Assembly (NCBI GenBank): GCA_902779575.1
Contig: CACZBW010000003.1
Span: 124,001 to 188,000, forward strand
DNA: 64,000 nt
Direction: 5' to 3'
From: an uncultured Lachnospiraceae bacterium
GTDB lineage: Bacteria > Bacillota > Clostridia > Lachnospirales > Lachnospiraceae
Each line of letters begins with the position of its first letter. Within the stretch, counting starts at the first letter, position 1. Position numbers and translations under genes: made by a program. The notes under the pieces were generated by a model. That model had not been told where the DNA came from, did no database searches, and saw only the letters and a program-made list of their open reading frames with translations. Shown in pieces: positions 1 to 64,000 of this stretch.

Positions 1-277
1 CTTTTCCGGAGCGAAAAAAACGGTAGATCTGCAGGCTCAGAGACTGCAGCAGGGCAGTCCGGTCCGTCCCTTCCGCGTGCGCCAGCACGCCGATCACCGG
101 CTGCCAGGCAAAGACCTCTTTCGCCATCCTGGCATAGTCCCGGGAGGAAAGCCTGCTCCTGTCCGCCCATTTTTCATAGGAAAGCTCCTGCTGCCCCGTA
201 TGAAAGATCCGGTCCTTTATCGTGGCAACTGTTCCCTGAAGGCCATAGTCCTCCAGGTACCTCCTCAATTTCCCCAT
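1..277 (-). CDS. Putative glycosyltransferase, N-terminal part only
   Basis: The reverse strand encodes an open frame that starts at an ATG at 277 and runs off the left edge of the window. The first residues read MGKLRRYLEDYGLQGTVATI, and the frame later contains an ELSYEKW segment. This resembles the leader found before the catalytic domain in many Firmicutes GT2 glycosyltransferases, but no catalytic residues lie inside the window. An in-frame stop lies a short way upstream, so this ATG is the likely start, although its ribosome binding site is weak. The gene follows the large glycosyltransferase gene, after about 210 bases, in the same orientation. That places it in the surface-polysaccharide locus. 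The glycosyltransferase call rests on context and the leader only. Confidence 0.55.
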   Translation of the reverse strand, partial: MGKLRRYLEDYGLQGTVATIKDRIFHTGQQELSYEKWADRSRLSSRDYARMAKEVFAWQPVIGVLAHAEGTDRTALLQSLSLQIYRFFRSGK

Positions 278-490
278 ATCCGTATCTGTCCGCCCGCATT
301 TCCGGGACGTTCCTTTCTGTCATTTTCCCATGTGCTGCTTCTTTATGGAAACTCTGATGCATCCGTTCTTTGCGCCGCCTGCAGCTGCCCTGCCTTTCCT
401 GATGCCGGCAGACAGCCCCTTCTTTGCGCTGCGCCCCCTGCAGGGCGGGCTCTCCGCCGCGCGGCACTGCCTCTGCGCTTCCGCTCCGGT

Positions 491-3223
491 CTACCTCTTC
501 TTAAACAGCCTCTTTAATGGCTCCTTGAATGGGATATCCGCTTCGGAGATCTTCCTGGCAAAACGGTAGGAAGTCGTATTCTTCAGCATCTCCAGCGATG
601 AGCGGAGCATGCTGTTTTCCTCCCGCAGGCGGTTGGCTTCCGCCACATGGCCGCGGCCTGTTACGCCGGGATTGGCCTGCGCGTAGGCCTGGAAAATAAA
701 ATCCCGCTCTTCGCCGCTGACCGGTTCCCTGCCGGTTTTCCCGCTCTGCGGCGGGGCTTCCGTCATGCGCAGCTTCCCGTAAAGCTCCAGGTACTCCTGA
801 TCCATCCGGGCTACTGATTTAAGCCGGAGCGCATTCGTCTTCTCCTTTTTTTCCTTAAGCAGTTCCGGGTTCGTCCGGATCCTGTCCAGAAGCTCCGTCA
901 GCTGGTCAGGACCCGCGTCCGGGGGCAGCAGCCATCCCGCTCCGGTCTCCCTGATCCGTTCCCCGACAGCCCCTATATCCGTCCCGATAACAGGAATCCC
1001 GCAGGCCCACGCTTCGGAGAGGGTGTAGCAGAAGGTCTCCGCCCAGATCGGCGGTATGACAACCAGATCAATCTTCGCAGCCCTGAGCAGGGTCCCGATG
1101 TCCTCTCTCCGGTAGAGGCCGGAAAAGAAAACGTGGTCGGTGCTCCCGTCTCCTGACACATCGTCGTCGCCGACTTCCCCGAATACGTAAAAATTATAAT
1201 TCCTGTTCCCGGAACAGATCATGCTGTTAATAAGAGCGGAACCCTTCGCCCTGGTCACGCCGCCCAGAAATCCCACGGAAAAGCGCTCCGGGGCCCGCCG
1301 GCAGATGCCTCTGTAAACCCTGCCGTCCGTGTAATAAACCCCGTCATGACGGATCAGGATCCTCAGCGCGTAGCTCCCATCCGGAAAATCAGGCAGATCA
1401 AATACCGTGTGGATCCCGCTCCACAGATAAAGAGGGTTCGCGACAGCCTTCGCAACGTCCGTGCGGGCCGTTCTTTCCGCCTGCATATAATGTGCCTTCC
1501 GGTTTTTGTCGGTGATGACCAGGACAATGGAAGTATCGCGGCTGTCGACGTCCTCCAGGTAAGCCCAGCCGACCACATAATGGAATCCGGAGGCGCCTCC
1601 CGGCTGTCGGTCCAGGCAGGAATGCATCTTCCCGGTCCGCACCACGGCGCGGCCCGACCCCTTTCCGGAGCCCTTCAGGAGAGCAGTCCCGCTCTCCTTC
1701 TGATAGTCGGAGCCGTGTCCGATCACCATGCTTTTCTCCTTAAGAGAAGGATAAACCTGCAGCATATAGTCCCTGGCAGACGCGGTCGGGAAGACGATCC
1801 CGGCGCACAGGGAGAGGGCTTTAAGGCACTCTTCTCTCCAGCGGCTGATCACGTCCACATTGCAGAAACCGCAGTTTGCCCGCAGGCAGCTCCTGCAGCG
1901 CTTAGGGTCCGCAGGCGCAAAAGTCCCGGCGGAAGGGCAGAACTTCTCGTCGTCCCTCAGCAGCTTGATCGTCGGGCAGGTATAGTAATAATCATGGAGC
2001 GTCGCGATCACCGGAATCTTCATCTCCCTGCACACGTGGAAGATATCCAGCGTCAGGCCCTGGGTATGATGTACATGGACCAGGCTGATTTCAAAGATCT
2101 TAAGGATTTTCCTGAGAAAATCCGCCTGCTCCCTGTCTCTCATGACCGGGAAAAGCTCCTCCTTCGCCGGAAAGCGGAAGGAGAACTCCGCTCCGCCCGA
2201 GACAGCGGACTTCCCGGTATAGGCTGTCAGGCAGAGGAAATCCCCGTCCCTTGCAAGGACAAAGACATTGTAGTCCTGAAGCATCCCGTCCTTCAGATCC
2301 CGCACATGAAGCTGCGTTCCGCCGATATTTGTCTCAGCCGTCTCCTTAAAATCCAGATGAAGGACATAGAGCAGATTCGGCCGTCCGTTTTCCAGCGCGG
2401 CGTAAAGATTCAGGTTGTCCCGCAGCTCCTGGTCCGGGTTGGAAGCGCTGTAGAGGTCATTTTCCTTCATCTGGTCCGGATACCTCTCCTTCAGGATTCT
2501 GGTGTGCTCCTCAAGAAGCCGCTTCTTCTCCTCCGTGTCAAAGGAGCCTGTTCCCTTGTGGTAAATGAAAGTATCATCACACAGTACATGGATGTAGCCA
2601 AGCTGGGCGCAGCGGTTGCAGAAATCATTCTCCTCCCCGTAACCGCGCCCGAAGGTCTCAGCGTCAAAAAGCCCGGCTTCCGCGCAGGCCTGCTGCTTTA
2701 CATACATGCAGTAGCCCACTGCAACCGTAACGCGGGGATACCTGTGCAGGCTGACTCTCTCAACCAGATCCCCGTAGGAATCGACAGTGAAGCCCTCCGG
2801 AAGCCTGTTGTCCCGGAAAGCCACCGGGACTGAGGCGAGGGTCGCCGCATTGGAAAGAGGCGTCACGGTCGCGATCCGGTCCGAACGGTAAGCGCAGCGC
2901 TGCAGCTTCTCAACCCAGTCCCGGGTCACGATCGTATCGGAATTAAGCAGAATCGTATCACGCCCGGACCGGGCAAGCCCCAGATTGACATTGGCGGAAA
3001 ATCCCTGATTCCGCTCATTAAAGACAGCCTCAAAGCCCTGCTCCTTCGCAAGCGCTTCCAGAAGGGGCCGGATTCTCTCATCAGGACTTCTGTCGTCGAT
3101 CAGGAGCACCCTGTGCAGGCTCAGATCCGTATGCCGCCTCAGGCTGTCCGTACAGAGGACCAGATCCTCATATCCGTTGTAAACCGGGACTACGATGTCA
3201 ACCGGATTGATCTGTAAATTCAT
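491..3223 (-). CDS. Bifunctional GT2-GT4 glycosyltransferase
   Basis: This 910-residue protein appears to hold two glycosyltransferases. Residues about 5-240 form a GT2 fold: the start IVVPVYNG, LLIDDRSPDE and the NSDTIV metal-binding-like segment are visible. From about residue 280 a GT4 (GT-B) unit follows, with the acceptor-side motif NIGGTQLHVRDL and the late donor-site block PIWAETFCYTLSEAWACGIP. A cysteine-rich patch (CRSCLRANCGFC) sits between them, and the C-terminus has a short coiled-coil-like stretch. An ATG at 3277 would extend the protein by 18 residues. I chose 3223 because an AAGGGGAG ribosome site lies just upstream and the family domain starts immediately. It probably adds two successive sugars of the polysaccharide made by this locus; the sugars cannot be read from sequence. 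Confidence 0.82.
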   Translation of the reverse strand: MNLQINPVDIVVPVYNGYEDLVLCTDSLRRHTDLSLHRVLLIDDRSPDERIRPLLEALAKEQGFEAVFNERNQGFSANVNLGLARSGRDTILLNSDTIVTRDWVEKLQRCAYRSDRIATVTPLSNAATLASVPVAFRDNRLPEGFTVDSYGDLVERVSLHRYPRVTVAVGYCMYVKQQACAEAGLFDAETFGRGYGEENDFCNRCAQLGYIHVLCDDTFIYHKGTGSFDTEEKKRLLEEHTRILKERYPDQMKENDLYSASNPDQELRDNLNLYAALENGRPNLLYVLHLDFKETAETNIGGTQLHVRDLKDGMLQDYNVFVLARDGDFLCLTAYTGKSAVSGGAEFSFRFPAKEELFPVMRDREQADFLRKILKIFEISLVHVHHTQGLTLDIFHVCREMKIPVIATLHDYYYTCPTIKLLRDDEKFCPSAGTFAPADPKRCRSCLRANCGFCNVDVISRWREECLKALSLCAGIVFPTASARDYMLQVYPSLKEKSMVIGHGSDYQKESGTALLKGSGKGSGRAVVRTGKMHSCLDRQPGGASGFHYVVGWAYLEDVDSRDTSIVLVITDKNRKAHYMQAERTARTDVAKAVANPLYLWSGIHTVFDLPDFPDGSYALRILIRHDGVYYTDGRVYRGICRRAPERFSVGFLGGVTRAKGSALINSMICSGNRNYNFYVFGEVGDDDVSGDGSTDHVFFSGLYRREDIGTLLRAAKIDLVVIPPIWAETFCYTLSEAWACGIPVIGTDIGAVGERIRETGAGWLLPPDAGPDQLTELLDRIRTNPELLKEKKEKTNALRLKSVARMDQEYLELYGKLRMTEAPPQSGKTGREPVSGEERDFIFQAYAQANPGVTGRGHVAEANRLREENSMLRSSLEMLKNTTSYRFARKISEADIPFKEPLKRLFKKR

Positions 3224-3380
3224 GGCACTCCCCTTTTCTTTCCCTTTCTCCGGCGCTTCCGCTGCCTGACTTCGCATACCGCCTTCTCGGCAGGCGCGCA
3301 GGCTGCCCCGTCAGCGCAGCTGCTGCCTGAGGCTGCGCGGCTTTTTTCTTCTGACGGCGCAGGAGCTTCTGTCAGCTCTG

Positions 3381-5540
3381 TCAGCGCAGCTTCGACCTGA
3401 GTTTGCGCACCGCTTTCTTCGCAAGCGGCTCGGACGCATCCAGCAGTTCCCGTCCCCGTTCCATCGCCCAGACCGGAGTCTTCCTCTCAAGAACGCCGGA
3501 AAGGCGGATGATCTCCGGAACCTGCCCGCGGAAAAGCAGCTCATAGGCAGGATCCATCGTCAGGAAACAGCAGCCTTCCTGTTCCGGCCCGGAAGCGTTC
3601 AGCGGGCGCACCTGCGCCTGCTCCGAACGCAGCGTGCAGATGCAGGGGCTGCCTTCCACAGGGTCAAAACGGACCGCCTTCACTTTTTCCGGATCCTTCA
3701 CCGGGAATTCAACCCGGAAAGCCCCGTCTTTCAGAAGCATCGTCCTGTGCACGGCCTCCTCCTCGCTGAATCCGTTTCCATAGTCAAGGTAGAGGGTCGC
3801 CATCGGCGTCAGGTCATCCACGGGATTCTTCAGGTCTCTCAGATTGACGCCCCGGACGGGCCAGGAAAAAGCCTCAAGGGAATTCGCGCCCACATATTCT
3901 TTCTCAAAATGGTCCGCCCAGTTCCAGAAAACTTTCCTGTCCTCCTCCCGGATGGAATATCCGCCAAGCAGTTCCGCTTCCGGCAGAAAGCTGTCAAGCG
4001 AAGGATGCATGGAATAAAGCTCGTTCACAGCTCTCCAGAGGATAAACTGTACGGGAACCGGAAAATCAAATACCCATTCAGCGTCGATCACATATGCCGT
4101 CCCGTCCTCCTCCAGGAAAAGATTGTCCAGGATCAGGTCGATGTCGGCGTTTTCCGCACATGGGCGGCTGCAGGAGGAAGACGCGCTGCCGAAGACCTCC
4201 CTGAAGGCCGGATTTTCCTCCGCCTTTTTTTCCTCGGGATCCGCCGTTTCCAGCAGACAGCGGTACAGGGCGTCAAACAGCTCTTTCACCCGCGCAGCGT
4301 CTCCCCTGTCAGCGGCGTCCGCGGCTTCCTGTCCGAGGTTTCTCCCGTTCAGCCAGGGATAGCTCAGGGAACCGTCCCCGTTCTTCTCCCCTTTCAGCAG
4401 ACGGACCCGGTACTGTTTTCCATCCAGGCAGAAAACCGGTTCCCGGCCGGCTCTGTTTTCCGCTGCGCCCTTTCGGTCCGGGCCGGCGGCCAGCTCCCTC
4501 TCATGCATTTTTTCAAGATGCGCGCGGGCTTTCTTTGTCAGAGGACTCTTCACCGCCATTTTCTTCCCGTCCCTGACACAGGCCAGGGTCTGAATCCGGA
4601 AGCCTTCAGAGCGGTCCGAATTGATCTTCGCATAGAGCAGCTTTCCGCTTTCTTCAGCTTCCTCTGTCCCTGCCTCGATCAGAAAGGAGTTGGAAAAACG
4701 GTCCATGATTCCTTCCTCGCAAAGGCTCCGGGCCATCTCGTTCTCCGGAAACAGATCCAGCCGTCCGGGGTTGAAATTCCAGTTGTTGCGGCAGAAATTC
4801 CTGGCGGTAAGGGTGGAATCCGTGAAAATCTCATTCGGGAATTTGTAATCCGGGCTGGGGTAATAAAATCTGTGCCAGGACAGGCCGCAGTTCTCCATCA
4901 TGCGCAGCCACTCCGCCTTCGAGAAGGTGCGGACCGCCTTATTGTCCGGATAATTCTTAAGCCCTTCCATGTAATTATCCGTATGATCCTCCGGCGCACC
5001 GCAGAAATACTTCAGGCCCAGCCGGTTCTCGATCGCGATCAGCAGCAGCCCGTCATCCTTCAGATAACCCCTGCAGCGCATGAGAAAGGTCTCCCAGGGA
5101 TGATCCCCCTCCGTATAAGAGCCGGCGTACTCAAAGACGCCGTTCAGGATGACATAGTCAAACTTTTCCGGGAATTCCATGTCGTTGAGATTTCCGACCA
5201 TAATCTCCAGGTTCGGATAATCCTTATGCCGCTCGTAATTAATCAGAGACCGCCTCTTCGACAGATCCACGGAAGTCACACGGGCAAGCCTGCGGCAGAG
5301 AACGCCGGTAATGGCCCCCGGTCCGGCGCCGATCTCAAGAGCGGACGCCCCTTCGCGGAAGGGATACCAGGAGAGAATATTCTCTCTTACCGGAGACAGA
5401 TGGTAAAGGACAGGAAAGGCCCTGTCCCCGTCGTCGCCGGGATTCTTTCCTGCCCTCACAAGACGCAGGATCGTATCCTCGATGTCGCCATCCGAATACT
5501 GGTCCCGGCCGCTGTAATAACTAAGATTCAGATTCGCCAT
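3381..5540 (-). CDS. SAM methyltransferase with kinase-like domain (WbdD-like candidate)
   Basis: The 719-residue protein begins with a class I methyltransferase: ALEIGAGPGA at 67-76 is the SAM-binding motif I, and VTSVDLS at 88-94 is motif II. Behind it, residues about 290-520 look like a degenerate protein-kinase or aminoglycoside-kinase fold. There is a candidate ATP lysine in MAVKS near 331, a D468-x4-N473 catalytic-loop pattern, and a metal-binding aspartate in VIDAEW near 486. The last 150 residues look like beta structure. In Gram-negative O9a loci, WbdD combines a methyltransferase and a kinase, caps the growing glycan and hands it to an ABC exporter. This gene sits next to a Wzt-type ATPase, so a similar capping role is my inference. 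The start has a modest ACAGAGGT ribosome site. Confidence 0.7.
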   Translation of the reverse strand: MANLNLSYYSGRDQYSDGDIEDTILRLVRAGKNPGDDGDRAFPVLYHLSPVRENILSWYPFREGASALEIGAGPGAITGVLCRRLARVTSVDLSKRRSLINYERHKDYPNLEIMVGNLNDMEFPEKFDYVILNGVFEYAGSYTEGDHPWETFLMRCRGYLKDDGLLLIAIENRLGLKYFCGAPEDHTDNYMEGLKNYPDNKAVRTFSKAEWLRMMENCGLSWHRFYYPSPDYKFPNEIFTDSTLTARNFCRNNWNFNPGRLDLFPENEMARSLCEEGIMDRFSNSFLIEAGTEEAEESGKLLYAKINSDRSEGFRIQTLACVRDGKKMAVKSPLTKKARAHLEKMHERELAAGPDRKGAAENRAGREPVFCLDGKQYRVRLLKGEKNGDGSLSYPWLNGRNLGQEAADAADRGDAARVKELFDALYRCLLETADPEEKKAEENPAFREVFGSASSSCSRPCAENADIDLILDNLFLEEDGTAYVIDAEWVFDFPVPVQFILWRAVNELYSMHPSLDSFLPEAELLGGYSIREEDRKVFWNWADHFEKEYVGANSLEAFSWPVRGVNLRDLKNPVDDLTPMATLYLDYGNGFSEEEAVHRTMLLKDGAFRVEFPVKDPEKVKAVRFDPVEGSPCICTLRSEQAQVRPLNASGPEQEGCCFLTMDPAYELLFRGQVPEIIRLSGVLERKTPVWAMERGRELLDASEPLAKKAVRKLRSKLR

Positions 5541-5651
5541 ATACCTCTGTCCTTCCTTCTTCCGCAGGCTTGTCCCGTTTTCATCAGGCTTCTGCCCGTC
5601 CTTCAGGCAGGCCTTCCGCTCCGCGGCCGGCCTCTTTTCCTCCCAAAGCCT

Positions 5652-7031
5652 TCAGCCTTCTTCCGGATCCAGCTCGCATCTGCTGTTCAGGTCGTAAAAG
5701 CCGACTGTATCCCGGTCGGATACAACCGTCATGGCGATGACGTCGTAGAGCCTGTGAAAGACGCGGAACGCCCCGTCCTGGTAGCCCGTACAGCCCAGAG
5801 AGAGCAGATACTCTCCGCCCTGCAGGTCAAGGCGCTGTCTGAAGGATACCACATGGCTGTCGCCCGCCTTCATGGCCGGTACCGGAACCTTTTCCATGGT
5901 TGTATTCGTGCCGCAGATCTCAATCCCTTTGAGATTCTTGATTGTAAACGCAAAAATCGGCTCCCGGATCTCCGAGTTGGCGCGCACCTTCATCTTCACC
6001 GTAAATTCCGTGCCTTTCAGGAAACTGGAAGCAGGGAGGCCTTTCTCGTCAAAGAGGCCGTAATCCGTGATCTCGCCGTGCCGCTCGCCGTATTCCACTA
6101 AAGAGGGATTGGCCGGGAAGAAACTCTTCCAGGGCCGGGACTTCATCGCCCTTAAGCGCTGCTCATCCCGCCTGCTCTTTTTTCCGTCCTTCCCGCCTGC
6201 TTCCGGTCCGGCGTCAGAAGATGCATCTTCCGTCCGCGTTTCCGGATCCGGCCGGAAGATCTCTTCCTCCTCCCCGGGCGCGTGGAACTGATCGACCAGG
6301 ATCTCCTTGTAGATATCGATCGCTTCCCTGGGCGTCCCCTCGAATACCTTATTCCCCTGATTCAGCAGGACCGCCCGGTCACAGTAGCGGGAAATGGCCG
6401 AAAGATCGTGGGATACAAAAAGGATCGTTTTTCCCGCCTGCCGGAATTCTTCAAACTTGCGGTAGCATTTGGCCTGAAAAAACACGTCGCCCACCGAAAG
6501 CGCCTCGTCCACGATCAGGATCTCGGGATCGATATTGATGGCGACGGCAAAGGCAAGGCGGACGAACATGCCGCTGGAGTAGGACTTCACCGGCTGGCGG
6601 ATATAGTCTCCGATATCGGCGAAGTCAATGATCGCCTGCAGGCGCTCATCGGTCTCCTCCTTTGTGAAGCCGATCATCGTCGCGTTCAGGTAGATGTTCT
6701 CGATCCCGGTATACTCCATGTTAAAACCGGCGCCGAGCTCCAGCAGGGCGGAAATCCTCCCGTCCACTTCGATCGAGCCGGAGGTCGGGGTAAGAACGCC
6801 TGTGATCAGTTTGAGAAGCGTCGACTTTCCGGAGCCGTTCGTCCCGATGATGCCGACTGTCTCCCCCCTCTGCACATTCAGGCAGATTCCCCTGAGCGCG
6901 TATTTTTCCCTGTAATTTTTCCTGAAATCCAGTCCAAGTGACTCCCAGAGCCGGTCTCTCTGCCTGTCGTACAGGCGGTAAACCTTTGTCACGTCACTCA
7001 CACGGATCGCCAGATCTTTTTCCTCAGTCAT
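5652..7031 (-). CDS. Polysaccharide ABC exporter ATPase, Wzt type with C-terminal domain
   Basis: This 459-residue ATPase belongs to the Wzt/TagH group that powers polysaccharide or teichoic acid export. Walker A GTNGSGKST lies at 63-71, followed by the signature YSSGMFVRLAFA and Walker B ILIVDEALSVGD. After the nucleotide-binding domain comes a charged linker rich in E, D and K. Next is a beta-rich domain (about 305-455) of the type that in Wzt proteins recognises the modified end of the glycan. The open frame extends upstream to 7295, but ATG 7031 fits the family start (MTEEKDLAIRVSDVTKVYRL) and has an AGGGA site. It lies directly downstream of the permease gene. The C-terminal domain beside a methyltransferase/kinase-like gene suggests export coupled to chain capping. 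Confidence 0.88.
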   Translation of the reverse strand: MTEEKDLAIRVSDVTKVYRLYDRQRDRLWESLGLDFRKNYREKYALRGICLNVQRGETVGIIGTNGSGKSTLLKLITGVLTPTSGSIEVDGRISALLELGAGFNMEYTGIENIYLNATMIGFTKEETDERLQAIIDFADIGDYIRQPVKSYSSGMFVRLAFAVAINIDPEILIVDEALSVGDVFFQAKCYRKFEEFRQAGKTILFVSHDLSAISRYCDRAVLLNQGNKVFEGTPREAIDIYKEILVDQFHAPGEEEEIFRPDPETRTEDASSDAGPEAGGKDGKKSRRDEQRLRAMKSRPWKSFFPANPSLVEYGERHGEITDYGLFDEKGLPASSFLKGTEFTVKMKVRANSEIREPIFAFTIKNLKGIEICGTNTTMEKVPVPAMKAGDSHVVSFRQRLDLQGGEYLLSLGCTGYQDGAFRVFHRLYDVIAMTVVSDRDTVGFYDLNSRCELDPEEG

Positions 7032-7173
7032 TCTCTGTCCCTGATCTTCTTTCCTCTTCACGCCGCTCCCCGGCATGCCGCGCCGGCATTCCGGCCGGCT
7101 GCTTTTCTGCCCCGGCAAAGCAGCGCGCACGGCAGACCGCCTTTCCGGGTATATGTCTCCAGAATCGGATCTC

Positions 7174-7971
7174 CTACAGTACATCTGCGAAATGACCCCG
7201 GCTCCTTCTGAAAGTCCGTGTTCCCCACCAGTAGACGACGGCTGTGAAAAGCCAGAAATACAGGGTAAGCAGCGGATGCTTCCAGAAAGGTACATGCCAG
7301 ATCAGGGAATCCCTGTAACCGTAGACAATATAGTACATGGGATTCATCTTGAACAGCTTCACAAGAAGCGGCGGCAGGCCAATCGAATTCAGGTCCCACA
7401 TGATCGGGGTGGCCCACACGCCGATCTGCAGGATAATGGTGACAAGCTGGACCATGTCCCTCACAAGCACGGCAACCGCGCCCGTAAAATAACTCAGGCT
7501 CAGGACCAGCAGGAACATGCAGATACTGTAATAAAAGATCTGGAGTGTATAAATCCCCGGAAACTTCCCGTAAATGCAGTAAAGCAGGTAAGTCAGTCCC
7601 ACGAAAAAGAGGTGGACAAAAAGCGCGCTCACGCACTTTACCATGGGAAGAATCTCGATCCGGAACACCACTTTCTTGACCAGATAGCTGTATTCCACCA
7701 GTGACGCGGTTCCTCCGTTCAGGGCGTCATTAAAATAAAACCAGGGCACAAGTCCCGCGAGCATCCAGAGAAGAAAGGGGACGTCCCCGATCTTCGCGGT
7801 CTGCCTCAGTCCGACCTGGAAAACAAACCAGTAAACCAGCACCGTAACGACCGGCTGGACCAGGGCCCATACAATGCCCAGGTAGGAGCCGGCAAAGCGC
7901 TTCCGGAAATCGTTCTTCGCAAGCGACCAGATCAGCCTGCGCTGCGTAATCAGATTGTTCAGCATAGACAC
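7174..7971 (-). CDS. Polysaccharide ABC exporter permease (Wzm/TagG type)
   Basis: The 265-residue integral membrane protein has about six hydrophobic segments and the ABC2-type polysaccharide permease look, with FRKRFAGSYLGIVWALVQPV near the N-terminus. It would form the membrane channel partner of the ATPase encoded just downstream (about 140 bases away). The start is probably GTG at 7971: a perfect GGAGG lies eight bases upstream of it, whereas the ATG two codons later would be 14 bases away. Nothing in the sequence separates O-antigen-like from teichoic-acid-like cargo. The neighbouring glycosyltransferases and methyltransferase argue for a complex heteropolysaccharide. Confidence 0.88.
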   Translation of the reverse strand: MSMLNNLITQRRLIWSLAKNDFRKRFAGSYLGIVWALVQPVVTVLVYWFVFQVGLRQTAKIGDVPFLLWMLAGLVPWFYFNDALNGGTASLVEYSYLVKKVVFRIEILPMVKCVSALFVHLFFVGLTYLLYCIYGKFPGIYTLQIFYYSICMFLLVLSLSYFTGAVAVLVRDMVQLVTIILQIGVWATPIMWDLNSIGLPPLLVKLFKMNPMYYIVYGYRDSLIWHVPFWKHPLLTLYFWLFTAVVYWWGTRTFRRSRGHFADVL

Positions 7972-8004
7972 GCTGCGTGCCTCCGTCCGTAAATGAATAT
8001 AGCT

Positions 8005-10326
8005 TCAGGGATGCCTGTATTTCCACACCCCGTGAATCGCATAGCTGAGAAAGAGGAAGGCCGATTTGACAGGCCCGAAACCCATGTAGCGGTAGACCCG
8101 GAAAGTCATCGCCGCGCTCTTGAGCTTCTTTCCGGACTTTCCGGACTCCGACAGACGATACCTCAGAAGCGGTTCATTGATTCCGGCCGCATCCCCGTAA
8201 TCTCTCAGGACCTTCATCCAGGTAATATAATCCTCGTGGGCGTCTTCGTGGATCATCGGATACTGTCTGGCCACTTCCGTCAGCAGCACCACCGAGGAAC
8301 AGTTAATCTGGTTGTGCCAGAGCAGGTCCCGGTAGGAGATGGTCCTCTTCACCCCGATCACCCGGCCTGTCATGCTGCCGTCGGGTCTCATCAGCGCCCT
8401 GCCTGTACAGCAGAGAACAGAGCCTGTCTCATAGATCCGCGCGAACTGCTTCTTCAGCTTGTCCCTCTCCCAGATATCATCCGCATCCAGAAAAGCCACA
8501 TACTTTCCTCTGGCCAGAAGAACGCCCCTGTTGCGGCTCTTGGCCGCGCCGAGCCTGATTTCATTGTGATGGAAATGCACCCTCGGGTCATCCCGGTACT
8601 TCTCTTCCAGCTTCTCCAGCCCGTCCGTCGAGCCGTCGTCCAGAATCAGGATCTCCATCTCCTGCACGCTGCCGCGGCCGATCAGCTGGGACGACTCAAA
8701 ATGCATGTCCTGATTCAGCGCGCTCTCGATCGCTTCGCCAATCGTCCGCATTCCGTTATGGACAGGCATGATTACGGATACCAGGAGACCCGGCTCCTGA
8801 TCCGCCGCCATCTCCTCCGCTGTCACGCCGCTGGGCAGACCCGCGGCCTGTTCCAGCGATTCCGGGGCCTTCGTCATCTCCGACTGCTGCTGCTGCCAGC
8901 GGATCTCCTCAACCGTATTCTGGACATCCTTCTCCAGCTGCCTGCGGTCCGTCGTTTCCCCCTGGGTGTCCGCCGCCGTCATCTGGGCCTGGTCGACGCC
9001 TTCCGTGTTATCCTTCTGGAAGAGCACCTTGACCGTCGTCGCGATCAGCTGCAGGTCCAGCAGGAACGAATAATTCTCGATATAGGTCAGGTCCAGCTTC
9101 AGCTTGTCGTAAGGCTTGGTATTGTACTTGCCGTAAACCTGGGCATACCCGGTAAGACCGGCCTTCACCTTGAGCCGGTAGGAGAATTCCGGAATCGTCT
9201 TCTCATACTGCGCCGCGATTTCCGGCCGCTCCGGCCTGGGGCCGACGATGGACATATCGCCCTTAATAATATTGAAAAGCTGCGGAAGCTCGTCAAAATG
9301 AATCTTGCGCAGGACTCTTCCGACCGGCGTGATGCGCTTGTCTCCCCTGGAAGCCAGCCGGGCGCCGTTCTTCTCGGAATCAATCGTCATCGAGCGGAAC
9401 TTTATGATCTCAAAGACTCTCCCGTTCAGCGTCAGGCGCGGCTGCCTGTATAAAACCGGGCCTTTGTCATAGCATTTGATCGCGAGGGCGATGAGTCCGA
9501 GCAGCGGGGAAAGGAGAACCGCCAGAATCACGCATACCACAAGATCCAGAAGACGCTTCACAAACTGCTGTTCCACCGTAAGGCCGCGGTTCCTCATAAG
9601 AAGAAGCGGCGTATCAAACATATGGATCTTTTCGGCGCTCATGAGCATGATGTCCGAGATCTTCGGGCTGCAGTAGCAGCGGATATTCTGTTCAAAGCAG
9701 TATTTCACCAGAACGTTGCGCTCATGGGAAGGCATATCGCCCAGGATGCAGGTTTCATGGTTCAGGATCCGCTCCCTGATAAAGGGAATCCCCTTATCCA
9801 GCGGAACAGCCTCGGAAATCAGATATTTATCCCTGCGGGAGGCGATGTTCTTCAGAAGCTTTTCCGGATTGCGGGTATCGTAGATCACAATAACCGACTT
9901 CGGCGGATACAGAATGTTGTAGATCCACCTCATGAAAATGACCCACAGGATCACCACGGCCAGATTCACACATGTCAGGCGGATCATCGGCCGGATATGG
10001 TGAAGGAATTTCCACCGTCCGATCAGCGCCAGCTGCAGGTAGGCTACCGCATTGGAACAGACCACGCTGCAGATCTGCCCGATTATGACGTCCTGGACCC
10101 GCATGTAGCCGACCTTCAGAGCCCCGAACAGTTTGGACATCAGGAACAGGATCAGGGCGTACATGGCGAACAGTGCCAGATGCCCCCACTTGGCATAGTA
10201 AACCCGGATAATCCTGCGCTTGTTGTATTCTGTAAGCCATATATAGGCAAAATTCGCGGTCTGGACCCCGATCACCAGAAAGGAAGCCAGAAACATGATC
10301 AGCCGCTTATATCTCTCTCTTCTCAC
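8005..10326 (-). CDS. Phosphoglycosyl transferase fused to GT2 glycosyltransferase
   Basis: The protein (773 residues from GTG 10326) starts with four or five membrane segments. A bacterial sugar transferase domain of the WbaP/EpsL class follows at about 256-437, with YRQPRLTLNGRVFEIIKFRS, the HFDELPQLFNIIKGDMS block and GPRPERPE. That domain transfers a sugar-phosphate to undecaprenyl phosphate and begins a repeat unit. A linker rich in Q and E (about 446-512) leads to a GT2 domain with SVIMPVHNGM, LILDDGSTDG and FLDADDIW. One polypeptide may therefore place the first sugar and add another. An ATG at 10398 lacks a ribosome site. The GTG fits the family N-terminus (RRERYKRL) but also has only a weak site (AGAAGAGAT), so the start is uncertain. 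It is the first gene of the polysaccharide run. Confidence 0.85.
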   Translation of the reverse strand: MRRERYKRLIMFLASFLVIGVQTANFAYIWLTEYNKRRIIRVYYAKWGHLALFAMYALILFLMSKLFGALKVGYMRVQDVIIGQICSVVCSNAVAYLQLALIGRWKFLHHIRPMIRLTCVNLAVVILWVIFMRWIYNILYPPKSVIVIYDTRNPEKLLKNIASRRDKYLISEAVPLDKGIPFIRERILNHETCILGDMPSHERNVLVKYCFEQNIRCYCSPKISDIMLMSAEKIHMFDTPLLLMRNRGLTVEQQFVKRLLDLVVCVILAVLLSPLLGLIALAIKCYDKGPVLYRQPRLTLNGRVFEIIKFRSMTIDSEKNGARLASRGDKRITPVGRVLRKIHFDELPQLFNIIKGDMSIVGPRPERPEIAAQYEKTIPEFSYRLKVKAGLTGYAQVYGKYNTKPYDKLKLDLTYIENYSFLLDLQLIATTVKVLFQKDNTEGVDQAQMTAADTQGETTDRRQLEKDVQNTVEEIRWQQQQSEMTKAPESLEQAAGLPSGVTAEEMAADQEPGLLVSVIMPVHNGMRTIGEAIESALNQDMHFESSQLIGRGSVQEMEILILDDGSTDGLEKLEEKYRDDPRVHFHHNEIRLGAAKSRNRGVLLARGKYVAFLDADDIWERDKLKKQFARIYETGSVLCCTGRALMRPDGSMTGRVIGVKRTISYRDLLWHNQINCSSVVLLTEVARQYPMIHEDAHEDYITWMKVLRDYGDAAGINEPLLRYRLSESGKSGKKLKSAAMTFRVYRYMGFGPVKSAFLFLSYAIHGVWKYRHP

Positions 10327-10458
10327 TTGATCTCTTCTCTTCTCAAAAAGACAATTCTCCGCTTTCCGGTCCCGCCGCGCCGGCTTTCCCGAAAGCATAG
10401 TTATGAGAATTATATTCTACTTCCCCCCAAAACTCAAGAGCTGTGCAAATGTCCGCCG

Positions 10459-10629
10459 GTTACGATTCACGGCCCTCCACACATCAGACCACAGACCATC
10501 CGTGCTGCGCACGTATGCCGCATCTTCGATGCTTCTGTCTGAGGCTGTGTGTGGAGTAATCAGAACCTGTTTCTTACGTGCAAGCACGACGAACCAGAAC
10601 CTGATTTCAAACAGGCCGTGAATAGTAAC
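10459..10629. repeat. 171-bp palindromic intergenic element (repeat family 1)
   Basis: The left end GTTACGATTCACGGCC (10459-10474) and the right end GGCCGTGAATAGTAAC (10614-10629) are inverted copies that differ at one base. Inner inverted pairs are also present: CTCCACACA with TGTGTGGAG, and TCAGAC with GTCTGA. The flanks GTCCGCCG and GTCTGCCG differ by one base and might be a target duplication. The element lies between the divergent polysaccharide genes and the L,D-transpeptidase gene. The same end motif occurs near 17453 and 57940, so this looks like a small non-coding mobile or palindromic repeat. Confidence 0.7.
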
Positions 10630-10656
10630 GTCTGCCGGAAACCCCAAATTCTTTTC

Positions 10657-10685
10657 TTGCCGTGTTATTTTTCTGCTGTTATAAT
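10657..10685 (+). promoter_or_regulatory. Promoter of the L,D-transpeptidase gene
   Basis: A -35 box TTGCCG (10657-10662) is separated by exactly 17 bases from a consensus -10 box TATAAT (10680-10685). The start codon follows about 56 bases later, behind GGAGGTG. This is a good housekeeping-sigma promoter match. Confidence 0.75.
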
Positions 10686-10741
10686 ATGTTGTATTGCCCG
10701 GCCGGTGTTTCCGGCCCTGAAACAGTTATGGAGGTGTAAAC

Positions 10742-11974
10742 ATGTCTAAATCCCGCAGATGGCAGGCATGCATCCTGGTCTCGCTTGTGCTTGTCCTGCT
10801 TCTTTCTCTCTCCGTTTCCGCGGCGGAAAATCCGCAGGCGGCAGTCCGCATGCAGAACGGGGATGCAGTGCTCTATAATCCGTCAGATAACTCTGTCTAT
10901 ACGAACCTGTCCGGATTTCAGGAAGTCCCGAGAGGAAGCGGTTTCTACTACTTCTTCAGGAATACGTCCGGCGTTGTCTATAACAGCGGAAAGTTCGCCG
11001 CAGGCGGAAAGATCTATTTCGCGCACGAGAACGGACAGCTGCATGTCGGTCTTCTGACATCGGGCAGAAAAGCCTGGTATTTCCTGAGAGATGCCAGCAT
11101 GGTCAGGCAGACCATCGTCAAGTCGGCTGACAGAGTCTTCTACTACGCAGGAAAGAACGGCAAACTCAAGACCGGTCTGAAAAAAATCAACGGCGCTTAC
11201 TACTACTTTGATCCTGACGATTACCAGATGCAGTTCGGCTGGGTCGAATCCGGCGGCGACACACTGTACATGAGAGGCTCGGGAGAACAGATCGGCCAGG
11301 CGGTGACCGGCTGGCTCGTCCTCGACGGTTCCAGATACTATTTCAACAAAAAAGGCCGCATGGTAAAAGGCTGGCTGACCCTCGAAGGGAAAAAGTACTA
11401 TATGGACAAAACCACCGGCGCCTGCTATACCGGCAAACGCACAGTGGACGGAAAGGAATATGACTTTGGTGCGACCGGAGCCATCACGACCACGATAAAG
11501 GCAACCGGCCCCTGGTCCATCCGGGTCAACCAGTCGACCTGCACCGTAACGATCTACAGAGGTTCCACAGCGGTCAAGGCTTTTGACTGCTCCGTCGGTC
11601 TGAACGGCGCCACCCCTGACGGGAACTACCGGATTCTGGACCATCTGAGATGGCATGAGCTGATGGGACCCTGCTGGGGACAGTGGTGCTCGCATATTTC
11701 CAGCGACATCCTCTTCCACTCGATTCCGTACAGCGTAAACGGGGACAAATATTCCATGTCCTCCTACGGCTACAACCGGCTGGGCCAGCCCGCTTCCCAC
11801 GGCTGCATCCGCCTGGCGGCAGGCAACGCCAAGTACATTTATGACAATGTTCCGATCGGAACGCCTGTCACTGTCTTTCACGGTTCCGCAAAAGACGATC
11901 CTCTTGGGAAACCCGCATCTCCCCATGTGGGAAGCTGGTCCAAAAGTTATGACCCGACCGATCCGACCATCTGA
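10742..11974 (+). CDS. Secreted L,D-transpeptidase with cell-wall-binding repeats
   Basis: The 410-residue protein has a signal peptide (residues 1-27, ending near SVSAAE). About eight imperfect aromatic/glycine repeats follow, including KINGAYYYFD, LDGSRYYFN and LEGKKYYMD, typical of choline- or cell-wall-binding repeats. A C-terminal YkuD domain (about 255-385) carries the catalytic block QPASHGCIRL, with the cysteine nucleophile and a partner histidine in FHSIPYS. Such enzymes cross-link peptidoglycan through 3-3 bonds or attach proteins to it, outside the membrane. The start has GGAGG seven bases upstream and a consensus promoter. It is the only plus-strand gene among its neighbours and ends at a bidirectional terminator. 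Its wall target cannot be read from sequence. Confidence 0.92.
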   Translation: MSKSRRWQACILVSLVLVLLLSLSVSAAENPQAAVRMQNGDAVLYNPSDNSVYTNLSGFQEVPRGSGFYYFFRNTSGVVYNSGKFAAGGKIYFAHENGQLHVGLLTSGRKAWYFLRDASMVRQTIVKSADRVFYYAGKNGKLKTGLKKINGAYYYFDPDDYQMQFGWVESGGDTLYMRGSGEQIGQAVTGWLVLDGSRYYFNKKGRMVKGWLTLEGKKYYMDKTTGACYTGKRTVDGKEYDFGATGAITTTIKATGPWSIRVNQSTCTVTIYRGSTAVKAFDCSVGLNGATPDGNYRILDHLRWHELMGPCWGQWCSHISSDILFHSIPYSVNGDKYSMSSYGYNRLGQPASHGCIRLAAGNAKYIYDNVPIGTPVTVFHGSAKDDPLGKPASPHVGSWSKSYDPTDPTI

Positions 11975-12042
11975 ATGTAAAACGCTCTTTTCATGATTCA
12001 CGGAAAAGTCTTCTGTCCGGAAAAGAGACCCTGGTCAACTAA

Positions 12043-12086
12043 AAAGAAGGCTGCAGGGATTCAATGCCCGCAGCCTTCTTTCTTTT
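12043..12086. terminator. Bidirectional intrinsic terminator
   Basis: AAAGAAGGCTGC (12043-12054) pairs with GCAGCCTTCTTT (12070-12081), with an inner GGG/CCC pair. A run of T follows on either strand. It separates the convergent L,D-transpeptidase and HPr genes. Confidence 0.88.
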
Positions 12087-12141
12087 ACCCTTTTAACAGA
12101 TCACGCCCCGGTCCTCCCGGCCATAAGCCGCCGCCCAATGA

Positions 12142-12420
12142 TCAGTCTCCGGATTCTCCACTGTCCATATCTTCTGTCAGAAATTTCGACAAAGCTTCCA
12201 TCGCTTCTCTTTCGTCCGCCCCGTCGCACTGCAGGAGAATCTCTCTTTCCGCAGCCACCTGCGCGCTGAGGACACTCAGGACGCTCTTCAGATTAAAGCT
12301 TTTATCGCCGATCACCATCTGTGACCTGCATCTGTAGCGCATCGCCAGCTCACACAGCCTGCCGGCCGGACGCAGATGCAGGCCCCGCTGACTGCTCAGC
12401 AGGATCTCCTGTTCAAGCAT
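12142..12420 (-). CDS. HPr-family phosphocarrier protein
   Basis: This 92-residue protein is an HPr of the phosphotransferase system. With the start at ATG 12420, the active histidine in RGLHLRP falls at position 15, Arg at 17 and the regulatory serine in NLKSVLSV at 46. These are exactly the classical positions. That numbering, with the AGAGGAG ribosome site, decides against the TTG at 12438. His15 would accept phosphate from enzyme I, and Ser46 would be the target of HPr kinase in carbon control. The gene lies 32 bases after cdaR, so it is probably co-transcribed with the c-di-AMP genes rather than with ptsI. It may be a secondary, regulatory HPr (Crh-like in role, although it keeps His15). 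No PTS enzyme is visible nearby. Confidence 0.9.
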   Translation of the reverse strand: MLEQEILLSSQRGLHLRPAGRLCELAMRYRCRSQMVIGDKSFNLKSVLSVLSAQVAAEREILLQCDGADEREAMEALSKFLTEDMDSGESGD

Positions 12421-12452
12421 AGGACCAACTCCTCTCAAATACGAACTGCCCC

Positions 12453-13790
12453 TTACGGTGCGGAGATCTGTTCCTCCACCTCAGACTGCTTCTCCGTCTT
12501 TGATGAGCTTACCTTGATCGTCACAGGGCTCGCAAGCTCATAGCCGAACGGAAGCTCAACCTCAACCGGAAGCTCATAGCTTCCTTCATTCGCGCACTGA
12601 CTCAGATCCAGGCTGAGCCGGATCTGCTCCTGAACCAGGCGTTCCCCCGATTCATCCAGCGCATGGACACTTACCGGAAGGACGTCCGCCGGCGTAAATA
12701 CCAGCGTCATATTCTCCGGCCTGCTGCTCAGGCTGATCGCGCTGAGGGGAACCTCCAGCGTGACATCCCCGTTCTGTTCGATGAGCACCTCCACCTGAAC
12801 CGTAGGATCCGCCCCGGCGATCAGCTTGATTCCGGTCATTTCCGACAGGGTATCCGTCAGATCAATCTCCGCCGTAATCGCCTCCCTCGCTCCGCTCACA
12901 TCGATCTCATCGACAACCTCAAAACCGTCACCGAGTCCGGCAAGCGCTTCATCTGTACCGGATACACTGATACTGGCGGGAATCGTATCGATCTCGGAAA
13001 CCCTGTATCCCCACATCGGGGTTCCGGCAGTCCTGACTATAATCGGCAGATCTGTCCGGATCTTCCACAGATCCACGTTAACCGTCACCATATGGTCTGT
13101 GAGAACGGTTCCGGACTCGTTCTTGAATTCCAGGCGGCTCATCTGCGCGTCGGTGAGGACCGAACCGTTCTTGTCATATACCCGGAGTGTGCTGCTCAGC
13201 GTCGAATCCGCTTCGAGCCCGGCCACATTGACCGGCGCCACCACCTGGTTGATGATCCGCATCAGGGATTCCGGTCCTGCGATCACGATATTCTTCCCTT
13301 CCTCAACCGAAGTGCTTCCCACTTCATACCCGCCTGCAGGTGCGCCCTCGGTGGATACGGACGCGACAAAGGTCTGCTCCACCTTATTCTCAAGGATCAC
13401 TTTCAGGGAGGAGGGCATCATCTGGATCTTATCCCAGGTGACGGACGGATTGGAACAGGATACCGTCAGGGGAACCGTATTCATCTCGTTCAGGTTCTCC
13501 ATGTCCGCTTCCACATAAAAATCAGAGCCGTTTCTTGCCAGCGTCTGCAGAACGGAGCGTCGGTCCGTCACGCGAAGGGTAACCGTTCCGCTTCCTTCCG
13601 GTTCCACGACTTTTCCGATATCCGCGACAGAGTCCTGATTCACGATCGTGATCGGCACATTCGAATACAGAATGGTTCTGGTCGGGTTGTCCGCATTTGA
13701 AACCAGCAGCCAGATCACAAACGCAATCACCAGGGACACGATCTTCAGCCCCAGGTTATTGAACAGCGCATGCATGATCTTATGACCCAT
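12453..13790 (-). CDS. cdaR: YbbR-domain protein CdaR, regulator of diadenylate cyclase
   Basis: The 445-residue protein has one N-terminal membrane anchor (about 12-31, LGLKIVSLVIAFVIWLLVSN). A long extracellular part follows with four YbbR-like beta repeats, recognisable by recurring phrases such as VPITIVNQ, VPLTVSCSN and LPIIVRTAG. In Firmicutes, CdaR binds the membrane cyclase CdaA and modulates c-di-AMP synthesis. The start codon lies inside the end of cdaA (11-base overlap) behind GGAGAAGGTG, a common sign of translational coupling. The gene order cdaA-cdaR is the conserved one, so the assignment is strong. Confidence 0.93.
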   Translation of the reverse strand: MGHKIMHALFNNLGLKIVSLVIAFVIWLLVSNADNPTRTILYSNVPITIVNQDSVADIGKVVEPEGSGTVTLRVTDRRSVLQTLARNGSDFYVEADMENLNEMNTVPLTVSCSNPSVTWDKIQMMPSSLKVILENKVEQTFVASVSTEGAPAGGYEVGSTSVEEGKNIVIAGPESLMRIINQVVAPVNVAGLEADSTLSSTLRVYDKNGSVLTDAQMSRLEFKNESGTVLTDHMVTVNVDLWKIRTDLPIIVRTAGTPMWGYRVSEIDTIPASISVSGTDEALAGLGDGFEVVDEIDVSGAREAITAEIDLTDTLSEMTGIKLIAGADPTVQVEVLIEQNGDVTLEVPLSAISLSSRPENMTLVFTPADVLPVSVHALDESGERLVQEQIRLSLDLSQCANEGSYELPVEVELPFGYELASPVTIKVSSSKTEKQSEVEEQISAP

Positions 13791-14697
13791 TCTTCACCTT
13801 CTCCTTCCGAAACACAGCCTTTTTTGAGAGCACAGCCTTGTTCTGCAGCTGTGTCAGGCGGTCCCTGAGCTGTTTCTGACTTACGTTCCGGTCCAGCTTT
13901 CCCTTAAAGGCAAGGGAAATATTGCCTGTCTCCTCCGATACAATGATGGTCAGGGAATCCGTCACTTCCGAGACGCCGACGCCCGCCCTGTGCCGCGTTC
14001 CCAGCTCCTTGCTCAGATTCATGTTGTCCGAAAGGGGCAGGTAGCAGGTAGCGGCTGTTATGCGGTCGCCGCGTACGATCACCGCCCCGTCGTGAAGCGG
14101 GGTATTGTGTTCGAAGATATTGATCAGCAGCTGGCTGGTCAGGAGGGCATCCACCTCGATCCCGGTTCTCTCGAATTCATGAAGATTCTCATTCTGCTCG
14201 ATTACGATCAGGGCGCCCGTCTTGACGTTGGCCATCTCGACCGAAGCCCGGACAAGCTCTTCGACAGTCCGGTCACTGAAACGCTGCTCCACCTGCTTTC
14301 CGGAGCGGAACAGGCTGAACAGGGATACATGGTTCAGGATCTCTCTCTCCCCGAGCGACTCCAGAACCTTCCGCAGCTCCGGCTGGAACACGACAACGCC
14401 CGTGATAATGGCGATGCTCAGGCCCTGATTGATCAGATAGATCAGGGAATCCATCTGGAACAGATAGATCACGGTAACCGCCACGCCCAGTACCAGGATT
14501 CCTCTCAGGAGCGCCCAGGCGTGGGTACTCTTGATCCAGTTCAGGATGCGGTAGACCAGCCATCCCAGGATCAGGATCTCCACGACGTCCGTCGCAGTGA
14601 TGGAAAACGACGGCAGGTTCATCCAGTAGAAGGGAAGATGGAGCCAGTACAGATGCCGGCTCAGCCATGATGACAGATCTGAAATAAAATTATTCAT
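13780..14697 (-). CDS. cdaA: Membrane diadenylate cyclase CdaA
   Basis: This 305-residue enzyme makes the second messenger cyclic di-AMP from two ATP. Three membrane segments lie within residues 35-104, and the DAC domain follows. It shows the diagnostic DGA motif (LHDGAVIVRG, DGA at 203-205) and the RHR motif (GTRHRAGVG, 235-237). c-di-AMP controls potassium and osmolyte balance and wall integrity. Here cdaA overlaps cdaR downstream and a membrane protein gene upstream by a few bases, so it belongs to a tight operon. No glmM follows, unlike in Bacillus. The protein seems intact. Confidence 0.96.
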   Translation of the reverse strand: MNNFISDLSSWLSRHLYWLHLPFYWMNLPSFSITATDVVEILILGWLVYRILNWIKSTHAWALLRGILVLGVAVTVIYLFQMDSLIYLINQGLSIAIITGVVVFQPELRKVLESLGEREILNHVSLFSLFRSGKQVEQRFSDRTVEELVRASVEMANVKTGALIVIEQNENLHEFERTGIEVDALLTSQLLINIFEHNTPLHDGAVIVRGDRITAATCYLPLSDNMNLSKELGTRHRAGVGVSEVTDSLTIIVSEETGNISLAFKGKLDRNVSQKQLRDRLTQLQNKAVLSKKAVFRKEKVKNGS

Positions 14698-15640
14698 ATC
14701 TGCTTCCTCCTTCCTTCTTATTCCGTGTCCTGCCGCGGCTCATCTTCGGTACAGCCCTCACATAGTACATATAATCGTCATCTTCAAAGCGCAGACTCTC
14801 CGTTCTGCGGTAATCAAGGGAAAAGCGGAAAACAAGAACAAACCCCGCCAGAAGCAGCCCGACCGCCAGATCCGCCGCCATCCCGGGCATATCAAAGCCC
14901 CCGGGATACACCAGTCCTTTGATTCCGTACAGCATAATCAGCGCCGTAAGGCCCGCCAGAACGGAAACCGGCGCCATATAGGACGCAGGAATGATCCGCA
15001 GCACATAAACGATCAGGAAACCGGCGGTCAGGACAATGGCAGTCAGGACCCATGCTTCAGAGGAAAGCACGCCCTCCATCAGTCTGAGAACATGTTCGGG
15101 CGTCCTGGTACCCACAGTAAACACAGCTTCCATTCCGGCTTCCGCAAGCCCGGGTATGCCCAGCGCAGCCGGGAAGGCTGCCAGGAAACAGCCGGCAGCA
15201 ATACCGGGGACCGCGTTCAGTTCCAGAAGCAGAGCCCCCGCCAGAACGGCCGCCGAAGGAATCTTCAGCAGGCACAGAAGCATTACCGTGATTACAACCC
15301 AGGCGTCGTCCGGGAAAAAACTGAAGAACAGAAGCAGGAACAGAAGTTCCAGCACCGCTGCCGCAAGTGCGGCTTCAAGACTGCACAGCCAGGCACAGAA
15401 AACGATCCATACGCACAGCGGCAGAATCGCGGAAGCCCCCGGCAGAAGGCATCCCGCAGCGCCCGCTGCAAGAGCCGGAAGATAACGGACCGGATCTGCA
15501 ATTGTCCCGCCGCAGCTGCCGGTCAGGATCAGACAGCACAGGGCGGTAAGCGCGGAAAATTTCAGAAAGAGATTCAGAACCGTATCATGCATGGAATAAA
15601 ACAGGGCCAGACTGTCCCTGATTCCAAGTAGTGCTTTCAT
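14690..15640 (-). CDS. Multi-pass membrane protein of the cdaA operon, function unknown
   Basis: I do not recognise a family. The 316-residue protein is very hydrophobic: about eight or nine membrane segments can be drawn, for example LAALAAGAAGCLLPG, AALAAAVLELLFLLLFFSF and MLLCLLKIPSAAVL. It ends in a charged cytoplasmic tail (RTESLRFEDDDYMYYVRAV...SRGRTRNKK). It overlaps the cdaA start by 8 bases and begins behind AGGGGGAT. The coupling suggests a role linked to c-di-AMP signalling or envelope stress, but that is inference. A transport role is possible, but no transporter motif is visible. Confidence 0.75.
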   Translation of the reverse strand: MKALLGIRDSLALFYSMHDTVLNLFLKFSALTALCCLILTGSCGGTIADPVRYLPALAAGAAGCLLPGASAILPLCVWIVFCAWLCSLEAALAAAVLELLFLLLFFSFFPDDAWVVITVMLLCLLKIPSAAVLAGALLLELNAVPGIAAGCFLAAFPAALGIPGLAEAGMEAVFTVGTRTPEHVLRLMEGVLSSEAWVLTAIVLTAGFLIVYVLRIIPASYMAPVSVLAGLTALIMLYGIKGLVYPGGFDMPGMAADLAVGLLLAGFVLVFRFSLDYRRTESLRFEDDDYMYYVRAVPKMSRGRTRNKKEGGSRYE

Positions 15641-15714
15641 AGCCGAATCCCCCTGCCTTTCTCTGCTTCCGTACCTCTCCGGCTGCTCTTTAAAGCGCCG
15701 CGCATATCCTTCTG

Positions 15715-16293
15715 TTACCAGTCCGGATCATCTTCTGAATCATCATATCCGTCATCTGCATATCCGCTGTCTCCATAAGCGGAGCCTCTGAATTCAAAGT
15801 CATCAGAACCGGATTCTTCATAAGCCGGCTCCCTGTCCGGAAAGATTTCCTCTCCGGGGTCATTGAAAGGAAAATATTCATATGCGGCACCGTCCGTCTT
15901 CCGGCCCTGTCCATCCTGCAGCTCGCTGAGCTGAAGAAGCAGTTTCTGGTATTCGTCCGCTTTCCCGCGCTCCTTCCGGCACCTCATCATGGAAATCGGC
16001 AGGGAAATCCCGACTGTCACTGCAAGCAGCAGCAGATAAAACATCCCGGATCTCCGGATCAGGGGAACCAGGGCGTCTCCCGCAAAGCTGCCGAGAAGAA
16101 AATCGATATGGCTGACCGCCCAGATCGTAAGGCCGATCAGATAAAGCGCGGTCATCCGGAGCGCATTCAGCCAGACGGGATTCGTGATCCGGTCAATGCG
16201 GAAAGAGTCCTCCGCATCCCGGATCTGCCGCCCGCAGTGCTTCTCCAGCATCGCAAGCCGCGCCATGATTCTGATCTTTTCCGGATCCGCCAT
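15715..16293 (-). CDS. Small membrane protein with acidic C-terminus, function unknown
   Basis: No family was recognised. The 192-residue protein has a basic, helix-rich N-terminus (RIMARLAMLEKHCGRQIRDA), two membrane helices (about 43-63 and 82-102) and a short coiled coil (KADEYQKLLLQLSELQDG). Its C-terminal tail is very acidic and aspartate-rich with tyrosines (GYADDGYDDSEDDPDW). Such a tail could bind a cation or a partner, but this is speculation. It is the first gene of the cda run, with a GGGGAGGGG ribosome site, and lies 75 bases upstream of the next gene. A repeat of family 2 forms part of its leader. Confidence 0.72.
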   Translation of the reverse strand: MADPEKIRIMARLAMLEKHCGRQIRDAEDSFRIDRITNPVWLNALRMTALYLIGLTIWAVSHIDFLLGSFAGDALVPLIRRSGMFYLLLLAVTVGISLPISMMRCRKERGKADEYQKLLLQLSELQDGQGRKTDGAAYEYFPFNDPGEEIFPDREPAYEESGSDDFEFRGSAYGDSGYADDGYDDSEDDPDW

Positions 16294-16314
16294 GTTCCCC
16301 TCCCCTGAAATCGT

Positions 16315-16394
16315 ATGACTGCGCCGCCAAAAATATGGTCTGCAGAAATCGTATAAGCATATTTCTCCGACCCGGCTTCCGGCGGGTGAATCAT
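16315..16394 (-). repeat. Interspersed repeat family 2, copy in the cda operon leader
   Basis: Read on the minus strand, this 80-base stretch begins with TGATTCACCCGCCGGAAG, continues with GATTTCTGCAGACCATA and ends GGCGCAGTCAT. It matches 29016-29092 over nearly its whole length and 27234-27307 less closely. It lies between the proposed promoter and the first gene, so it would be transcribed as leader RNA. Confidence 0.75.
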
Positions 16395-16403
16395 ATTACG
16401 ATA

Positions 16404-16432
16404 ATGATACCACGCACAGGCATTTTTCACAA
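16404..16432 (-). promoter_or_regulatory. Candidate promoter of the cda operon
   Basis: On the minus strand TTGTGA (16427-16432) is followed after 17 bases by TATCAT (16404-16409). The matches are 4 of 6 and 5 of 6. It would give a leader of about 100 bases that includes the family 2 repeat. Confidence 0.55.
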
Positions 16433-16472
16433 TCAGGCATCTTTCATCAATTCATCGGAAAACCCCTCGGGC

Positions 16473-16530
16473 AAAAAAAGAGACCGGTTCCCGCCCCGCG
16501 CGGATCATCGCGCAAAGCAAAAACCGGTCT
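16473..16530 (-). terminator. Terminator of the tRNA operon
   Basis: On the minus strand AGACCGGTT (at 16530-16522) pairs with AACCGGTCT (at 16489-16481), and seven T residues follow. It lies about 45 bases past the last tRNA and insulates it from the cda operon. Confidence 0.85.
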
Positions 16531-16576
16531 GTTTCATTTACGGATCTGCCGGGAACAGGAGCCCCGCTTTTCTTTC

Positions 16577-16656
<80 letters not shown>

Positions 16657-16812
16657 CTGTTTCTTTTCCGTCCAGTGGATTCTACCATTTTCTTATGCAA
16701 AATACAAGATTTTTGTCCTGCCGTGTTTCGGGCTTTGCAGGCTTTCAGCAGAAAAAAAGAGCCTTCGATCTCTCGAAAACTCTGCAAAATCACTGCCATT
16801 AAGGCAGCTGAA

Positions 16813-16885
16813 TGAGGCATCGGGGACTCGAACCCCGGACAACTTGATTAAAAGTCAAGTGCTCTACCACCTGAGCTAATACCCC
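16813..16885 (-). tRNA. tRNA-Lys (anticodon TTT)
   Basis: The acceptor GGGGTAT pairs with ATGCCTC, with wobble pairs. The D arm is AGCTCAGGTGGTAGAGC, the anticodon loop is CTTTTAA and the T arm has GGTTCGAGTCC. CCA is not encoded. Confidence 0.94.
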
Positions 16886-16936
16886 AGAATGAAAGAAGCC
16901 CCCTAACGGGAAACTCCTGAAAGGCGTTCTGCCAAG

Positions 16937-17008
16937 CTGGGCTAACCGGATTCGAACCGGTGAATGCAGGAGTCAAAGTCCTGTGCCTTACCGCTTGGCG
17001 ATAGCCCA
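16937..17008 (-). tRNA. tRNA-Gln (anticodon TTG)
   Basis: The acceptor arms TGGGCTA and TAGCCCA are complementary. The anticodon loop CTTTGAC gives TTG, and the T loop is GGTTCGAATCC. The unpaired base before the tail is G, and CCA is not encoded. Confidence 0.94.
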
Positions 17009-17017
17009 ATAGGTAAG

Positions 17018-17092
17018 GGTGGGTATAGGGATTTGAACCCTAGGCCTCCAGAGCCACAATCTGGCGCGCTAACCAACTGCGCTATACCCACC
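17018..17092 (-). tRNA. tRNA-His (anticodon GTG)
   Basis: The acceptor GTGGGTA pairs with TACCCAC. An extra 5-prime G faces the C at the discriminator position, the hallmark of histidine tRNA. The anticodon loop TTGTGGC gives GTG. Confidence 0.94.
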
Positions 17093-17115
17093 ATATTATT
17101 CACTTTCCAGTGAAA

Positions 17116-17189
<74 letters not shown>

Positions 17190-17199
17190 AGAATACAAA

Positions 17200-17270
17200 A
17201 GCGGGTGATGGGAATCGAACCCACGTATCCAGCTTGGAAGGCTGGTGTTCTACCATTGAACTACACCCGC
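17200..17270 (-). tRNA. tRNA-Gly (anticodon TCC)
   Basis: The acceptor GCGGGTG pairs perfectly with CACCCGC. The anticodon loop CTTCCAA gives TCC, and the T loop is GGTTCGATTCC. At 71 bases without CCA the length is normal for glycine. Confidence 0.94.
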
Positions 17271-17300
17271 ATATTAACATATCCTGTTGTAAGATGATAG

Positions 17301-17375
17301 TCGGGGTGACAAGATTCGAACTTGCGACTTCCTGCTCCCAAAGCAGGCGCTCTAGCCAAACTGAGCCACACCCCG
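17301..17375 (-). tRNA. tRNA-Pro (anticodon TGG)
   Basis: The acceptor CGGGGTG pairs with CACCCCG. The anticodon loop TTTGGGA gives TGG, and the T arm has AGTTCGAATCT. It is the first gene of the operon, about 25-30 bases behind the promoter. Confidence 0.94.
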
Positions 17376-17405
17376 CGAATCAAGTTTACCTCAGACACAA
17401 ACAGG

Positions 17406-17434
17406 ATTATATAGTGTGAATTTCAGTTTGTCAA
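17406..17434 (-). promoter_or_regulatory. Consensus promoter of the tRNA operon
   Basis: On the minus strand TTGACA (17429-17434) and TATAAT (17406-17411) are both perfect and lie 17 bases apart. This fits the strong constitutive promoters of stable RNA operons. Confidence 0.92.
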
Positions 17435-17452
17435 CCGTTTTTTGAAATTTTT

Positions 17453-17500
17453 GTTACTATTCACGGCTTATTTGAAATCAGGTTCTGATTCGCCGTGCCC
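17453..17500 (+). repeat. Repeat family 1, partial copy
   Basis: The segment begins GTTACTATTCACGGC and continues with TTTGAAATCAGGTTCTG and ATTCGCCGTGC. It closely matches the reverse complement of 10580-10629 and the start of the element at 57934. It lies between the tRNA promoter and the end of the phosphoesterase gene. The right boundary is unclear; similarity fades after about 17500. Confidence 0.65.
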
Positions 17501-17543
17501 GCAGGCAGAAGCTGTTTCTGATCTGCCGCGCCTGCCCGTTTTT

Positions 17544-18035
17544 TTACAGCTGTCTGAGCTCCACCTCAGGGCGCTTCCCCGGCTCAAGGGTGAGAATCAT
17601 GTAAGTGCGTCTCCTGGGGCTCTGTCTCGGATAGGAGATGCTCCCGGGATTCAGGATCATCAGTTCCGGATCGCTCTCATCAATCTCCGGTCTGTGCGTA
17701 TGCCCGTAGAGGGCGATCTCGCAGCGGTTTCCCTTCGCATCCGCCGCCAGTTCCTGCGTGCCGTAATTCACATAATGGGTATGTCCGTGGGCGAGCAGGA
17801 GCCGGTGTCCTGCGAGGGTCACGATCCTCGCGGGCGGATAGTCGGCAAAAAGGTCACAGTTGCCGGACACCAGATAGACCGGAATGTCTTCCCCGGCCAC
17901 ACACATGCAGAACTCCTCCTCATCCTCCTGCGTGTCCCCCAGGTGGATCAGGACGTCAAAAGGCATCTCCCTTTCCAGTGCCTCCATGACATTCGAATCA
18001 CGTCCGTGCGAATCACTCATGACAAGTACTTTCAT
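17544..18035 (-). CDS. YfcE/MJ0936-type metallophosphoesterase
   Basis: The 163-residue protein is a small metallophosphoesterase. The metal ligands are visible in order: MSDSHG near the start, HLGDTQ, SGNCD, AHGHTHY and YGHTHRPEI. Family members cleave phosphodiesters in vitro and often have no known natural substrate. The start overlaps the end of rdgB by four bases (ATGA), so the two are translationally coupled. In Firmicutes this pair often sits together, which suggests a shared role in nucleotide clean-up. A second member of the family is encoded at 21471-22070, so the operon has one near each end. Confidence 0.88.
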   Translation of the reverse strand: MKVLVMSDSHGRDSNVMEALEREMPFDVLIHLGDTQEDEEEFCMCVAGEDIPVYLVSGNCDLFADYPPARIVTLAGHRLLLAHGHTHYVNYGTQELAADAKGNRCEIALYGHTHRPEIDESDPELMILNPGSISYPRQSPRRRTYMILTLEPGKRPEVELRQL

Positions 18036-18772
18036 AGATCCTCCCCGTCAGCTGCCTTTCCCAGTTCCTTCTCCAGAAGGGCGTGCATCGCGCGGAAAGC
18101 CTGTCCTCTGTGGGAAATCCGGTTTTTCTCCTCCGGGGAAATCTGGGCGGAAGTCATCCCGTACTGCGGCAGGAAGAAAATCGGATCATAGCCGAACCCG
18201 TTCTCTCCTTTCCGTTCCCAGGCAATCCTGCCCTCCATGGTTCCGACGGAAGTGACAGTTCTTCCGTCAGGCCACGCCACGGCGACCGCGCAGACAAAAC
18301 GCGCGGAGCGCAGGGGTCCGGGCGTTCCGTCCGCCTCCGCTCCCGGGCGGAAGGAAAGATCTCCTGCTCCTCTGCCGGCAGCGCTGCCCCCGTCTTTGTC
18401 CGCGTCCTGCGGAATGTTCTCCGTTTCATGCGTTTTGCAGAACTCGTTCACACGGCGGATCAGTTCCTCATTTTTCTTCTCATAAGGGGTATCGTGTCCC
18501 ATAAAGCGGGCGGAATGAATGCCGGGGGCGCCGTCCAGGGCGTCGATCACAAGGCCGGAATCATCCGCGATCGCCATCTCGCCGCAGGAAAGGGCGACCG
18601 TCTTTGCCTTTATAACTGCGTTCTCCTCGAAAGAAGAGCCGTCCTCGACGATATCGGCACAGACTCCCGCTTCCTCCATGGACAGGATCTCCACGTCAAG
18701 ATCCTTCAGAATCTCACGGATCTCCCTCATCTTATTTTTATTTCCGGTCGCCACTACCAGATGCTTCTTCAT
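18032..18772 (-). CDS. rdgB: XTP/dITP diphosphatase (RdgB/HAM1)
   Basis: This enzyme hydrolyses non-canonical purine triphosphates (XTP, dITP) to monophosphates and so keeps them out of DNA. The typical start VVATGNKNKMREI, the FEENAVIKAK helix, ADDSGL and the late GFGYDPIF motif are all present. At 246 residues it is about 45 longer than usual. The excess is a hydrophilic G/D/A-rich loop at about 112-152 in place of a short turn, just before ARFVCAVAVA. Its start overlaps the protease gene by four bases, and its end overlaps the phosphoesterase gene. The catalytic core seems intact. Confidence 0.93.
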   Translation of the reverse strand: MKKHLVVATGNKNKMREIREILKDLDVEILSMEEAGVCADIVEDGSSFEENAVIKAKTVALSCGEMAIADDSGLVIDALDGAPGIHSARFMGHDTPYEKKNEELIRRVNEFCKTHETENIPQDADKDGGSAAGRGAGDLSFRPGAEADGTPGPLRSARFVCAVAVAWPDGRTVTSVGTMEGRIAWERKGENGFGYDPIFFLPQYGMTSAQISPEEKNRISHRGQAFRAMHALLEKELGKAADGEDL

Positions 18773-20154
18773 TCTTCTGCACTCCTTGTATATGCTTTCA
18801 GACAGACATTTGTCCCGTATGTCTTCTGTGTATTTTCCCAGGCACTGCCGTTTTTACTGATATAGGTCTCCCGTCCTTCGCAGGTAACCGTAGTGGTATA
18901 CTCATCCTTCTCCATCTCAACAGCGACAGGCTTCACAGCCCCGGGGGTATCCAGTTCCAGGACCAGGGCATACTCCTGTCCGGCGGCAAGCGGACAAGCC
19001 TCAGGAAACTCCACCGTATAGAACCCGGCCGTCGCGATCTCTCCCCATGCAAGGAGCCTGGAAGACCCGCTCAGAGATCCGGCTCCCGTGAATTCGGGCA
19101 CCAGGCTGATCCGGTAGGAACTAGCGGCTCCGGTAACATAGAATCCTGCCGCCGCCAGGCTCTCCTTTCCCTCTGTCCGGAAGACGCCCGCGCAGAAGCA
19201 GCGGCTGTCCCCGTATCCCTGCCTTCCCAGCCAGCCGAGGCTGTCATTTTCCCGGACAAAGTCATAATGATCGTTTTCTTCCACTTTCGAATAGGCGATC
19301 CCGCCCTTCCGGAAGAGATTGGCATCCTCGTAGGATACATAGAACAGGCCGTCCAGGCCGAATTCTTCTCCCCAGGTATTCTGGCAGATCCAGGCGCCGT
19401 TGTGCCGGGGCCTGATCCGGAACCGCTCTCTCGGAAAGCTGTCGTCCCAGCCCAGTACCAGGATATCATGGTTTACCGTTTCCGCCATGGGGTTATGGTA
19501 AGCGCAGGTATCGGCGTTGTAATAATGATATTCCTCACTCTGCACTCTCGCCGTATCCATGGACAGGGAAGACTGCACCGGTCCTCTGTCGAGGATCATC
19601 TGCTTAATCTGGGGCCTGTCCATCCCGCCCAGCAGCTGCATCTGCTGCACATGAACGGCTGCGCTCAGGCCGTCGGGGGATTCCCCGTCCCCGTAGGGAT
19701 CCTCCTCCTCCGGAACGGGTCCTTTCCAGTCAGCCAGATAAGACATGATCATATAATAGTCGCCGCCGTCGCTCTGGCTGATGGCGTATCCGTTTTTCCG
19801 CGTCATGTGGTCTGCGGAAAATGAGCAGACCTGCTCCGGGAGCAGCTGCGCTTCCACGGCGGAAACCGCGCAGAGCGCCCAGCAGGTATAAAGTCCCTCC
19901 TGGCTGCGCACCCTGGGCTGCTTTCCCTGGTCCGCCCAGCTGAAACAGGCGGGCTGTACCCCCGTTTCAAAAGGAAAACTCACTTCCAGCGCAGGATCCT
20001 CATTCCCGGCATCCCGGCTGAACGTACCGCTCTCATCCGCCGCTTCCGTCCTCCGTATTCCGGCCGGAGACAGTCCTGCTGCCAGACACAGAACGGTTAT
20101 AAAAAGAAAAATGCCTGCGGCCTGCAGCCGCATCCAACCCGTATTCCGTCTCAT
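18769..20154 (-). CDS. Secreted C1-family (papain-like) cysteine protease
   Basis: The protein (461 residues) has a signal peptide or anchor (LQAAGIFLFITVLCLAAGLS) and a papain-type domain. The catalytic cysteine lies in SQEGLYTCWALCAV, where a glutamine precedes the C. The histidine is in NHDILVLGWDD and the asparagine in CQNTWGEEFG. The last 150 residues look like the beta-sandwich lectin-like domain often found behind such domains in Clostridia. The frame opens at a TTG (20187). ATG 20154, with AAGG upstream, gives a normal signal peptide and is preferred. It would act outside the cell, on host, diet or wall protein. Its tight coupling to rdgB is odd for a secreted enzyme. Confidence 0.87.
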   Translation of the reverse strand: MRRNTGWMRLQAAGIFLFITVLCLAAGLSPAGIRRTEAADESGTFSRDAGNEDPALEVSFPFETGVQPACFSWADQGKQPRVRSQEGLYTCWALCAVSAVEAQLLPEQVCSFSADHMTRKNGYAISQSDGGDYYMIMSYLADWKGPVPEEEDPYGDGESPDGLSAAVHVQQMQLLGGMDRPQIKQMILDRGPVQSSLSMDTARVQSEEYHYYNADTCAYHNPMAETVNHDILVLGWDDSFPRERFRIRPRHNGAWICQNTWGEEFGLDGLFYVSYEDANLFRKGGIAYSKVEENDHYDFVRENDSLGWLGRQGYGDSRCFCAGVFRTEGKESLAAAGFYVTGAASSYRISLVPEFTGAGSLSGSSRLLAWGEIATAGFYTVEFPEACPLAAGQEYALVLELDTPGAVKPVAVEMEKDEYTTTVTCEGRETYISKNGSAWENTQKTYGTNVCLKAYTRSAEE

Positions 20155-20193
20155 CTTTCGAGCCTTATCCGGCCGAATCACCGGCAATCGTCG

Positions 20194-21372
20194 TCATCGC
20201 TTGTCCCTGCCAGTCCCTTCCGGCGCCGGCCGCCTTGCCGGCGGTTTCGGTCCGATGTACTGGTAAAAATATGTCTTAATCATCCCGTTGTAGATCTTGC
20301 GGTTTTTATCCGCTTTCTTCCCGATATATCGCTCCGCGTCCTCATAGGAGGTGATGATATACTCCGACCAGGAATCCAGGCCCCTGAAAGCCTGCCCGAT
20401 CTCCCGGTAGAGCGCGGGCAGGGCCTTCCGGTCCTCCAGCCGCTCCCCGTAAGGGGGATTTGTAATTACAAACCCGTATTTTTTCGGGTGGCGGAGCTCC
20501 GATACCGGACGCTGCTGAAAATGAATCAGGTGGTCAACCCCTGCATTTCTCGCGTTTTCCCGGGCCGCCCGGACGACCTCGCCGTCGATGTCATAACCCT
20601 GAATATCGGTTTCGATCCTGTCGTCGATACGCGAGGAAGCATCGTCCACCGCGTCATACCAGGCTTTTTTCGGAATCAGGTTCTCCCACTGCTCTGCCAG
20701 AAATTCCCTGTTCATACCCGGCGCGATCCCGGCCGCCATCATGGCCGCCTCAATCGGAAATGTGCCGGATCCGCAGAAGGGATCCACCAGGATCCGGTCC
20801 TTCTTCCAGGGAGTCAGCATAATCAGCGCCGCCGCAAGGGTCTCGGAAATCGGCGCTTTCGCGGTCATGAGCCGGTATCCCCGCTTGTGCAGGGAGGTTC
20901 CCGTCGTATCGATGCCGACCGTCACTTCATCCTTCAGAATCGTGACCCGGACCGGGTAGTCCGCCCCGCTCTCCGGAAACTGCGTCAGATGATAATGCGC
21001 GGCCATCCGCTCAACCATTGCTTTTTTCATGATGGACTGTATGTCCCTCGGGGAAAAGAGCCTGCTCTTGACGCTGGTTGCCTTTGCCACCCAGAAACGC
21101 CCGTCCTTCGGAATCAGTTCCTCCCAGGGGATCGCCCTGGTTCCCTGAAACAGATCCTCAAAACTTTCCGCATGGAAGGACCCTGCCTTCACGAGAATGC
21201 GTTCCGCCGTTCGCAGAAAAACATTTGCGTAGCAGACAGCGGCCCAGTCCCCGTAAAAGGATACCTTTCCGTCCGTCACCTCCGCAACCTCGTAGCCAAG
21301 ATCCGTAATCTCCCGTTTCAGGACCGCTTCCAGTCCGAAATGGCAGGGAGCAATCAATTCGAGTTTTTCCAT
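20194..21372 (-). CDS. THUMP-domain RNA methyltransferase (RlmL/YpsC type)
   Basis: The 392-residue protein has an N-terminal ferredoxin-like/THUMP region (about 1-165) that binds RNA. A class I methyltransferase follows, with VDPFCGSGTFPIEAA for SAM binding and the NPPYGERL motif that places the target base. Family members such as the first half of E. coli RlmL methylate the N2 of a guanine in 23S rRNA. The Firmicutes orthologue is shorter and single-domain, as here. It lies about 40 bases upstream of the protease gene in the same run. The exact target nucleotide cannot be stated. Confidence 0.9.
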   Translation of the reverse strand: MEKLELIAPCHFGLEAVLKREITDLGYEVAEVTDGKVSFYGDWAAVCYANVFLRTAERILVKAGSFHAESFEDLFQGTRAIPWEELIPKDGRFWVAKATSVKSRLFSPRDIQSIMKKAMVERMAAHYHLTQFPESGADYPVRVTILKDEVTVGIDTTGTSLHKRGYRLMTAKAPISETLAAALIMLTPWKKDRILVDPFCGSGTFPIEAAMMAAGIAPGMNREFLAEQWENLIPKKAWYDAVDDASSRIDDRIETDIQGYDIDGEVVRAARENARNAGVDHLIHFQQRPVSELRHPKKYGFVITNPPYGERLEDRKALPALYREIGQAFRGLDSWSEYIITSYEDAERYIGKKADKNRKIYNGMIKTYFYQYIGPKPPARRPAPEGTGRDKR

Positions 21373-21470
21373 AACTTACCTCATCCGGGAATCAGTCTCC
21401 CTGAAATATCCTTCCTGCTGCCATTTGATTTTCCGACACTGAATTCCGCAGCAGCTCTGCGCCCGTCCGC

Positions 21471-22070
21471 TTACAGAAAATCCAGGTCCTGCTCAAGATA
21501 AGTCTCTCCCCCGAGCGTCTTCAGGGAAAAAATCCCGTCCTCCAGGACTGCGCAGCTGTGCGCGCTGCCCTCCTTGGGAATCGACACGGACCCCGGATTG
21601 AGAATCATGATATCTCCGGCCCTCTTCACTCCGGGGATATGGGTATGGCCGTGCAGGAGAAGATCCCCCGGCCTGAGCGGCGGCAGATTTTTCTCATGCC
21701 AGACATGACCGTGTGTGCAGAACATGACATGGCCGGTATCATACAAGATACCGTTCCCGCCGTCCTCCGCCTTTTTCCGGCTGATCAGGGGAAGAAGACA
21801 GTAATCCGCCATCACGGGGAAATCCAGAACCATCTGGTCCACCTCGGCCTCACAGTTTCCCCGGACGCACAAAATATCATCCTTCAGGGGATTAAGCATG
21901 GCGATCACTTTTTTCGGCGCGTAATCCTCTGGCAGATCATTCCGCGGCCCGTGATAGAGCAGATCCCCCAGAAGCAGCATCCTGGGACTTCCCTCCCGTT
22001 CTCTGGCCTCCAGCATCTTTTCACAATAATACGCCGATCCGTGGATATCCGATGCGATGAATAATTTCAT
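21471..22070 (-). CDS. yfcE: YfcE-type phosphodiesterase
   Basis: This 199-residue metallophosphoesterase is closer to E. coli YfcE than the one at 17544. It shows MKLFIASDIHGSAYY, LLGDLLYHGPRND, VRGNCE, CTHGHVWH and LLHGHTHIPG. The frame is open to 22196, but ATG 22070 starts the conserved domain and has AGGAG upstream. YfcE hydrolyses phosphodiesters in vitro; its role in the cell is not settled. The gene heads the run that continues with the RNA methyltransferase 98 bases downstream. Confidence 0.9.
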   Translation of the reverse strand: MKLFIASDIHGSAYYCEKMLEAREREGSPRMLLLGDLLYHGPRNDLPEDYAPKKVIAMLNPLKDDILCVRGNCEAEVDQMVLDFPVMADYCLLPLISRKKAEDGGNGILYDTGHVMFCTHGHVWHEKNLPPLRPGDLLLHGHTHIPGVKRAGDIMILNPGSVSIPKEGSAHSCAVLEDGIFSLKTLGGETYLEQDLDFL

Positions 22071-22219
22071 AAAAGCACTTCTCCTCACAGCTGTTCCCGA
22101 TCCCTGCCCCCCAGTCTCTCCCCTTACTGCATCCGGGCCGGCGGGCTTGCGCAAACAAGTATCTGTATAGTATGCGTATGCTGTATTATGCTGCATGATC
22201 GCATATTAATATTATGCAC

Positions 22220-22390
22220 TTAACATTTTCTTAACATTTTTCAAAAAAGCAGTTGCTTTTTTTTCAGACCTATATTATAATTCAATCTGTAAGAAAAATT
22301 ACCCTTAATAGTTTTTTTTACAAACCCCTTATTAATTATTTATACTCCCCTTGAAATGCCGGCAGCTCCCCTGCCGGCATTTCTCTGTCT
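22220..22390 (+). ncRNA. Possible small RNA with upstream PhoP-box-like repeats
   Basis: This is part of a 520-base stretch (22071-22590) with no gene. On the plus strand two direct TTAACA repeats lie 11 bases apart (22220-22236). They are followed by TTGCTT, 17 bases and TATAAT (22253-22281). About 75 bases further on, a strong hairpin of AAATGCCGGCAG with CTGCCGGCATTT (22354-22382) ends in a weak T-rich tail. Together this could be a regulated transcript of about 100 bases. The spaced TTAACA repeats resemble the PhoP box of Bacillus. All of it is inference from pattern; no RNA family was recognised. Confidence 0.3.
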
Positions 22391-22590
22391 TAGCGAAAAA
22401 CAGGAAGCACATCCCTTTTTTCCAAACCATAAACGGCAGGAAACGGCTCCCTGTGACGGAGCTTCAGGCACTGCCCGGAATAAACCCGCTGCCGGCTTTT
22501 AACGATACACCATTTTTGATTCCTGTACAAGCACCATTTCCGGCTTCTGCCTTTCCTGCTGCCGCCATGACGGGTTTTCCCGGTTTTTTC

Positions 22591-23691
22591 TTATCGCTCT
22601 ATCTCCAGTCCCGCTTCTTCAGCAGCCCGGATCAGTTCCCTGTTCCCCTCATTCTGCGGGCCGAAGGAACGCAGGGTGCAGATCACCCTTTCGCAGCGGA
22701 GCAGAGCCCCGCAGGCATCGGCAGTATCCTCCGCGCGCACGGGTTCAAAAGCCGGACGCAGAAAGAGCTCATTTGCCAGGGCGCGGGCAGCCGCGGCGTC
22801 TGTGTCATTCTCATTCAGGACCCCTGTCGCAAAGGGAATCCCTTCCCTCTGCAGTCTGCGGTATACAGGCAGCGCGGATCCTCCTCCGCCAATCACAAAG
22901 ACACGGCTCTCTCCTCTGACAGCCGGCAGCTCCACGCCCCCTCCGGCGGGAATGAAGCTTCCTTCCGGAAGGTCATACAAAACTCTGATTTTCTCCTCCT
23001 GAAAGATCTCTTCCGGACTGCCCTGGTCCATAATCCGGTCCCCTTTCACACAGACCACCCTGTCCGAAATTTTCTGGGCCAGATCCAGCTCGTGGAGCGA
23101 CAGGATGACCGCGATCCGGCGTTCCCGTGTCATATTTCTCAAAAGGCCGAGAAATTCCAGCTTATGCCTCACATCCAGGAAAGAAGTCGGTTCGTCCAGC
23201 ACGATCAGCTCCGGTTCCTGGCAGAGCGCCCCGGCCAGCAGCACCCTCTGCCGCTGCCCGTCCGAAACCGCGCTGAAACTCCGGTCCCTGAGATCCCAGA
23301 TCTGCATCAGCTCCATGGCGGAACGCACCTTTTCCCGGTCCTCCTTCCCCAGGATCCCGAGCCTTCCGGTATAAGGATAGCGCCCTGCGGCGGCCGCCTC
23401 AAAACAGGTCACCAGTTCCGGCCTGGCGCGGTCGGTAAAAAGCAGCGCGAGACGCCGGGCCAGCTCATTTCCCGAATAGGACGCCATATCCCGCCCCTCC
23501 AGAAAAACAGTCCCTCCCAGCAGGGCAAGCTGCCTGCTGACGGAACGCAGAATCGTGGATTTTCCCGCTCCGTTCGGCCCGATCAGGGTCAGGATCTCCC
23601 CCCTGCGCACTTCGATGCGGATCCCCCGGATCAAAGCTTTCTTTCCATAGCCGACGGTCAGATCGTCTGTACGAAAATAAGAATCAGACAC
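22591..23691 (-). CDS. ABC importer ATPase, iron-chelate/cobalamin (FecE/BtuD) type
   Basis: The 366-residue ATPase has Walker A IGPNGAGKST, the signature VSDGQRQRVLLAGAL (a variant of LSGGQ), Walker B LIVLDEPTSFLD and the switch histidine in ILSLHELDLA. After the usual domain (about 1-255) there is an extra C-terminal region of about 110 residues with VFVIGGGGSALPVYRRL and GVLNENDTDA. It resembles a small Rossmann-like or regulatory domain. The permease, binding protein, two-repeat protein and exported chelatase genes lie upstream in the same orientation, so it should power that importer. The substrate is probably a corrinoid, heme-like tetrapyrrole or metal chelate. Confidence 0.9.
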   Translation of the reverse strand: MSDSYFRTDDLTVGYGKKALIRGIRIEVRRGEILTLIGPNGAGKSTILRSVSRQLALLGGTVFLEGRDMASYSGNELARRLALLFTDRARPELVTCFEAAAAGRYPYTGRLGILGKEDREKVRSAMELMQIWDLRDRSFSAVSDGQRQRVLLAGALCQEPELIVLDEPTSFLDVRHKLEFLGLLRNMTRERRIAVILSLHELDLAQKISDRVVCVKGDRIMDQGSPEEIFQEEKIRVLYDLPEGSFIPAGGGVELPAVRGESRVFVIGGGGSALPVYRRLQREGIPFATGVLNENDTDAAAARALANELFLRPAFEPVRAEDTADACGALLRCERVICTLRSFGPQNEGNRELIRAAEEAGLEIER

Positions 23692-23774
23692 GATACAATA
23701 TTATCCGGTTTCCTGCAGGAATTCCGGTTTTTCCTTTCTCCCGGGCTTCCGGGTTCTCTGCATGGCCGGGTCTT

Positions 23775-24794
23775 TCACCCCTCCCGCTTTTTCCGCAGCA
23801 TCATCCATATAACGACCGGAGCCCCGAAAATGGCAGTAACGGAACTGATGGACAGCTCTGTGGGCGCGAATACCGTTCTCGCGATCAGGTCGCACAGCAG
23901 GCAGAATACCGAACCTCCCAGAAAACTCGCGGGGATCACCAGAACCGGCCTGGAGGTACGGAGCAGGTTTCTTGTCAGATGGGGAACCGCGATCCCCACG
24001 AAGGAAACCGGCCCCGCAAAGGCCGTCACCGCGGCGCTGAGAACGCTCGAAAGCAGCACCAGCGCCGTCTGAAGAAGGCGGACATTAACGCCCAGACTGC
24101 GTGCGTAATTTTCTCCCAGCAGGTAAGCGCCGATCGGTTTGGACAGAAAAAATACCAGAAGGAAGGCCGGGAGGATAATCAGCGACATGGAAGACACATT
24201 TTCCCATGTCATCCCGGAGAAACTGCCCAGGGACCATCCGTGCAGATTCACAATATTGGAATCGTCCGCGAAAGTCACCACAAAATCCGTAACCGCCGAA
24301 CAGATATAGCCGATCATCACTCCGGCCACAATCAGGACAGACATGCGGTCTGTCCTGACGGAAACGGCAAGGACAAAGCACATGGAGAGCATCGCCCCTC
24401 CGAAAGCGGCCAGCACCATTTCAAAAGAGCTGACCGGACGGCCCTGGTTCAGAAGAAGAATCATGACAAGGGCCACCGCCAGCTTTGCTCCGGAAGAGAT
24501 TCCCAGGACAAAGGGTCCCGCGATCGGGTTATGGAAAAAGGTCTGCAGGGCAAAGCCCGACACCGACAGACCTCCGCCCAGAAGAACCGCGGCAAGAGCG
24601 CGGGGAAAACGGATCTGCCAGACAATATTACAGTTCGTCGGATCCCCTTCCCGCCGGAAAAGGATCCTGAAAATCTCGCCCGGAGCTATGGACACGGATC
24701 CGGAAGCGATGTTCACCAGCAGCAGAAGGAGCAGCGCGGCCAGCAGGAATGCAAAAACCGCCCCGCAGCGTTTATATCCGGAACCGTCCGCCAT
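23775..24794 (-). CDS. ABC importer permease, FecCD/BtuC type
   Basis: This 339-residue membrane protein belongs to the FecCD family that forms the channel for siderophore, heme or vitamin B12 uptake. About ten hydrophobic helices are visible, with the family blocks FPRALAAVLLGGGLSVSGFA, NPIAGPFVLGISSGA and PVSFVGIAVPHLTRNLL. The frame opens at a TTG (24827). ATG 24794 gives the normal N-terminus and has an AAAGGA site. The ATPase gene follows 83 bases later and the binding-protein gene ends 47 bases upstream, so the three form one import system. Confidence 0.92.
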   Translation of the reverse strand: MADGSGYKRCGAVFAFLLAALLLLLLVNIASGSVSIAPGEIFRILFRREGDPTNCNIVWQIRFPRALAAVLLGGGLSVSGFALQTFFHNPIAGPFVLGISSGAKLAVALVMILLLNQGRPVSSFEMVLAAFGGAMLSMCFVLAVSVRTDRMSVLIVAGVMIGYICSAVTDFVVTFADDSNIVNLHGWSLGSFSGMTWENVSSMSLIILPAFLLVFFLSKPIGAYLLGENYARSLGVNVRLLQTALVLLSSVLSAAVTAFAGPVSFVGIAVPHLTRNLLRTSRPVLVIPASFLGGSVFCLLCDLIARTVFAPTELSISSVTAIFGAPVVIWMMLRKKREG

Positions 24795-24841
24795 AAGAGC
24801 CGTCCTTTCTTTCCTTCCCGGCTGCAATCACGGCAGCCTCT

Positions 24842-26176
24842 TCAGTCCACATGATAGAGATATACGTACTCCCCGTCCCTGTCACCCGAAAGCATCCTGC
24901 TGATATCCACGATCAGGTCCGCAAGGCCGGTCGGCTTTTGGAACAGCGACTGTGTCGTGCACCAGACATTGCCCTCCTGTACCGCCCTGAAATCTTTCAG
25001 CACAGGCCCTTTGTCGAGCAGTTCATCCACACTGTGAATCGCGCCTGCAATCGTTGAATTATAGATCAGGTAATCCGCGTCCTTCGCCCCCGCGTAGAAT
25101 TCTTCCATCTGCAGGTTCACAGTAGAGAGCGCATTCTCCTCTTCTGCCCCGAGGTCAGGGAAAATATAGCTTCCCCCCGCCAGTTCTATCATGGCCGGGA
25201 CATAATCCTTCGCCTTGCGGACGGTGACCAGTCCCTGCTGGTTGATATTAAAAAAAGCCACCCGCTTCTCCGGCGGATGTTCTTCCGGGAGATCCCCGAC
25301 CCCTGACGTCTGTCCGAGAACCCGCCTTACTTTCTCCTCCATCTCATCAAAAAGCTCGTCCGCCTTTTCCTCGCTGTTCAGCAGGGCTCCGTAAAAGCGG
25401 ATCCACTCGCTTCTGCCGAGAGGATCTGTCTCATAGGAAGAATGCTCCACCAGTACCGGAATTCCGAATTTTTCCAGCATCTCCTTCACTTCCGGTTTAT
25501 GATAAATCATCGTCGATTCCAGGGCAAGATCACATCCGAGGGAGACGATTTTCTCGTAATCCGGAGCGCTGTATTTGCCGGCGTAGACCATCCTTCCTTC
25601 TTCCATGGCTCTGTTTGCGCCGTCTGAGTCCCATTCCCCCGGCTCTTCACAGGACAGGGTCACTCTGTCAAGCTCCTGCAGACAGTCAAAAAAATCCATT
25701 GCGCTTGTCGCCGCCAGATAGATGGAATCCAGAGGCTGAACGAGAACGGTATATTCAGGAGAGGCTTCGTCAGCCGGCAGGGCGGGAAGCTCCCCGCCCT
25801 CCGGAATCAGCAGAAAATCCCCCGTATCCCGGACTGAGATATACTTATATCCGCCCTCGTAGTAATCCACGCTGAACTGATCCGCGTGAAAAAGCCGCAT
25901 GCTCTCCTTATAGACAAGACCGGGGATCCGGGGGGCGTCTGTGCGGATAAAGACAGGCTGATCGTCCCCGAAAGCACTCTCCTGCCCGGAGCTCCCGCTT
26001 CTTTCCGCTTCCGGTCCCTGCCCTGCAGAGTCTGCGGAAGAAGCCGGCAAATCTGTCTCTGCCGCTTCAGTGCCGGCTGCAGGATCCGGCAGGTTCTCCG
26101 CAGCTGTAATGCCGGCAGGCCGGCAGAGAGCCGCCAGAAGCAGAAGCGCCGCCAGCAGCCCGGCCCGCCGCCTCAT
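24842..26176 (-). CDS. ABC importer substrate-binding protein (FecB/BtuF class)
   Basis: The 444-residue exported protein starts with a signal peptide (LLAALLLLAALCRPAG). It has an S/E/G-rich spacer and a class III periplasmic-binding fold with PLDSIYLAATSAMDFF, CDLALESTMIYHKPEVKE and VLVEHSSYETDPLGR. The cysteine after LLLLAAL could be a lipidation site, though the residue before it is not typical. The protein would capture the ligand outside the membrane and deliver it to the FecCD permease. It overlaps the upstream gene by four bases. Ligand identity is not visible; the riboswitch context favours a corrinoid or cobalt compound over a ferric siderophore. Confidence 0.88.
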   Translation of the reverse strand: MRRRAGLLAALLLLAALCRPAGITAAENLPDPAAGTEAAETDLPASSADSAGQGPEAERSGSSGQESAFGDDQPVFIRTDAPRIPGLVYKESMRLFHADQFSVDYYEGGYKYISVRDTGDFLLIPEGGELPALPADEASPEYTVLVQPLDSIYLAATSAMDFFDCLQELDRVTLSCEEPGEWDSDGANRAMEEGRMVYAGKYSAPDYEKIVSLGCDLALESTMIYHKPEVKEMLEKFGIPVLVEHSSYETDPLGRSEWIRFYGALLNSEEKADELFDEMEEKVRRVLGQTSGVGDLPEEHPPEKRVAFFNINQQGLVTVRKAKDYVPAMIELAGGSYIFPDLGAEEENALSTVNLQMEEFYAGAKDADYLIYNSTIAGAIHSVDELLDKGPVLKDFRAVQEGNVWCTTQSLFQKPTGLADLIVDISRMLSGDRDGEYVYLYHVD

Positions 26177-27207
26177 TCCGTCTCCTCAGCACGGACGGGC
26201 CTGGAGACCGTCAGCAGATAATCCTGCTCGACCTGCATTCCTTTGATCGCCACAGAATCCACAGTCATCGGAAGCGCGGTGTCAAATACGGAGAGCGGAA
26301 TCCGGAAGGACGATTTCTCCTCCCCCTCCAGCGCGTCATAGCGGACATCGCCGATCACGATATAATCATAATTGGAAGAGTCGAATACCAGCAGGCCTTC
26401 AGCCGCCCCTTCCTTCACTTCAACTTCCATGGGGGAAATCAGCTTCAGCCTTCCTTTTCCCTCCAGGGAGACCTCCGCCTCATAGATCCCGTCCTCCAGG
26501 GACAGATCCTCAATCCCGGTCCCCCGGGCATCAGGGAATGCGGAAGCAGGGATCATTGCGGACTGAAAGACCAGAGTTCTTGGATACCACTGTTCCTTCT
26601 TTTTTGAGAATGCAGCGCAGGGTACTCCACCGTCCAGCTTCTCCAGCGGGAAATGACGGAAGACCGGTTTCCCGTCCTCATTTTCCTCAGAATAAATAAA
26701 CTGCTCCGCGTCCGCCTGCGCGGCTTCTTCCGCGCTCCCCGGATAGAGATAGAGATAACCTTCCCCGTCCATAATCAGATCGGCATACATCGATCCATTC
26801 TCAACCGTCAGCAGCACAGCGCCGATTTTGAACATGGAAGAACTACTCTCGACTCCGATCTCATAGACGCCGTTCTCCAGCATATCCGCGCTCACGGTAT
26901 CCCCGCTCTCCTCCAGCTCCTCCACAGTCGTCATATCGGAGGCGTCGGCCACATGCGAAGTGTCAAGGGCTCTTGCCTCCTCTATTTTTTCCACCGGAAC
27001 AGACCAGTTCCCGATTCCCGTATCCTGCCCCGATGCCCCGATGCTTTCCGCAGGCATCTCTGTTTCTGTCTCAGAGGCCATAACGGGATTCCGGAATCCT
27101 CCCGAAGACAGCAGCAGGGCTGCCATACAGGCGGCCAGGAGCATTTTCCCTGCACACCCTGCAGATTCCGCAGGCATTTTCACACTTTCTTTCCTGATTC
27201 GCTTCAT
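26173..27207 (-). CDS. Exported protein with two related beta domains, function unknown
   Basis: I cannot name the family with confidence. The 344-residue protein has a signal peptide (MLLAACMAALLLSSG). Two related segments follow: LENGVYEIGVESSSSMFKIG to the mid-protein, and LEDGIYEAEVSLEGKGRLKL to the end. Each starts with an L-x-G-Y-E strand. The first ends with VFQSAMIPASAF, while the second has FRIPLSVFDTALPMTVDSV. The size and repeat style recall NEAT or similar surface beta-sandwich domains that bind heme, but the NEAT tyrosine motif is not clear. It lies between the chelatase and the binding-protein genes and overlaps the latter by four bases. A role as an extra ligand-binding or relay protein is plausible. 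Confidence 0.65.
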   Translation of the reverse strand: MKRIRKESVKMPAESAGCAGKMLLAACMAALLLSSGGFRNPVMASETETEMPAESIGASGQDTGIGNWSVPVEKIEEARALDTSHVADASDMTTVEELEESGDTVSADMLENGVYEIGVESSSSMFKIGAVLLTVENGSMYADLIMDGEGYLYLYPGSAEEAAQADAEQFIYSEENEDGKPVFRHFPLEKLDGGVPCAAFSKKKEQWYPRTLVFQSAMIPASAFPDARGTGIEDLSLEDGIYEAEVSLEGKGRLKLISPMEVEVKEGAAEGLLVFDSSNYDYIVIGDVRYDALEGEEKSSFRIPLSVFDTALPMTVDSVAIKGMQVEQDYLLTVSRPVRAEETE

Positions 27208-27233
27208 CCTTTTATCCTCATATCCATATCATG

Positions 27234-27307
27234 ACTGCTGCGCCAAAAGTCATGCCGTCAGAATTGTTTATACGATTTTTCAGGCCATACTTTTGCTGCC
27301 GCAATCA
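27234..27307 (+). repeat. Interspersed repeat family 2, diverged copy
   Basis: The stretch contains TGCGCCAAAAGTCATGCC, TTTATACGATTTTTCAGG and CCATACTTTTGCTGCCGC. It aligns with the copies at 16315-16394 and 29016-29092 but is more diverged. It lies in the 256-base gap between the chelatase and two-repeat protein genes. The same gap has a hairpin of GCGGCGCTG with CAGCGCCGC (27333-27371) without a clear T run. Confidence 0.6.
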
Positions 27308-27463
27308 TATCATGATCCACCCGCCATATTAAGCGGCGCTGCCCTCCCCGCCTTGAAGAGAACAGCGCCGCATCATATTCAGCCGCTGTTTCCGGCGGAC
27401 GAACCTTCCCGGGATCCGCCCTGGTGTCTGCTGTTCACAGCCAGTCTCCGGGTTACGGGATCT

Positions 27464-28450
27464 TTATCCGATCTGATCAAGCGCCTCCCGCACATGCTCC
27501 ACATAGATCTGCTGGATCTCCGGAACCTGGCCGAGGCCGTCCAGGATGCAGTCCACCTCATAGCCGGCGTCCTCAAACTGTGTCCGCAGAGAATCCGGCT
27601 CATCGCTGGCCATGTCGTTGTGGGCGTGATCTCCGGCCACGACCATCAGGGGATGAAGGACAACTTTCTTATATCCTTTTCCTTCTATCTCATTCAGGAC
27701 GCGCTCCGTGTTCCACTCCTCCGACTCAACCGTCGTGATATAGATATTTTTGAAGCCGCCGTCCGTCAGCGCCTGCTGAAGTTCCCCGTAATCCTTGTCG
27801 GAGTCCGCCTCTGTCCCGTGTCCCATATAGACCAGGGCAGTCTCGCCGTCGTTATAATTCTCTAAAAGACTGGCCAGGATCGGAGCAACCTGATCGTAAT
27901 TGGTGTCATCATTATAGCCAAAGAGCGGTTTTGTGACAGCCACGTTTTCAAACTCATCTGCATACTCCGCCACAGCGGCGACGATATCCTCATATTCATA
28001 GCCTTCCATCAGATGAGTCGGGCAGACGATCAGATTCCTGACCCCGTTGTCGACTGCTCTCTGCAGGCCTTCATCCATATCATCGATCACGACGCCGTCC
28101 CTGTTTTTCACATGATCGATAATGATATTGGCCGTAAAAGCTCTCCTGACGCTCCAGTCCGGAAATGCCGCGGCAACAGCGCGCTCAATACCGCCGACAG
28201 TGGCATAGCGCGAATAGTTGTAGCTGGTTCCGAAAGAAACGACAAGGATCTCCTTCTCCCCGATCTCATCCTGGTTAAGGGGATTGTCCATGGAAGCGTC
28301 TCCGGTCATATAATTCTCTTCCTCTTCCTCCGCTTCCGCAAATTCCTGTACTCCTTCAGGCTCCGTTTCGGCGGCGAAAGCCGTTCCCGAAAGCATCAGG
28401 GCCGATACGGCGGCCGCTGCCATCATTTTTTTCCAGCTACTGTTTTTCAT
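27464..28450 (-). CDS. cbiK: Exported CbiK-type sirohydrochlorin cobaltochelatase
   Basis: The 328-residue protein is a class II chelatase of the CbiK family, which inserts cobalt into sirohydrochlorin in the anaerobic B12 pathway. Metal-binding residues match the family: H211 in YMGHGTEAD, E242 in TTVES and H275/H277 in VAGDHAHND. Unlike the cytoplasmic enzyme it has a signal peptide (about 1-27, ending GTAFA-AET) and a very acidic spacer before the domain. An exported CbiK is known in Desulfovibrio, where transport or heme roles were proposed. A GGAGGAGG site precedes the start. It is the first gene behind a cobalamin riboswitch and heads an ABC importer operon. It may load, strip or carry metal and tetrapyrroles outside the membrane. 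Confidence 0.9.
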   Translation of the reverse strand: MKNSSWKKMMAAAAVSALMLSGTAFAAETEPEGVQEFAEAEEEEENYMTGDASMDNPLNQDEIGEKEILVVSFGTSYNYSRYATVGGIERAVAAAFPDWSVRRAFTANIIIDHVKNRDGVVIDDMDEGLQRAVDNGVRNLIVCPTHLMEGYEYEDIVAAVAEYADEFENVAVTKPLFGYNDDTNYDQVAPILASLLENYNDGETALVYMGHGTEADSDKDYGELQQALTDGGFKNIYITTVESEEWNTERVLNEIEGKGYKKVVLHPLMVVAGDHAHNDMASDEPDSLRTQFEDAGYEVDCILDGLGQVPEIQQIYVEHVREALDQIG

Positions 28451-28633
28451 CTTTTTCCTCCTCCTGCCGGCAATACAGATTAATGCCGGTAAAATCTGCT
28501 GCCCGGCTCCTGTTAATGGATTATTTTACTGAATGATACTGATCCGGCTGAAGACTGTACTGTCTGCGGAGGACTGCATGCTGCAGAAAAATGCAGCTGC
28601 GCCGGACAGAAAAAGACGCATCCCCCTGTCCGG

Positions 28634-28672
28634 AAAAAAAAGGAAACCGCTGCCCCGGGGCAACGGTTTCCT
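28634..28672 (-). terminator. Riboswitch-linked intrinsic terminator
   Basis: On the minus strand GGAAACCG pairs with CGGTTTCC around a GCCCCGGGG core, and eight T residues follow directly. It sits about 90 bases past the cobalamin riboswitch and about 185 bases before cbiK. It is therefore the likely expression platform that stops transcription when cobalamin is bound. Confidence 0.85.
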
Positions 28673-28759
28673 GCAGTTACATTTCATTCTGCCCGTACAA
28701 CCAGTTACTCGTGGTCCGGGCTTCCGGATCAGGCCGGCATAAGATACGGAAGCCCTGTA

Positions 28760-28922
28760 CACCGGCAGGCAGGTCTCCTGGCTCACGGTGATCCCGTCCG
28801 CGCGCCTTCCCGGTTTCCCAGTGGCATATGCGCAGACCAAGCCGTATACAGTGACGAGTTCGCACAGGCATCAAACCTGTTTCCCTATTATCCGCAGCCC
28901 ATGCAGCGGCACCTGCCGGTTT
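28760..28922 (-). promoter_or_regulatory. Cobalamin (AdoCbl-type) riboswitch
   Basis: Reading the minus strand, the conserved blocks appear in the right order: CCGGCAGGTGCC, ATAGGGAAACAGG, the GTGCGAAC segment, the B12-box-like GCCACTGGGAAACCGGGAAG, and the closing AGCCAGGAGACCTGCC. The ends CCGGCAGG and CCTGCCTGCCGG close the outer helix. Cobalamin riboswitches usually repress B12 synthesis or corrinoid and cobalt uptake genes. Here it precedes a terminator, then cbiK and the ABC importer, all in the same direction. The exact ends are estimated to within a few bases. Confidence 0.93.
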
Positions 28923-29015
28923 GTCTTCAGTTGGATGAACTAACCTTACCATAAAGACGAAAGCCGCGCAAGTACAGCAGTTTCCGGCAGCTGAGCGTGC
29001 TGCCCGGATATTATT

Positions 29016-29092
29016 TGATTCACCCGCCGGAAGTCAGGCCGGAGAAAAGTTTTTATGATTTCTGCAGACCATACTTCCGGCGCCGCAATCAT
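29016..29092 (+). repeat. Interspersed repeat family 2, well conserved copy
   Basis: This 77-base stretch starts TGATTCACCCGCCGGAAGTC, contains GATTTCTGCAGACCATACTT and ends GCGCCGCAATCAT. It is nearly the same as the minus-strand reading of 16315-16394. It lies between the riboswitch and the 3-prime end of the dipeptidase gene. Confidence 0.75.
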
Positions 29093-29107
29093 TTTAAATC
29101 AGGACGG

Positions 29108-30088
29108 TCACTCCGCATCTGCGGGGAAACCTGCGGGCTTCTGCGGAATCCAGCTGCAGGCTCCGATGCCGTAAGTATCCGTATCCTGGAAATGCCACCA
29201 TTCGGAGGCAATTCCTCTCATGCCTGCCTTTGCGGCCATCCGGTCCAGATCCTTCGAAGCCTCCGTCATCCCGGACGCATAGACAGTCGAGCCGGGTGTC
29301 TGATACTTCGCCGCCCTCCAGGAGAGCTCATCCAGATTGCTTGGCATGTCCGGCTGCTCCCCGTCGAGCCCAAGAAGCGTACAGTCTATGGCAATCAGGC
29401 GGTTGTGGGCGGAGACTCCGGAGGAGAGAAACCAGCCCTGGTTCCAGCCGTTTGCAGAAAAGCCATCCCGCACCCGTGAATTGACCGCTGCCAGCGCGGA
29501 AGCCGCTTTATAGATTTTCACCGTAACCTGATAAGGCCTGTAGGCATCCCAGATCATCAGCTGATATCCCTCCTGCTCTGCCAGGGATGCGAGAGCGGCG
29601 ATCTTGTGGGCAAAGGCGATGCTGACCGGGACCGTGAATTCCTTTCTCTCAAGCCTGGGATTGTACCATTTTCCGGTCTTTCTGTTTCCCCAGCTGTAGA
29701 GCCTGCAGCCGGTCACCCCGGGAATCGGGACGCCGCTGGCCTTCATCACGGCGCCGTAATTGTAATTCATGTCATAGACGATGTCCGGCAGGACGTCCGG
29801 CAGATTCACGGCCAGAAGATTTCTGCCGATCCAGCCTGTCTCCGACTGGAAGGAAACCTGCACGCGCGACCCGCTTTCCTTCAGAGCGACCATGGCTGTT
29901 CCCGCTTTCAGGGTCCGGCCATTCAGGCTGACCGCCCGGACCGGGTAAACCGCGGCTCCCCGGATCGGGAGAGAAAACGGCGTCTCAGCAGCCGACGCCT
30001 TCTGAAAACCGCCTGCCGGAAGGCTCAGCATAAGCAGGAAAAGAAGCAGTCCGATCCGCAGCAGAGTTCTCTTTCTCTTTCTGTCCAT
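29108..30088 (-). CDS. Secreted M15D peptidase, VanX-like D-Ala-D-Ala dipeptidase
   Basis: The 326-residue protein has a signal peptide (IGLLLFLLMLSLPAGGF) and an SH3-like N-terminal stretch (VYPVRAVSLNGRTLKAG). The zinc peptidase domain shows IWDAYRPYQ, the first zinc motif SAHNRLIAIDCTL and the second, EWWHFQDT. These are the VanX/DdpX signatures of enzymes that split D-Ala-D-Ala or related wall peptides. With no van ligase or two-component genes around, wall recycling or remodelling is more likely than glycopeptide resistance. It lies 12 bases behind an L,D-transpeptidase gene, so the two envelope enzymes are probably made together. Confidence 0.9.
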   Translation of the reverse strand: MDRKRKRTLLRIGLLLFLLMLSLPAGGFQKASAAETPFSLPIRGAAVYPVRAVSLNGRTLKAGTAMVALKESGSRVQVSFQSETGWIGRNLLAVNLPDVLPDIVYDMNYNYGAVMKASGVPIPGVTGCRLYSWGNRKTGKWYNPRLERKEFTVPVSIAFAHKIAALASLAEQEGYQLMIWDAYRPYQVTVKIYKAASALAAVNSRVRDGFSANGWNQGWFLSSGVSAHNRLIAIDCTLLGLDGEQPDMPSNLDELSWRAAKYQTPGSTVYASGMTEASKDLDRMAAKAGMRGIASEWWHFQDTDTYGIGACSWIPQKPAGFPADAE

Positions 30089-30100
30089 TCCTTTCCCCCC

Positions 30101-30799
30101 TCATTTCGGATAAATGCAGACCAGGGTCTTATCCGTCGTATTCTGCATGATCCGGATCATGTTTTCCTCCGAAACCGCTATGCAGCCCATCGTATAGGAA
30201 CGCGGGCCTGTGCAGTGCAGGAAAATTCCGGATCCTTTTTTATAAATATTCTGGGGATTGTAGCCGATGTTCAGCGCGTAGTTGTACTGGGGGCTGCACT
30301 CGATCAGGTGTTCCCCGGCGATCGGATGGTCCGACCGGACCAGCGTGTTATAGGTATCATACTCGCCGGACCAGTAACAGCTTTCATCGATCACCGTATA
30401 CCTGAGATCCTTAAGGCCCGGGTTCTCCCTGATTCCGAAACCTTCGGTGATATAAAAGACTCCTGTCGGAGTCTTTACGTCCCCCTCCTGTTCCTTGTTA
30501 AGGCCGTTCTTCCCGCAGAAACCCCTGCAGGACAGCAGCTTTCTCCATTTCAGAGTTCCCTCTCCGGCGGCCTTCTCATACATGATTACTTTAACCCTGC
30601 TGCCGCCCAGATATTTGACAAGAATCAGCCTGTCGGTACTTTCATCTGCCGCGTACCGGCTCTTCAGCTCTGCCCAGCCGGAAAATACAGGCTGATCCGC
30701 TTCCGACGCGAAGACATGTCCCTTCGGGAAGGTCAGCAGCAGAAGCAGAATGATCTGAAACCATTTTTTGAATATCCCGTTTTTTCTCATCTTTTTCAT
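30101..30799 (-). CDS. Secreted L,D-transpeptidase (YkuD fold), single domain
   Basis: The 232-residue protein has a signal peptide (FQIILLLLLTFPKG) and a YkuD domain. The catalytic region reads FLHCTGPRSYTMGCIAVSEE, with the nucleophilic cysteine in MGC and an upstream histidine. TPTGVFYI is the usual substrate-side motif. No wall-binding repeats are present, in contrast to the enzyme at 10742. It has a GGGGGAG ribosome site and ends 12 bases before the VanX-like gene. It may form 3-3 cross-links or act as an L,D-carboxypeptidase; sequence alone does not decide. Confidence 0.88.
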   Translation of the reverse strand: MKKMRKNGIFKKWFQIILLLLLTFPKGHVFASEADQPVFSGWAELKSRYAADESTDRLILVKYLGGSRVKVIMYEKAAGEGTLKWRKLLSCRGFCGKNGLNKEQEGDVKTPTGVFYITEGFGIRENPGLKDLRYTVIDESCYWSGEYDTYNTLVRSDHPIAGEHLIECSPQYNYALNIGYNPQNIYKKGSGIFLHCTGPRSYTMGCIAVSEENMIRIMQNTTDKTLVCIYPK

Positions 30800-30830
30800 A
30801 TTTTCTCCCCCTGTCCCCTTGTTTTATCCT

Positions 30831-32003
30831 TCAGCTGAAATCCACGTCCGGCGTAATCTGGATCTGATAATCCGGATACTGTTTTTTCAGTTTTTCGTAT
30901 ACTGCCGCACATACCGCCGCCCGGTCAGGAGCGTCGAAGCTGATCACCAGGTCAAAACGGATAATCCGCGCCTCCTGATCCACATAGAAGCCATGCATCT
31001 GCATCACATATTCCTGATCCAGGGCGGTTTTCCCGATCTCCGAGCGCATCTTCGTGATTCCGGGATCCTTTGTGTTGACGGAATAAACGCTGATCGCGGT
31101 AAGAATCACCTTATGCTTCCTGTACACTTCGGCCGTGATCTCCCGGGTCAGCACATCCAGCTCCCCGGCCGATAAGGTATCCGGCACCTCGATATGGATG
31201 GATCCGTTGTAGGCGTCCGGCCCGTAATTATGCAGGATCAGGTCATAGGCGCCTCCCACGCCCGGGAAAGAACGCACTGTCTGTTTGATCTCTTTTGACA
31301 GATCTGCATCCGCCCGTTCTCCCAGCACCTTTGACAGGGTCTCCCGCAGCATCCCGATCCCGGACTTGATGATGATGACAGAAATGACCGCTCCCAGCCA
31401 GGCTTCCAGGGAAATGCCCTTCCAGAGATAGATCGCCGCAGCCGCGAGGGTCGATGCGGAAATAACGGAGTCCAGGGTCGCGTCCTCGCCGGAATTGATC
31501 AGGGAATCGGAATTCACTTTCTCACCGGTGCTTTTTACAAAACGGCCGAGAAGCACTTTGACCAGGACGCCCGCGGCGACAATGACAAGGGCGGGAACCG
31601 TATACTCCGGCGTATCCGGGTGGAGAATCTTCCTGGCCGATTCCGTGAAGGAAGTGATCCCGGCGTACAGAACGATCAGAGAGATCACCATGGCGCTCAG
31701 ATATTCAATCCGCCCGTATCCGAAGGGGTGTTTTCTGTCCGGCTGCTTCCCCGCAAGTTTCGTACCGACAATGGTGATAACGGAAGAGGCGGCGTCGGAG
31801 AAGTTATTCACCGCGTCCAGCACAATCGCTATGGAATGGGTCAGCAGCCCGACCACAGCCTTGAAGGCCGCCAGGAGAACATTGGCGAGAATCCCGATCA
31901 CACTCGTCCGGATGATGATCCGGTCGCGCCCTGACGCCCCTTCTGCGCTGCTGTCCTTATACAGCTCCTCATCAAATGTTTCTTTTATCTCAATAAGGCC
32001 CAT
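30831..32003 (-). CDS. Cation diffusion facilitator (metal efflux) transporter
   Basis: This 390-residue CDF protein has about five or six membrane helices and a cytoplasmic C-terminal domain. The metal site in helix 2 reads NNFSD (NxxxD) and that in helix 5 reads DATLD (DxxxD). Zinc exporters usually have histidine at the first position, while asparagine is found in manganese-type members, so zinc is not the obvious substrate. The gene lies 164 bases after cbiC, at the end of the cobalamin run, and a role in cobalt or manganese balance is possible. It starts behind AAAGGAG. Whether it is in the same transcript is unclear. Confidence 0.9.
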   Translation of the reverse strand: MGLIEIKETFDEELYKDSSAEGASGRDRIIIRTSVIGILANVLLAAFKAVVGLLTHSIAIVLDAVNNFSDAASSVITIVGTKLAGKQPDRKHPFGYGRIEYLSAMVISLIVLYAGITSFTESARKILHPDTPEYTVPALVIVAAGVLVKVLLGRFVKSTGEKVNSDSLINSGEDATLDSVISASTLAAAAIYLWKGISLEAWLGAVISVIIIKSGIGMLRETLSKVLGERADADLSKEIKQTVRSFPGVGGAYDLILHNYGPDAYNGSIHIEVPDTLSAGELDVLTREITAEVYRKHKVILTAISVYSVNTKDPGITKMRSEIGKTALDQEYVMQMHGFYVDQEARIIRFDLVISFDAPDRAAVCAAVYEKLKKQYPDYQIQITPDVDFS

Positions 32004-32167
32004 CGTACATACTCCTTTCTGTCTCCGATTCCCGGCTCACAGTCTTTCCGCGGCTCCAATCCCCCCGCACTGCGGGCGAGCTGTTCCATTCCGCCCCGGC
32101 GGGATTGATCCCGGATGCACGGGAGCTTAAGCCGCCGCCCGGCCGGGTACAGCCGCTGAACGGAGGT

Positions 32168-32827
32168 TCATTCTCTTCCTGCAGCCATATACAGAAGCGC
32201 ATTGCAGATACACGCCGCAATATTGCTCCCGCCTTTCCTTCCGCGGGCGGCAATACAGGGAACATCCAGGCTGAGGATCCGTTCCTTTGCCTGGACAACA
32301 TTGACAAAACCGACGGGTACCGCAATAACCAGAGCCGGTTTCAGAAGCCCCGCCTGAATCTGTTCCGCAAGGCGCAGCAGGGCAGTCGGCGCATTTCCGA
32401 CCGCGTAGATGCAGGAGGCCCCGCCTGCGGCTCCTTCCGTCCGCAGAGCCTTGTCCATGCTGACGGCCGCTCTGGTGGTCTCCTTTTCCTTTGCTTCAAG
32501 CGCCACGTCCTCATCCGACATAAAGCAGCAGGTCCTGCCGCCCAGCTTCTGCAGGCTCTTTTTATTGATGCCCGCCTGGGCCATGCGGGTGTCCGTGATA
32601 ATGACCGCCCCGCTCCGCAGGGTCTCAAGGGCTTTTGGAATTACATCCCCAGTAAATACCAGATTCTTCGCATAGTCAAAATCCGCGGAGGTATGGATGC
32701 AGCGCAGCACCACTGGAGCCGTCTCTTCCGGAAGGACAATCCCCATCTGTTCCAGCTCCCTGCCTATAATCTCAAAGCTTCTTTTCTCAATCTCCGAAGG
32801 CTTAACCCATTCCGCTTCCGGTCTCAT
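32168..32827 (-). CDS. cbiC: Cobalt-precorrin-8 methylmutase CbiC
   Basis: CbiC moves the methyl group from C11 to C12 to give cobyrinic acid. The 219-residue protein shows the catalytic histidine region RCIHTSADFDYAKNL and the family blocks IITDTRMAQAGI, CFMSDEDVA, SCIYAVGNAPTAL and PVGFVNVVQAKE. A GAGGGGAG ribosome site precedes the ATG. It is the last biosynthetic gene of the operon, 83 bases behind cbiP. Confidence 0.95.
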   Translation of the reverse strand: MRPEAEWVKPSEIEKRSFEIIGRELEQMGIVLPEETAPVVLRCIHTSADFDYAKNLVFTGDVIPKALETLRSGAVIITDTRMAQAGINKKSLQKLGGRTCCFMSDEDVALEAKEKETTRAAVSMDKALRTEGAAGGASCIYAVGNAPTALLRLAEQIQAGLLKPALVIAVPVGFVNVVQAKERILSLDVPCIAARGRKGGSNIAACICNALLYMAAGRE

Positions 32828-32910
32828 CCGCTGCTCCCCTCACGCAATCCCCTCTCATTACGGCTGCATAAGCGTATTGTTCCGTTTTCATATCTCATCC
32901 GCCGCATTTC

Positions 32911-34503
32911 TCACGCAATACCCTTCCATAATATCTCATAGATCCGCTTCATATCAAGGCTCTCCCGAAGTCCCACAGCCAGTTTCACGTACTGCGCCTC
33001 TTTATAGGTCCGGTAATCAACCGTCCTCACATCCGACGGGCGGATCCCGCGCCTTTCGCAGAGAGCGGATACGATTGCCTCCCGGACCCCTGCCAGGTCA
33101 AACAATCCATGAATATAGCTGCCGCAGACGTCGCCGCAGACGCAGCCCCCGCTCCGGCTTTCGCCCGGACCATTCCCATGGCTCTCAGAAAACTGCAGGA
33201 AACTGTCTCCTCCCGTCCGCTCCGTCCTGCCCATATGGATCTCGTAACCCTCAAATTCTTTTCCTGCCAGGCCGCGGAAGAGGCCGCCTGTTTCCCCGAA
33301 ATATCCGTGAACCCTGCTTCTGGTTTTTGCTCCGGAAAAAACAGTGGAAAGCGGAAGAAGGCCGAGCCCGCGCATCTGTCCTCCGCTCTCCACGCCCAGA
33401 GGATCGCTCAGCGTCTGCCCGAGCATCTGGTAACCGCCGCACACCCCGAATACCGCGCTTCCGGCCGCGTGCGCCTTAAGAAGGGCGGCTTCCATGCCGC
33501 TCTCGCGCAGCCATCTCAGATCGCCCATGGTATTCTTGCTCCCGGGAAGGAAGATCAGGTCCGGGACGCCAAGCCTGGAGGGCCGGTCCACATAGCGCAA
33601 GGACACTCCCTCCACATATTCAAAAGGATTAAAATCCGTAAAATTCGAAATTTTCGGAAGACGGATCACGGCAAGGTCCAGGACAGGGACCTTCCCTTCC
33701 CCTGCTTCCGGGTCCTGCCGGACAGACTCTCCTCCTGCACAAGTGCCCGTGATCAGGGGCCTTTTCTCCGCTGCCGGCGCAAACCGCCCGCTCAGGCTGT
33801 CTTCATCCTCGAGATCCACGCTCAGATAGGGCGTGACTCCGACAACCGGGATTCCGGTCAGCTCTTCCAGCATTTCCACTCCCGGGTCCAGGATCGTCCG
33901 GTCTCCCCGGAACTTGTTGATGATCAGGCCTTTCACCAGAGCCCGCTCCTTTTTTTCAAGAAGCGCGACAGTGCCGTAGAGCTGGGCAAATACGCCTCCG
34001 CGGTCGATATCCCCCGCCAGCAGGACCGGCGCATGCGCAAGCTCCGCCATCCCCATATTGACGATGTCATCCTTTTTCAGGTTGATCTCCGCGGGGCTCC
34101 CTGCCCCTTCCAGAACGATAATGTCATATTCCTCATCAAGCGAACGGTAGGCGCGCATGATTTCCGGGATCAGTTTCTTCTTAAAGGAGAAATAGTCCCG
34201 GGCGGAATAATTCCCGAGCACTTCCCCGTTTACAATCACCTGGCTCCCGGTATCGTTCGTCGGCTTGAGCAGGATGGGATTCATCCGGACAGAAGGCGCG
34301 ATCCCGCAGGCCTCCGCCTGCATCACCTGAGCCCGCCCCATTTCAAGGCCTTCCTCCGTGATAAAGGAATTCAGGGCCATGTTCTGGGATTTAAAAGGAG
34401 CGACCTTATATCCGTCCTGCCGGAAGATCCTGCACAGGCCGGCAGCAAGCAGGCTTTTCCCTGCCCCGGACATGGTCCCCTGAATCATGATCGCCTTCGC
34501 CAC
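32911..34503 (-). CDS. cbiP: Cobyric acid synthase CbiP/CobQ
   Basis: This glutamine- and ATP-dependent enzyme amidates four side chains of adenosyl-cobyrinic a,c-diamide. The N-terminal P-loop-like part reads [16 protein letters not shown]. The glutaminase half has the nucleophilic cysteine in [12 protein letters not shown] and a late histidine in SYIHGLFD. The open frame starts at ATG 34584, overlapping the upstream stop. However, GTG 34503 has an AAAGGAG site six bases away and gives the exact family N-terminus, so it is preferred (530 residues). A hydrophilic insert ([19 protein letters not shown]) lies in the middle. Confidence 0.93.
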
Positions 34504-34583
34504 ACTGAACTCCTTTCCCTGTACCGGCTGCAGTGCCCCGTACTGACTTCTGTCCCCCGGAATCGTAAAGCTCTCCCTGCGCA

Positions 34584-35693
34584 TCAGCGAAATTGCCGCT
34601 CCTGCGCCCGGCCTTCTGCCGGCAGTTCGAAAGCGGAAGGCGTTTTATCTTCCCGGATTACTGCTTCCAGACAGGCGCAGAGCGCCTCGTTCTCCTCTCT
34701 TCTTTTCACCGCAATCCGGAAACAGCCCGGAGCAAGTCCTCTGCAGCTGCCGCAGTCGCGGATCAGGATGCCTTTTTCCGCACAGCGCTCCGCAAGGTCC
34801 TCCGGGCCTTCAAAAAACAGATAATTGGCCTGCGAGTCGTAAAGCAGAAATCCCATGGCCGACAGCTTTTCCCTGAGAAAAAGGCGCTCCGTACAGATCA
34901 GCTTCCCTGCCCTCTCCAGATAACCGCGCTCTTTCAGGGCTGCGATGCCCGCCAGCTGCGCAGGCAGCGATACATTCCAGGTCTGAAGGCCGGCCCGGAT
35001 TCTTAGCAGGAGTTCCCGGCAGGAACTGACGGCATAGCCGAGTCTCAGTCCTGCCATCGCATAGCTCTTGGTAAATGCCCTCAGGATCATCAGTTTCGGA
35101 TTCTCCGGAAGCTCTTTCAGAAGGGTCGCCTGAGCCGGGTCCTGAAGCAGGGCGTTGAAACACTCATCCAGAACGAGGAGCACTCCCTTTTCTCTGCAGT
35201 ATTCCGCAATCTTCCGCAGCAGCTCATGGTCTGTCAAAAGTCCGGTCGGATTGGCGGGATTGCAGAGAAATACCATATCGATATCCGGCGATATATAATC
35301 CAGAATATCTTCCCCGATCCGGAATCCCCTGCTTCTAAGGCAGCTGTAGTAGCGGATTTCCGCGCAGCCGGCGCTTTTAAGCGCCCGCTCATACTCTGAA
35401 AAGGCAGGCAGGGCGATCAGAGCCCGCCGCGGTTTCAAGGCCTGGGCGGATGCCATGATGAGTTCCGCCGCTCCGTTCCCGCAGAGAAAATACTCCTCCG
35501 GCAGCCTGCAGACTTCAGAAAGTGCCCTTTTCAGTTCCCTGCACTGCGCGTCCGGGTAGCGGTCAGCCAGTTCCGACGCCTGCCGGACGGCGGCCTTCAC
35601 GGAATCCGGCATACCGAGGGGATTGAGATTTGCTGAGAAATCCAGCCGGTAATCCCCTGTGTAGATCTCTCCGCCATGCTCCTGGTACAGCAT
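34584..35693 (-). CDS. cobD: Threonine-phosphate decarboxylase CobD-type aminotransferase
   Basis: This 369-residue PLP enzyme resembles histidinol-phosphate aminotransferase. It starts with [20 protein letters not shown], the sequence style of CobD enzymes, which decarboxylate L-threonine phosphate to the aminopropanol linker. The PLP lysine lies in [16 protein letters not shown], and [10 protein letters not shown] is also visible. ATG 35693 has GGGAGGAGG upstream; the longer frame from 35735 lacks family support. It sits between cbiB and cbiP, the genes that use or precede its product, which fits linker attachment. Confidence 0.92.
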
Positions 35694-35724
35694 CCGCAGC
35701 CTCCTCCCGAATGTCTTTCTCCGG

Positions 35725-36699
35725 TCAGTACACAAGCCCGCGCAGAACGCCCATCAGCAGCAGTCCCAGCACGGAAGCAGTAAGCATCAGCCTGTTCGCG
35801 CGGGGAATATCCTCAGGAGCAATCCGGCGGATATCGTCCCCGATGGTCTTTTTCTTTGTAAGCTTCCCAAAATAAAAAGCATCTCCCGCCAGCTGCAGGT
35901 TCAGGGCGCCCGCCATGACGGATTCCGTCTGCGCGGAATTCGGACTTGCATGATTTCTCCGGTCTCTTCTCCAGATCCGGTACGCCCCCCGCGCATCCAC
36001 CTTCAGCAGAGCGCCGGCGGCAATCATAAGGAGGGCGCTGAGCCTGGAGGGCAGGTAATTCAGGATATCATCCAGCCGTGCCGCAGCCGTCCCGAAGAAA
36101 CGGTAGCGCTCATTCTTATAGCCAACCATGGAATCCATGGTATTCACCGCCTTGTAGATCCAGCCGGCGGCCGGTCCTCCGATCATCAGGTAAAACATGG
36201 GGGCAATGACCCCGTCCGAAGTATTTTCCGCGATGGTCTCCACCGCTGCCTTCGTAACTCCGGCCTCATCCAGATGAGCCGTATCGCGCCCCACTATCAT
36301 CGAGACCGCCCTTCTCGCCCCGGGCAGGTCTTTTTCTTTCAGCCTGTCGTATACCTTCATGGACTCATCCCGCAGGGATCTTGCCGCGAAAAGCCAGTAA
36401 TTCAGGAGAACGGATACCAGAAAATACGCAGCGTTTCCGCCTTTTGCGGCAAAAAACAAAAGCCCGTAAACGGCAAGGCCGGTGAATGCCGCTGTGCAGA
36501 CGGCCAGACATGCGCCGGCCGCGCGCTCCCCCTTTTTTCCGCCAGGAAAGAGCTTCCTCAGCAGCTGCTCAAGACCGGTAATCAGAAGGCCGATCAGCCG
36601 GACCGGATGATACAGCCAGTGCGGATCTCCCGCCAGCAGATCAAGGGCGAATCCCGCCAGAACCGCATACAGTGTATAATCCGCTCTTCCTCCGGACAC
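35725..36699 (-). CDS. cbiB: Adenosylcobinamide-phosphate synthase CbiB
   Basis: The 324-residue membrane enzyme attaches aminopropanol (or its phosphate) to adenosylcobyric acid. Visible family blocks are LDLLAGDPHWLYHPVRLIG near the start, GRDTAHLDEAGVTKAAVETI, AENTSDGVIAPMFYL and NAQTESVMAGAL-like SPNSAQTESVMAGALNL. About five membrane helices are present. The start is GTG with an AAGGAG site nine bases upstream. It lies between cbiA and cobD in the operon. Confidence 0.94.
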   Translation of the reverse strand: MSGGRADYTLYAVLAGFALDLLAGDPHWLYHPVRLIGLLITGLEQLLRKLFPGGKKGERAAGACLAVCTAAFTGLAVYGLLFFAAKGGNAAYFLVSVLLNYWLFAARSLRDESMKVYDRLKEKDLPGARRAVSMIVGRDTAHLDEAGVTKAAVETIAENTSDGVIAPMFYLMIGGPAAGWIYKAVNTMDSMVGYKNERYRFFGTAAARLDDILNYLPSRLSALLMIAAGALLKVDARGAYRIWRRDRRNHASPNSAQTESVMAGALNLQLAGDAFYFGKLTKKKTIGDDIRRIAPEDIPRANRLMLTASVLGLLLMGVLRGLVY

Positions 36700-36757
36700 G
36701 GTCTTTTCTCCTTCCCGTTTCTGACAGAATCCGGCAAACCGGCAGAATCCATTCCTC

Positions 36758-38473
36758 TCAGAATTCCAGACGGTTCGCTGCTTCCCTCAATTTTCTGAAA
36801 TCAAGACAGGCCCTGAGAAAACGTTCCGGAAGCTTCGGATTGGAATAATAGTACAGATGCGGGAATCCCGCAAACAGATTATCTTTCAGCTGCATGCAGG
36901 CCCAGCTCCGGTTTTTCCATTTTCTGGACGCCGTGCAGGCGGATCCGTTATCTGTCGTATCATAGTAATGAAATTCATGGCCCCGTATCTCGCCAAGCCC
37001 CTCCAGGCGCAGCCACTGCTCCAGGGTTCTCGGAGCGGGATCAGGCCGGTAAAGATCCCTTTCACAGATCCGGTCCGGTTCCGGAGTCCGGTAAAAAGGC
37101 CTGCCCGAATCCCGCTTCTGCCCGGAAACGCACTCCTTTCTCAGGCTCAGGGACAGGTAGCCGAACCGGATCAGTCTCCCAGTCCGGAAGGCTCTTCCGT
37201 GCAGCACGCCTGCCGCCGGAAATACACGCCCGTTCTCATCCTCCAGCTCCTCCATGAGATACATGAAACCGCCGCATTCCGCCATCGTCGGAAGTCCCCC
37301 GCGCACAGCTGCGGACAGTTCGCGGAGCATGTCCGGATTCGCTGCCAGTTTTTCCGCATACAACTCCGGATATCCCCCGTAAAGAAGCAGGCCTTCCGAA
37401 CCGGGAGGCAGGCCTCTGTCCGAAAGCGGGCTGAAAGGCACAAGCTCGGCTCCCATCTCTTCCAGCAGTGCCAGATTCTCTGCGTAGGCAAAACAGAAGG
37501 CTTCGTCCTGCGCCAGCGCAATCCGGATCTTCTTCCCTGAATTCGTGCTTCCGGCCGGCTGCTTTCGCTGCAGACATGGGTTCGCAGTTTCCGGGAGCAG
37601 ATCTTTTTCCCGGACGCAGCCTTCTTCTTTCTGTCCGCAAAGCGCTTCCCCGGATGGCCGGCAGTCCCCTTCCGCCTCCCGCGCCAAAGCGTACAGACCG
37701 TCCAGATCAACGGTCTTTTCCAGCTGCGCGGCAAAGCTGCCGAGCTTCTCCTTCAGCCCCTCCAGCTCATCCGGCATGATCAGGCCAAGATGACGGCTTT
37801 TCAGTTCCAGCGCCTCCAGCTTCGGCACGTAACCGAAGACCCGGATCTGCTTTGCCGATCCGGCCCCCGGATCAGCAGGGTCCCCGTTTCCGGCCTCTGC
37901 GCTCCCGTCCTTCTGTCCGCTTCCGTCCGGAGTTCTTTCATTGAGTTCTCTCTCAATCGCTTCCTTCAGTACCGGATACAGCATCGGGCTTACGCGGTTC
38001 AGAATCACGCCTCTGATCCGGCTTGGCTTCCGGAAATCGGCAAACCCCCGCAGCGTAGCCGCGGCGGACAGACTCATTCCTTTCGCATCCACGATCAGAA
38101 CGACGGGAGTTTTCGTCACCCGGGCCAGATCGTAGCTGCTGGCCGTATCGCTGCTCCCGCCCAGACCGTCATAATAGCCCATCACGCCTTCCAGGATCGA
38201 CAGGTCGCTGCCTGCTGCATATCGGCGCAGCAGATATCCTGTCGTCTCCTCATCGGTAAAAAACGTGTCCAGATTCGCCGAAGCGCTGCCGAGCACTTTC
38301 CTGTGAAACATGGGGTCGATGTAATCCGGCCCGCATTTGAAGGACGACAGTTTCAGTCCCCGCCTGCTGAACGCCTCCAGAAGCCCGCAGCTGATCAGGG
38401 TCTTGCCGCTTCCGCTGGAGGGAGCCGCAATCATAAGCCTCGGATAATCTGTCTTTCTTTGTCCCTGATCCAT
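36758..38473 (-). CDS. cbiA: Cobyrinate a,c-diamide synthase CbiA
   Basis: CbiA amidates the a and c side chains of cobyrinate using glutamine and ATP. The P-loop MIAAPSSGSGKT, the CGPDYIDPMFH block and the glutaminase cysteine in MAECGGFMYL are present. At 571 residues it is about 110 longer than common homologues. Hydrophilic inserts rich in G, S, E and K appear after ELNERTPD, after EGDCRPSGEAL and near the C-terminus. ATG 38473 has a GGAGGGG site; the extra upstream frame to 38542 has no family likeness. It lies between the CbiJET fusion and cbiB. Confidence 0.93.
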   Translation of the reverse strand: MDQGQRKTDYPRLMIAAPSSGSGKTLISCGLLEAFSRRGLKLSSFKCGPDYIDPMFHRKVLGSASANLDTFFTDEETTGYLLRRYAAGSDLSILEGVMGYYDGLGGSSDTASSYDLARVTKTPVVLIVDAKGMSLSAAATLRGFADFRKPSRIRGVILNRVSPMLYPVLKEAIERELNERTPDGSGQKDGSAEAGNGDPADPGAGSAKQIRVFGYVPKLEALELKSRHLGLIMPDELEGLKEKLGSFAAQLEKTVDLDGLYALAREAEGDCRPSGEALCGQKEEGCVREKDLLPETANPCLQRKQPAGSTNSGKKIRIALAQDEAFCFAYAENLALLEEMGAELVPFSPLSDRGLPPGSEGLLLYGGYPELYAEKLAANPDMLRELSAAVRGGLPTMAECGGFMYLMEELEDENGRVFPAAGVLHGRAFRTGRLIRFGYLSLSLRKECVSGQKRDSGRPFYRTPEPDRICERDLYRPDPAPRTLEQWLRLEGLGEIRGHEFHYYDTTDNGSACTASRKWKNRSWACMQLKDNLFAGFPHLYYYSNPKLPERFLRACLDFRKLREAANRLEF

Positions 38474-38599
38474 TCTCTCCCCTCCAGGACCCGGCACTGC
38501 CGCTGTATGCTTCCCGCTGCAGCGTTTGCCGGTCCCGAACATTTTAAGCCCGGACAGGCAGATTCTTCTTCCTTCCGGAGCGGAATACGCACCTTTGTT

Positions 38600-40729
38600 T
38601 TATACCCTGCCTTCGGCGGCGATCAGATAAACCGGATTCTGCCCTGTCATCAGATGACTGTTCCCTGCTTTTTTTGCCCTGGCAGCTGTAACCGACACAA
38701 TCTCCGGCTCTTCGAAGGGCATTGCGGAAAGACAGCGCAGGGCCTCCGAGAGAGTCTCCAGCGTGACCGCGCTGATTACAAGACGCAGCTGCGGGTTTTT
38801 CCGGTAAAGGGCTTTAAGAATCTCCTTCAGATTCCCGCTGCTCCCCCCGATAAAGGCCCGGTCGGGAACCGGGAGTTCTTCGAAGGCTTCCGGCGCCATC
38901 CCTCTGATCACGGTCAGATTGGAGGCCCCAAGGGCACACTGGTTCTTCCGGATCAGATCCGCCGCATCCTCCCTGCACTCTATGGCGTACACATGACCTC
39001 CGGCCGCCTGTAAGGCGCACTCAACGGACACAGATCCGGTTCCGGCTCCGACGTCATAGATGATACTGTCCTTTTCCAGCTGCAGAAAAGACAGGACCAG
39101 CGCCCGGATTTCGCGTTTCGTCATCGGAACCGTCTTCCCGTTTTCCGCCGTGCCGTTCCCGGCAATGATCCGTGAAAAACGCTCATCACCAAGTCCCGCG
39201 CTCACCGTCCGGTCAGGCGCGGGATTCGTAATCAGCACCGCCGTAAGGTCATCAACTTCCGCCGGAGCTGTTTCCGCCTGCCCTGAAATCTGTACGGAGC
39301 TCCCTGAAAGAAATTCTTCCGGCCTGCCCCGCAGAATCCGCTCCTGAGGGGAGGACAGACTGCAGCCTGCTTCCAGCAGGACATGCCCGAGTTCAAAACG
39401 GATCAGGTCCCTGCACAGATCCTCAAAACTGCTTTTTCCGCCTGTCAGGACAAATACTTTTCTGTTTGTCCGGACCGCTCCGATCACGTTCTGGCTGCAT
39501 CCGTGCAGGCTGGTCAGCACAGCGTCCTCCCAGCCGGTCTTCAGAACTGCGCAAAGAGCCGACACAGAAGAAATACCGGGAAGAACCCGCACGTCCTCTG
39601 AGGCAAATGTCTTCATCAGCTGCCTGGCTCCGCTGTAAAAACCGATGTCGCCGGACAGCAGCACAGTAACCTTTTCAAATTCGGGATGTTCTTTTACAAA
39701 AGCGGAAATCCGGTCCGCGCGGTATTCGCAGAATGCCGGTTTCCCCGCATCCCTTGGGGAAAGGCAGGAGAAAGCTGCTTTCAGCATCCGTTCTGCCCCG
39801 ATCAGGACGTCCGCCTGATGCAAAGCATCCAGTACATCCTGCGTCATCCCGGAGGGACTCCCCATACCGATCCCGGCAAGGGTGATCCTCCTGCGCACCG
39901 TAAATGGAAGTTCTTCTGCAAGAATCCTGCGCAGCTCAGGCAGATCCGCCGCAGACTGCATTGTTCCTGGCAGTCCCATTTCTCCCTGTCCGGGGAAATC
40001 CGTCTTCTCCTGCCTGCCGTCCCCCGGTCTCTCCACTACGATCAGTTTTACTCCCGTATTCCGGGCGGCGGCAAGTTTTTCCTGAAATCCCCCTTCTTTT
40101 CCGGACTCTTTGGTGACCATATAAGAAGCGTGTATCTCCCTAAGCAGCGCCTCGTTCATTTCCCTGCTGAAGGGTCCCTGCATGCAGATCAGATTTTTCC
40201 CTGAAAAGCCAAGCCCCACTGCTTTATTTACAGATTCCGGTACCGAGAGGACTCTGGCTGTGACCCTTCTTTTATAGTCCTTCAGCTTCGTATATGTTTC
40301 CAGATCCCTGCTTCCTGTGGCAGCCAGGACAGCTCCCTCTGTCCCCTGCAGATAATCGACAGCCTTCTCCAGAGACGGAACTTTCACGCAGTCCTCCGTG
40401 ATCTCCCCGGAAGCTCTCTGCAGGCGGATATACCTGCAGCCGCATCTTTTACAGGCCTTTGCGATATTCTCTGATGCCAGGGCCGCGTAAGGGTGCGTTG
40501 CATCTACAACTATCGATATATTCTCCTGCTCCATAAGAGCCTGCATCTCATCTTCCGCAAGACGCCCCGCCCGGATCCTGATATGGCTGAAGCCGCCCTG
40601 CTCAAGCAGGCTTCCGCCGTAATCCGTAGCGGTACAGACCAGGGCAGGGACTTCCTGGCGGTCAAGATACTCCGCCAGCTCCCTTCCCTCCGTTGTCCCC
40701 GCAAATATCAGAATTCTCTTTTCCGTCAA
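38600..40729 (-). CDS. CbiJ-CbiE-CbiT fusion: three corrin-ring enzymes in one chain
   Basis: The 709-residue protein joins three steps. Residues 1-250 are cobalt-precorrin-6A reductase (ILIFAGTTEGRELAEYL, ATGSRDLETYTKL). About 280-480 are CbiE, the C5 methyltransferase (LAGIGMGSPSGMTQDVLDA, VLLSGDIGFYSGA, LPGISSVSAL). About 520-700 are CbiT, the C15 methylating and C12 decarboxylating unit (IYDVGAGTGSVSVECA, RAFIGGSSGNLKEIL). CbiE-CbiT fusions (CobL) are common; adding CbiJ in front is less so. The start is TTG with GGGGGT nearby. It overlaps the end of cbiH by 68 bases in another frame, a long overlap that suggests coupled translation. Linkers are rich in D, G, E and Q. Confidence 0.92.
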   Translation of the reverse strand: MTEKRILIFAGTTEGRELAEYLDRQEVPALVCTATDYGGSLLEQGGFSHIRIRAGRLAEDEMQALMEQENISIVVDATHPYAALASENIAKACKRCGCRYIRLQRASGEITEDCVKVPSLEKAVDYLQGTEGAVLAATGSRDLETYTKLKDYKRRVTARVLSVPESVNKAVGLGFSGKNLICMQGPFSREMNEALLREIHASYMVTKESGKEGGFQEKLAAARNTGVKLIVVERPGDGRQEKTDFPGQGEMGLPGTMQSAADLPELRRILAEELPFTVRRRITLAGIGMGSPSGMTQDVLDALHQADVLIGAERMLKAAFSCLSPRDAGKPAFCEYRADRISAFVKEHPEFEKVTVLLSGDIGFYSGARQLMKTFASEDVRVLPGISSVSALCAVLKTGWEDAVLTSLHGCSQNVIGAVRTNRKVFVLTGGKSSFEDLCRDLIRFELGHVLLEAGCSLSSPQERILRGRPEEFLSGSSVQISGQAETAPAEVDDLTAVLITNPAPDRTVSAGLGDERFSRIIAGNGTAENGKTVPMTKREIRALVLSFLQLEKDSIIYDVGAGTGSVSVECALQAAGGHVYAIECREDAADLIRKNQCALGASNLTVIRGMAPEAFEELPVPDRAFIGGSSGNLKEILKALYRKNPQLRLVISAVTLETLSEALRCLSAMPFEEPEIVSVTAARAKKAGNSHLMTGQNPVYLIAAEGRV

Positions 40730-41465
40730 ATCTGTACCCCCGCTCTGTCACCAGTTTTCCGCCGACGGTCTTTGTTCGTTCATTCCCGACATAGACCGTC
40801 GTGAACATATCCGTCTCCGCTTCCCGAAGCTCTTTCAGTGTCAGGATCCGGAATGCTTCCCCCTCTCTCCCGATCCGGGAGACGCAGCCGCACATGGTTT
40901 CAGGGCTGCGGAAACGCAGGATCAGATCACACGCCTTCTGAAGATAATCCGCCCGCTTCCTGCTGGACGGATTGTAAAAAACAATCACAAACCCGCTTCC
41001 CGCCGCGGCAAGGATTCTCTTCTCAATCAGATGCAGCGGCGTCAGGAGATCGCTGAGAGAAATCAGGCAGAAATCATGCATGAGGGGCGCTCCCAGCAGA
41101 GCCGCTCCTGACAGGGCTGATGTCACGCCGGGAACAATTTCAACCCGGATCCCGGGCCACAGGGCTCCCAGCTCCAGCACGGGACCGGCCATACCGTATA
41201 CCCCCGCATCCCCGGAACAGACCATGGCCACTTTTTTCCCGGCGGAAGCTTCCCGGAAAGCGATTCTGCACCGTTCAAGCTCCCCGCGCATCGGGGTTGT
41301 GAGAAATTCCTTTCCGGGATAAATGCTCCGGACCAGGTCTGCGTATACTGTATATCCGATAATCGTATCGCACTGTTCCAGGATCCGGTCTGCCCGGATC
41401 GTCATGTCCTCATAGGAGCCCGGGCCGATACCGACCACCCAGAGTCTGCCTTCCTGTTCCGCCAT
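40662..41465 (-). CDS. cbiH: Cobalt-precorrin-3 C17-methyltransferase CbiH
   Basis: CbiH methylates C17 and contracts the ring. The 267-residue protein has the tetrapyrrole methylase start VVGIGPGSYEDMTIRAD, the VCSGDAGVYGMAGP block and PGVTSALSGAALLGAPLMHD. The C-terminus keeps the CbiH-specific FYNPSSRKRADYLQKA. GGAGGG lies upstream of the ATG. Its last 23 codons overlap the start of the CbiJET gene. It sits 21 bases behind cbiG. Confidence 0.95.
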   Translation of the reverse strand: MAEQEGRLWVVGIGPGSYEDMTIRADRILEQCDTIIGYTVYADLVRSIYPGKEFLTTPMRGELERCRIAFREASAGKKVAMVCSGDAGVYGMAGPVLELGALWPGIRVEIVPGVTSALSGAALLGAPLMHDFCLISLSDLLTPLHLIEKRILAAAGSGFVIVFYNPSSRKRADYLQKACDLILRFRSPETMCGCVSRIGREGEAFRILTLKELREAETDMFTTVYVGNERTKTVGGKLVTERGYRFDGKENSDICGDNGGKGAGGVS

Positions 41466-41486
41466 CGCTTCCCTCCATGCCGCTGT

Positions 41487-42590
41487 TTAAAAACAAAGCC
41501 GGATCCTCTCTGCAGCCAGGGCCGCCGTCATTCCGTTCTGCGCGATCTTTGGCAGAATCAGCTTCCCGGGCTCATTTTCCGTCATGGCCCCCAGAACGGC
41601 GCTTCTCTCGCAGACATTATCAACCCCGACCATCGATTCGACAAATGTCGATGCGCTGAAGTGTCCGGGAACCCGGGTCAGCTGCTGAACGGTGTAAGTC
41701 TCATAGGGCAGTCTGTATTTTTCTGCAAAGAGAACGACAGCCTCTTCATTTTCCTTCAGGTCGATGCTGCAGATCTTTTTTACAGAATGAACAGAAACGT
41801 CAGAGGCATCCAGAACCTGAAGCAGAAAGGTCTCCAGTTCCTCCGGCGTTTTTCCTTTCCTGCATCCGACTCCGAGAACTGTACAGCAGGGAACCAGGGC
41901 AAGCGTTTTTTCAAAATACCGTGCCCGCTCATTCAGGGATATATTGATCCCCAGAATCGGCCGTTCCAGCATCTCATCCGCTTTATAGGGAAGCGCATTC
42001 TTCTCCAGAGGGCTCAGTTCCGGCGGAATCATTCCTTCCGGTACAAACTCTTCCGCGCAGCGCAGTCCCACCGGCCTTCCGGCAAGCACCGCCGCAGAAA
42101 TCTCCCTGGCCAGCTCCATGCTCCCGATGAAGAGCTTATTCTCCCTCGCGAAGACATCCACCGCGAAGCGTTCATTCAGGTCTGTCGCCGTAGTGATAAC
42201 CGGCTGCGCGCTGATTCCCGCCGCGATTTCCCGGGCAAGGGCATTGGCTCCTCCGAGATGTCCTGAAACCAGAGAGATCACCCAGCTTCCCGTCTCGTCA
42301 ATCACCAGTACCGCCGGATCTTCCGCCTTCGAAACCAGGAAAGGAGCGATGGACCGGACCGCGATCCCGCAGGCGCCGACAAACAGAATGGCGTCACTGT
42401 CCAGAAAGCGCTGTCTGGTCCATTCCTTCAGCGAATCATCAATGTAGAATAAACCGTCCGCTGAGGCAGTTTCTCGTCTTTTTGTAAAGAGAGTGAATCT
42501 GTTTGTCTCATATTTCCCGAGTACTGCGCGGATCCTCTCCGCTGTAGCCGCACCGCGGTCCGTAAAGCACACACATGCTGTCCTCATCAT
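41487..42590 (-). CDS. cbiG: Cobalt-precorrin-5A hydrolase CbiG
   Basis: CbiG opens the lactone ring of cobalt-precorrin-5A and releases the C20 fragment as acetaldehyde; it marks the anaerobic, early-cobalt route. The 367-residue protein has the N-terminal CbiG fold (AILFVGACGIAVRSIAPFL, VLVIDETGSWVISLVSGHLG) and the C-terminal domain (VLGVGCRKGKTPEELE). Its ATG overlaps the stop of cbiF by four bases. Confidence 0.95.
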   Translation of the reverse strand: MMRTACVCFTDRGAATAERIRAVLGKYETNRFTLFTKRRETASADGLFYIDDSLKEWTRQRFLDSDAILFVGACGIAVRSIAPFLVSKAEDPAVLVIDETGSWVISLVSGHLGGANALAREIAAGISAQPVITTATDLNERFAVDVFARENKLFIGSMELAREISAAVLAGRPVGLRCAEEFVPEGMIPPELSPLEKNALPYKADEMLERPILGINISLNERARYFEKTLALVPCCTVLGVGCRKGKTPEELETFLLQVLDASDVSVHSVKKICSIDLKENEEAVVLFAEKYRLPYETYTVQQLTRVPGHFSASTFVESMVGVDNVCERSAVLGAMTENEPGKLILPKIAQNGMTAALAAERIRLCF

Positions 42591-43357
42591 CCCTCTCTGT
42601 TCTCCTCTCCTTTCCGGTATCCGGTCGAAAATGCGGGATCATAAAGCCGGGATCTTCCGCCGCCGGTACGCCCGGCAGCTTCCCCTACGATCAGCAGCGC
42701 CGTCTTTGTAATCCCATGCCTCTCACAGGTTTCCGCCAGAGTGGCGACCGTACAGGTATAGGCTTCCTCATCGGGCCAGCTTGCTCTTCTGACTACTGCG
42801 GCCGGCGTATCCGGCTGGTATCCGCCCTCCAGCAGGTCCCGGCAGACGCTGCGCACCAGCCCCGCGGACAGAAACAGTACCATTGTCGCTTTATGGGCGG
42901 CAAAACTGCGGATGCTCTCCCGCTCCGGAACCCCGGTACGTCCCGCCGCGCGTGTGAGAATCACGCTCTGCGTTATACCCGGCAGGGTATATTCCAGATT
43001 CAGGGCAGCCGCCGCCCCGCAGAAAGAACTGACTCCCGGTATATAGTCATAGGAAATCCCCATACGGTCAAGCGCGTCCATCTGCTCCCGAATCGCTCCG
43101 TAGATGCAGGGATCTCCGGTATGCAGCCGGACAGTCGTTTTCCCTTCCCGCTCGCTATTCTCCATCAGATCCAGCACCTGCTCCAGGGTCATCCGGGAAC
43201 TGTCATAGACCGCGCAGCTCTCTTTTTTCTCTGAAAACAGGTCCGGATTCACCAGGGAACCCGCATAGATGATCAGATCCGCTTCCCTGATCAGTCTGGC
43301 GCCCCGCACAGTGATCAGGTCCTCCGCTCCCGGTCCCGCCCCCACAAAATGTACCAT
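42587..43357 (-). CDS. cbiF: Cobalt-precorrin-4 C11-methyltransferase CbiF
   Basis: CbiF transfers a methyl group from SAM to C11. The 256-residue protein starts MVHFVGAGPGAEDLITVRGA and has LHTGDPCIYGAIREQM and PGVSSFCGAAAALNLEYTLP, all typical. The open frame extends to 43423, but ATG 43357 matches the family start and has an AAGGA site. It overlaps cbiG by four bases and lies 23 bases after cbiD. Confidence 0.95.
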   Translation of the reverse strand: MVHFVGAGPGAEDLITVRGARLIREADLIIYAGSLVNPDLFSEKKESCAVYDSSRMTLEQVLDLMENSEREGKTTVRLHTGDPCIYGAIREQMDALDRMGISYDYIPGVSSFCGAAAALNLEYTLPGITQSVILTRAAGRTGVPERESIRSFAAHKATMVLFLSAGLVRSVCRDLLEGGYQPDTPAAVVRRASWPDEEAYTCTVATLAETCERHGITKTALLIVGEAAGRTGGGRSRLYDPAFSTGYRKGEENREG

Positions 43358-43380
43358 CGTTTTTCCTTTTCCTTCTGTCT

Positions 43381-44802
43381 TTATCTTCTTCCGCAGCCGG
43401 AAACGGCCCCGCTGCCCGGCCATTCACTCCTGACCCTGCGGATCATCTCTTCCGCGCCTTCCGTCCTTCCCAGTTCGCCCTGTACCGTATTAAAAAGTAC
43501 GGCTTCAGCCGGAACGCATCCTCCGGTCCTTAGCTGAAGGTAATAGCGGATCTTCTCACAGGCAATCTTCATCGCCTGAGGCAGCACCCCGTATTCTTCC
43601 ATAATACCGGCCGCTTCGTCCGTTGTCTCCGTCTCAAGGATCCGGCGGGCGCCTTCCGCCGGAATGCCTGCTCTCAGCGCACAGGCTGCGCAGAGTTCCG
43701 CACGGCTGTCGGAACAGCGGGAATGGGTGTTCATGATACCGCCCGAAACCTTGATGAATTTACCGATATGAGAAACGAACAGCAGGCCGTCCAGTCCCAA
43801 TGCGGCGGCATGGTCCAGGGTTTCTCCCAGGAAGTTGCTGCACAGGACCGCCTGGACCCCATCAAGCCCCAGATCGTTGTGCGCGAAGGTCTCTCCGTAG
43901 TTCCCCGGCGTTACCAGCAGACAGCGATGCCCTTCTTCGCAGAGCATATTCATCTCCAGACGGATTGACTCTGTCATGGCCGCTTCGCTCACAGGCTCCA
44001 CAATCCCTGTCGTCCCCAGAATGGAAATCCCGTCCCGGATCCCAAGCCTTGGATTAAAGGTCTTCCGGGCAGCTGAGGCACCCTCCGGAACGGAGACGGT
44101 AATAAGCAGGGACCCATGGTAATCATAATCCTCACAGATTTCCTGAACAGCCTGAAATATCATTTTTCTCGGAACCGGATTGAGCGCGGCCTGCCCGATC
44201 TCCTGTTTCAGCCCCGGCCTGGTCACGCGCCCTACGCCCTCCCCACCGTCAAGAAAAATATAGGGACGGTCAAAGGCAGATGACGCCTTCAAAAAACCGG
44301 CGGCAGAGATACTGCTTTCCTTCTTTAAGACAGGATCCCATACAAATGCGGCGGAAGAAATCCTGCTGCCGCACTCTCCCGCAGGATGCCTTCCCGCAGC
44401 CGGACCGGCGAAGCTCCCATCCTTATCCCAATCTTCCTTACCCAAAGGACAATTTACAGATGCAGGACTTCCATCGTCAGGAAAAGACAGCTTCTTTCCG
44501 GAAGATTTTACAAAGGCCGCTTCCGCCCGGACAAGGATACCGTCCGTGACGTCCGGGTCGTCTCCCGCGTCCTTCCGGACGGCGCAGGATACGCTCCGTC
44601 CGTCTTCCCCCCATTGGATATCCTCTATTCTGAGAGAAAGCAGGATGCCCTTTGGCGTCAGCAGGGAAATCTCCTCCGTCCGCCTTCCCGAGAGGAGCAT
44701 AAGCGCTGCCGCCCTGGCTGCCCCTGCGGCGCAGGATCCGGTCGTGTAACCGCAGCGCAGTTTTCTGCTCCCTCTCCGGATATACCGTTCTTCCCCGGCC
44801 AC
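43381..44802 (-). CDS. cbiD: Cobalt-precorrin-5B C1-methyltransferase CbiD
   Basis: CbiD methylates C1 of the ring in the anaerobic pathway. The start KLRCGYTTGSCAAGAARAA is diagnostic, as are ILGTTGIVEPVSEAA, VTPGNYGETFA and FVSHIGKFIKVSGGIMNTHS. At 473 residues it is about 80 longer than usual because of a low-complexity insert (about residues 98-179, from KSSGKKLS to AAGFLKASS). Two GTG codons compete. GTG 44802 has GGAGG eight bases upstream, while GTG 44811 abuts that site, so 44802 is chosen. It is the first gene of the cobalamin operon. Confidence 0.94.
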   Translation of the reverse strand: MAGEERYIRRGSRKLRCGYTTGSCAAGAARAAALMLLSGRRTEEISLLTPKGILLSLRIEDIQWGEDGRSVSCAVRKDAGDDPDVTDGILVRAEAAFVKSSGKKLSFPDDGSPASVNCPLGKEDWDKDGSFAGPAAGRHPAGECGSRISSAAFVWDPVLKKESSISAAGFLKASSAFDRPYIFLDGGEGVGRVTRPGLKQEIGQAALNPVPRKMIFQAVQEICEDYDYHGSLLITVSVPEGASAARKTFNPRLGIRDGISILGTTGIVEPVSEAAMTESIRLEMNMLCEEGHRCLLVTPGNYGETFAHNDLGLDGVQAVLCSNFLGETLDHAAALGLDGLLFVSHIGKFIKVSGGIMNTHSRCSDSRAELCAACALRAGIPAEGARRILETETTDEAAGIMEEYGVLPQAMKIACEKIRYYLQLRTGGCVPAEAVLFNTVQGELGRTEGAEEMIRRVRSEWPGSGAVSGCGRR

Positions 44803-44992
44803 AGTCCGCACCTCCTCTGTATTTTCAGCTTTTATACTGCAGAAACAGCTCCTTAATCCGGCTTCTTAATCCGCTTCGGTTATTTTACCCGATTCTCCGG
44901 AGACATACAAGGAGTGGGGACGTCAGAAACCGATGCCCCGGTTATGTGTGAGCACGACGTGTACGGCCATACTTCCGGCGTCGCTGCCACAT

Positions 44993-45021
44993 ATTATAAA
45001 AATCTTAAGAAAAATTCGAAA
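44993..45021 (-). promoter_or_regulatory. Tentative promoter of the cobalamin operon
   Basis: A consensus TATAAT (44993-44998, minus strand) is preceded after 17 bases by a weak TTTCGA. It would give a leader of about 185 bases to cbiD. I searched that leader for cobalamin riboswitch blocks and saw none. A weak partial copy of repeat family 2 (44965-44990) lies in it. Confidence 0.4.
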
Positions 45022-45029
45022 CACTCTCA

Positions 45030-45058
45030 TTGACCTGTTTTTTTCATCCACATATAAT
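45030..45058 (+). promoter_or_regulatory. Promoter of the Fn3-type L,D-transpeptidase gene
   Basis: TTGACC (45030-45035) and TATAAT (45053-45058) are 17 bases apart. The gene starts about 40 bases downstream. This promoter lies back to back with the tentative cobalamin operon promoter. Confidence 0.82.
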
Positions 45059-45098
45059 TATTATAATTGTTTATCGTCACAGGGAGGGATTTAACGAT

Positions 45099-46109
45099 AT
45101 GCTGAACTACCGCCGCAAACTTTTATTTACCTTATGTATAGCCATGATGATGCTGATGCTTCCTTTTACGGCCTTTGCGGACACCACTCCCGGCAAGGTT
45201 GAATCAGTCACGGCAACCGTCACGGCAAAGAAAGTCAGCCTCTCCTGGAGTTCCGTAGCCGGAGCCCGCGGATATGATGTCTATCTGCAGGATGCAAAGA
45301 CAGAAGAGACTTTTCACGCGAGAGTGAAAAAGCGTACCAGCACCACGATCACAGGTCTGTTACCGGGCACTACCTTCAACGCATGGGTGGAAGCTTACAA
45401 CCGTGCGGGAGAAGGAGAAGCGTCTGACAGCATCACCTGCACGACGCTTGCCAAAACCAGCGGAAAGAGCGTCAAAGACGTTCATACCATGTATTTCAGT
45501 GCCTACCTCAACAAAGAAGAGCAGGGGCTTCCGCAGGGAACGAAGGTTGTCGTTACGGATAAGAGCTATATCAGGGCGGAAAACAGCGAGGTCGTTCTTC
45601 CCAACGGAAACATCCGCTTTATCCCGGAGATGTCTCTTACCTATACCGGATGCCTGAATGAGCGGGGCGACTACACGACCCAGGTCAAGGAAGACTTCAT
45701 CAACCGGAAGGGCGTGGGAAGCGCGACGGAATACCTTGTCTGGGTGTGCACAAATTACCAGAAGTTTTACGTATTCCGCGGATCCAGCGGAAACTGGACA
45801 TTATTCCGCACTTATAAGTGCACGACCGGGTCTTACGAATCCCCCACCCGGCCAAGCTTCGGCTACCGGATCAAGAACAAGATTGATTCCGTAAGCTTCG
45901 ATGAATATTCCTACGGGAAATACGGTCTTTACTTCGGGCAGTTTATCCATACCTGGCCCTATTACAAAGGTTCGGAAACCAGCAAAGTGGCAGGCTACAG
46001 AACCCTGGGTTCTCTTCCCCAGTCCCACGGCTGCGTACGTCTGACGGACGAAGCTGCCCTCTGGTGCTATGAGAATCTCCCGATGGATACCAGAGTTGTC
46101 GTATTCTGA
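45099..46109 (+). CDS. Secreted L,D-transpeptidase with fibronectin type III domain
   Basis: The 336-residue protein has a signal peptide (LLFTLCIAMMMLMLPFTAFA) and a fibronectin type III module (about 30-115: VSLSWSSVAGARGYDVYLQD, ITGLLPGTTFNAWVEAYNRA). A C-terminal YkuD domain has the catalytic LPQSHGCVRLTDEA and an upstream histidine in GQFIHTWPY. The Fn3 part may give spacing or sugar and wall contact. The frame opens earlier, but ATG 45099 with GGGAGGG upstream gives a proper signal peptide. It is the third L,D-transpeptidase in the window and a lone plus-strand gene with its own promoter and terminator. Confidence 0.92.
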   Translation: MLNYRRKLLFTLCIAMMMLMLPFTAFADTTPGKVESVTATVTAKKVSLSWSSVAGARGYDVYLQDAKTEETFHARVKKRTSTTITGLLPGTTFNAWVEAYNRAGEGEASDSITCTTLAKTSGKSVKDVHTMYFSAYLNKEEQGLPQGTKVVVTDKSYIRAENSEVVLPNGNIRFIPEMSLTYTGCLNERGDYTTQVKEDFINRKGVGSATEYLVWVCTNYQKFYVFRGSSGNWTLFRTYKCTTGSYESPTRPSFGYRIKNKIDSVSFDEYSYGKYGLYFGQFIHTWPYYKGSETSKVAGYRTLGSLPQSHGCVRLTDEAALWCYENLPMDTRVVVF

Positions 46110-46177
46110 GATACTGCTTCCGCAATTCTTTTGCCGGCTGAAAACAGAATAAATCAGCGCTTTCTGCGTTCAGAAAA

Positions 46178-46226
46178 AACAGCTGTCCTCTTTCCTTCCG
46201 GAAGTGAGGACAGCTGTTTTTGTTTT
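46178..46226 (+). terminator. Intrinsic terminator of the Fn3-type L,D-transpeptidase gene
   Basis: AACAGCTGTCCTC pairs with GAGGACAGCTGTT, and TTTTTGTTTT follows. It lies about 70 bases past the stop codon. The remaining 120 bases before the cysE stop hold nothing I recognise. Confidence 0.9.
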
Positions 46227-46343
46227 ATAAGAGCGGACCGCCCGGATGCCTTACTGCTCTGAAGCAGCATTCTGTCCGGGGATCAGATAATCCTGCAGGT
46301 CTGAAAAAAGCAGGGAAAGGATACTGCGGGAGTCCGGACCCGT

Positions 46344-47273
46344 TCAGGCTTTCCCCCCGCCTCCCAGCACCATCTCCTGGTTTTTTACATTTACTCTGGT
46401 ATTCGGTGCGACAGAGCTGGTAATAAAGCAGTTGCCGCCGATCACAACGTCATGGCCGATCACCGTCTCGCCGCCCAGAATGGAGGCTCCCGAATAGATC
46501 GTGACATTGTCCTCGATGGTGGGATGCCGCTTCTTCCCCTGCAGCTTCTGGCCGCCCCTTGTGGAAAGCGCTCCGATCGTGACGCCCTGGTAGACCTTTA
46601 CATGTTCCCCGATGACGGTAGTCTCACCGACTACAATGCCGGTCGCGTGGTCGATCATAAAATATTTCCCTACCGTGGCGCCCGGATGCAGGTCCACGCC
46701 GGTCTTGCTGTGGGCATGTTCGGTCATGATGCGGGGAATCATGGGAACCCTCAGAAGATACAGCTCATGCGCCAGGCGGAATACCGTGATGGCATAAAAG
46801 CCGGGATAGCAGAGAATAATCTCGCTCTTGGAATAAGCGGCCGGATCTCCGTCCAGAGTCGCCTGCAGGTCGGTATCCAGATACTCCCTGACGCGCGGAA
46901 TCCTGCGCATGAATTCGATCACAATCCGTTCGGACTCCTTCCGGATCTCCTCCCCTGATTTGGCATGGAATTCATCCGTGTAAAACAGAGCCTGCTCGAT
47001 CTGTTCCTGAAGATTGATAATGATATCATCCACGATCGTGCTGATGGAGGCATTCACATTGTATACGCGCCTGCTGCTGTCCGGATCTCTGTAATAGCCC
47101 GGATAGACGATCTGGAACAGTTCATGAAGAATATGTACGATCACGTCCCTGCTGGGTTCCGTGGCATTCTCAATCCGGTCAATCGCTCTTCTTTTTCCGT
47201 AGTCGCCGAGAATCTCCCGGACAACCGCTGCTGCCTGCTCCTGCATGCTTCGCGTTCCGTTCCTTCCTTCCAT
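46344..47273 (-). CDS. cysE: Serine O-acetyltransferase (EpsC-type CysE)
   Basis: The enzyme acetylates serine to O-acetylserine, the first step of cysteine synthesis. The 309-residue protein has the long N-terminal helical part of the EpsC subgroup. Its left-handed beta helix of hexapeptide repeats follows (LHPGATVGKYFMIDHATGIV, VYQGVTIGALS). The catalytic histidines are in EHAHSKTGVDLHPGA and IDHATGIVVGE. ATG 47273 has an AGGAGGAGG site, better than the upstream ATG 47309. No cysK is nearby, and no T-box was seen in the short leader. Confidence 0.92.
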   Translation of the reverse strand: MEGRNGTRSMQEQAAAVVREILGDYGKRRAIDRIENATEPSRDVIVHILHELFQIVYPGYYRDPDSSRRVYNVNASISTIVDDIIINLQEQIEQALFYTDEFHAKSGEEIRKESERIVIEFMRRIPRVREYLDTDLQATLDGDPAAYSKSEIILCYPGFYAITVFRLAHELYLLRVPMIPRIMTEHAHSKTGVDLHPGATVGKYFMIDHATGIVVGETTVIGEHVKVYQGVTIGALSTRGGQKLQGKKRHPTIEDNVTIYSGASILGGETVIGHDVVIGGNCFITSSVAPNTRVNVKNQEMVLGGGGKA

Positions 47274-47350
47274 AGCCTCCTCCTGTATCCACTCTTCCGT
47301 ACGATTCACGGCTCTGTTTCAGCTGCTTTTCAAAAAGCCGGAATCTGATT

Positions 47351-50300
47351 TTAAGTCAGCGTTGAACCGCGGCTTTGTTTCAGATATTTTTTCACATACT
47401 GGCCGGTATAAGAGACCGCGTTCTCCGCAACCTCCTCCGGCGTTCCTTTTGCGATCACCCGGCCGCCTCCGTCGCCGCCTTCCGGTCCCATATCGATCAG
47501 ATAGTCCGCTGTCTTGATCACATCCAGATTGTGTTCAATGACGACGACTGTATTGCCGACGTCCGTCAGTCTCTGAAGAATCTCTATCAGCTTGCTGACG
47601 TCGGCAAAATGAAGACCGGTCGTGGGCTCATCCAGAATATAGATCGTCTTTCCCGTACTTCTCCGGCTCAGTTCCGCCGCGAGCTTGATCCTCTGGGCTT
47701 CTCCCCCGGACAGCTCCGTGGAAGGCTGTCCCAGCTTGATATAAGAAAGTCCCACGTCATACAGGGTCTGGATCTTATTGCGGATAGAGGGCAGGTGATC
47801 GAAGAACTTCAGCGCCTCCTCCACAGTCATATCCAGAACTTCATAGATATTCTTTCCCTTATAATGGACTTCCAGGGTCTCGCGGTTATAGCGCCGGCCG
47901 TGGCAGACCTCGCAGGGAACATAGACGTCCGGGAGAAAGTTCATCTCGATCTTGATAATCCCGTCGCCGGCGCATGCTTCGCAGCGCCCGCCCTTTACAT
48001 TGAAAGAAAATCTCCCTTTTTTGTAGCCTCTGGTCTTCGCCTCAGTAGTCGTGGCGAAGAGATCGCGGATCTGGTCAAATACCCCCGTATAGGTAGCGGG
48101 ATTTGACCTCGGCGTACGTCCGATCGGACTCTGGTCGATCATGATCACCTTGTCCAGCTGCTCAATTCCGTCGATCCCGCCGCATTTCCCGGCGATCTGA
48201 CGGGCCCGGTTCAGTTTATTGGCCAGATACTTATACAGGATCTCGTTGACCAGAGAGCTTTTTCCCGACCCGGATACACCGGTCACGCAGGTAAAAACGC
48301 CGACCGGGAAGGAAACGTTGATCTGCTTCAGGTTGTTCTGGGCAGCGCCCCTGACCGTAATCCATCCGGCCGGTACTCTCCTTGCCGGCGGCACGCGGAT
48401 CTCCAGCTCGCCGGACAGATACTTGCCCGTAATGGAATCCCTGCATTTCATCAGGTCTTCCACCGTTCCGGCGGCTACAACCTCACCGCCGTGGGCTCCG
48501 GCGCCCGGCCCGATATCCACGATATAGTCCGCCGCGCGCATGGTGTCCTCGTCATGCTCGACAACCAGAACGGAATTGCCCAGATCCCGCAGATGGAACA
48601 AGGTATTCAGCAGCTTGTCATTGTCCCTCTGGTGCAGGCCGATGGACGGCTCGTCCAGAATATAGGCAACCCCGACCAGCCCGGAACCGATCTGCGTCGC
48701 GAGACGAATCCTCTGGGCTTCCCCTCCGGAAAGGCTGCCGGTAGCCCGCCCGAGCGACAGGTAGTCGAGTCCCACGTCAACCAGGAAGGAAATTCTGGCA
48801 CGGATCTCTTTCAGGATCTGTTCTCCGATTTTTAACTGCTGTCCGGTCAGCTTCATGTCCAGGGATCCCAGGAAATTCTTCAGTTCCCCGATCCCCATGC
48901 AGGTCATCTCATAGATGTTCCTGTCCGCGACCGTCACCGCCAGCGCGCCCGGTTTCAGTCTCTGCCCGCGGCATGCCTTGCAGGGCGTAATCTGCATAAA
49001 AGTCTCATATTCCGCCCTCATGGCCTCCCCGGAACTCTCCCGGTAGCGCCTCTGTATATTCCGGATCAGCCCTTCGAAGGCGACGTCATAGACGCCGACC
49101 CCTCTCTGGCCCCGGTAATGCACCTTCACCTCATGTCCGTCCGTACCATAGATCAGAATATCATGGATCTTCTCCGGATAATCCTCAAATGGGGTATCAA
49201 GACGGAAGCCGTATTCTTCCGCCAGGGCGTCCAGCAGGGATCTGGTGAAACTCCCCTCCTGTCTGCTGGACTGCCACCCGGGAACGACGATGGCCCCCTC
49301 GTCAATGCTCAGGGACTTGTCCGGGATCATGAGATTCTCATCGAATTCCATCTTATAGCCGAGGCCGGTACACTCCGGACAGGCTCCGAAGGGATTGTTG
49401 AAGGAAAATGACCGCGGTTCGATCTCATCGATCGAAGTCCCGTCATAAGGGCAGGCAAAATTCTCGGAGAAAGTGAGCATCTCCGTCTCTTTGTGCGTGC
49501 TTCCCGCGTCGCTGTCCCCCGAAGCAGAAGTAAGAACTGCAGCGCTCACGGAAGAGACATCCTGCAAAGGCTCCCGGCTTTCTTCCGCCCCCGGGCCCTT
49601 TGCTGCCGCGGCTGCCGCCCTGTTTCTGAGAATCTCTTCCGGTGTCCTTCCCAGCTCATCCGGATGCAGATCCGATCTGCTCCTGGGTCTCTGCACCTCG
49701 ACAAAAGCCAGTCCCCCTGCCAGTTCCATCACCTGCTCCAGGGACTCGGCCAGACGCTTCTCAATCCCCGGCTTGACGATCAGCCGGTCAACCAGAATTT
49801 CGATGTTATGCTTAATGTTCTTATCCAGACGGATCTCTTCGCTCAGTTCATACAGGCTTCCGTCAACCCTCACCCTCACATAGCCGGACTTTTTCGCCTG
49901 CTGCAGGACTTTGGCATGCTCTCCCTTCCTGCCTCTGACTACCGGAGCAAGCAGCTGCATCCTCGTCCGTTCGGGGAGCGCCATCAGCGTATCGACCATC
50001 TGGTCCACGCTCTGCCTTTTGATCTCCCTCCCGCAGGTGGGACAGTGAACGATGCCGCACCTTGCATACAGGAGCCTGAAATAATCGTAAATCTCCGTGA
50101 CCGTTCCGACTGTCGAGCGCGGGTTGTGGTTCGTGGACTTCTGGTCGATCGAGATCGCGGGGGGAAGCCCCTCGATGCTCTCCACCTTCGGCTTTTCCAT
50201 CTGTCCCAGGAACTGCCTGGCATAGCTGGACAGCGACTCCATATAGCGCCTCTGCCCTTCCGCGTAGATCGTGTCAAAGGCAAGAGAACTCTTGCCGGAA

Positions 50301-50437
50301 CCGGACAGTCCCGTCATCACAACAAATTCATTGCGCGGGATATCCAGGTCGATATTCTTCAGATTATGCTCCGCTGCCCCGCGGATCCTGATATACTTTT
50401 TTATGTCCCTCTTCGGGGCTGTTTTTTTCTGTGCCAT
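47351..50437 (-). CDS. uvrA: Excinuclease ABC subunit UvrA, with an extra loop
   Basis: UvrA is the damage-recognition ATPase of nucleotide excision repair. Both ATPase halves are present: Walker [20 protein letters not shown] and [16 protein letters not shown], and signatures [13 protein letters not shown] and [14 protein letters not shown]. The second zinc site [14 protein letters not shown]...CEVCHG is normal. The first reads [12 protein letters not shown]...GACPEC, in which one of the four expected cysteines is aspartate. At 1028 residues it is about 80 longer than usual owing to an A/S/G/E-rich loop at about 258-322. It has its own promoter, with an SOS box over the -35 element. uvrB lies upstream. 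Confidence 0.96.
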
Positions 50438-50608
50438 ATCTTCCTTCTCTGTGCGTGTTTTCCACCCGGGCGCAAAATGCCGGTGCCTTTCCGGCGCTTC
50501 CGCTGATCAGCACCGCTTCTTTCTCCCTGACGCGGATCACCGGTGCCTGCTCTGCGACGCAGGCCGCGTTTCCTCTGTATGCGAAATCTCCGCGCCTGTG
50601 CAGGACTC

Positions 50609-50637
50609 ATTATAACACAGCACAGGGAAAATGTGAA
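50609..50637 (-). promoter_or_regulatory. uvrA promoter
   Basis: On the minus strand TTCACA (50632-50637), 17 bases and TATAAT (50609-50614) form a near-consensus promoter. The leader to uvrA is about 165 bases; no gene is seen in the 272-base space before the uvrB end. Confidence 0.82.
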
Positions 50638-50647
50638 CATCTGTTCG
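50635..50647. promoter_or_regulatory. LexA/DinR (SOS) box at the uvrA promoter
   Basis: GAACATCTGTTCG (reverse CGAACAGATGTTC) matches the Gram-positive SOS operator pattern CGAACRNRYGTTYC at all but the last base. It overlaps the -35 box of the uvrA promoter, the right place for repression by LexA until DNA damage. Confidence 0.85.
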
Positions 50648-50709
50648 GAATAATCCGGTCCTGCTTTCTGCCATCTGCGGAACTGAGAATTCTTATATCT
50701 GAAGGCTGT

Positions 50710-52695
50710 TCAGGCATCCATCTCCTGAAGCATCTTTTTGAGTCCGATCATCTTATCGCGCAGCATGGCCGCGTCTTCAAAGTTCAGCTCAGAGGCTGCT
50801 TTGCGCATCTTCTTCTCGATTTCCCCGATCAGTTTTTCAAGTTCTGCCCTGCTCATGGATTCCGGATCCTTCTCACTCCGATCCTCCTCCGCGGCAATCT
50901 CGCGGGAGATAGCGATCAGGTCCCTCACCTTCTTTCGGATCGTAGTAGGCGTTATCCCGTGCGCTTCATTGTAGCGCTGCTGCGCCGTCCTCCTGCGGTT
51001 TGTCTCGTCAATGGCCCGGCGCATGGAATCCGTGACGGTATCCGCGTACATGATGACATGGCCGTCCGCATTGCGGGCGGCGCGGCCGACCGTCTGAATC
51101 AGAGCTGTCTCCGACCTGAGGAACCCCTCCTTGTCGGCATCCAGAATCGCAACCAGCGTGATTTCCGGGATATCGAGTCCTTCTCTCAGCAGATTGATGC
51201 CCACGAGTACGTCAAACACGCCCAGGCGCATATCCCGGATGATCTTTGTCCGCTCCAGGGTATCAATGTCCGAATGCAGATACTGGACGCGGATCCCTGC
51301 TTCCTTCAGGTAATTCGTCAGATCCTCCGCCATGCGCTTGGTCAGAGTCGTCACAAGGATCTTATTCCCCTTTGCCGTCTCTTTATTGATCTCGCCGACC
51401 AGATCCTCCACCTGGCCTGCCACAGGCCGCACGTCTATGGCAGGATCCAGCAGTCCGGTAGGTCTGATGATCTGCTCGGTCCGCAGAAGTTCATGCTCGC
51501 TCTCATAGGGACCCGGTGTTGCGGACACGAACATGATCCGGTCGATCTTGTCCTCAAACTCCTCGAATTTCAGCGGCCGGTTATCCTTCGCGCTGGGCAG
51601 GCGGAAGCCGTAATCCACCAGCGTGGACTTTCTGGACTGGTCGCCATTATACATGGCCCGCAGCTGGGGAAGCGTCATATGGGACTCGTCGATGATGATC
51701 AGAAATTCATCCGGAAAATAATCCAGCAGGGTCTGCGGGGGCGTTCCGGGCGCCCGCCCGTCCATATGCCTGGAATAATTCTCGATACCGGAGCAGAAGC
51801 CGGTCTCCCGGAGCATCTCAATATCATAATTCGTCCGCTCGGAGATTCTCTGGGCCTCGAGCAGCCTGTCCTCGGACCGGAACCAGGCCACGCGTTCCTC
51901 AAGTTCCGCTTCGATGCCATGAATCGCCTCAGCCACTTTCTCCGCAGGCGTCACATAGTGGGAAGCGGGAAATACTCCGATAAAGGAAAGCTGGGAGCGG
52001 ACGTGGGAAGTCAGCGGGTCGATCTCCGTGATCCGGTCGATCTCATCGCCGAAAAATTCTACCCGGTAGGCGTAATCATCCGTATCTGCCGGAAAAATGT
52101 CCAGCACATCCCCGTTTACCCGGAATGTAGATCGATGAAAATCGATATCTGACCGGTCATAGTGGAGCTGGACCAGCTTTCTCAGGACTTCGTCCCGCTC
52201 CCTCTCTTCTCCGACTCTCAGGTACAGCGCCATCTCGCGGAAATCGATCGGGCTGCCCAGGCCGTAGATGCAGGACACCGAGCTGACCACCACAACGTCC
52301 CTTCGTTCTGTCAGGGAAGCGGTCGCGGAGAGTCTCAGCTTGTCAATCTCGTCATTTATGGAAGAATCCTTTTCAATATAGGTATCCGTCTGGGGAACAT
52401 ACGCCTCCGGCTGGTAGTAATCGTAGTAAGATACGAAATACTCCACTGCGTTCTCCGGAAAAAACTCCTTAAACTCCCCGTAGAGCTGGGCCGCCAGCGT
52501 TTTATTGTGCGCGATCACCAGAGTGGGAAGCTGCAGCTGGCTGATCACGTTCGCCATGGTGAAAGTCTTGCCGGAGCCTGTCACGCCGAGCAGTGTTTCC
52601 ATCTGATTCCCTTCGCGAAATCCTTTTACCAGAGCCGCGATCGCCTCCGGCTGATCGCCGGTGGGCGCGTATTCCGAATGAAGCCTGAATTCCAT
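50710..52695 (-). CDS. uvrB: Excinuclease ABC subunit UvrB
   Basis: UvrB is the helicase-like subunit that verifies damage and recruits UvrC. The 661-residue protein shows Walker [16 protein letters not shown], the damage-probing hairpin [20 protein letters not shown], the helicase motifs and a C-terminal UVR motif ([19 protein letters not shown]). The open frame starts at 52848, but ATG 52695 begins the conserved [17 protein letters not shown] and has an AAGGGG site. It lies upstream of uvrA in the same orientation. Its own promoter region shows no clear SOS box. Confidence 0.97.
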
Positions 52696-52846
52696 GGCGG
52701 AGCATCCCCTTTCATGATCCTTTTGCGAAGCGCTGACTTTTGGCGCTTCTGATTCGCCGCATATACGGTTACAGCGCGCCGGAAACTCCTGTCCCCTGCT
52801 TACCGCAGGCAGATCGTGCAGACAGTCCCCGGGCACTGTATTCACC

Positions 52847-52876
52847 ATATTAAGAGATAACCGCAGGGCTTGTCAA
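52847..52876 (-). promoter_or_regulatory. Candidate uvrB promoter
   Basis: On the minus strand a perfect TTGACA (52871-52876) is followed after 18 bases by TAATAT (52847-52852). The leader is about 145 bases. No GAAC-N4-GTTC element was found close by. Confidence 0.6.
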
Positions 52877-53033
52877 TCATTCCGGAAAGTCCGGCCGGTC
52901 CTGCCGCATGGCTCCCCGCGCACAGCCGGCCCGCCCCTGCGGACAGGGGTATAAAGATTTCTGCCGCACTGCCGCATTACCCGCCCGCCTGCTGAAAAAT
53001 GCGGTAACCAGTTTTATACCGTACCGGTATATA

Positions 53034-53062
53034 TGAAAAGGGAGCCGCGCCTGCGGCTCCCC
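53034..53062 (-). terminator. Terminator of the glucokinase gene
   Basis: On the minus strand GGGAGCCGC pairs with GCGGCTCCC around a four-base loop, and CTTTTC follows. It lies about 40 bases past the stop codon. Confidence 0.8.
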
Positions 53063-53103
53063 GGAACTTTCTCATCGGCAGCGATGAACCTGTCTGCCGG
53101 TGC

Positions 53104-54054
53104 TCACTCAGGAATCTTGTCCTGTACCATCTTCACGCAGCCGTACATTCCGGCGTCATTCCCGAGTTCGGCCAGGGCGAAGCGGGTCGACGTGGAGGCA
53201 TGGAACGCTGCCTCGACATAATACTTCTGCACGTAATCAATCACCATCGGCCCTGCCTTGCTCATGCCGCCGCCGATGACGTAAATCTCCGGGTCAACCA
53301 CGCAGGAAACCAACGCAAGACCGCGGCCGAGAATACTTCCGAACTCTTCCATAATCTCTATGCACATCTTGTCGCCTGCCTTGGCGCCGTCGCAGACGGC
53401 TTTGGATGTGACATTCTCTTCCCTGCGCAGGCAGCTGTCTTCATCGCTTGCTTCCAGATGCTTTTTCGCTAGGCGCGCCACGCCGTTCGCGGAGGTGTAC
53501 TGCTCCAGATGACCTTTCTTGCCGCATCCGCAAAGAACAGTCTCGTCCGGATTGACCAGCATATGGCCGAGTTCCCCGCTGGCCCCGAACGCACCGCTGA
53601 AGATCTTGCCGTTAATAATCACGCCGCCGCCGACGCCGGTTCCGAGAGTGACCATGACCACGTTGGAATAGCCTTTTCCGCCGCCCTTCCACATCTCTCC
53701 GAGAGCTGCGGCATTGGCATCGTTGGCCACTTCCACAGGAATCCCGTTGAGAAGCCGGTTGAGTTCTTCATGGGCGCGCACGACTCCCCAGCCGAGGTTC
53801 ACGCAGCGGTTGACCGTCCCGTCCTCCAGGACAGCGCCGGGAACATCGATTCCGACTCCGCGGATCTCACCGGGGCTGATGCCGCGCTTCTGCATCTGCA
53901 GCAGGATCGAATCCGCGATATCACCGAGAATATATTTGCCGTTCTCTTCTGTCCTGGTGGGAATTTCCCACTTGTCCAGGAGCTCCTCATTCTCAAACAG
54001 ACCGATTTTTACAGTCGTTCCACCCAGATCCACACCAAAAATATACGGTTTCAT
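53104..54054 (-). CDS. glcK: ROK-family glucokinase
   Basis: The 316-residue protein is a ROK kinase, probably glucokinase, which phosphorylates glucose with ATP. The phosphate-binding start FGVDLGGTTVKIGLF, the GIDVPGAV block, VANDANAAALGEM with the catalytic aspartate, and the EXGH motif in GELGHM are present. The zinc motif reads CGCGKKGHLEQY, so the third cysteine of the usual CxCGxxGC is histidine, a change seen in other Firmicutes members. GAGGAG precedes the start. It is a single-gene unit divergent from mnmA. Confidence 0.93.
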   Translation of the reverse strand: MKPYIFGVDLGGTTVKIGLFENEELLDKWEIPTRTEENGKYILGDIADSILLQMQKRGISPGEIRGVGIDVPGAVLEDGTVNRCVNLGWGVVRAHEELNRLLNGIPVEVANDANAAALGEMWKGGGKGYSNVVMVTLGTGVGGGVIINGKIFSGAFGASGELGHMLVNPDETVLCGCGKKGHLEQYTSANGVARLAKKHLEASDEDSCLRREENVTSKAVCDGAKAGDKMCIEIMEEFGSILGRGLALVSCVVDPEIYVIGGGMSKAGPMVIDYVQKYYVEAAFHASTSTRFALAELGNDAGMYGCVKMVQDKIPE

Positions 54055-54215
54055 ATCATGTTCTCCTCATCTTGTGCTTTTTATTCCTGCCTGCGGCTCC
54101 GCCGCCAGGATTTCTGACATCTATTTTACCAGAAATTGCGGAACAGAACATACATTTTTTAACTTCTTTCCTGCTTCTGTATATTCTTCTGCACCTCTTT
54201 CCGTCTTTCAGGAGA

Positions 54216-54303
54216 AATCTTCCGCGGAAATAATACAGCAGTCTCCGTCTCCGGTATCTGCTCCTCCTTTCCCGGTAAATCTTTCGCGGAAATAATACGG
54301 CAG
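54216..54303 (+). repeat. Two-copy direct repeat in the mnmA upstream region
   Basis: AAATCTTCCGCGGAAATAAT, then ACAGCAG, at 54216-54241 recurs as AAATCTTTCGCGGAAATAAT, then ACGGCAG, at 54278-54303. The unit spacing is about 62 bases. It lies in the 411-base divergent space between glucokinase and mnmA, which otherwise holds no gene I can see. It may be a local duplication or a regulatory pair. Confidence 0.65.
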
Positions 54304-54465
54304 CCCCTTCCTCTGGATTTTCGTACCTGCGTATGCTATCATTCCCTTACTGTCAGAAAAGAAATACGGACAGGATACACGGCGGATTACCGGATCTGCC
54401 GCGGGTCCTGACCCGAAAAGAACGGAGCGGCAATACGCTCCGTACCGGAAGAAAAGAGGAAGCAG

Positions 54466-55581
54466 ATGAGCAAAGGCAGGGTTCTCGTTGGAATGAGCGG
54501 CGGCGTGGATTCTTCGGTCGCGGCCTGGCTTTTGAAAGAGCAGGGCTATGAGGTCACGGGCTGTACCATGCGTCTTTATGATTATACCGGAATCGGGCTT
54601 AAGGAGCAGAACAGCTGCTGCGGCATAAAAGATGTGGATGACGCCCGGGCTGTGGCGGAACGGATCGGGGTCGGATATCTTGCCCTGAACCTGATGGAAA
54701 GCTTTCGCGAAGAAGTCATGGATCATTTCGTGCAGGAATACCTGGACGGCCATACCCCGAATCCCTGCATTGACTGCAACCGCCGCCTGAAATTCGGCCG
54801 CCTGCTCTCCTGGGCGAAGGAACACGGATTTGATTACCTCGCGACCGGCCATTATGTGCGCAAATGCTTTCTTGACGGCCGCTGGTACCTGAAAAAAGCC
54901 GCGGACCTCAGCCGGGACCAGAGCTATGTTCTTTATCCTGTCACGCAGGAGACGCTCTCCGGGCTTCTGTTTCCGCTGGGGGATCTGAAGAAGACAGAGG
55001 ACGTGCGGAGAATCGCCGAAGAACAGGGATTTGTCAATGCCCGCAAACATGACAGCCAGGACATCTGCTTCGTTCCGGACGGAGACTATGCCTCTTTTAT
55101 CGGACGCATGGTCAGCATGGAAGCGGACCGCTTCTGCCCGGGAAAGGAACATCCCGCCTGCCTTTCGCCCGGCAGCATCATTGACCGCAGCGGCCGCGTT
55201 CTGGGCCGGCACCGCGGCGCGGTTCACTACACGATCGGCCAGCGCAGAGGCCTTGGCCTTGCCGTGCCCGAATCGGTTTATGTGCTTTCAAAAGACATGC
55301 AGGCCAATACAGTCACTGTAGGTCCCAATGAAGCCCTGTTCAGCAGGGAACTCACCGTAAAGGATCTTTTCTGGCAAAGGCCCGCGCCGGAAGAGGGGGA
55401 AGTCTTCCGGGCACGCGTGAGAATCCGTTACCAGCACCGGGAACAGGAAGCCTCCGTCACAGTCCTGCCGGGCGCTCTTGTGCGCGTCCTTTTTGATGAA
55501 GGGCAGCGTGCGGTCTGTCCCGGCCAGGCGGCTGTATTTTACGACGGCGATCTGGTTCTGGGCGGCGGAACGATTCTGTAA
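54466..55581 (+). CDS. mnmA: tRNA-specific 2-thiouridylase MnmA
   Basis: MnmA adds sulfur to U34 of Lys, Glu and Gln tRNAs. The 371-residue enzyme has the PP-loop GMSGGVDSSVAAW, the catalytic cysteine in HTPNPCIDCNRRLKF and the second in HDSQDICFVPDGDY. GHYVRK and TIGQRRGLGL are also family blocks. The ATG has an AGAGGAAG site. No sulfur-carrier or cysteine-desulfurase gene is beside it. A 1020-base open frame on the opposite strand (54208-55227) is a shadow of this gene. Confidence 0.97.
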   Translation: MSKGRVLVGMSGGVDSSVAAWLLKEQGYEVTGCTMRLYDYTGIGLKEQNSCCGIKDVDDARAVAERIGVGYLALNLMESFREEVMDHFVQEYLDGHTPNPCIDCNRRLKFGRLLSWAKEHGFDYLATGHYVRKCFLDGRWYLKKAADLSRDQSYVLYPVTQETLSGLLFPLGDLKKTEDVRRIAEEQGFVNARKHDSQDICFVPDGDYASFIGRMVSMEADRFCPGKEHPACLSPGSIIDRSGRVLGRHRGAVHYTIGQRRGLGLAVPESVYVLSKDMQANTVTVGPNEALFSRELTVKDLFWQRPAPEEGEVFRARVRIRYQHREQEASVTVLPGALVRVLFDEGQRAVCPGQAAVFYDGDLVLGGGTIL

Positions 55582-55646
55582 TTCCCCCGGTCTTCGGCCG
55601 CGCACAGACAGCTGCCCGCCAGATGCCCGGAATGTGCCTCTCGCAC

Positions 55647-55688
55647 AAAACACGGGTCAGAGTCCTGACGGACTCTGACCCGTTTTCA
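55647..55688. terminator. Bidirectional terminator between mnmA and the debranching enzyme gene
   Basis: ACGGGTCAGAGTC pairs with GACTCTGACCCGT. AAAA lies before and TTTT after, so it can end transcription from both convergent genes. Confidence 0.9.
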
Positions 55689-55708
55689 CTGCAGCTTACT
55701 TCTTTCTG

Positions 55709-57832
55709 TCAATATCTCTCCGCGGTCAGGATGGCGACGGATCTGGCATGCATGGTTACTTTCTTCCAGGCAAGCCCTCTCTCCTCACCGCCTGTCGACG
55801 TGAAGAGATGCCAGCTTCTCGACTCCGGCAGATCCGGAAGGACGATCTCCACCGGTTCCCAGAAAACGTTGACCGCGCAGCACACGATATCGTCCGTCCT
55901 GGTATTTTCATCATAACCGGCGTAGATAATATAAAAAGCCTTCGTCTCCTTGGTAACCCGGGCGTTCCAGGGGGTCCCGGCATGGACGGACATGTTCGGG
56001 AAACCGCAGCGCGCCGTCTTCAGATCCCGCCTGATGCAGGGATGCGCCTTGCGGAAGGCGATCACGTCCCTGGTAAATTCCAGGATATTCCGGTTCTTAT
56101 CGCAATAGTTCCAGTCGAGCCAGGATGCCTCGTTGTCCTGGCAGTAACAGTTATTATTGCCGAACTGCGTGTTCGCGAATTCATCTCCCGCCAGGAACAT
56201 CGGCGTTCCGCGGCTCATCATAAGAACCGCCATGGCATTCTTGACCATCTTCGTCCTCAGTCGCTCGATTGCGGGATCATCGCTCGGTCCTTCCACCCCG
56301 CAGTTCCAGCTCCGGTTGTCATTGGCTCCGTCCGTATTGCCCCAGCCGTTCGCCTCATTGTGTTTCTGATTGTAGGCGTACATGTCATACAGCGTGAAGC
56401 CGTCGTGACAGGTGAGAAAATTCACGGAAGAATTGTATCCGATATAACCGTGCGGGCTCCTGCCCTGCTCCGAAACATCCCGGGAATACAGGTCCGGCGA
56501 ACCCATCATGCGCTTGGCCGCTTCGGGCGCCTCCCAGTAATCTCCCTTCAGGAAGGAACGCATATCGTCACGGTAGCGGCCGTTCCATTCCGCCCAGCGG
56601 TTCCATGCGGGGAAACTGCCGACCTGGTACAGGCCGCCGGCATCCCAGGCTTCCGCGATCAGCTTTACATCCGCAAGGATCGGGTCCATGGCAAGCCGCT
56701 GGACCAGGGGCGGATACTCCATCGGGGAACCGTCCTCATTTCTCCCCAGAATGCTGGCGAGATCAAAACGAAAACCGTCGATCTGATAATTGACCGTCCA
56801 GAAATGCAGACATTCCACGATCATCTCCTGAACGACGGGATGATTGCAGTTCACCGTGTTGCCGCAGCCCGAAAAGTTATAATAGTCCCCTTCCGGCGTA
56901 AGCATGTAATAGATATTGTTGTCGAAGCCCTTGAAGGAAATAAACTTTCCGTCCTCATTCCCCTCCGCCGTATGGTTGAATACAACGTCAAGGATCACCT
57001 GGATCCCTGCCTCATGAAGCGCATGGATCAGCTGCCGCAGTTCTCTTCCCTCCCGGTTGTATTCCTCGGCGGAAGTGTATCTCGCATTCGGGGCAAAGTA
57101 GCTGACCGTGTTGTATCCCCAGTATTCAAGGAGCATCTTTCCCTCAAACTCCCGGGCGTTCATCATCTCGTCAAACTCAAAGATTGGCATCAGTTCCACC
57201 GCGGTGACGCCGAGCCATTTGAGGTAGGGAATCTTCTCCCTGACTCCCAGAAAGGTTCCCGGCGCGGACACGCCGGAATTCCGGCCGAAGGTAAAGCCCC
57301 TGACATGGAGTTCATAGATGATCAGGTCCTCCATGGGTACCTTCCTGTGGGCATGGTCCGCCCATTCATAGGATCTTCTCACAACCCTGGCATGGTAGGC
57401 CTTATCTCTGGGCTGCGGCTCCCCCCAGTGCCGGTTGGAGGTCACCGCTTTTGCGTAGATATCCAGCAGCACATGTCTTTTGTCAAAAAGCTGGCCTTTT
57501 TCAGGACAGTAGGGACCGTCCACCCGGTAGGCATACTCAAAACGGGAAATATCGAGTCCGAAGACAATCATGGTCCAGACATCCCCGATCCGGTATCTGT
57601 CCGGAAATGGAATCACCGCGTAGGGTTCCTGCTCGCCGCGGTCAAAAAGCAGCAGCTCCACCGCAGTGGCGCCGCTGGAGTGCAGCGTAAAGTTAACGGC
57701 ACCGCTGTATCCCATGGCGGTCGCGCCGTTCAGCTCGCACAGCCCCATACAGACCGCGTAGCCGGCAACGCTGTCCCGCGGTCTTCGCATATCATCCACT
57801 ATACTTGGGAAATCATTGATATTGTTGTTCAT
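55709..57832 (-). CDS. glgX: Glycogen debranching enzyme (GlgX/isoamylase type)
   Basis: The 707-residue GH13 enzyme would hydrolyse alpha-1,6 branches of glycogen. A CBM48 module lies at about 40-140 (AVNFTLHSSGATAVELLLFD). The barrel shows VILDVVFNHTAEGNE, the nucleophile in IDGFRFDLAS, the acid/base in KLIAEAWDAGG and the transition-state pair in LTCHDGFTLYD. GDEFANTQFGNNNCYCQDN is the isoamylase-type loop. A C-terminal beta domain ends the protein. The gene stands alone; no glycogen synthase or phosphorylase gene is nearby. AAAAGGTG precedes the ATG. Confidence 0.93.
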   Translation of the reverse strand: MNNNINDFPSIVDDMRRPRDSVAGYAVCMGLCELNGATAMGYSGAVNFTLHSSGATAVELLLFDRGEQEPYAVIPFPDRYRIGDVWTMIVFGLDISRFEYAYRVDGPYCPEKGQLFDKRHVLLDIYAKAVTSNRHWGEPQPRDKAYHARVVRRSYEWADHAHRKVPMEDLIIYELHVRGFTFGRNSGVSAPGTFLGVREKIPYLKWLGVTAVELMPIFEFDEMMNAREFEGKMLLEYWGYNTVSYFAPNARYTSAEEYNREGRELRQLIHALHEAGIQVILDVVFNHTAEGNEDGKFISFKGFDNNIYYMLTPEGDYYNFSGCGNTVNCNHPVVQEMIVECLHFWTVNYQIDGFRFDLASILGRNEDGSPMEYPPLVQRLAMDPILADVKLIAEAWDAGGLYQVGSFPAWNRWAEWNGRYRDDMRSFLKGDYWEAPEAAKRMMGSPDLYSRDVSEQGRSPHGYIGYNSSVNFLTCHDGFTLYDMYAYNQKHNEANGWGNTDGANDNRSWNCGVEGPSDDPAIERLRTKMVKNAMAVLMMSRGTPMFLAGDEFANTQFGNNNCYCQDNEASWLDWNYCDKNRNILEFTRDVIAFRKAHPCIRRDLKTARCGFPNMSVHAGTPWNARVTKETKAFYIIYAGYDENTRTDDIVCCAVNVFWEPVEIVLPDLPESRSWHLFTSTGGEERGLAWKKVTMHARSVAILTAERY

Positions 57833-57933
57833 CGCACCTTTTCCGTAAATTCAGTCTTGCTGTCAGTGTATTTTTTCAGTATAACACATGTTATGCCCAT
57901 TCACTGATTTTTTTATGATCTGACACTGAACCC

Positions 57934-58081
57934 GTGCTACCATTCACGGCCTGTTTGAGAGCACATTCTGATTCGTCGCGTTTGCACGTAAGCAGAAGGG
58001 TCTGATTTCAAATGTGGGCCTGCGAAGCAGGAACCCCACTCACAGCGGACCCGAACCTGTTTCAGACCGGAAGCGCCCCGT
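57934..58081 (+). repeat. Repeat family 1, diverged copy
   Basis: The element begins GTGCTACCATTCACGGCCTG and continues with TTCTGATTCGTCGCG and TTGCACGTAAG. These match the reverse complement of the right half of the element at 10459-10629. The far end (GCCCCGTAATGTCAGG) is only weakly inverted to the start. It fills most of the 336-base space between the debranching enzyme gene and pckA. Confidence 0.6.
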
Positions 58082-58090
58082 AATGTCAGG

Positions 58091-58126
58091 GAAAAAAATG
58101 CCGCAGGCAAAGATGTCTGCGGCATT
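58091..58126 (-). terminator. Terminator of pckA
   Basis: On the minus strand ATGCCGCAG pairs with CTGCGGCAT, and seven T residues follow. It lies about 45 bases past the pckA stop. Confidence 0.9.
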
Positions 58127-58168
58127 CCCTTTTAAGATTCAGATATTGTCAGAACAAAGCCATACGGA

Positions 58169-59773
58169 TCAAAGCTGCGGGCCTGCTGCTACAAGCGCCT
58201 TGCCTGCCTCGTTGCTCTCATACTTGACAAAGTTCTTGATGAACCTCTGAGCAAGATCCTTCGCCTTCTCATCCCATTCCGCAGCGTTTGCGTAGGTATC
58301 GCGCGGATCCAGAATATCTGTCGCAACGCCTTCCAGCTCTGTCGGAACCTCGAAATTGAAATACGGGATCTTCTTTGTCGGAGCCTTATCGATGGCGCCG
58401 TTCAGGATCGCGTCGATGATTCCGCGGGTATCCTTGATGGAGATACGCTTGCCGGTGCCGTTCCAGCCAGTGTTGACCAGATAAGCCTTGGCTCCGCTCT
58501 TGTCCATTCTCTTAACCAGCTCCTGGCCGTACTTGGTCGGATGCAGTTCAAGGAAAGCCTGTCCGAAGCATGCGGAGAAGGTCGGGGTCGGCTCGGTGAT
58601 TCCGCGCTCGGTTCCTGCAAGCTTGGCTGTGAAACCGGACAGGAAATAATACTGGGTCTGTTCCGGAGTCAGGATGGAGACCGGCGGAAGAACTCCGAAA
58701 GCGTCAGCAGACAGGAAGATAACACACTTGGCTGCCGGGCCTCTGGAGACTGGTCTTACGATGTTCTGAATATGGTCGATCGGGTAGGATACACGGGTGT
58801 TCTCGGTAACGCTCTTGTCAGCGAAATCGCACTTTCCGTTCTCATCCAGGGTAACGTTCTCAAGCAGAGCGTTTCTCTTGATCGCGTTGTAGATATCCGG
58901 TTCGGATTCCTTGTCAAGGTTGATAACCTTGGCGTAGCATCCGCCCTCAAAGTTGAAGACGCCGCTGTCATCCCAGCCGTGCTCGTCGTCGCCGATCAGA
59001 AGTCTCTTCGGGTCGGTGGACAGAGTGGTCTTGCCCGTTCCGGAAAGACCGAAGAAGATCGCGGTATTCTGGCCGTCCATATCTGTGTTCGCGGAGCAGT
59101 GCATGGCAGCGATGCCCTTCAGCGGCAGATAATAGTTCATCATGGAGAACAGGCCCTTCTTCATCTCGCCGCCGTACCAGGTATTCAGAATAACCTGCTC
59201 ATGGGAGGTTACGTTGAAGGCAACGCAGGTTTCGGAACGAAGTCCGAGTTCCTTGTAGTTCTCGACTTTCGCCTTGGAAGCGCAGTAAACGACGAAATCC
59301 GGCTTGAACTCTGCCAGCTCTTCAGCGGTCGGCCTGATGAACATGTTTGTGACGAAATGTGCCTGCCAGGCAACTTCCATGATGAAGCGGACTCCCATGC
59401 GGGTATCCTTGTTGGTGCCGCAGAAACCGTCGACAACAAACAGTCTCTTTCCGCTCAGCTGCTTCCTCGCAAGATCCTTGACCGTTGCCCAGACTTCCTC
59501 GCTCATCGGATGGTTATCGTTCGGATAACCCTCGGTTGTCCACCATACCGTGTCCTTCGAACCCTCGTCCATGACAATATATTTGTCTTTCGGGGAACGG
59601 CCGGTATAAATACCTGTCATGACATTCACTGCGCCCAGTTCACTCTCCTGGCCTTTATCATAGCCAGTCAGTTCCGGTTTCATCTCTTCCTCGTACAGGA
59701 ATTCATAAGAAGGATTGTAAACGATCTCGCTTACGCCTGTAATCCCATACTGACTCAGATCAATATTCGCCAT
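58169..59773 (-). CDS. pckA: Phosphoenolpyruvate carboxykinase (ATP)
   Basis: The enzyme interconverts oxaloacetate plus ATP with phosphoenolpyruvate, CO2 and ADP. In gut anaerobes it often runs toward carbon dioxide fixation. The 534-residue protein shows the P-loop [13 protein letters not shown], the metal-binding [36 protein letters not shown] and HYCSA-type MHCSANTD. It has a consensus promoter about 100 bases upstream and its own terminator, so it is a single-gene unit. It is divergent from proA. Confidence 0.97.
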
Positions 59774-59874
59774 AGTACATAAACCTCTTTTCTGAAATAA
59801 CGATCAATAGCTGCCTATGTGTTGACTGTTTACTCTATAAAAAGGTCTTAAAGCCGACCTTTCTGCCGTTAGGT

Positions 59875-59903
59875 ATTATACAGGAAGAACGGCTGAAAAT
59901 CAA
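59875..59903 (-). promoter_or_regulatory. pckA promoter
   Basis: On the minus strand TTGATT (59898-59903), 17 bases and a perfect TATAAT (59875-59880) precede pckA. The rest of the 413-base divergent space toward proA holds a GC hairpin near 60053-60072 (CCGGGCGC with GCGCCCGG) but no gene I can see. Confidence 0.85.
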
Positions 59904-60186
59904 CAAATTCACATGATTGCGTTATAAATTTCACTTTTGCATAAGTTTGAAATCAAATTCCTTCGAGGTATGGTGAAATTTCCGGCCCGGTATGATAAAC
60001 TAGCTTCATCTGCCGGCCGGGGTTCCGATACCGCAGGCCGCAGGCGGGGTTCCGGGCGCATTGCGCGCCCGGAGAATGAATCCGGAAACGCCGGTCCGAA
60101 AGCTTTTGTCCGATGAAAAAAGACGGATCGCCGTTTCCCGGAAATGATACACAGAACCAGCATGCCTTTGTTCGGGAGGAGATTCC

Positions 60187-61479
60187 ATGAGTATCCGTGA
60201 ACATGTAATGAAAATGAAAGAAGCAAGTCCTGCCATGGCGTCACTTCCGTCTGAAGTGCGCAACGCCGCCCTGCGCTCCGTGCAGGAGGCGCTGTCCGCG
60301 CACCGTGAGGAGATCTTTGCCGCCAACCGGGAAGACCTGAAAAAGGCGGAAGAAACCGGCATTTCCGCCGCTGTCGTTAAACGGCTGCGTTTCGATGAGC
60401 ACAAGCTTGCGGATGTCCTTGCCGGAATTGACGGCCTGATCGGACTGGAAGACCCGGTCGGCAGGGTGACGCTGCGGCGCGAGCTGGATGAAGGTCTGAC
60501 CCTGGTCCGCGTGACCTGCCCGATCGGAGTGATCGGTATTATCTTCGAAGCCCGTCCGGATGCCCTGGTACAGATCAGTTCCCTCTGCATTAAGAGCGGG
60601 AACTGTGCCGTCCTGAAAGGCGGGAAGGAAACCGCGTCCACCAATACGGTTTTATTCCGCCTGATCCTTGACGCCGTATCCGGAATACTGCCGGACCACT
60701 GCCTCCTGCAGGCTTCCGCCCATTCGGAGGTCGACGAACTTCTCGGCTGCGACGACTGTGTGGATCTGCTGATTCCGCGCGGATCGAACCGTTTTGTCCG
60801 TTATATCATGGACCATACGAGGATTCCGGTCATGGGGCACTCCGACGGAGTCTGCCACACCTATATCGACGAGGATGCCGATTTTGAAAAAGCCATTCCG
60901 ATTCTTCTGGATGCGAAGACCCAGTATACGGCTGCCTGCAATTCAACGGAGACGCTTCTGGTCCACCGCGCGATTGCGGAGCGCTTCCTTCCCGCCGCGG
61001 CGGCAAGGCTTTCTGAAGCAGGCGTACGGCTCCGCGGAAACGCGGAGGCTGCTGCCCTGATTCCGCAGATCCGCAAGGATGACATCATGCAGGAGGAAGA
61101 TTTTTCCACCGAATATCTGGACCTGGTCCTCTCGGTACGCCTGGTCGGATCCGTGGAAGAAGCCGCCGTCCACATCAACCGTTTCGGCTCCCATCATACG
61201 GACGCCATCATCACGGAGAATAAGGAGCACGCGGAGACCTTCCTGCGCCTGGTGGACTCCGCCGGTGTGTACGTGAACTGCTCTACCCGCTTTGCTGACG
61301 GGTTCCGCTACGGTTTCGGCGCGGAAGTCGGCATTTCCACCGGCAAGCTTCACGCGCGCGGCCCCGTCGGCCTGGACGGCCTGGTTACTTACAAATACCG
61401 CCTCTATGGAAGCGGACAGATTGTCGGCGACTATGCCTCCGGAAAGAAACAGTTCCATTTCCGGGATCTGCCCGTCTGA
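60187..61479 (+). CDS. proA: Glutamate-5-semialdehyde dehydrogenase ProA
   Basis: ProA reduces glutamyl-5-phosphate to glutamate semialdehyde in proline synthesis. The 430-residue protein has the aldehyde dehydrogenase fold with CPIGVIGIIFEARPD, CAVLKGGKETA, the catalytic cysteine in QYTAACNSTETLLVH and VNCSTRFADGFRYGFGAEVG. GGGAGGAG precedes the ATG. proB, which normally sits beside it, is not in the window. Confidence 0.96.
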   Translation: MSIREHVMKMKEASPAMASLPSEVRNAALRSVQEALSAHREEIFAANREDLKKAEETGISAAVVKRLRFDEHKLADVLAGIDGLIGLEDPVGRVTLRRELDEGLTLVRVTCPIGVIGIIFEARPDALVQISSLCIKSGNCAVLKGGKETASTNTVLFRLILDAVSGILPDHCLLQASAHSEVDELLGCDDCVDLLIPRGSNRFVRYIMDHTRIPVMGHSDGVCHTYIDEDADFEKAIPILLDAKTQYTAACNSTETLLVHRAIAERFLPAAAARLSEAGVRLRGNAEAAALIPQIRKDDIMQEEDFSTEYLDLVLSVRLVGSVEEAAVHINRFGSHHTDAIITENKEHAETFLRLVDSAGVYVNCSTRFADGFRYGFGAEVGISTGKLHARGPVGLDGLVTYKYRLYGSGQIVGDYASGKKQFHFRDLPV

Positions 61480-61579
61480 TTCCCGATCCTGTCCCGGCCG
61501 GATCAGGCCGGGCACACGGCAGATTCAGCTGCCGGATATAAGCTTTCCGTCTGCAATAACCTCTCGACAGAATATTTAG

Positions 61580-61614
61580 AAGGCTGCCGCATCCTGTGAC
61601 GCGGCAGCCTTTCT
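61580..61614 (+). terminator. proA terminator
   Basis: AAGGCTGCCGC pairs with GCGGCAGCCTT, with TTTCTT at the end. It may also serve the convergent gene at 61658, since the stem starts with A residues. Confidence 0.85.
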
Positions 61615-61657
61615 TCACACCCCCGCTTCTGCTGCAGGGAGACACATGCTCCGCACT

Positions 61658-62260
61658 CTATCCGTGCTTCAGCACAAGGCATTCGAAGGGCCTCAGCTCC
61701 TTCCTGTCATAACTGTTTTCGTAGTTTCCGAGCATTCCGGTGTAAGAAACGATATCATAAGGCGTATGGACATGTTCCATACGGCCGCCGAGATTGCACA
61801 TCGCCATGATTTCTCCCTCCGCATCCCTGCCGCCGGGCAGAAAACGGCGGTAACAGATCATGTTGCTGCTTTCCCTGTCAAAAAACTCAATCATGCCTTC
61901 GCAGACAGCCCGTTCCGTTCTCCGGATTTCATCCAGCCTGCCGATGTAGGCCTTTACTTTCTCGGAACTGTCCGGAACCGTAAGCTTCAGCTTTCCTCTG
62001 AGCAGCCACAGAGCGGTGGCATAGCTCTCCTCCTGCCATTCCGCAAACCGTTCGCTGACCGCGGGAATCCCGCAGCTTCCCGCTTCCAGCAGAAGATCCC
62101 AGCTGATATCCGGGAGAATTCCTTTTTTCTGTGATTCCATCTGCCACTGCGTCAGGAAGCATACCAGCCTTCCGACGCCGTCTTCTGTTCCAGTGACTCC
62201 GAATGTATCTGCCGTATCATCTGTTTCAGCCTTTTCTTTCGCACCCTTCGTTTCATCCAT
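61658..62260 (-). CDS. Vestigial GH13 protein, remnant of a TreC-like hydrolase
   Basis: The 200-residue open frame aligns by eye with the last third of trehalose-6-phosphate hydrolase. FLTQWQMESQ matches the WQ helix, and AVSERFAEWQEESYATALWL matches the stretch after the NHDQPR loop. ICYRRF, MCNLGG, LGNYEN and ELRPFECLVL match the C-terminal beta domain. The catalytic barrel is missing, and the NHDQPR histidine loop has become LEAGSCGIPA, so it cannot be an active hydrolase. The frame is open, with an AAAGGA site and an operator upstream, so it may still be expressed. It is divergent from a TreR-like gene, the usual regulator of treC. It could be a pseudogene in slow decay or a repurposed sugar-binding piece. 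Confidence 0.7.
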   Translation of the reverse strand: MDETKGAKEKAETDDTADTFGVTGTEDGVGRLVCFLTQWQMESQKKGILPDISWDLLLEAGSCGIPAVSERFAEWQEESYATALWLLRGKLKLTVPDSSEKVKAYIGRLDEIRRTERAVCEGMIEFFDRESSNMICYRRFLPGGRDAEGEIMAMCNLGGRMEHVHTPYDIVSYTGMLGNYENSYDRKELRPFECLVLKHG

Positions 62261-62300
62261 AGGCCTGTCCTTTCTATGCTCAGTTTCTTTTTAGCATACT

Positions 62301-62310
62301 TGTTTAAACA
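62301..62310. promoter_or_regulatory. TreR-like operator, site 1
   Basis: The perfect palindrome TGTTTAAACA lies just upstream of a TATGCT -10-like box for the GH13 remnant gene, that is, inside its presumed promoter. The same ten bases recur at 62415. GntR-family TreR proteins bind such palindromes. Confidence 0.65.
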
Positions 62311-62333
62311 AAATCAAGTGAAAAGGCCGGGAA

Positions 62334-62347
62334 AATTGTTAACAATT
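62334..62347. promoter_or_regulatory. 14-bp palindrome in the divergent region
   Basis: AATTGTTAACAATT is a perfect palindrome between the two TGTTTAAACA sites. It may bind a second regulator or be chance in AT-rich DNA. Confidence 0.4.
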
Positions 62348-62375
62348 CATGAATCATTGTTTTCTTCATTAAGAC

Positions 62376-62403
62376 TTGACGAAAATAACTGGAATTATAT
62401 AAT
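62376..62403 (+). promoter_or_regulatory. Promoter of the treR-like gene
   Basis: TTGACG (62376-62381), 16 bases and TATAAT (62398-62403) form a good promoter. The start of transcription would fall just before the second operator. Confidence 0.7.
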
Positions 62404-62414
62404 TATAAAGGGGC

Positions 62415-62424
62415 TGTTTAAACA
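62415..62424. promoter_or_regulatory. TreR-like operator, site 2
   Basis: A second perfect TGTTTAAACA lies about 12 bases past the -10 box of the treR-like promoter. That position suits autorepression. Confidence 0.65.
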
Positions 62425-62511
62425 ACCGTCCCGCTTCTTTCAGTTTTAGCGCCATGCAGTTTGCGGCTATGCATACTTCATCTTGTTTCTATAATTGGGG
62501 AGAGGGTAAGA

Positions 62512-63261
62512 ATGCCAAAGTCTAAATTTGAATCGATCTACAAAGAACTTAAAAAAGACATAGAATCAGAAAAACTGCCCTACCAGTCGCTCATGCCTTC
62601 GGAGAATCAGCTGATCGTCCGCTTCAGCTGTTCGCGCAATACTGTCCGGAGGGCGATCTCCATGCTGGCGGAGGAAGGCTATGTCCAGCCGATGCACGGC
62701 AGAGGCGTCCGCGTTATCTATACCAAGGGCACCCCTACCAGCTTCCTGATCGGAGGAATCGAGTCCTTCCACGAATCTGCCCAGCGCAATGCCATGGAGC
62801 ATACAACCAGGCTGATCCGCTTTACGGAGCTGACCGCGGATGAACATGTCTCCAGGCGCACCGGATTTCCTGTAGGAACGGAACTCTATTTTATTCAGCG
62901 TGTCCGTTCCCTCGACGGAGATCCCTGCGTATTCGATATCAACCTCTTTGACAAGACCCTTGTCCCGAACCTTACAAAAGAGATCTGCATTCACTCGATC
63001 TACGACTATATCGAACAGGAACTCGGTATGCAGATCGTCATGAGCAAGCGCCAGATTACGGTGGAGCGCATCACCCAGATTGACGAAGACAACCTGGCGC
63101 TCAACGGATATGACTGCCTGGCTGTCGTATCCGGCCAGACCTTCAACTCGGAAGGCGTGATGTTTGAGTATACGGAATCCCGCCACCGTCCGGATTATTT
63201 CTGTTTCCAGACAACCGCCCTGCGCCATCGCGAAAAGCCGGAAGATACCAGCGAGATGTAA
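62512..63261 (+). CDS. GntR-family regulator, TreR-like
   Basis: The 249-residue protein has an N-terminal winged helix (KFESIYKELKKDIESEKLP, LMPSENQLIVRFSCSRNTVR, HGRGVRVIY). A UTRA-type sensor domain follows (FTELTADEHVSRRTGFPVGT, YDYIEQELGMQIVMSKRQIT). The sequence style fits TreR of Firmicutes, which senses trehalose-6-phosphate. ATG 62512 has GAGAGGG upstream; the frame opens earlier at a TTG. It is divergent from the TreC-like remnant, and two palindromes fit its expected operators. No phosphotransferase transporter for trehalose is in the window. Confidence 0.88.
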   Translation: MPKSKFESIYKELKKDIESEKLPYQSLMPSENQLIVRFSCSRNTVRRAISMLAEEGYVQPMHGRGVRVIYTKGTPTSFLIGGIESFHESAQRNAMEHTTRLIRFTELTADEHVSRRTGFPVGTELYFIQRVRSLDGDPCVFDINLFDKTLVPNLTKEICIHSIYDYIEQELGMQIVMSKRQITVERITQIDEDNLALNGYDCLAVVSGQTFNSEGVMFEYTESRHRPDYFCFQTTALRHREKPEDTSEM

Positions 63262-63330
63262 GGCAGTTTCCGCTTTTCCTGGTAATACTCCGTTATAAAC
63301 AAGACCTGCCCTTCCTCCCGTGGGGGCGGA

Positions 63331-63380
63331 AAAAACCGGCCCTGACCGGCACAGACCGTGCCGGCAGAGACCGGTTTTCT
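63331..63380. terminator. Terminator between the treR-like and acetyltransferase genes
   Basis: AAAACCGG (63332-63339) pairs with CCGGTTTT (63371-63378), with an inner stem CCGGCAC/GTGCCGG. T runs lie on both strands, so it can serve both convergent genes. Confidence 0.8.
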
Positions 63381-63396
63381 GATTCTCCGGGCCGTC

Positions 63397-64000
63397 TCAG
63401 TCTTTCCTGAAATCAGCGGCATTCATGACATTACAGACTGACGTCCGCCGTTCGTTCAGCAGAGGAAGATATTCATCCTCAGTGAGATGATGAAAATGGA
63501 AGCCCAGCTTTTCCTGTGTCCGTTTCGACCGCTCGTTTCCATCGTAATAGGAGCACCAGATCCGCTTCAGTCCCAGGTCATGAAAACCGTGGGCAAGCAG
63601 GGCCGCAGATGCCTCAGACGCAAGTCCCTGCCCCCAGAAAGGTTCCGCAAGCCAGTAACCAAGCTCGGCCTCCACCGTGACGCCGTCCGGCAGCATTGCG
63701 CGGACCGCCCCGGCACCTTCCTGCATTCCGGCAGAAGCTTCCTTCCCTCCTTCCGGCTCCGGGAGGTCAGGCATACTGCAGCAGGCCGGATGAACGCTCT
63801 TCCTCTCGTCAAAATAGCTGATCAGGCTTCCGTTCTCATCGGCAAGCCGGAAATTGGTAAGCCCGGCGCAGCCAACCGGCTCGCTGGTATCTCTTAAGAC
63901 TATGGCGTAACATTCCGGTCTGCTTAAGACCTCCCTTATGACATCCCGGCTGTCCCCTTCGCTTCTGTGCGGCGGCCAGCCGGCAGAAAGCCCGATCTTC
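63397..64000 (-). CDS. GNAT-family acetyltransferase, N-terminus cut by window edge
   Basis: The frame is open from the right edge of the window to the stop at 63397. The first complete ATG inside the window (63774) is internal, since coding sequence continues upstream (for example ECYAIVLRDTSEPVGCAG). The fold is GNAT, RimJ-like: ELGYWLAEPFWGQGLASEA carries the acetyl-CoA loop, followed by LKRIWCSYYDGNERSKRTQE and KLGFHFHH. A hydrophilic insert (FDERKSVHPACC... to ...AVRAMLPDG) interrupts the usual strand order. The substrate (protein N-terminus, antibiotic or metabolite) is unknown. Confidence 0.85.
   Translation of the reverse strand, partial: KIGLSAGWPPHRSEGDSRDVIREVLSRPECYAIVLRDTSEPVGCAGLTNFRLADENGSLISYFDERKSVHPACCSMPDLPEPEGGKEASAGMQEGAGAVRAMLPDGVTVEAELGYWLAEPFWGQGLASEASAALLAHGFHDLGLKRIWCSYYDGNERSKRTQEKLGFHFHHLTEDEYLPLLNERRTSVCNVMNAADFRKD

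Follow-up and report, generated by a model that had tools for sequence, protein, structure and literature searches.

A cobalamin-riboswitch operon with a predicted exported CbiK, a NEAT-like protein and an ABC importer: a candidate system for salvage of early corrin-ring precursors

The window analyzed here, a stretch of 64,000 nucleotides from an uncultured Lachnospiraceae bacterium, carries an operon that we read, with a probability of roughly 0.55, as a B12-repressed system that captures an early precursor of the corrin ring, has cobalt inserted into it outside the cell and imports the product. The substrate and the chemistry in this reading are the parts that we infer. Evidence comes from the operon itself, from the adjacent corrin genes and from a survey of CbiK loci in related genomes.

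Operon layout and predicted control

On the minus strand, the riboswitch is followed in order by the terminator, CbiK, the two-repeat protein, the binding protein, the permease and the ATPase.

28751..28931, minus strand: cobalamin riboswitch aptamer RF00174 (cmscan score 107.1 bits; gathering score 31.5)
28641..28672, minus strand: intrinsic terminator in the gap between aptamer and first gene (14-pair stem and T run)
27464..28450, minus strand: predicted exported class II chelatase of the CbiK family with an intact active site (PF06180, 258 bits)
26173..27207, minus strand: exported two-repeat protein, tandem NEAT-like (AlphaFold2 model and Foldseek)
24842..26176, minus strand: exported class III substrate-binding protein (PF01497; family related to IsdE and Lmo2184; fold compared)
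23775..24827, minus strand: FecCD-type permease, nearest BtuC (PF01032)
22591..23691, minus strand: ABC ATPase, extended at its C terminus by about 110 residues (profile match; corrinoid ATPase and FecE about equal)

A preliminary description of this DNA had placed a B12 riboswitch and terminator ahead of the operon and a two-repeat exported protein within it, and these elements are all confirmed. RF00174 has a single match in the whole source draft genome, at the operon, and B12 riboswitch control of the importer genes is predicted from the upstream riboswitch and terminator. A survey of gene neighborhoods, which the same description had proposed, found that the layout recurs: judged from flanking DNA, at least 59 of 80 named CbiK relatives have a permease and at least 52 of 80 a separate two-repeat frame. 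This recurrence rules out a chance arrangement of genes. Fusions of CbiK with NEAT, of NEAT with the binding protein and of all three together were also found in the family survey.

An exported CbiK with an intact active site

PF06180 matches CbiK over its full length (cut-off 26.2 bits), and a Sec signal peptide assigned by eye predicts its export. The catalytic histidines H145 and H207 of Salmonella CbiK align with H211 and H275, in agreement with the exported CbiK with intact metal ligands first described. Loss of the active site in close relatives, named beforehand as evidence that would tell against the system, was not seen: the site is kept in 83 of 83 exported CbiK, which rules out a degenerate active site among the relatives. 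The operon CbiK is the sole CbiK match in the source draft genome (E ≤ 0.001). It scores 202 bits against the cut-off of 400 of the sirohydrochlorin cobaltochelatase equivalog NF047852, so its function is not deducible from its name alone; cobalt insertion into sirohydrochlorin is its putative activity, as judged from sequence. Its sequence relatives in the PDB include FetB (9b86) and a D. vulgaris chelatase (2xvx), which we take to be Desulfovibrio CbiKP.

The family survey started from 217 CbiK matches in 171 genomes, of which 141 genomes and 172 loci, plus the window, were kept at cut-offs of at least 90% completeness, at most 5% contamination and at least 600 bases. Raw calls of a signal-peptide script sorted the 172 loci into 77 with a signal and a NEAT neighbor, 86 with neither and 9 that were discordant; by hand, L130, L258, L270, L273, L275 and L280 were set as exported and L145, L150 and L170 as cytoplasmic. 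The resulting 82 exported loci represent 81 distinct frames in 80 genomes. A NEAT partner adjoins 80 of these 82 loci against 1 of 90 cytoplasmic ones, a count that is circular for L130, L270 and L275, which have no predicted signal and were called exported partly on the NEAT neighbor; without the hand overrides, a NEAT neighbor is seen at 77 of the 82 loci with a signal and at 4 of the other 90. In the CbiK phylogeny that the preliminary description had suggested, a quick gene tree for which no root was inferred, 2 changes suffice to part exported from cytoplasmic forms, where shuffles take 58, and the smallest supported set holding the window contains 76 exported members and 1 cytoplasmic member.

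The NEAT-like protein and the case for heme

The AlphaFold2 model of the two-repeat protein (mean pLDDT 84) gave 17 Foldseek matches at E ≤ 0.001, every one of them NEAT-bearing, and the modeled fold is a tandem NEAT-like one. The NEAT fold is familiar from heme-binding surface proteins. At the sequence level, PF05031 was matched by 36 of the 45 members of the two-repeat alignment (E up to 10; best 1.4e-8) and not by the window's own protein (E up to 10), a PDB sequence search with that protein alone found no match up to E 10, and the alignment profile reached NEAT weakly (E 0.024). A profile comparison of the binding protein with the NEAT-like protein gave no useful result. We take YxxxY to be the NEAT heme-ligand motif, with tyrosine as the canonical ligand; at the ligand position, placed by eye from this motif, repeat 1 has lysine in 45 of 45 members and repeat 2 has histidine in 35 of 45 and tyrosine in 6 of 45, a departure that weighs against the precursor-capture reading.

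It is improbable, in our view, that the operon instead acquires heme, iron or siroheme, with the NEAT-like protein taking heme and the exported CbiK running in reverse to release iron. Such a role would suit the modeled NEAT fold and the IsdE model TIGR03659, which has matches in 17 of the 41 aligned binding proteins and none in the window's own protein. The Isd heme system, known for sortase anchoring and Fur control, likewise combines a NEAT-fold surface protein with a binding protein of the IsdE-related family; the operon differs from it in its B12 riboswitch, its exported chelatase and its linkage to a corrin cluster. FetB is labeled heme-binding in the PDB and is presumably the same protein as IhtB of P. 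gingivalis. Excerpts of the literature describe IhtB as stripping iron from hemin (PMC3764172) and as a putative ferrochelatase/reverse ferrochelatase (PMC13227078). No report tying a NEAT domain to heme in Lachnospiraceae was found in the open-licence literature. A role in heme uptake sits poorly with the B12 riboswitch found at 72 of the 82 exported loci and with the distribution of exported CbiK, which occurs in 80 of 139 genomes with a corrin pathway and in 1 of the remaining 107 (tallied by hand, with four or more TP_methylases defining a corrin genome, and with G130 and G208, which dropped out, counted among the 139 as not exported). The preliminary description had left the choice among extracellular metalation, demetalation and cobalt scavenging, each coupled to uptake; the evidence favors metalation with uptake, and this distribution is less easily matched with demetalation to obtain iron or with scavenging of cobalt alone.

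Corrin genes without the early steps

About 3 kb upstream of the operon, on the same strand, lies a corrin cluster that runs from CbiD to CbiC without CbiL.

43381..44811, minus strand: CbiD (profile match)
42587..43423, minus strand: CbiF (profile match)
41487..42590, minus strand: CbiG (best model, below its cut-off)
40662..41465, minus strand: CbiH (profile match)
38600..40729, minus strand: CbiJ-CbiE-CbiT fusion (profile match)
36758..38542, minus strand: CbiA/CobB (profile match)
35725..36699, minus strand: CbiB (profile match)
34584..35735, minus strand: CobD-like threonine-phosphate decarboxylase (best model, below its cut-off)
32911..34584, minus strand: CbiP/CobQ (profile match)
32168..32827, minus strand: CbiC (best model, below its cut-off)

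The preliminary description had not linked this cluster to the operon, and had also left the absence of the early steps and the NEAT fold unconnected. In the source genome, a 75-contig draft that is 95.3% complete, SUMT (E ≤ 1e-55), CbiL (E 1e-35) and HemB (E 1e-20) were not found; its four TP-methylases are CbiF, CbiH, CbiE and the rRNA methylase RsmI, and a MetH-like protein is encoded. A single PF13241 match, which passes the Pfam cut-off with 42 bits (2.4e-10), weighs against the precursor-capture reading. With neither SUMT nor HemB found and with CbiD to CbiC kept, the genome fits the pattern of a salvager, and the bacterium seems, from its sequence, to have retained just the later half of the B12 ring pathway.

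The same pattern is common among the surveyed genomes whose only CbiK is exported. SUMT was found in 50 of 52 cytoplasmic-only, 19 of 53 exported-only and 27 of 27 genomes with both forms, CbiL in 52 of 52, 30 of 53 and 25 of 27, and HemB in 35 of 52, 11 of 53 and 22 of 27, in classes defined by CbiK matches; a CbiX-type chelatase (PF01903) may be present as well, and exported CbiK may not be the sole cobaltochelatase. In 34 of the 53 exported-only genomes SUMT and HemB are missing and later steps are kept; the 19 that carry SUMT make the link between export and SUMT loss a partial one. Precorrin-2 dehydrogenase (E < 1e-20) was matched in 1 of 34 exported-only genomes without SUMT, in 19 of 19 with SUMT and in 27 of 27 cytoplasmic-only genomes tested, the latter taken from the 52 in list order and not at random. 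G135, with a strong match to this enzyme and no SUMT, counts against the pattern.

There is a slim chance that the upstream genes only seem missing, through draft assembly or divergence, and that the pathway is complete. The fragmented, incomplete source draft and the strictness of some search thresholds leave room for this. Fewer genes are also seen with the general model, however, where TP_methylase counts are 4 or 5 in SUMT-lacking genomes against the usual 6; G232 (one contig) and G072 (five contigs), both listed as 100% complete, lack SUMT and HemB; and among genomes that are at least 98% complete, SUMT is found in 30 of 30 cytoplasmic-only against 9 of 30 exported-only ones.

Tests of whether the link between SUMT and export is phylogenetically independent are weak. 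On the best tree, the 83 exported rows require a minimum of 20 changes for SUMT and 18 for CbiL. If pairs are restricted to well-supported branches, 6 remain; SUMT accompanies possession of a cytoplasmic CbiK in 2.8 of them and runs counter to it in 0 (sign test, median p 0.25), and CbiL has no trend (1.4 versus 1.4); with just 6 pairs, we claim no significance for linked loss.

The importer and finished corrinoids

The importer had been described as of FecB/FecC/FecE type; an importer is present, and its permease proved nearer to BtuC (220 bits) than to FecC (167 bits). The ATPase scores nearly equally with the corrinoid ATPase model (204.5 bits) and FecE (203.6 bits). None of these four models reaches its cut-off, which is 334 bits for BtuC and 537 bits for the corrinoid ATPase.

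These affinities, the B12 riboswitch and the fact that the permease is the only FecCD match in the source draft genome would all suit an ordinary BtuFCD-like importer of finished corrinoids (cobalamin or cobinamide), in which CbiK and the NEAT-like protein aid binding or protect cobalt. We regard this as unlikely: it leaves unexplained both the invariant chelatase site and the retention of CbiD-F-G-H-J-E-T-C despite the loss of SUMT and HemB, and the missed BtuC and corrinoid-ATPase cut-offs also weigh against it.

Relation to known systems

The combination of riboswitch, CbiK-type chelatase and importer is already published in Desulfovibrio and Porphyromonas, according to excerpts of the papers concerned. 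In Desulfovibrio a B12-element precedes cbiK-cbiL and btuCDF, in an account whose excerpted part does not address export (PMC545781), and in O. alaskensis a riboswitch lies near cbiKP (PMC11124144). The Desulfovibrio CbiKP locus resembles the operon in its B12-element, CbiK-type chelatase and importer; unlike the operon, it includes cbiL, belongs to a Gram-negative periplasm and has no NEAT partner mentioned in those excerpts. P. gingivalis, which according to one excerpt is missing the steps that lead to precorrin-2 (PMC6461909), has a B12 riboswitch upstream of ihtA, a chelatase gene second in the iht locus and an ABC transporter (PMC3764172). Its ihtABCDE locus shares riboswitch, related chelatase and ABC transporter with the operon and differs in its TonB receptor and its assignment to heme. 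With the Desulfovibrio and P. gingivalis loci in print, the initial claim of an undescribed acquisition system was too strong. In the open-licence literature we found neither a NEAT partner for such loci nor a tie between them and missing early B12 genes.

Precursor salvagers have been defined by complete corrin and loop pathways with early steps missing, and Table 2 of that study lists CbiL/CobI in 87.1% of 201 salvager genomes, with no CbiL/CobI annotation in 12.9% (PMC6461909). The carriers described here likewise keep the later corrin steps and lack early ones; they differ in that, of the 34 exported-only genomes without SUMT, 18 are without CbiL as well, and the excerpted study names no uptake system.

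A proposed salvage route

In the precursor-capture reading that we favor, a shortage of B12 would lead the NEAT-like protein to capture a free or wrongly metalated isobacteriochlorin, for example sirohydrochlorin or, in genomes without CbiL, the C20-methylated version of that ring. Cobalt would be added at the outer face by the exported CbiK, import of the cobalt complex would fall to the binding protein and the ABC transporter, and CbiH onward would finish the corrin, with cobalt and ring entering the cell as one molecule. Genomes lacking CbiL would need the C20-methylated ring or another enzyme, a requirement that weighs against this reading.

More broadly, and tentatively, the operon could belong to an unrecognized route of B12 salvage, by which many gut and rumen Firmicutes that abandoned their own ring synthesis capture an early isobacteriochlorin outside the cell, have it cobaltated by a secreted chelatase that sits on a NEAT relay, and take up metal and ring as a unit. 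The CbiKP locus of Desulfovibrio and the iht locus of Porphyromonas, at present classed as a heme system, would represent variants of this route, and members lacking CbiL would use the C20-methylated intermediate, implying cross-feeding of unfinished B12. Such a route is a candidate answer to how precursor salvagers obtain a ring that they cannot make, and it could account for why Desulfovibrio and Porphyromonas have exported relatives of CbiK. If it exists, unfinished B12 rings would be traded in gut communities and cobalt insertion would be possible outside the cell. For the bacterium studied here, the operon may explain life without the first half of the B12 ring pathway.

The riboswitch operon and its products

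The riboswitch operon named in the preliminary description is present with all of its parts, each in the position that it had been assigned. Its control elements are the following:

28931-28751, minus strand: cobalamin riboswitch (107.1 bits)
28672-28641, minus strand: strong terminator

Five genes on the same strand accompany them: those for CbiK, the two-repeat protein and a class III binding protein, and those for a FecCD permease and an ABC ATPase. The first three products carry N-terminal signal peptides, as judged by eye.

The chelatase is assigned to CbiK on the basis of its domain and predicted active site, while scoring below the cobaltochelatase equivalog cut-off. In an alignment its H211 and H275 correspond to the histidines designated H145 and H207 in the literature (PMC7689651). 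The metal ligands had been described as intact, and a search for loss of the site in relatives bore this out: all 83 of the 83 exported CbiK, the window's copy counted, share S72, H146, E152, H211, E242, H275 and D279. The two histidines are also conserved in 88 and 87, respectively, of 90 cytoplasmic CbiK.

By itself the two-repeat protein matched no Pfam or NCBIfam model. An alignment of the window's copy with 44 relatives (45 members) was used as input for AlphaFold2, which returned two beta-sandwich domains with a mean pLDDT of 84. When this model was submitted to Foldseek, all 17 matches at E<=0.001 were NEAT-bearing entries, among them IsdH, IsdB, IsdX1, IsdX2 and Hbp2, and PF05031 was matched by 36 of the 45 members (E up to 10; best 1.4e-8). 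In repeat 1 every member of the alignment has S123, M125, F126, K204, W207 and Y208; in repeat 2 a histidine stands four positions before Y330 in 35 of 45.

The importer is not classed as BtuFCD. The IsdE model was matched by 17 of 41 members of the binding-protein alignment, the window's own copy not among them, and the profile matched Listeria Lmo2184 (5joq) at E 2.9e-8. The structural model found matches across class III binding proteins; binders of siderophores and of heme were included, and BtuF ranked 49th. The permease scored 220 bits for BtuC versus 167 for FecC and the ATPase 204.5 bits for the corrinoid ATPase versus 203.6 for FecE, all below cut-offs. The ATPase also has an extension, aligned by the corrinoid ATPase model and not by the FecE model:

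residues about 250-366 of the 22591-23691 product, minus strand: C-terminal extension past the ABC domain

Since the alignment to the corrinoid model (PRK09536) reaches residue 341, haloarchaeal BtuD may have the extension as well. Some relatives of about 248-265 aa apparently do without it, judging from length.

Neighborhoods and fusions in relatives

Among 80 named loci, the permease was found in at least 59, a separate NEAT-like frame in at least 52 and one or more corrin genes in at least 35. Neighbors are also fused in several combinations: CbiK with NEAT (L045 and L051 among the examples), NEAT with the binding protein (L034, L035, L038, L042, L052 and L067) and all three in L077. Locus L089:2-3001 is a single open frame with three consecutive CbiK matches followed by NEAT-like sequence, and a 946 aa frame in genome G229 (L270 and L280) combines two matches to CbiK with one that is NEAT-like. 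These natural fusions support a reading in which the three exported proteins would work in sequence on one substrate.

CbiK occurs in 171 of 299 genomes of the family. A signal-peptide script and nine hand listings sorted 172 loci from the better genomes (>=90% complete, <=5% contaminated) into 82 exported and 90 cytoplasmic. A NEAT neighbor was present at 80/82 exported versus 1/90 cytoplasmic loci (77/82 versus 4/90 without the hand listings); the sole cytoplasmic case is L287 in G230, where a CbiK without signal peptide adjoins a NEAT-like protein. An upstream riboswitch was found by pattern at 62 of 82 exported loci, with Rfam adding 10 of the remaining 20, and by pattern at 6 of 90 cytoplasmic loci; in a sample of 20 cytoplasmic loci Rfam detected one of cobalamin type at 3. 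By our hand tally, exported CbiK is present in 80 of 139 corrin genomes (four or more TP_methylases) versus 1 of 107 others.

Some cytoplasmic CbiK, such as L170, lie in frames of about 560-580 aa with a preceding extension of about 310 aa, which in L170 has an ATPase-like P-loop and is possibly a cobalt ABC ATPase fusion. Genome G003 has a strong NEAT-module match and five TP_methylases without a CbiK match. In several genomes NEAT-like matches fall within open frames that are about 900-1800 aa long. Several of these matches are on other contigs or distant from the listed CbiK, which suggests additional large surface proteins of NEAT-like fold.

Apparent absence of the first half of the corrin pathway

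An anaerobic corrin cluster, which had not been connected to the operon, lies on the same strand:

44811-32168, minus strand: CbiD, CbiF, CbiG, CbiH, CbiJ-E-T fusion, CbiA, CbiB, CobD, CbiP and CbiC
30831-32003, minus strand: cation diffusion facilitator family transporter, immediately following the corrin cluster
29108-30799, minus strand: Peptidase_M15 and YkuD cell-wall proteins
45030-46109, plus strand: second YkuD protein, with fn3 domain, at the cluster's far end

CbiG, CobD and CbiC are best model matches, each below the model's cut-off. The transporter and the two cell-wall enzymes separate the cluster from the riboswitch. In L032, which is the nearest named relative and has an 86% identical CbiK, CbiP and CbiC likewise lie upstream of riboswitch and module. 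Elsewhere in the window, seven tRNA genes cluster at 16577-17375 (minus strand).

The window's own genome (75 contigs, 95.3% complete) has one B12 riboswitch, one CbiK match and one FecCD permease. Its four TP_methylases are CbiF, CbiH, CbiE and the rRNA enzyme RsmI, and it gave no match for CbiL at E<=1e-35, SUMT at E<=1e-55 or HemB at E<=1e-20. From these searches, it retains the pathway from cobalt-factor III onward, and a means of making the starting ring was not detected. The best of three PF13241 matches (2.4e-10, 42 bits) is above the Pfam cut-off and far below strong ones (>=79 bits).

The same pattern was examined in the genomes that have at least four TP_methylases. SUMT was present in 50/52 cytoplasmic-only, 19/53 exported-only and 27/27 genomes with both CbiK types, CbiL in 52/52, 30/53 and 25/27, and HemB in 35/52, 11/53 and 22/27 (Fisher p for cytoplasmic-only versus exported-only, relatedness ignored: 1e-11, 1e-8 and 2e-6). 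At >=98% completeness the SUMT contrast persists (30/30 versus 9/30). All 34 exported-only genomes without SUMT also lack HemB, and 18 of them, the window's genome included, lack CbiL. Precorrin-2 dehydrogenase (E<1e-20) was found in one of these 34 (G135), in 19/19 exported-only genomes with SUMT and in 27/27 cytoplasmic-only genomes tested. G232, an exported-only genome in one contig, lacks SUMT and HemB and has a CbiL match slightly below the model's cut-off. Relatedness was addressed by the CbiK gene tree alone, in whose few supported pairs CbiL shows no trend. The 19 exported-only genomes that do have SUMT must be accounted for differently, for example by CbiX or by dual use.

Proposed role in corrin synthesis

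B12 shortage would permit expression of the operon, since known cobalamin riboswitches behave in this way. The NEAT-like protein would collect a ligand, presumably a tetrapyrrole, into which exported CbiK would insert cobalt, probably outside the cell. With a putative hand-over between the proteins, the importer would take up the cobalt complex and the retained corrin enzymes would complete the corrin. The genome also encodes a MetH-like protein, which scores under the MetH cut-off in the portion examined and suggests that cobamide has a use here.

Precedents come from the literature. In Desulfovibrio a B12-element controls cbiK-cbiL and btuCDF (PMC545781), and in O. alaskensis a riboswitch lies near cbiKP (PMC11124144). 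In P. gingivalis, said to be without the steps to precorrin-2 (PMC6461909), ihtA (a BtuB homologue) is preceded by a B12 riboswitch, and the ihtB product is a chelatase said to strip iron from hemin (PMC3764172). Taking these together, a link of our own, we suggest that the exported chelatases of these precedents may serve corrin making too.
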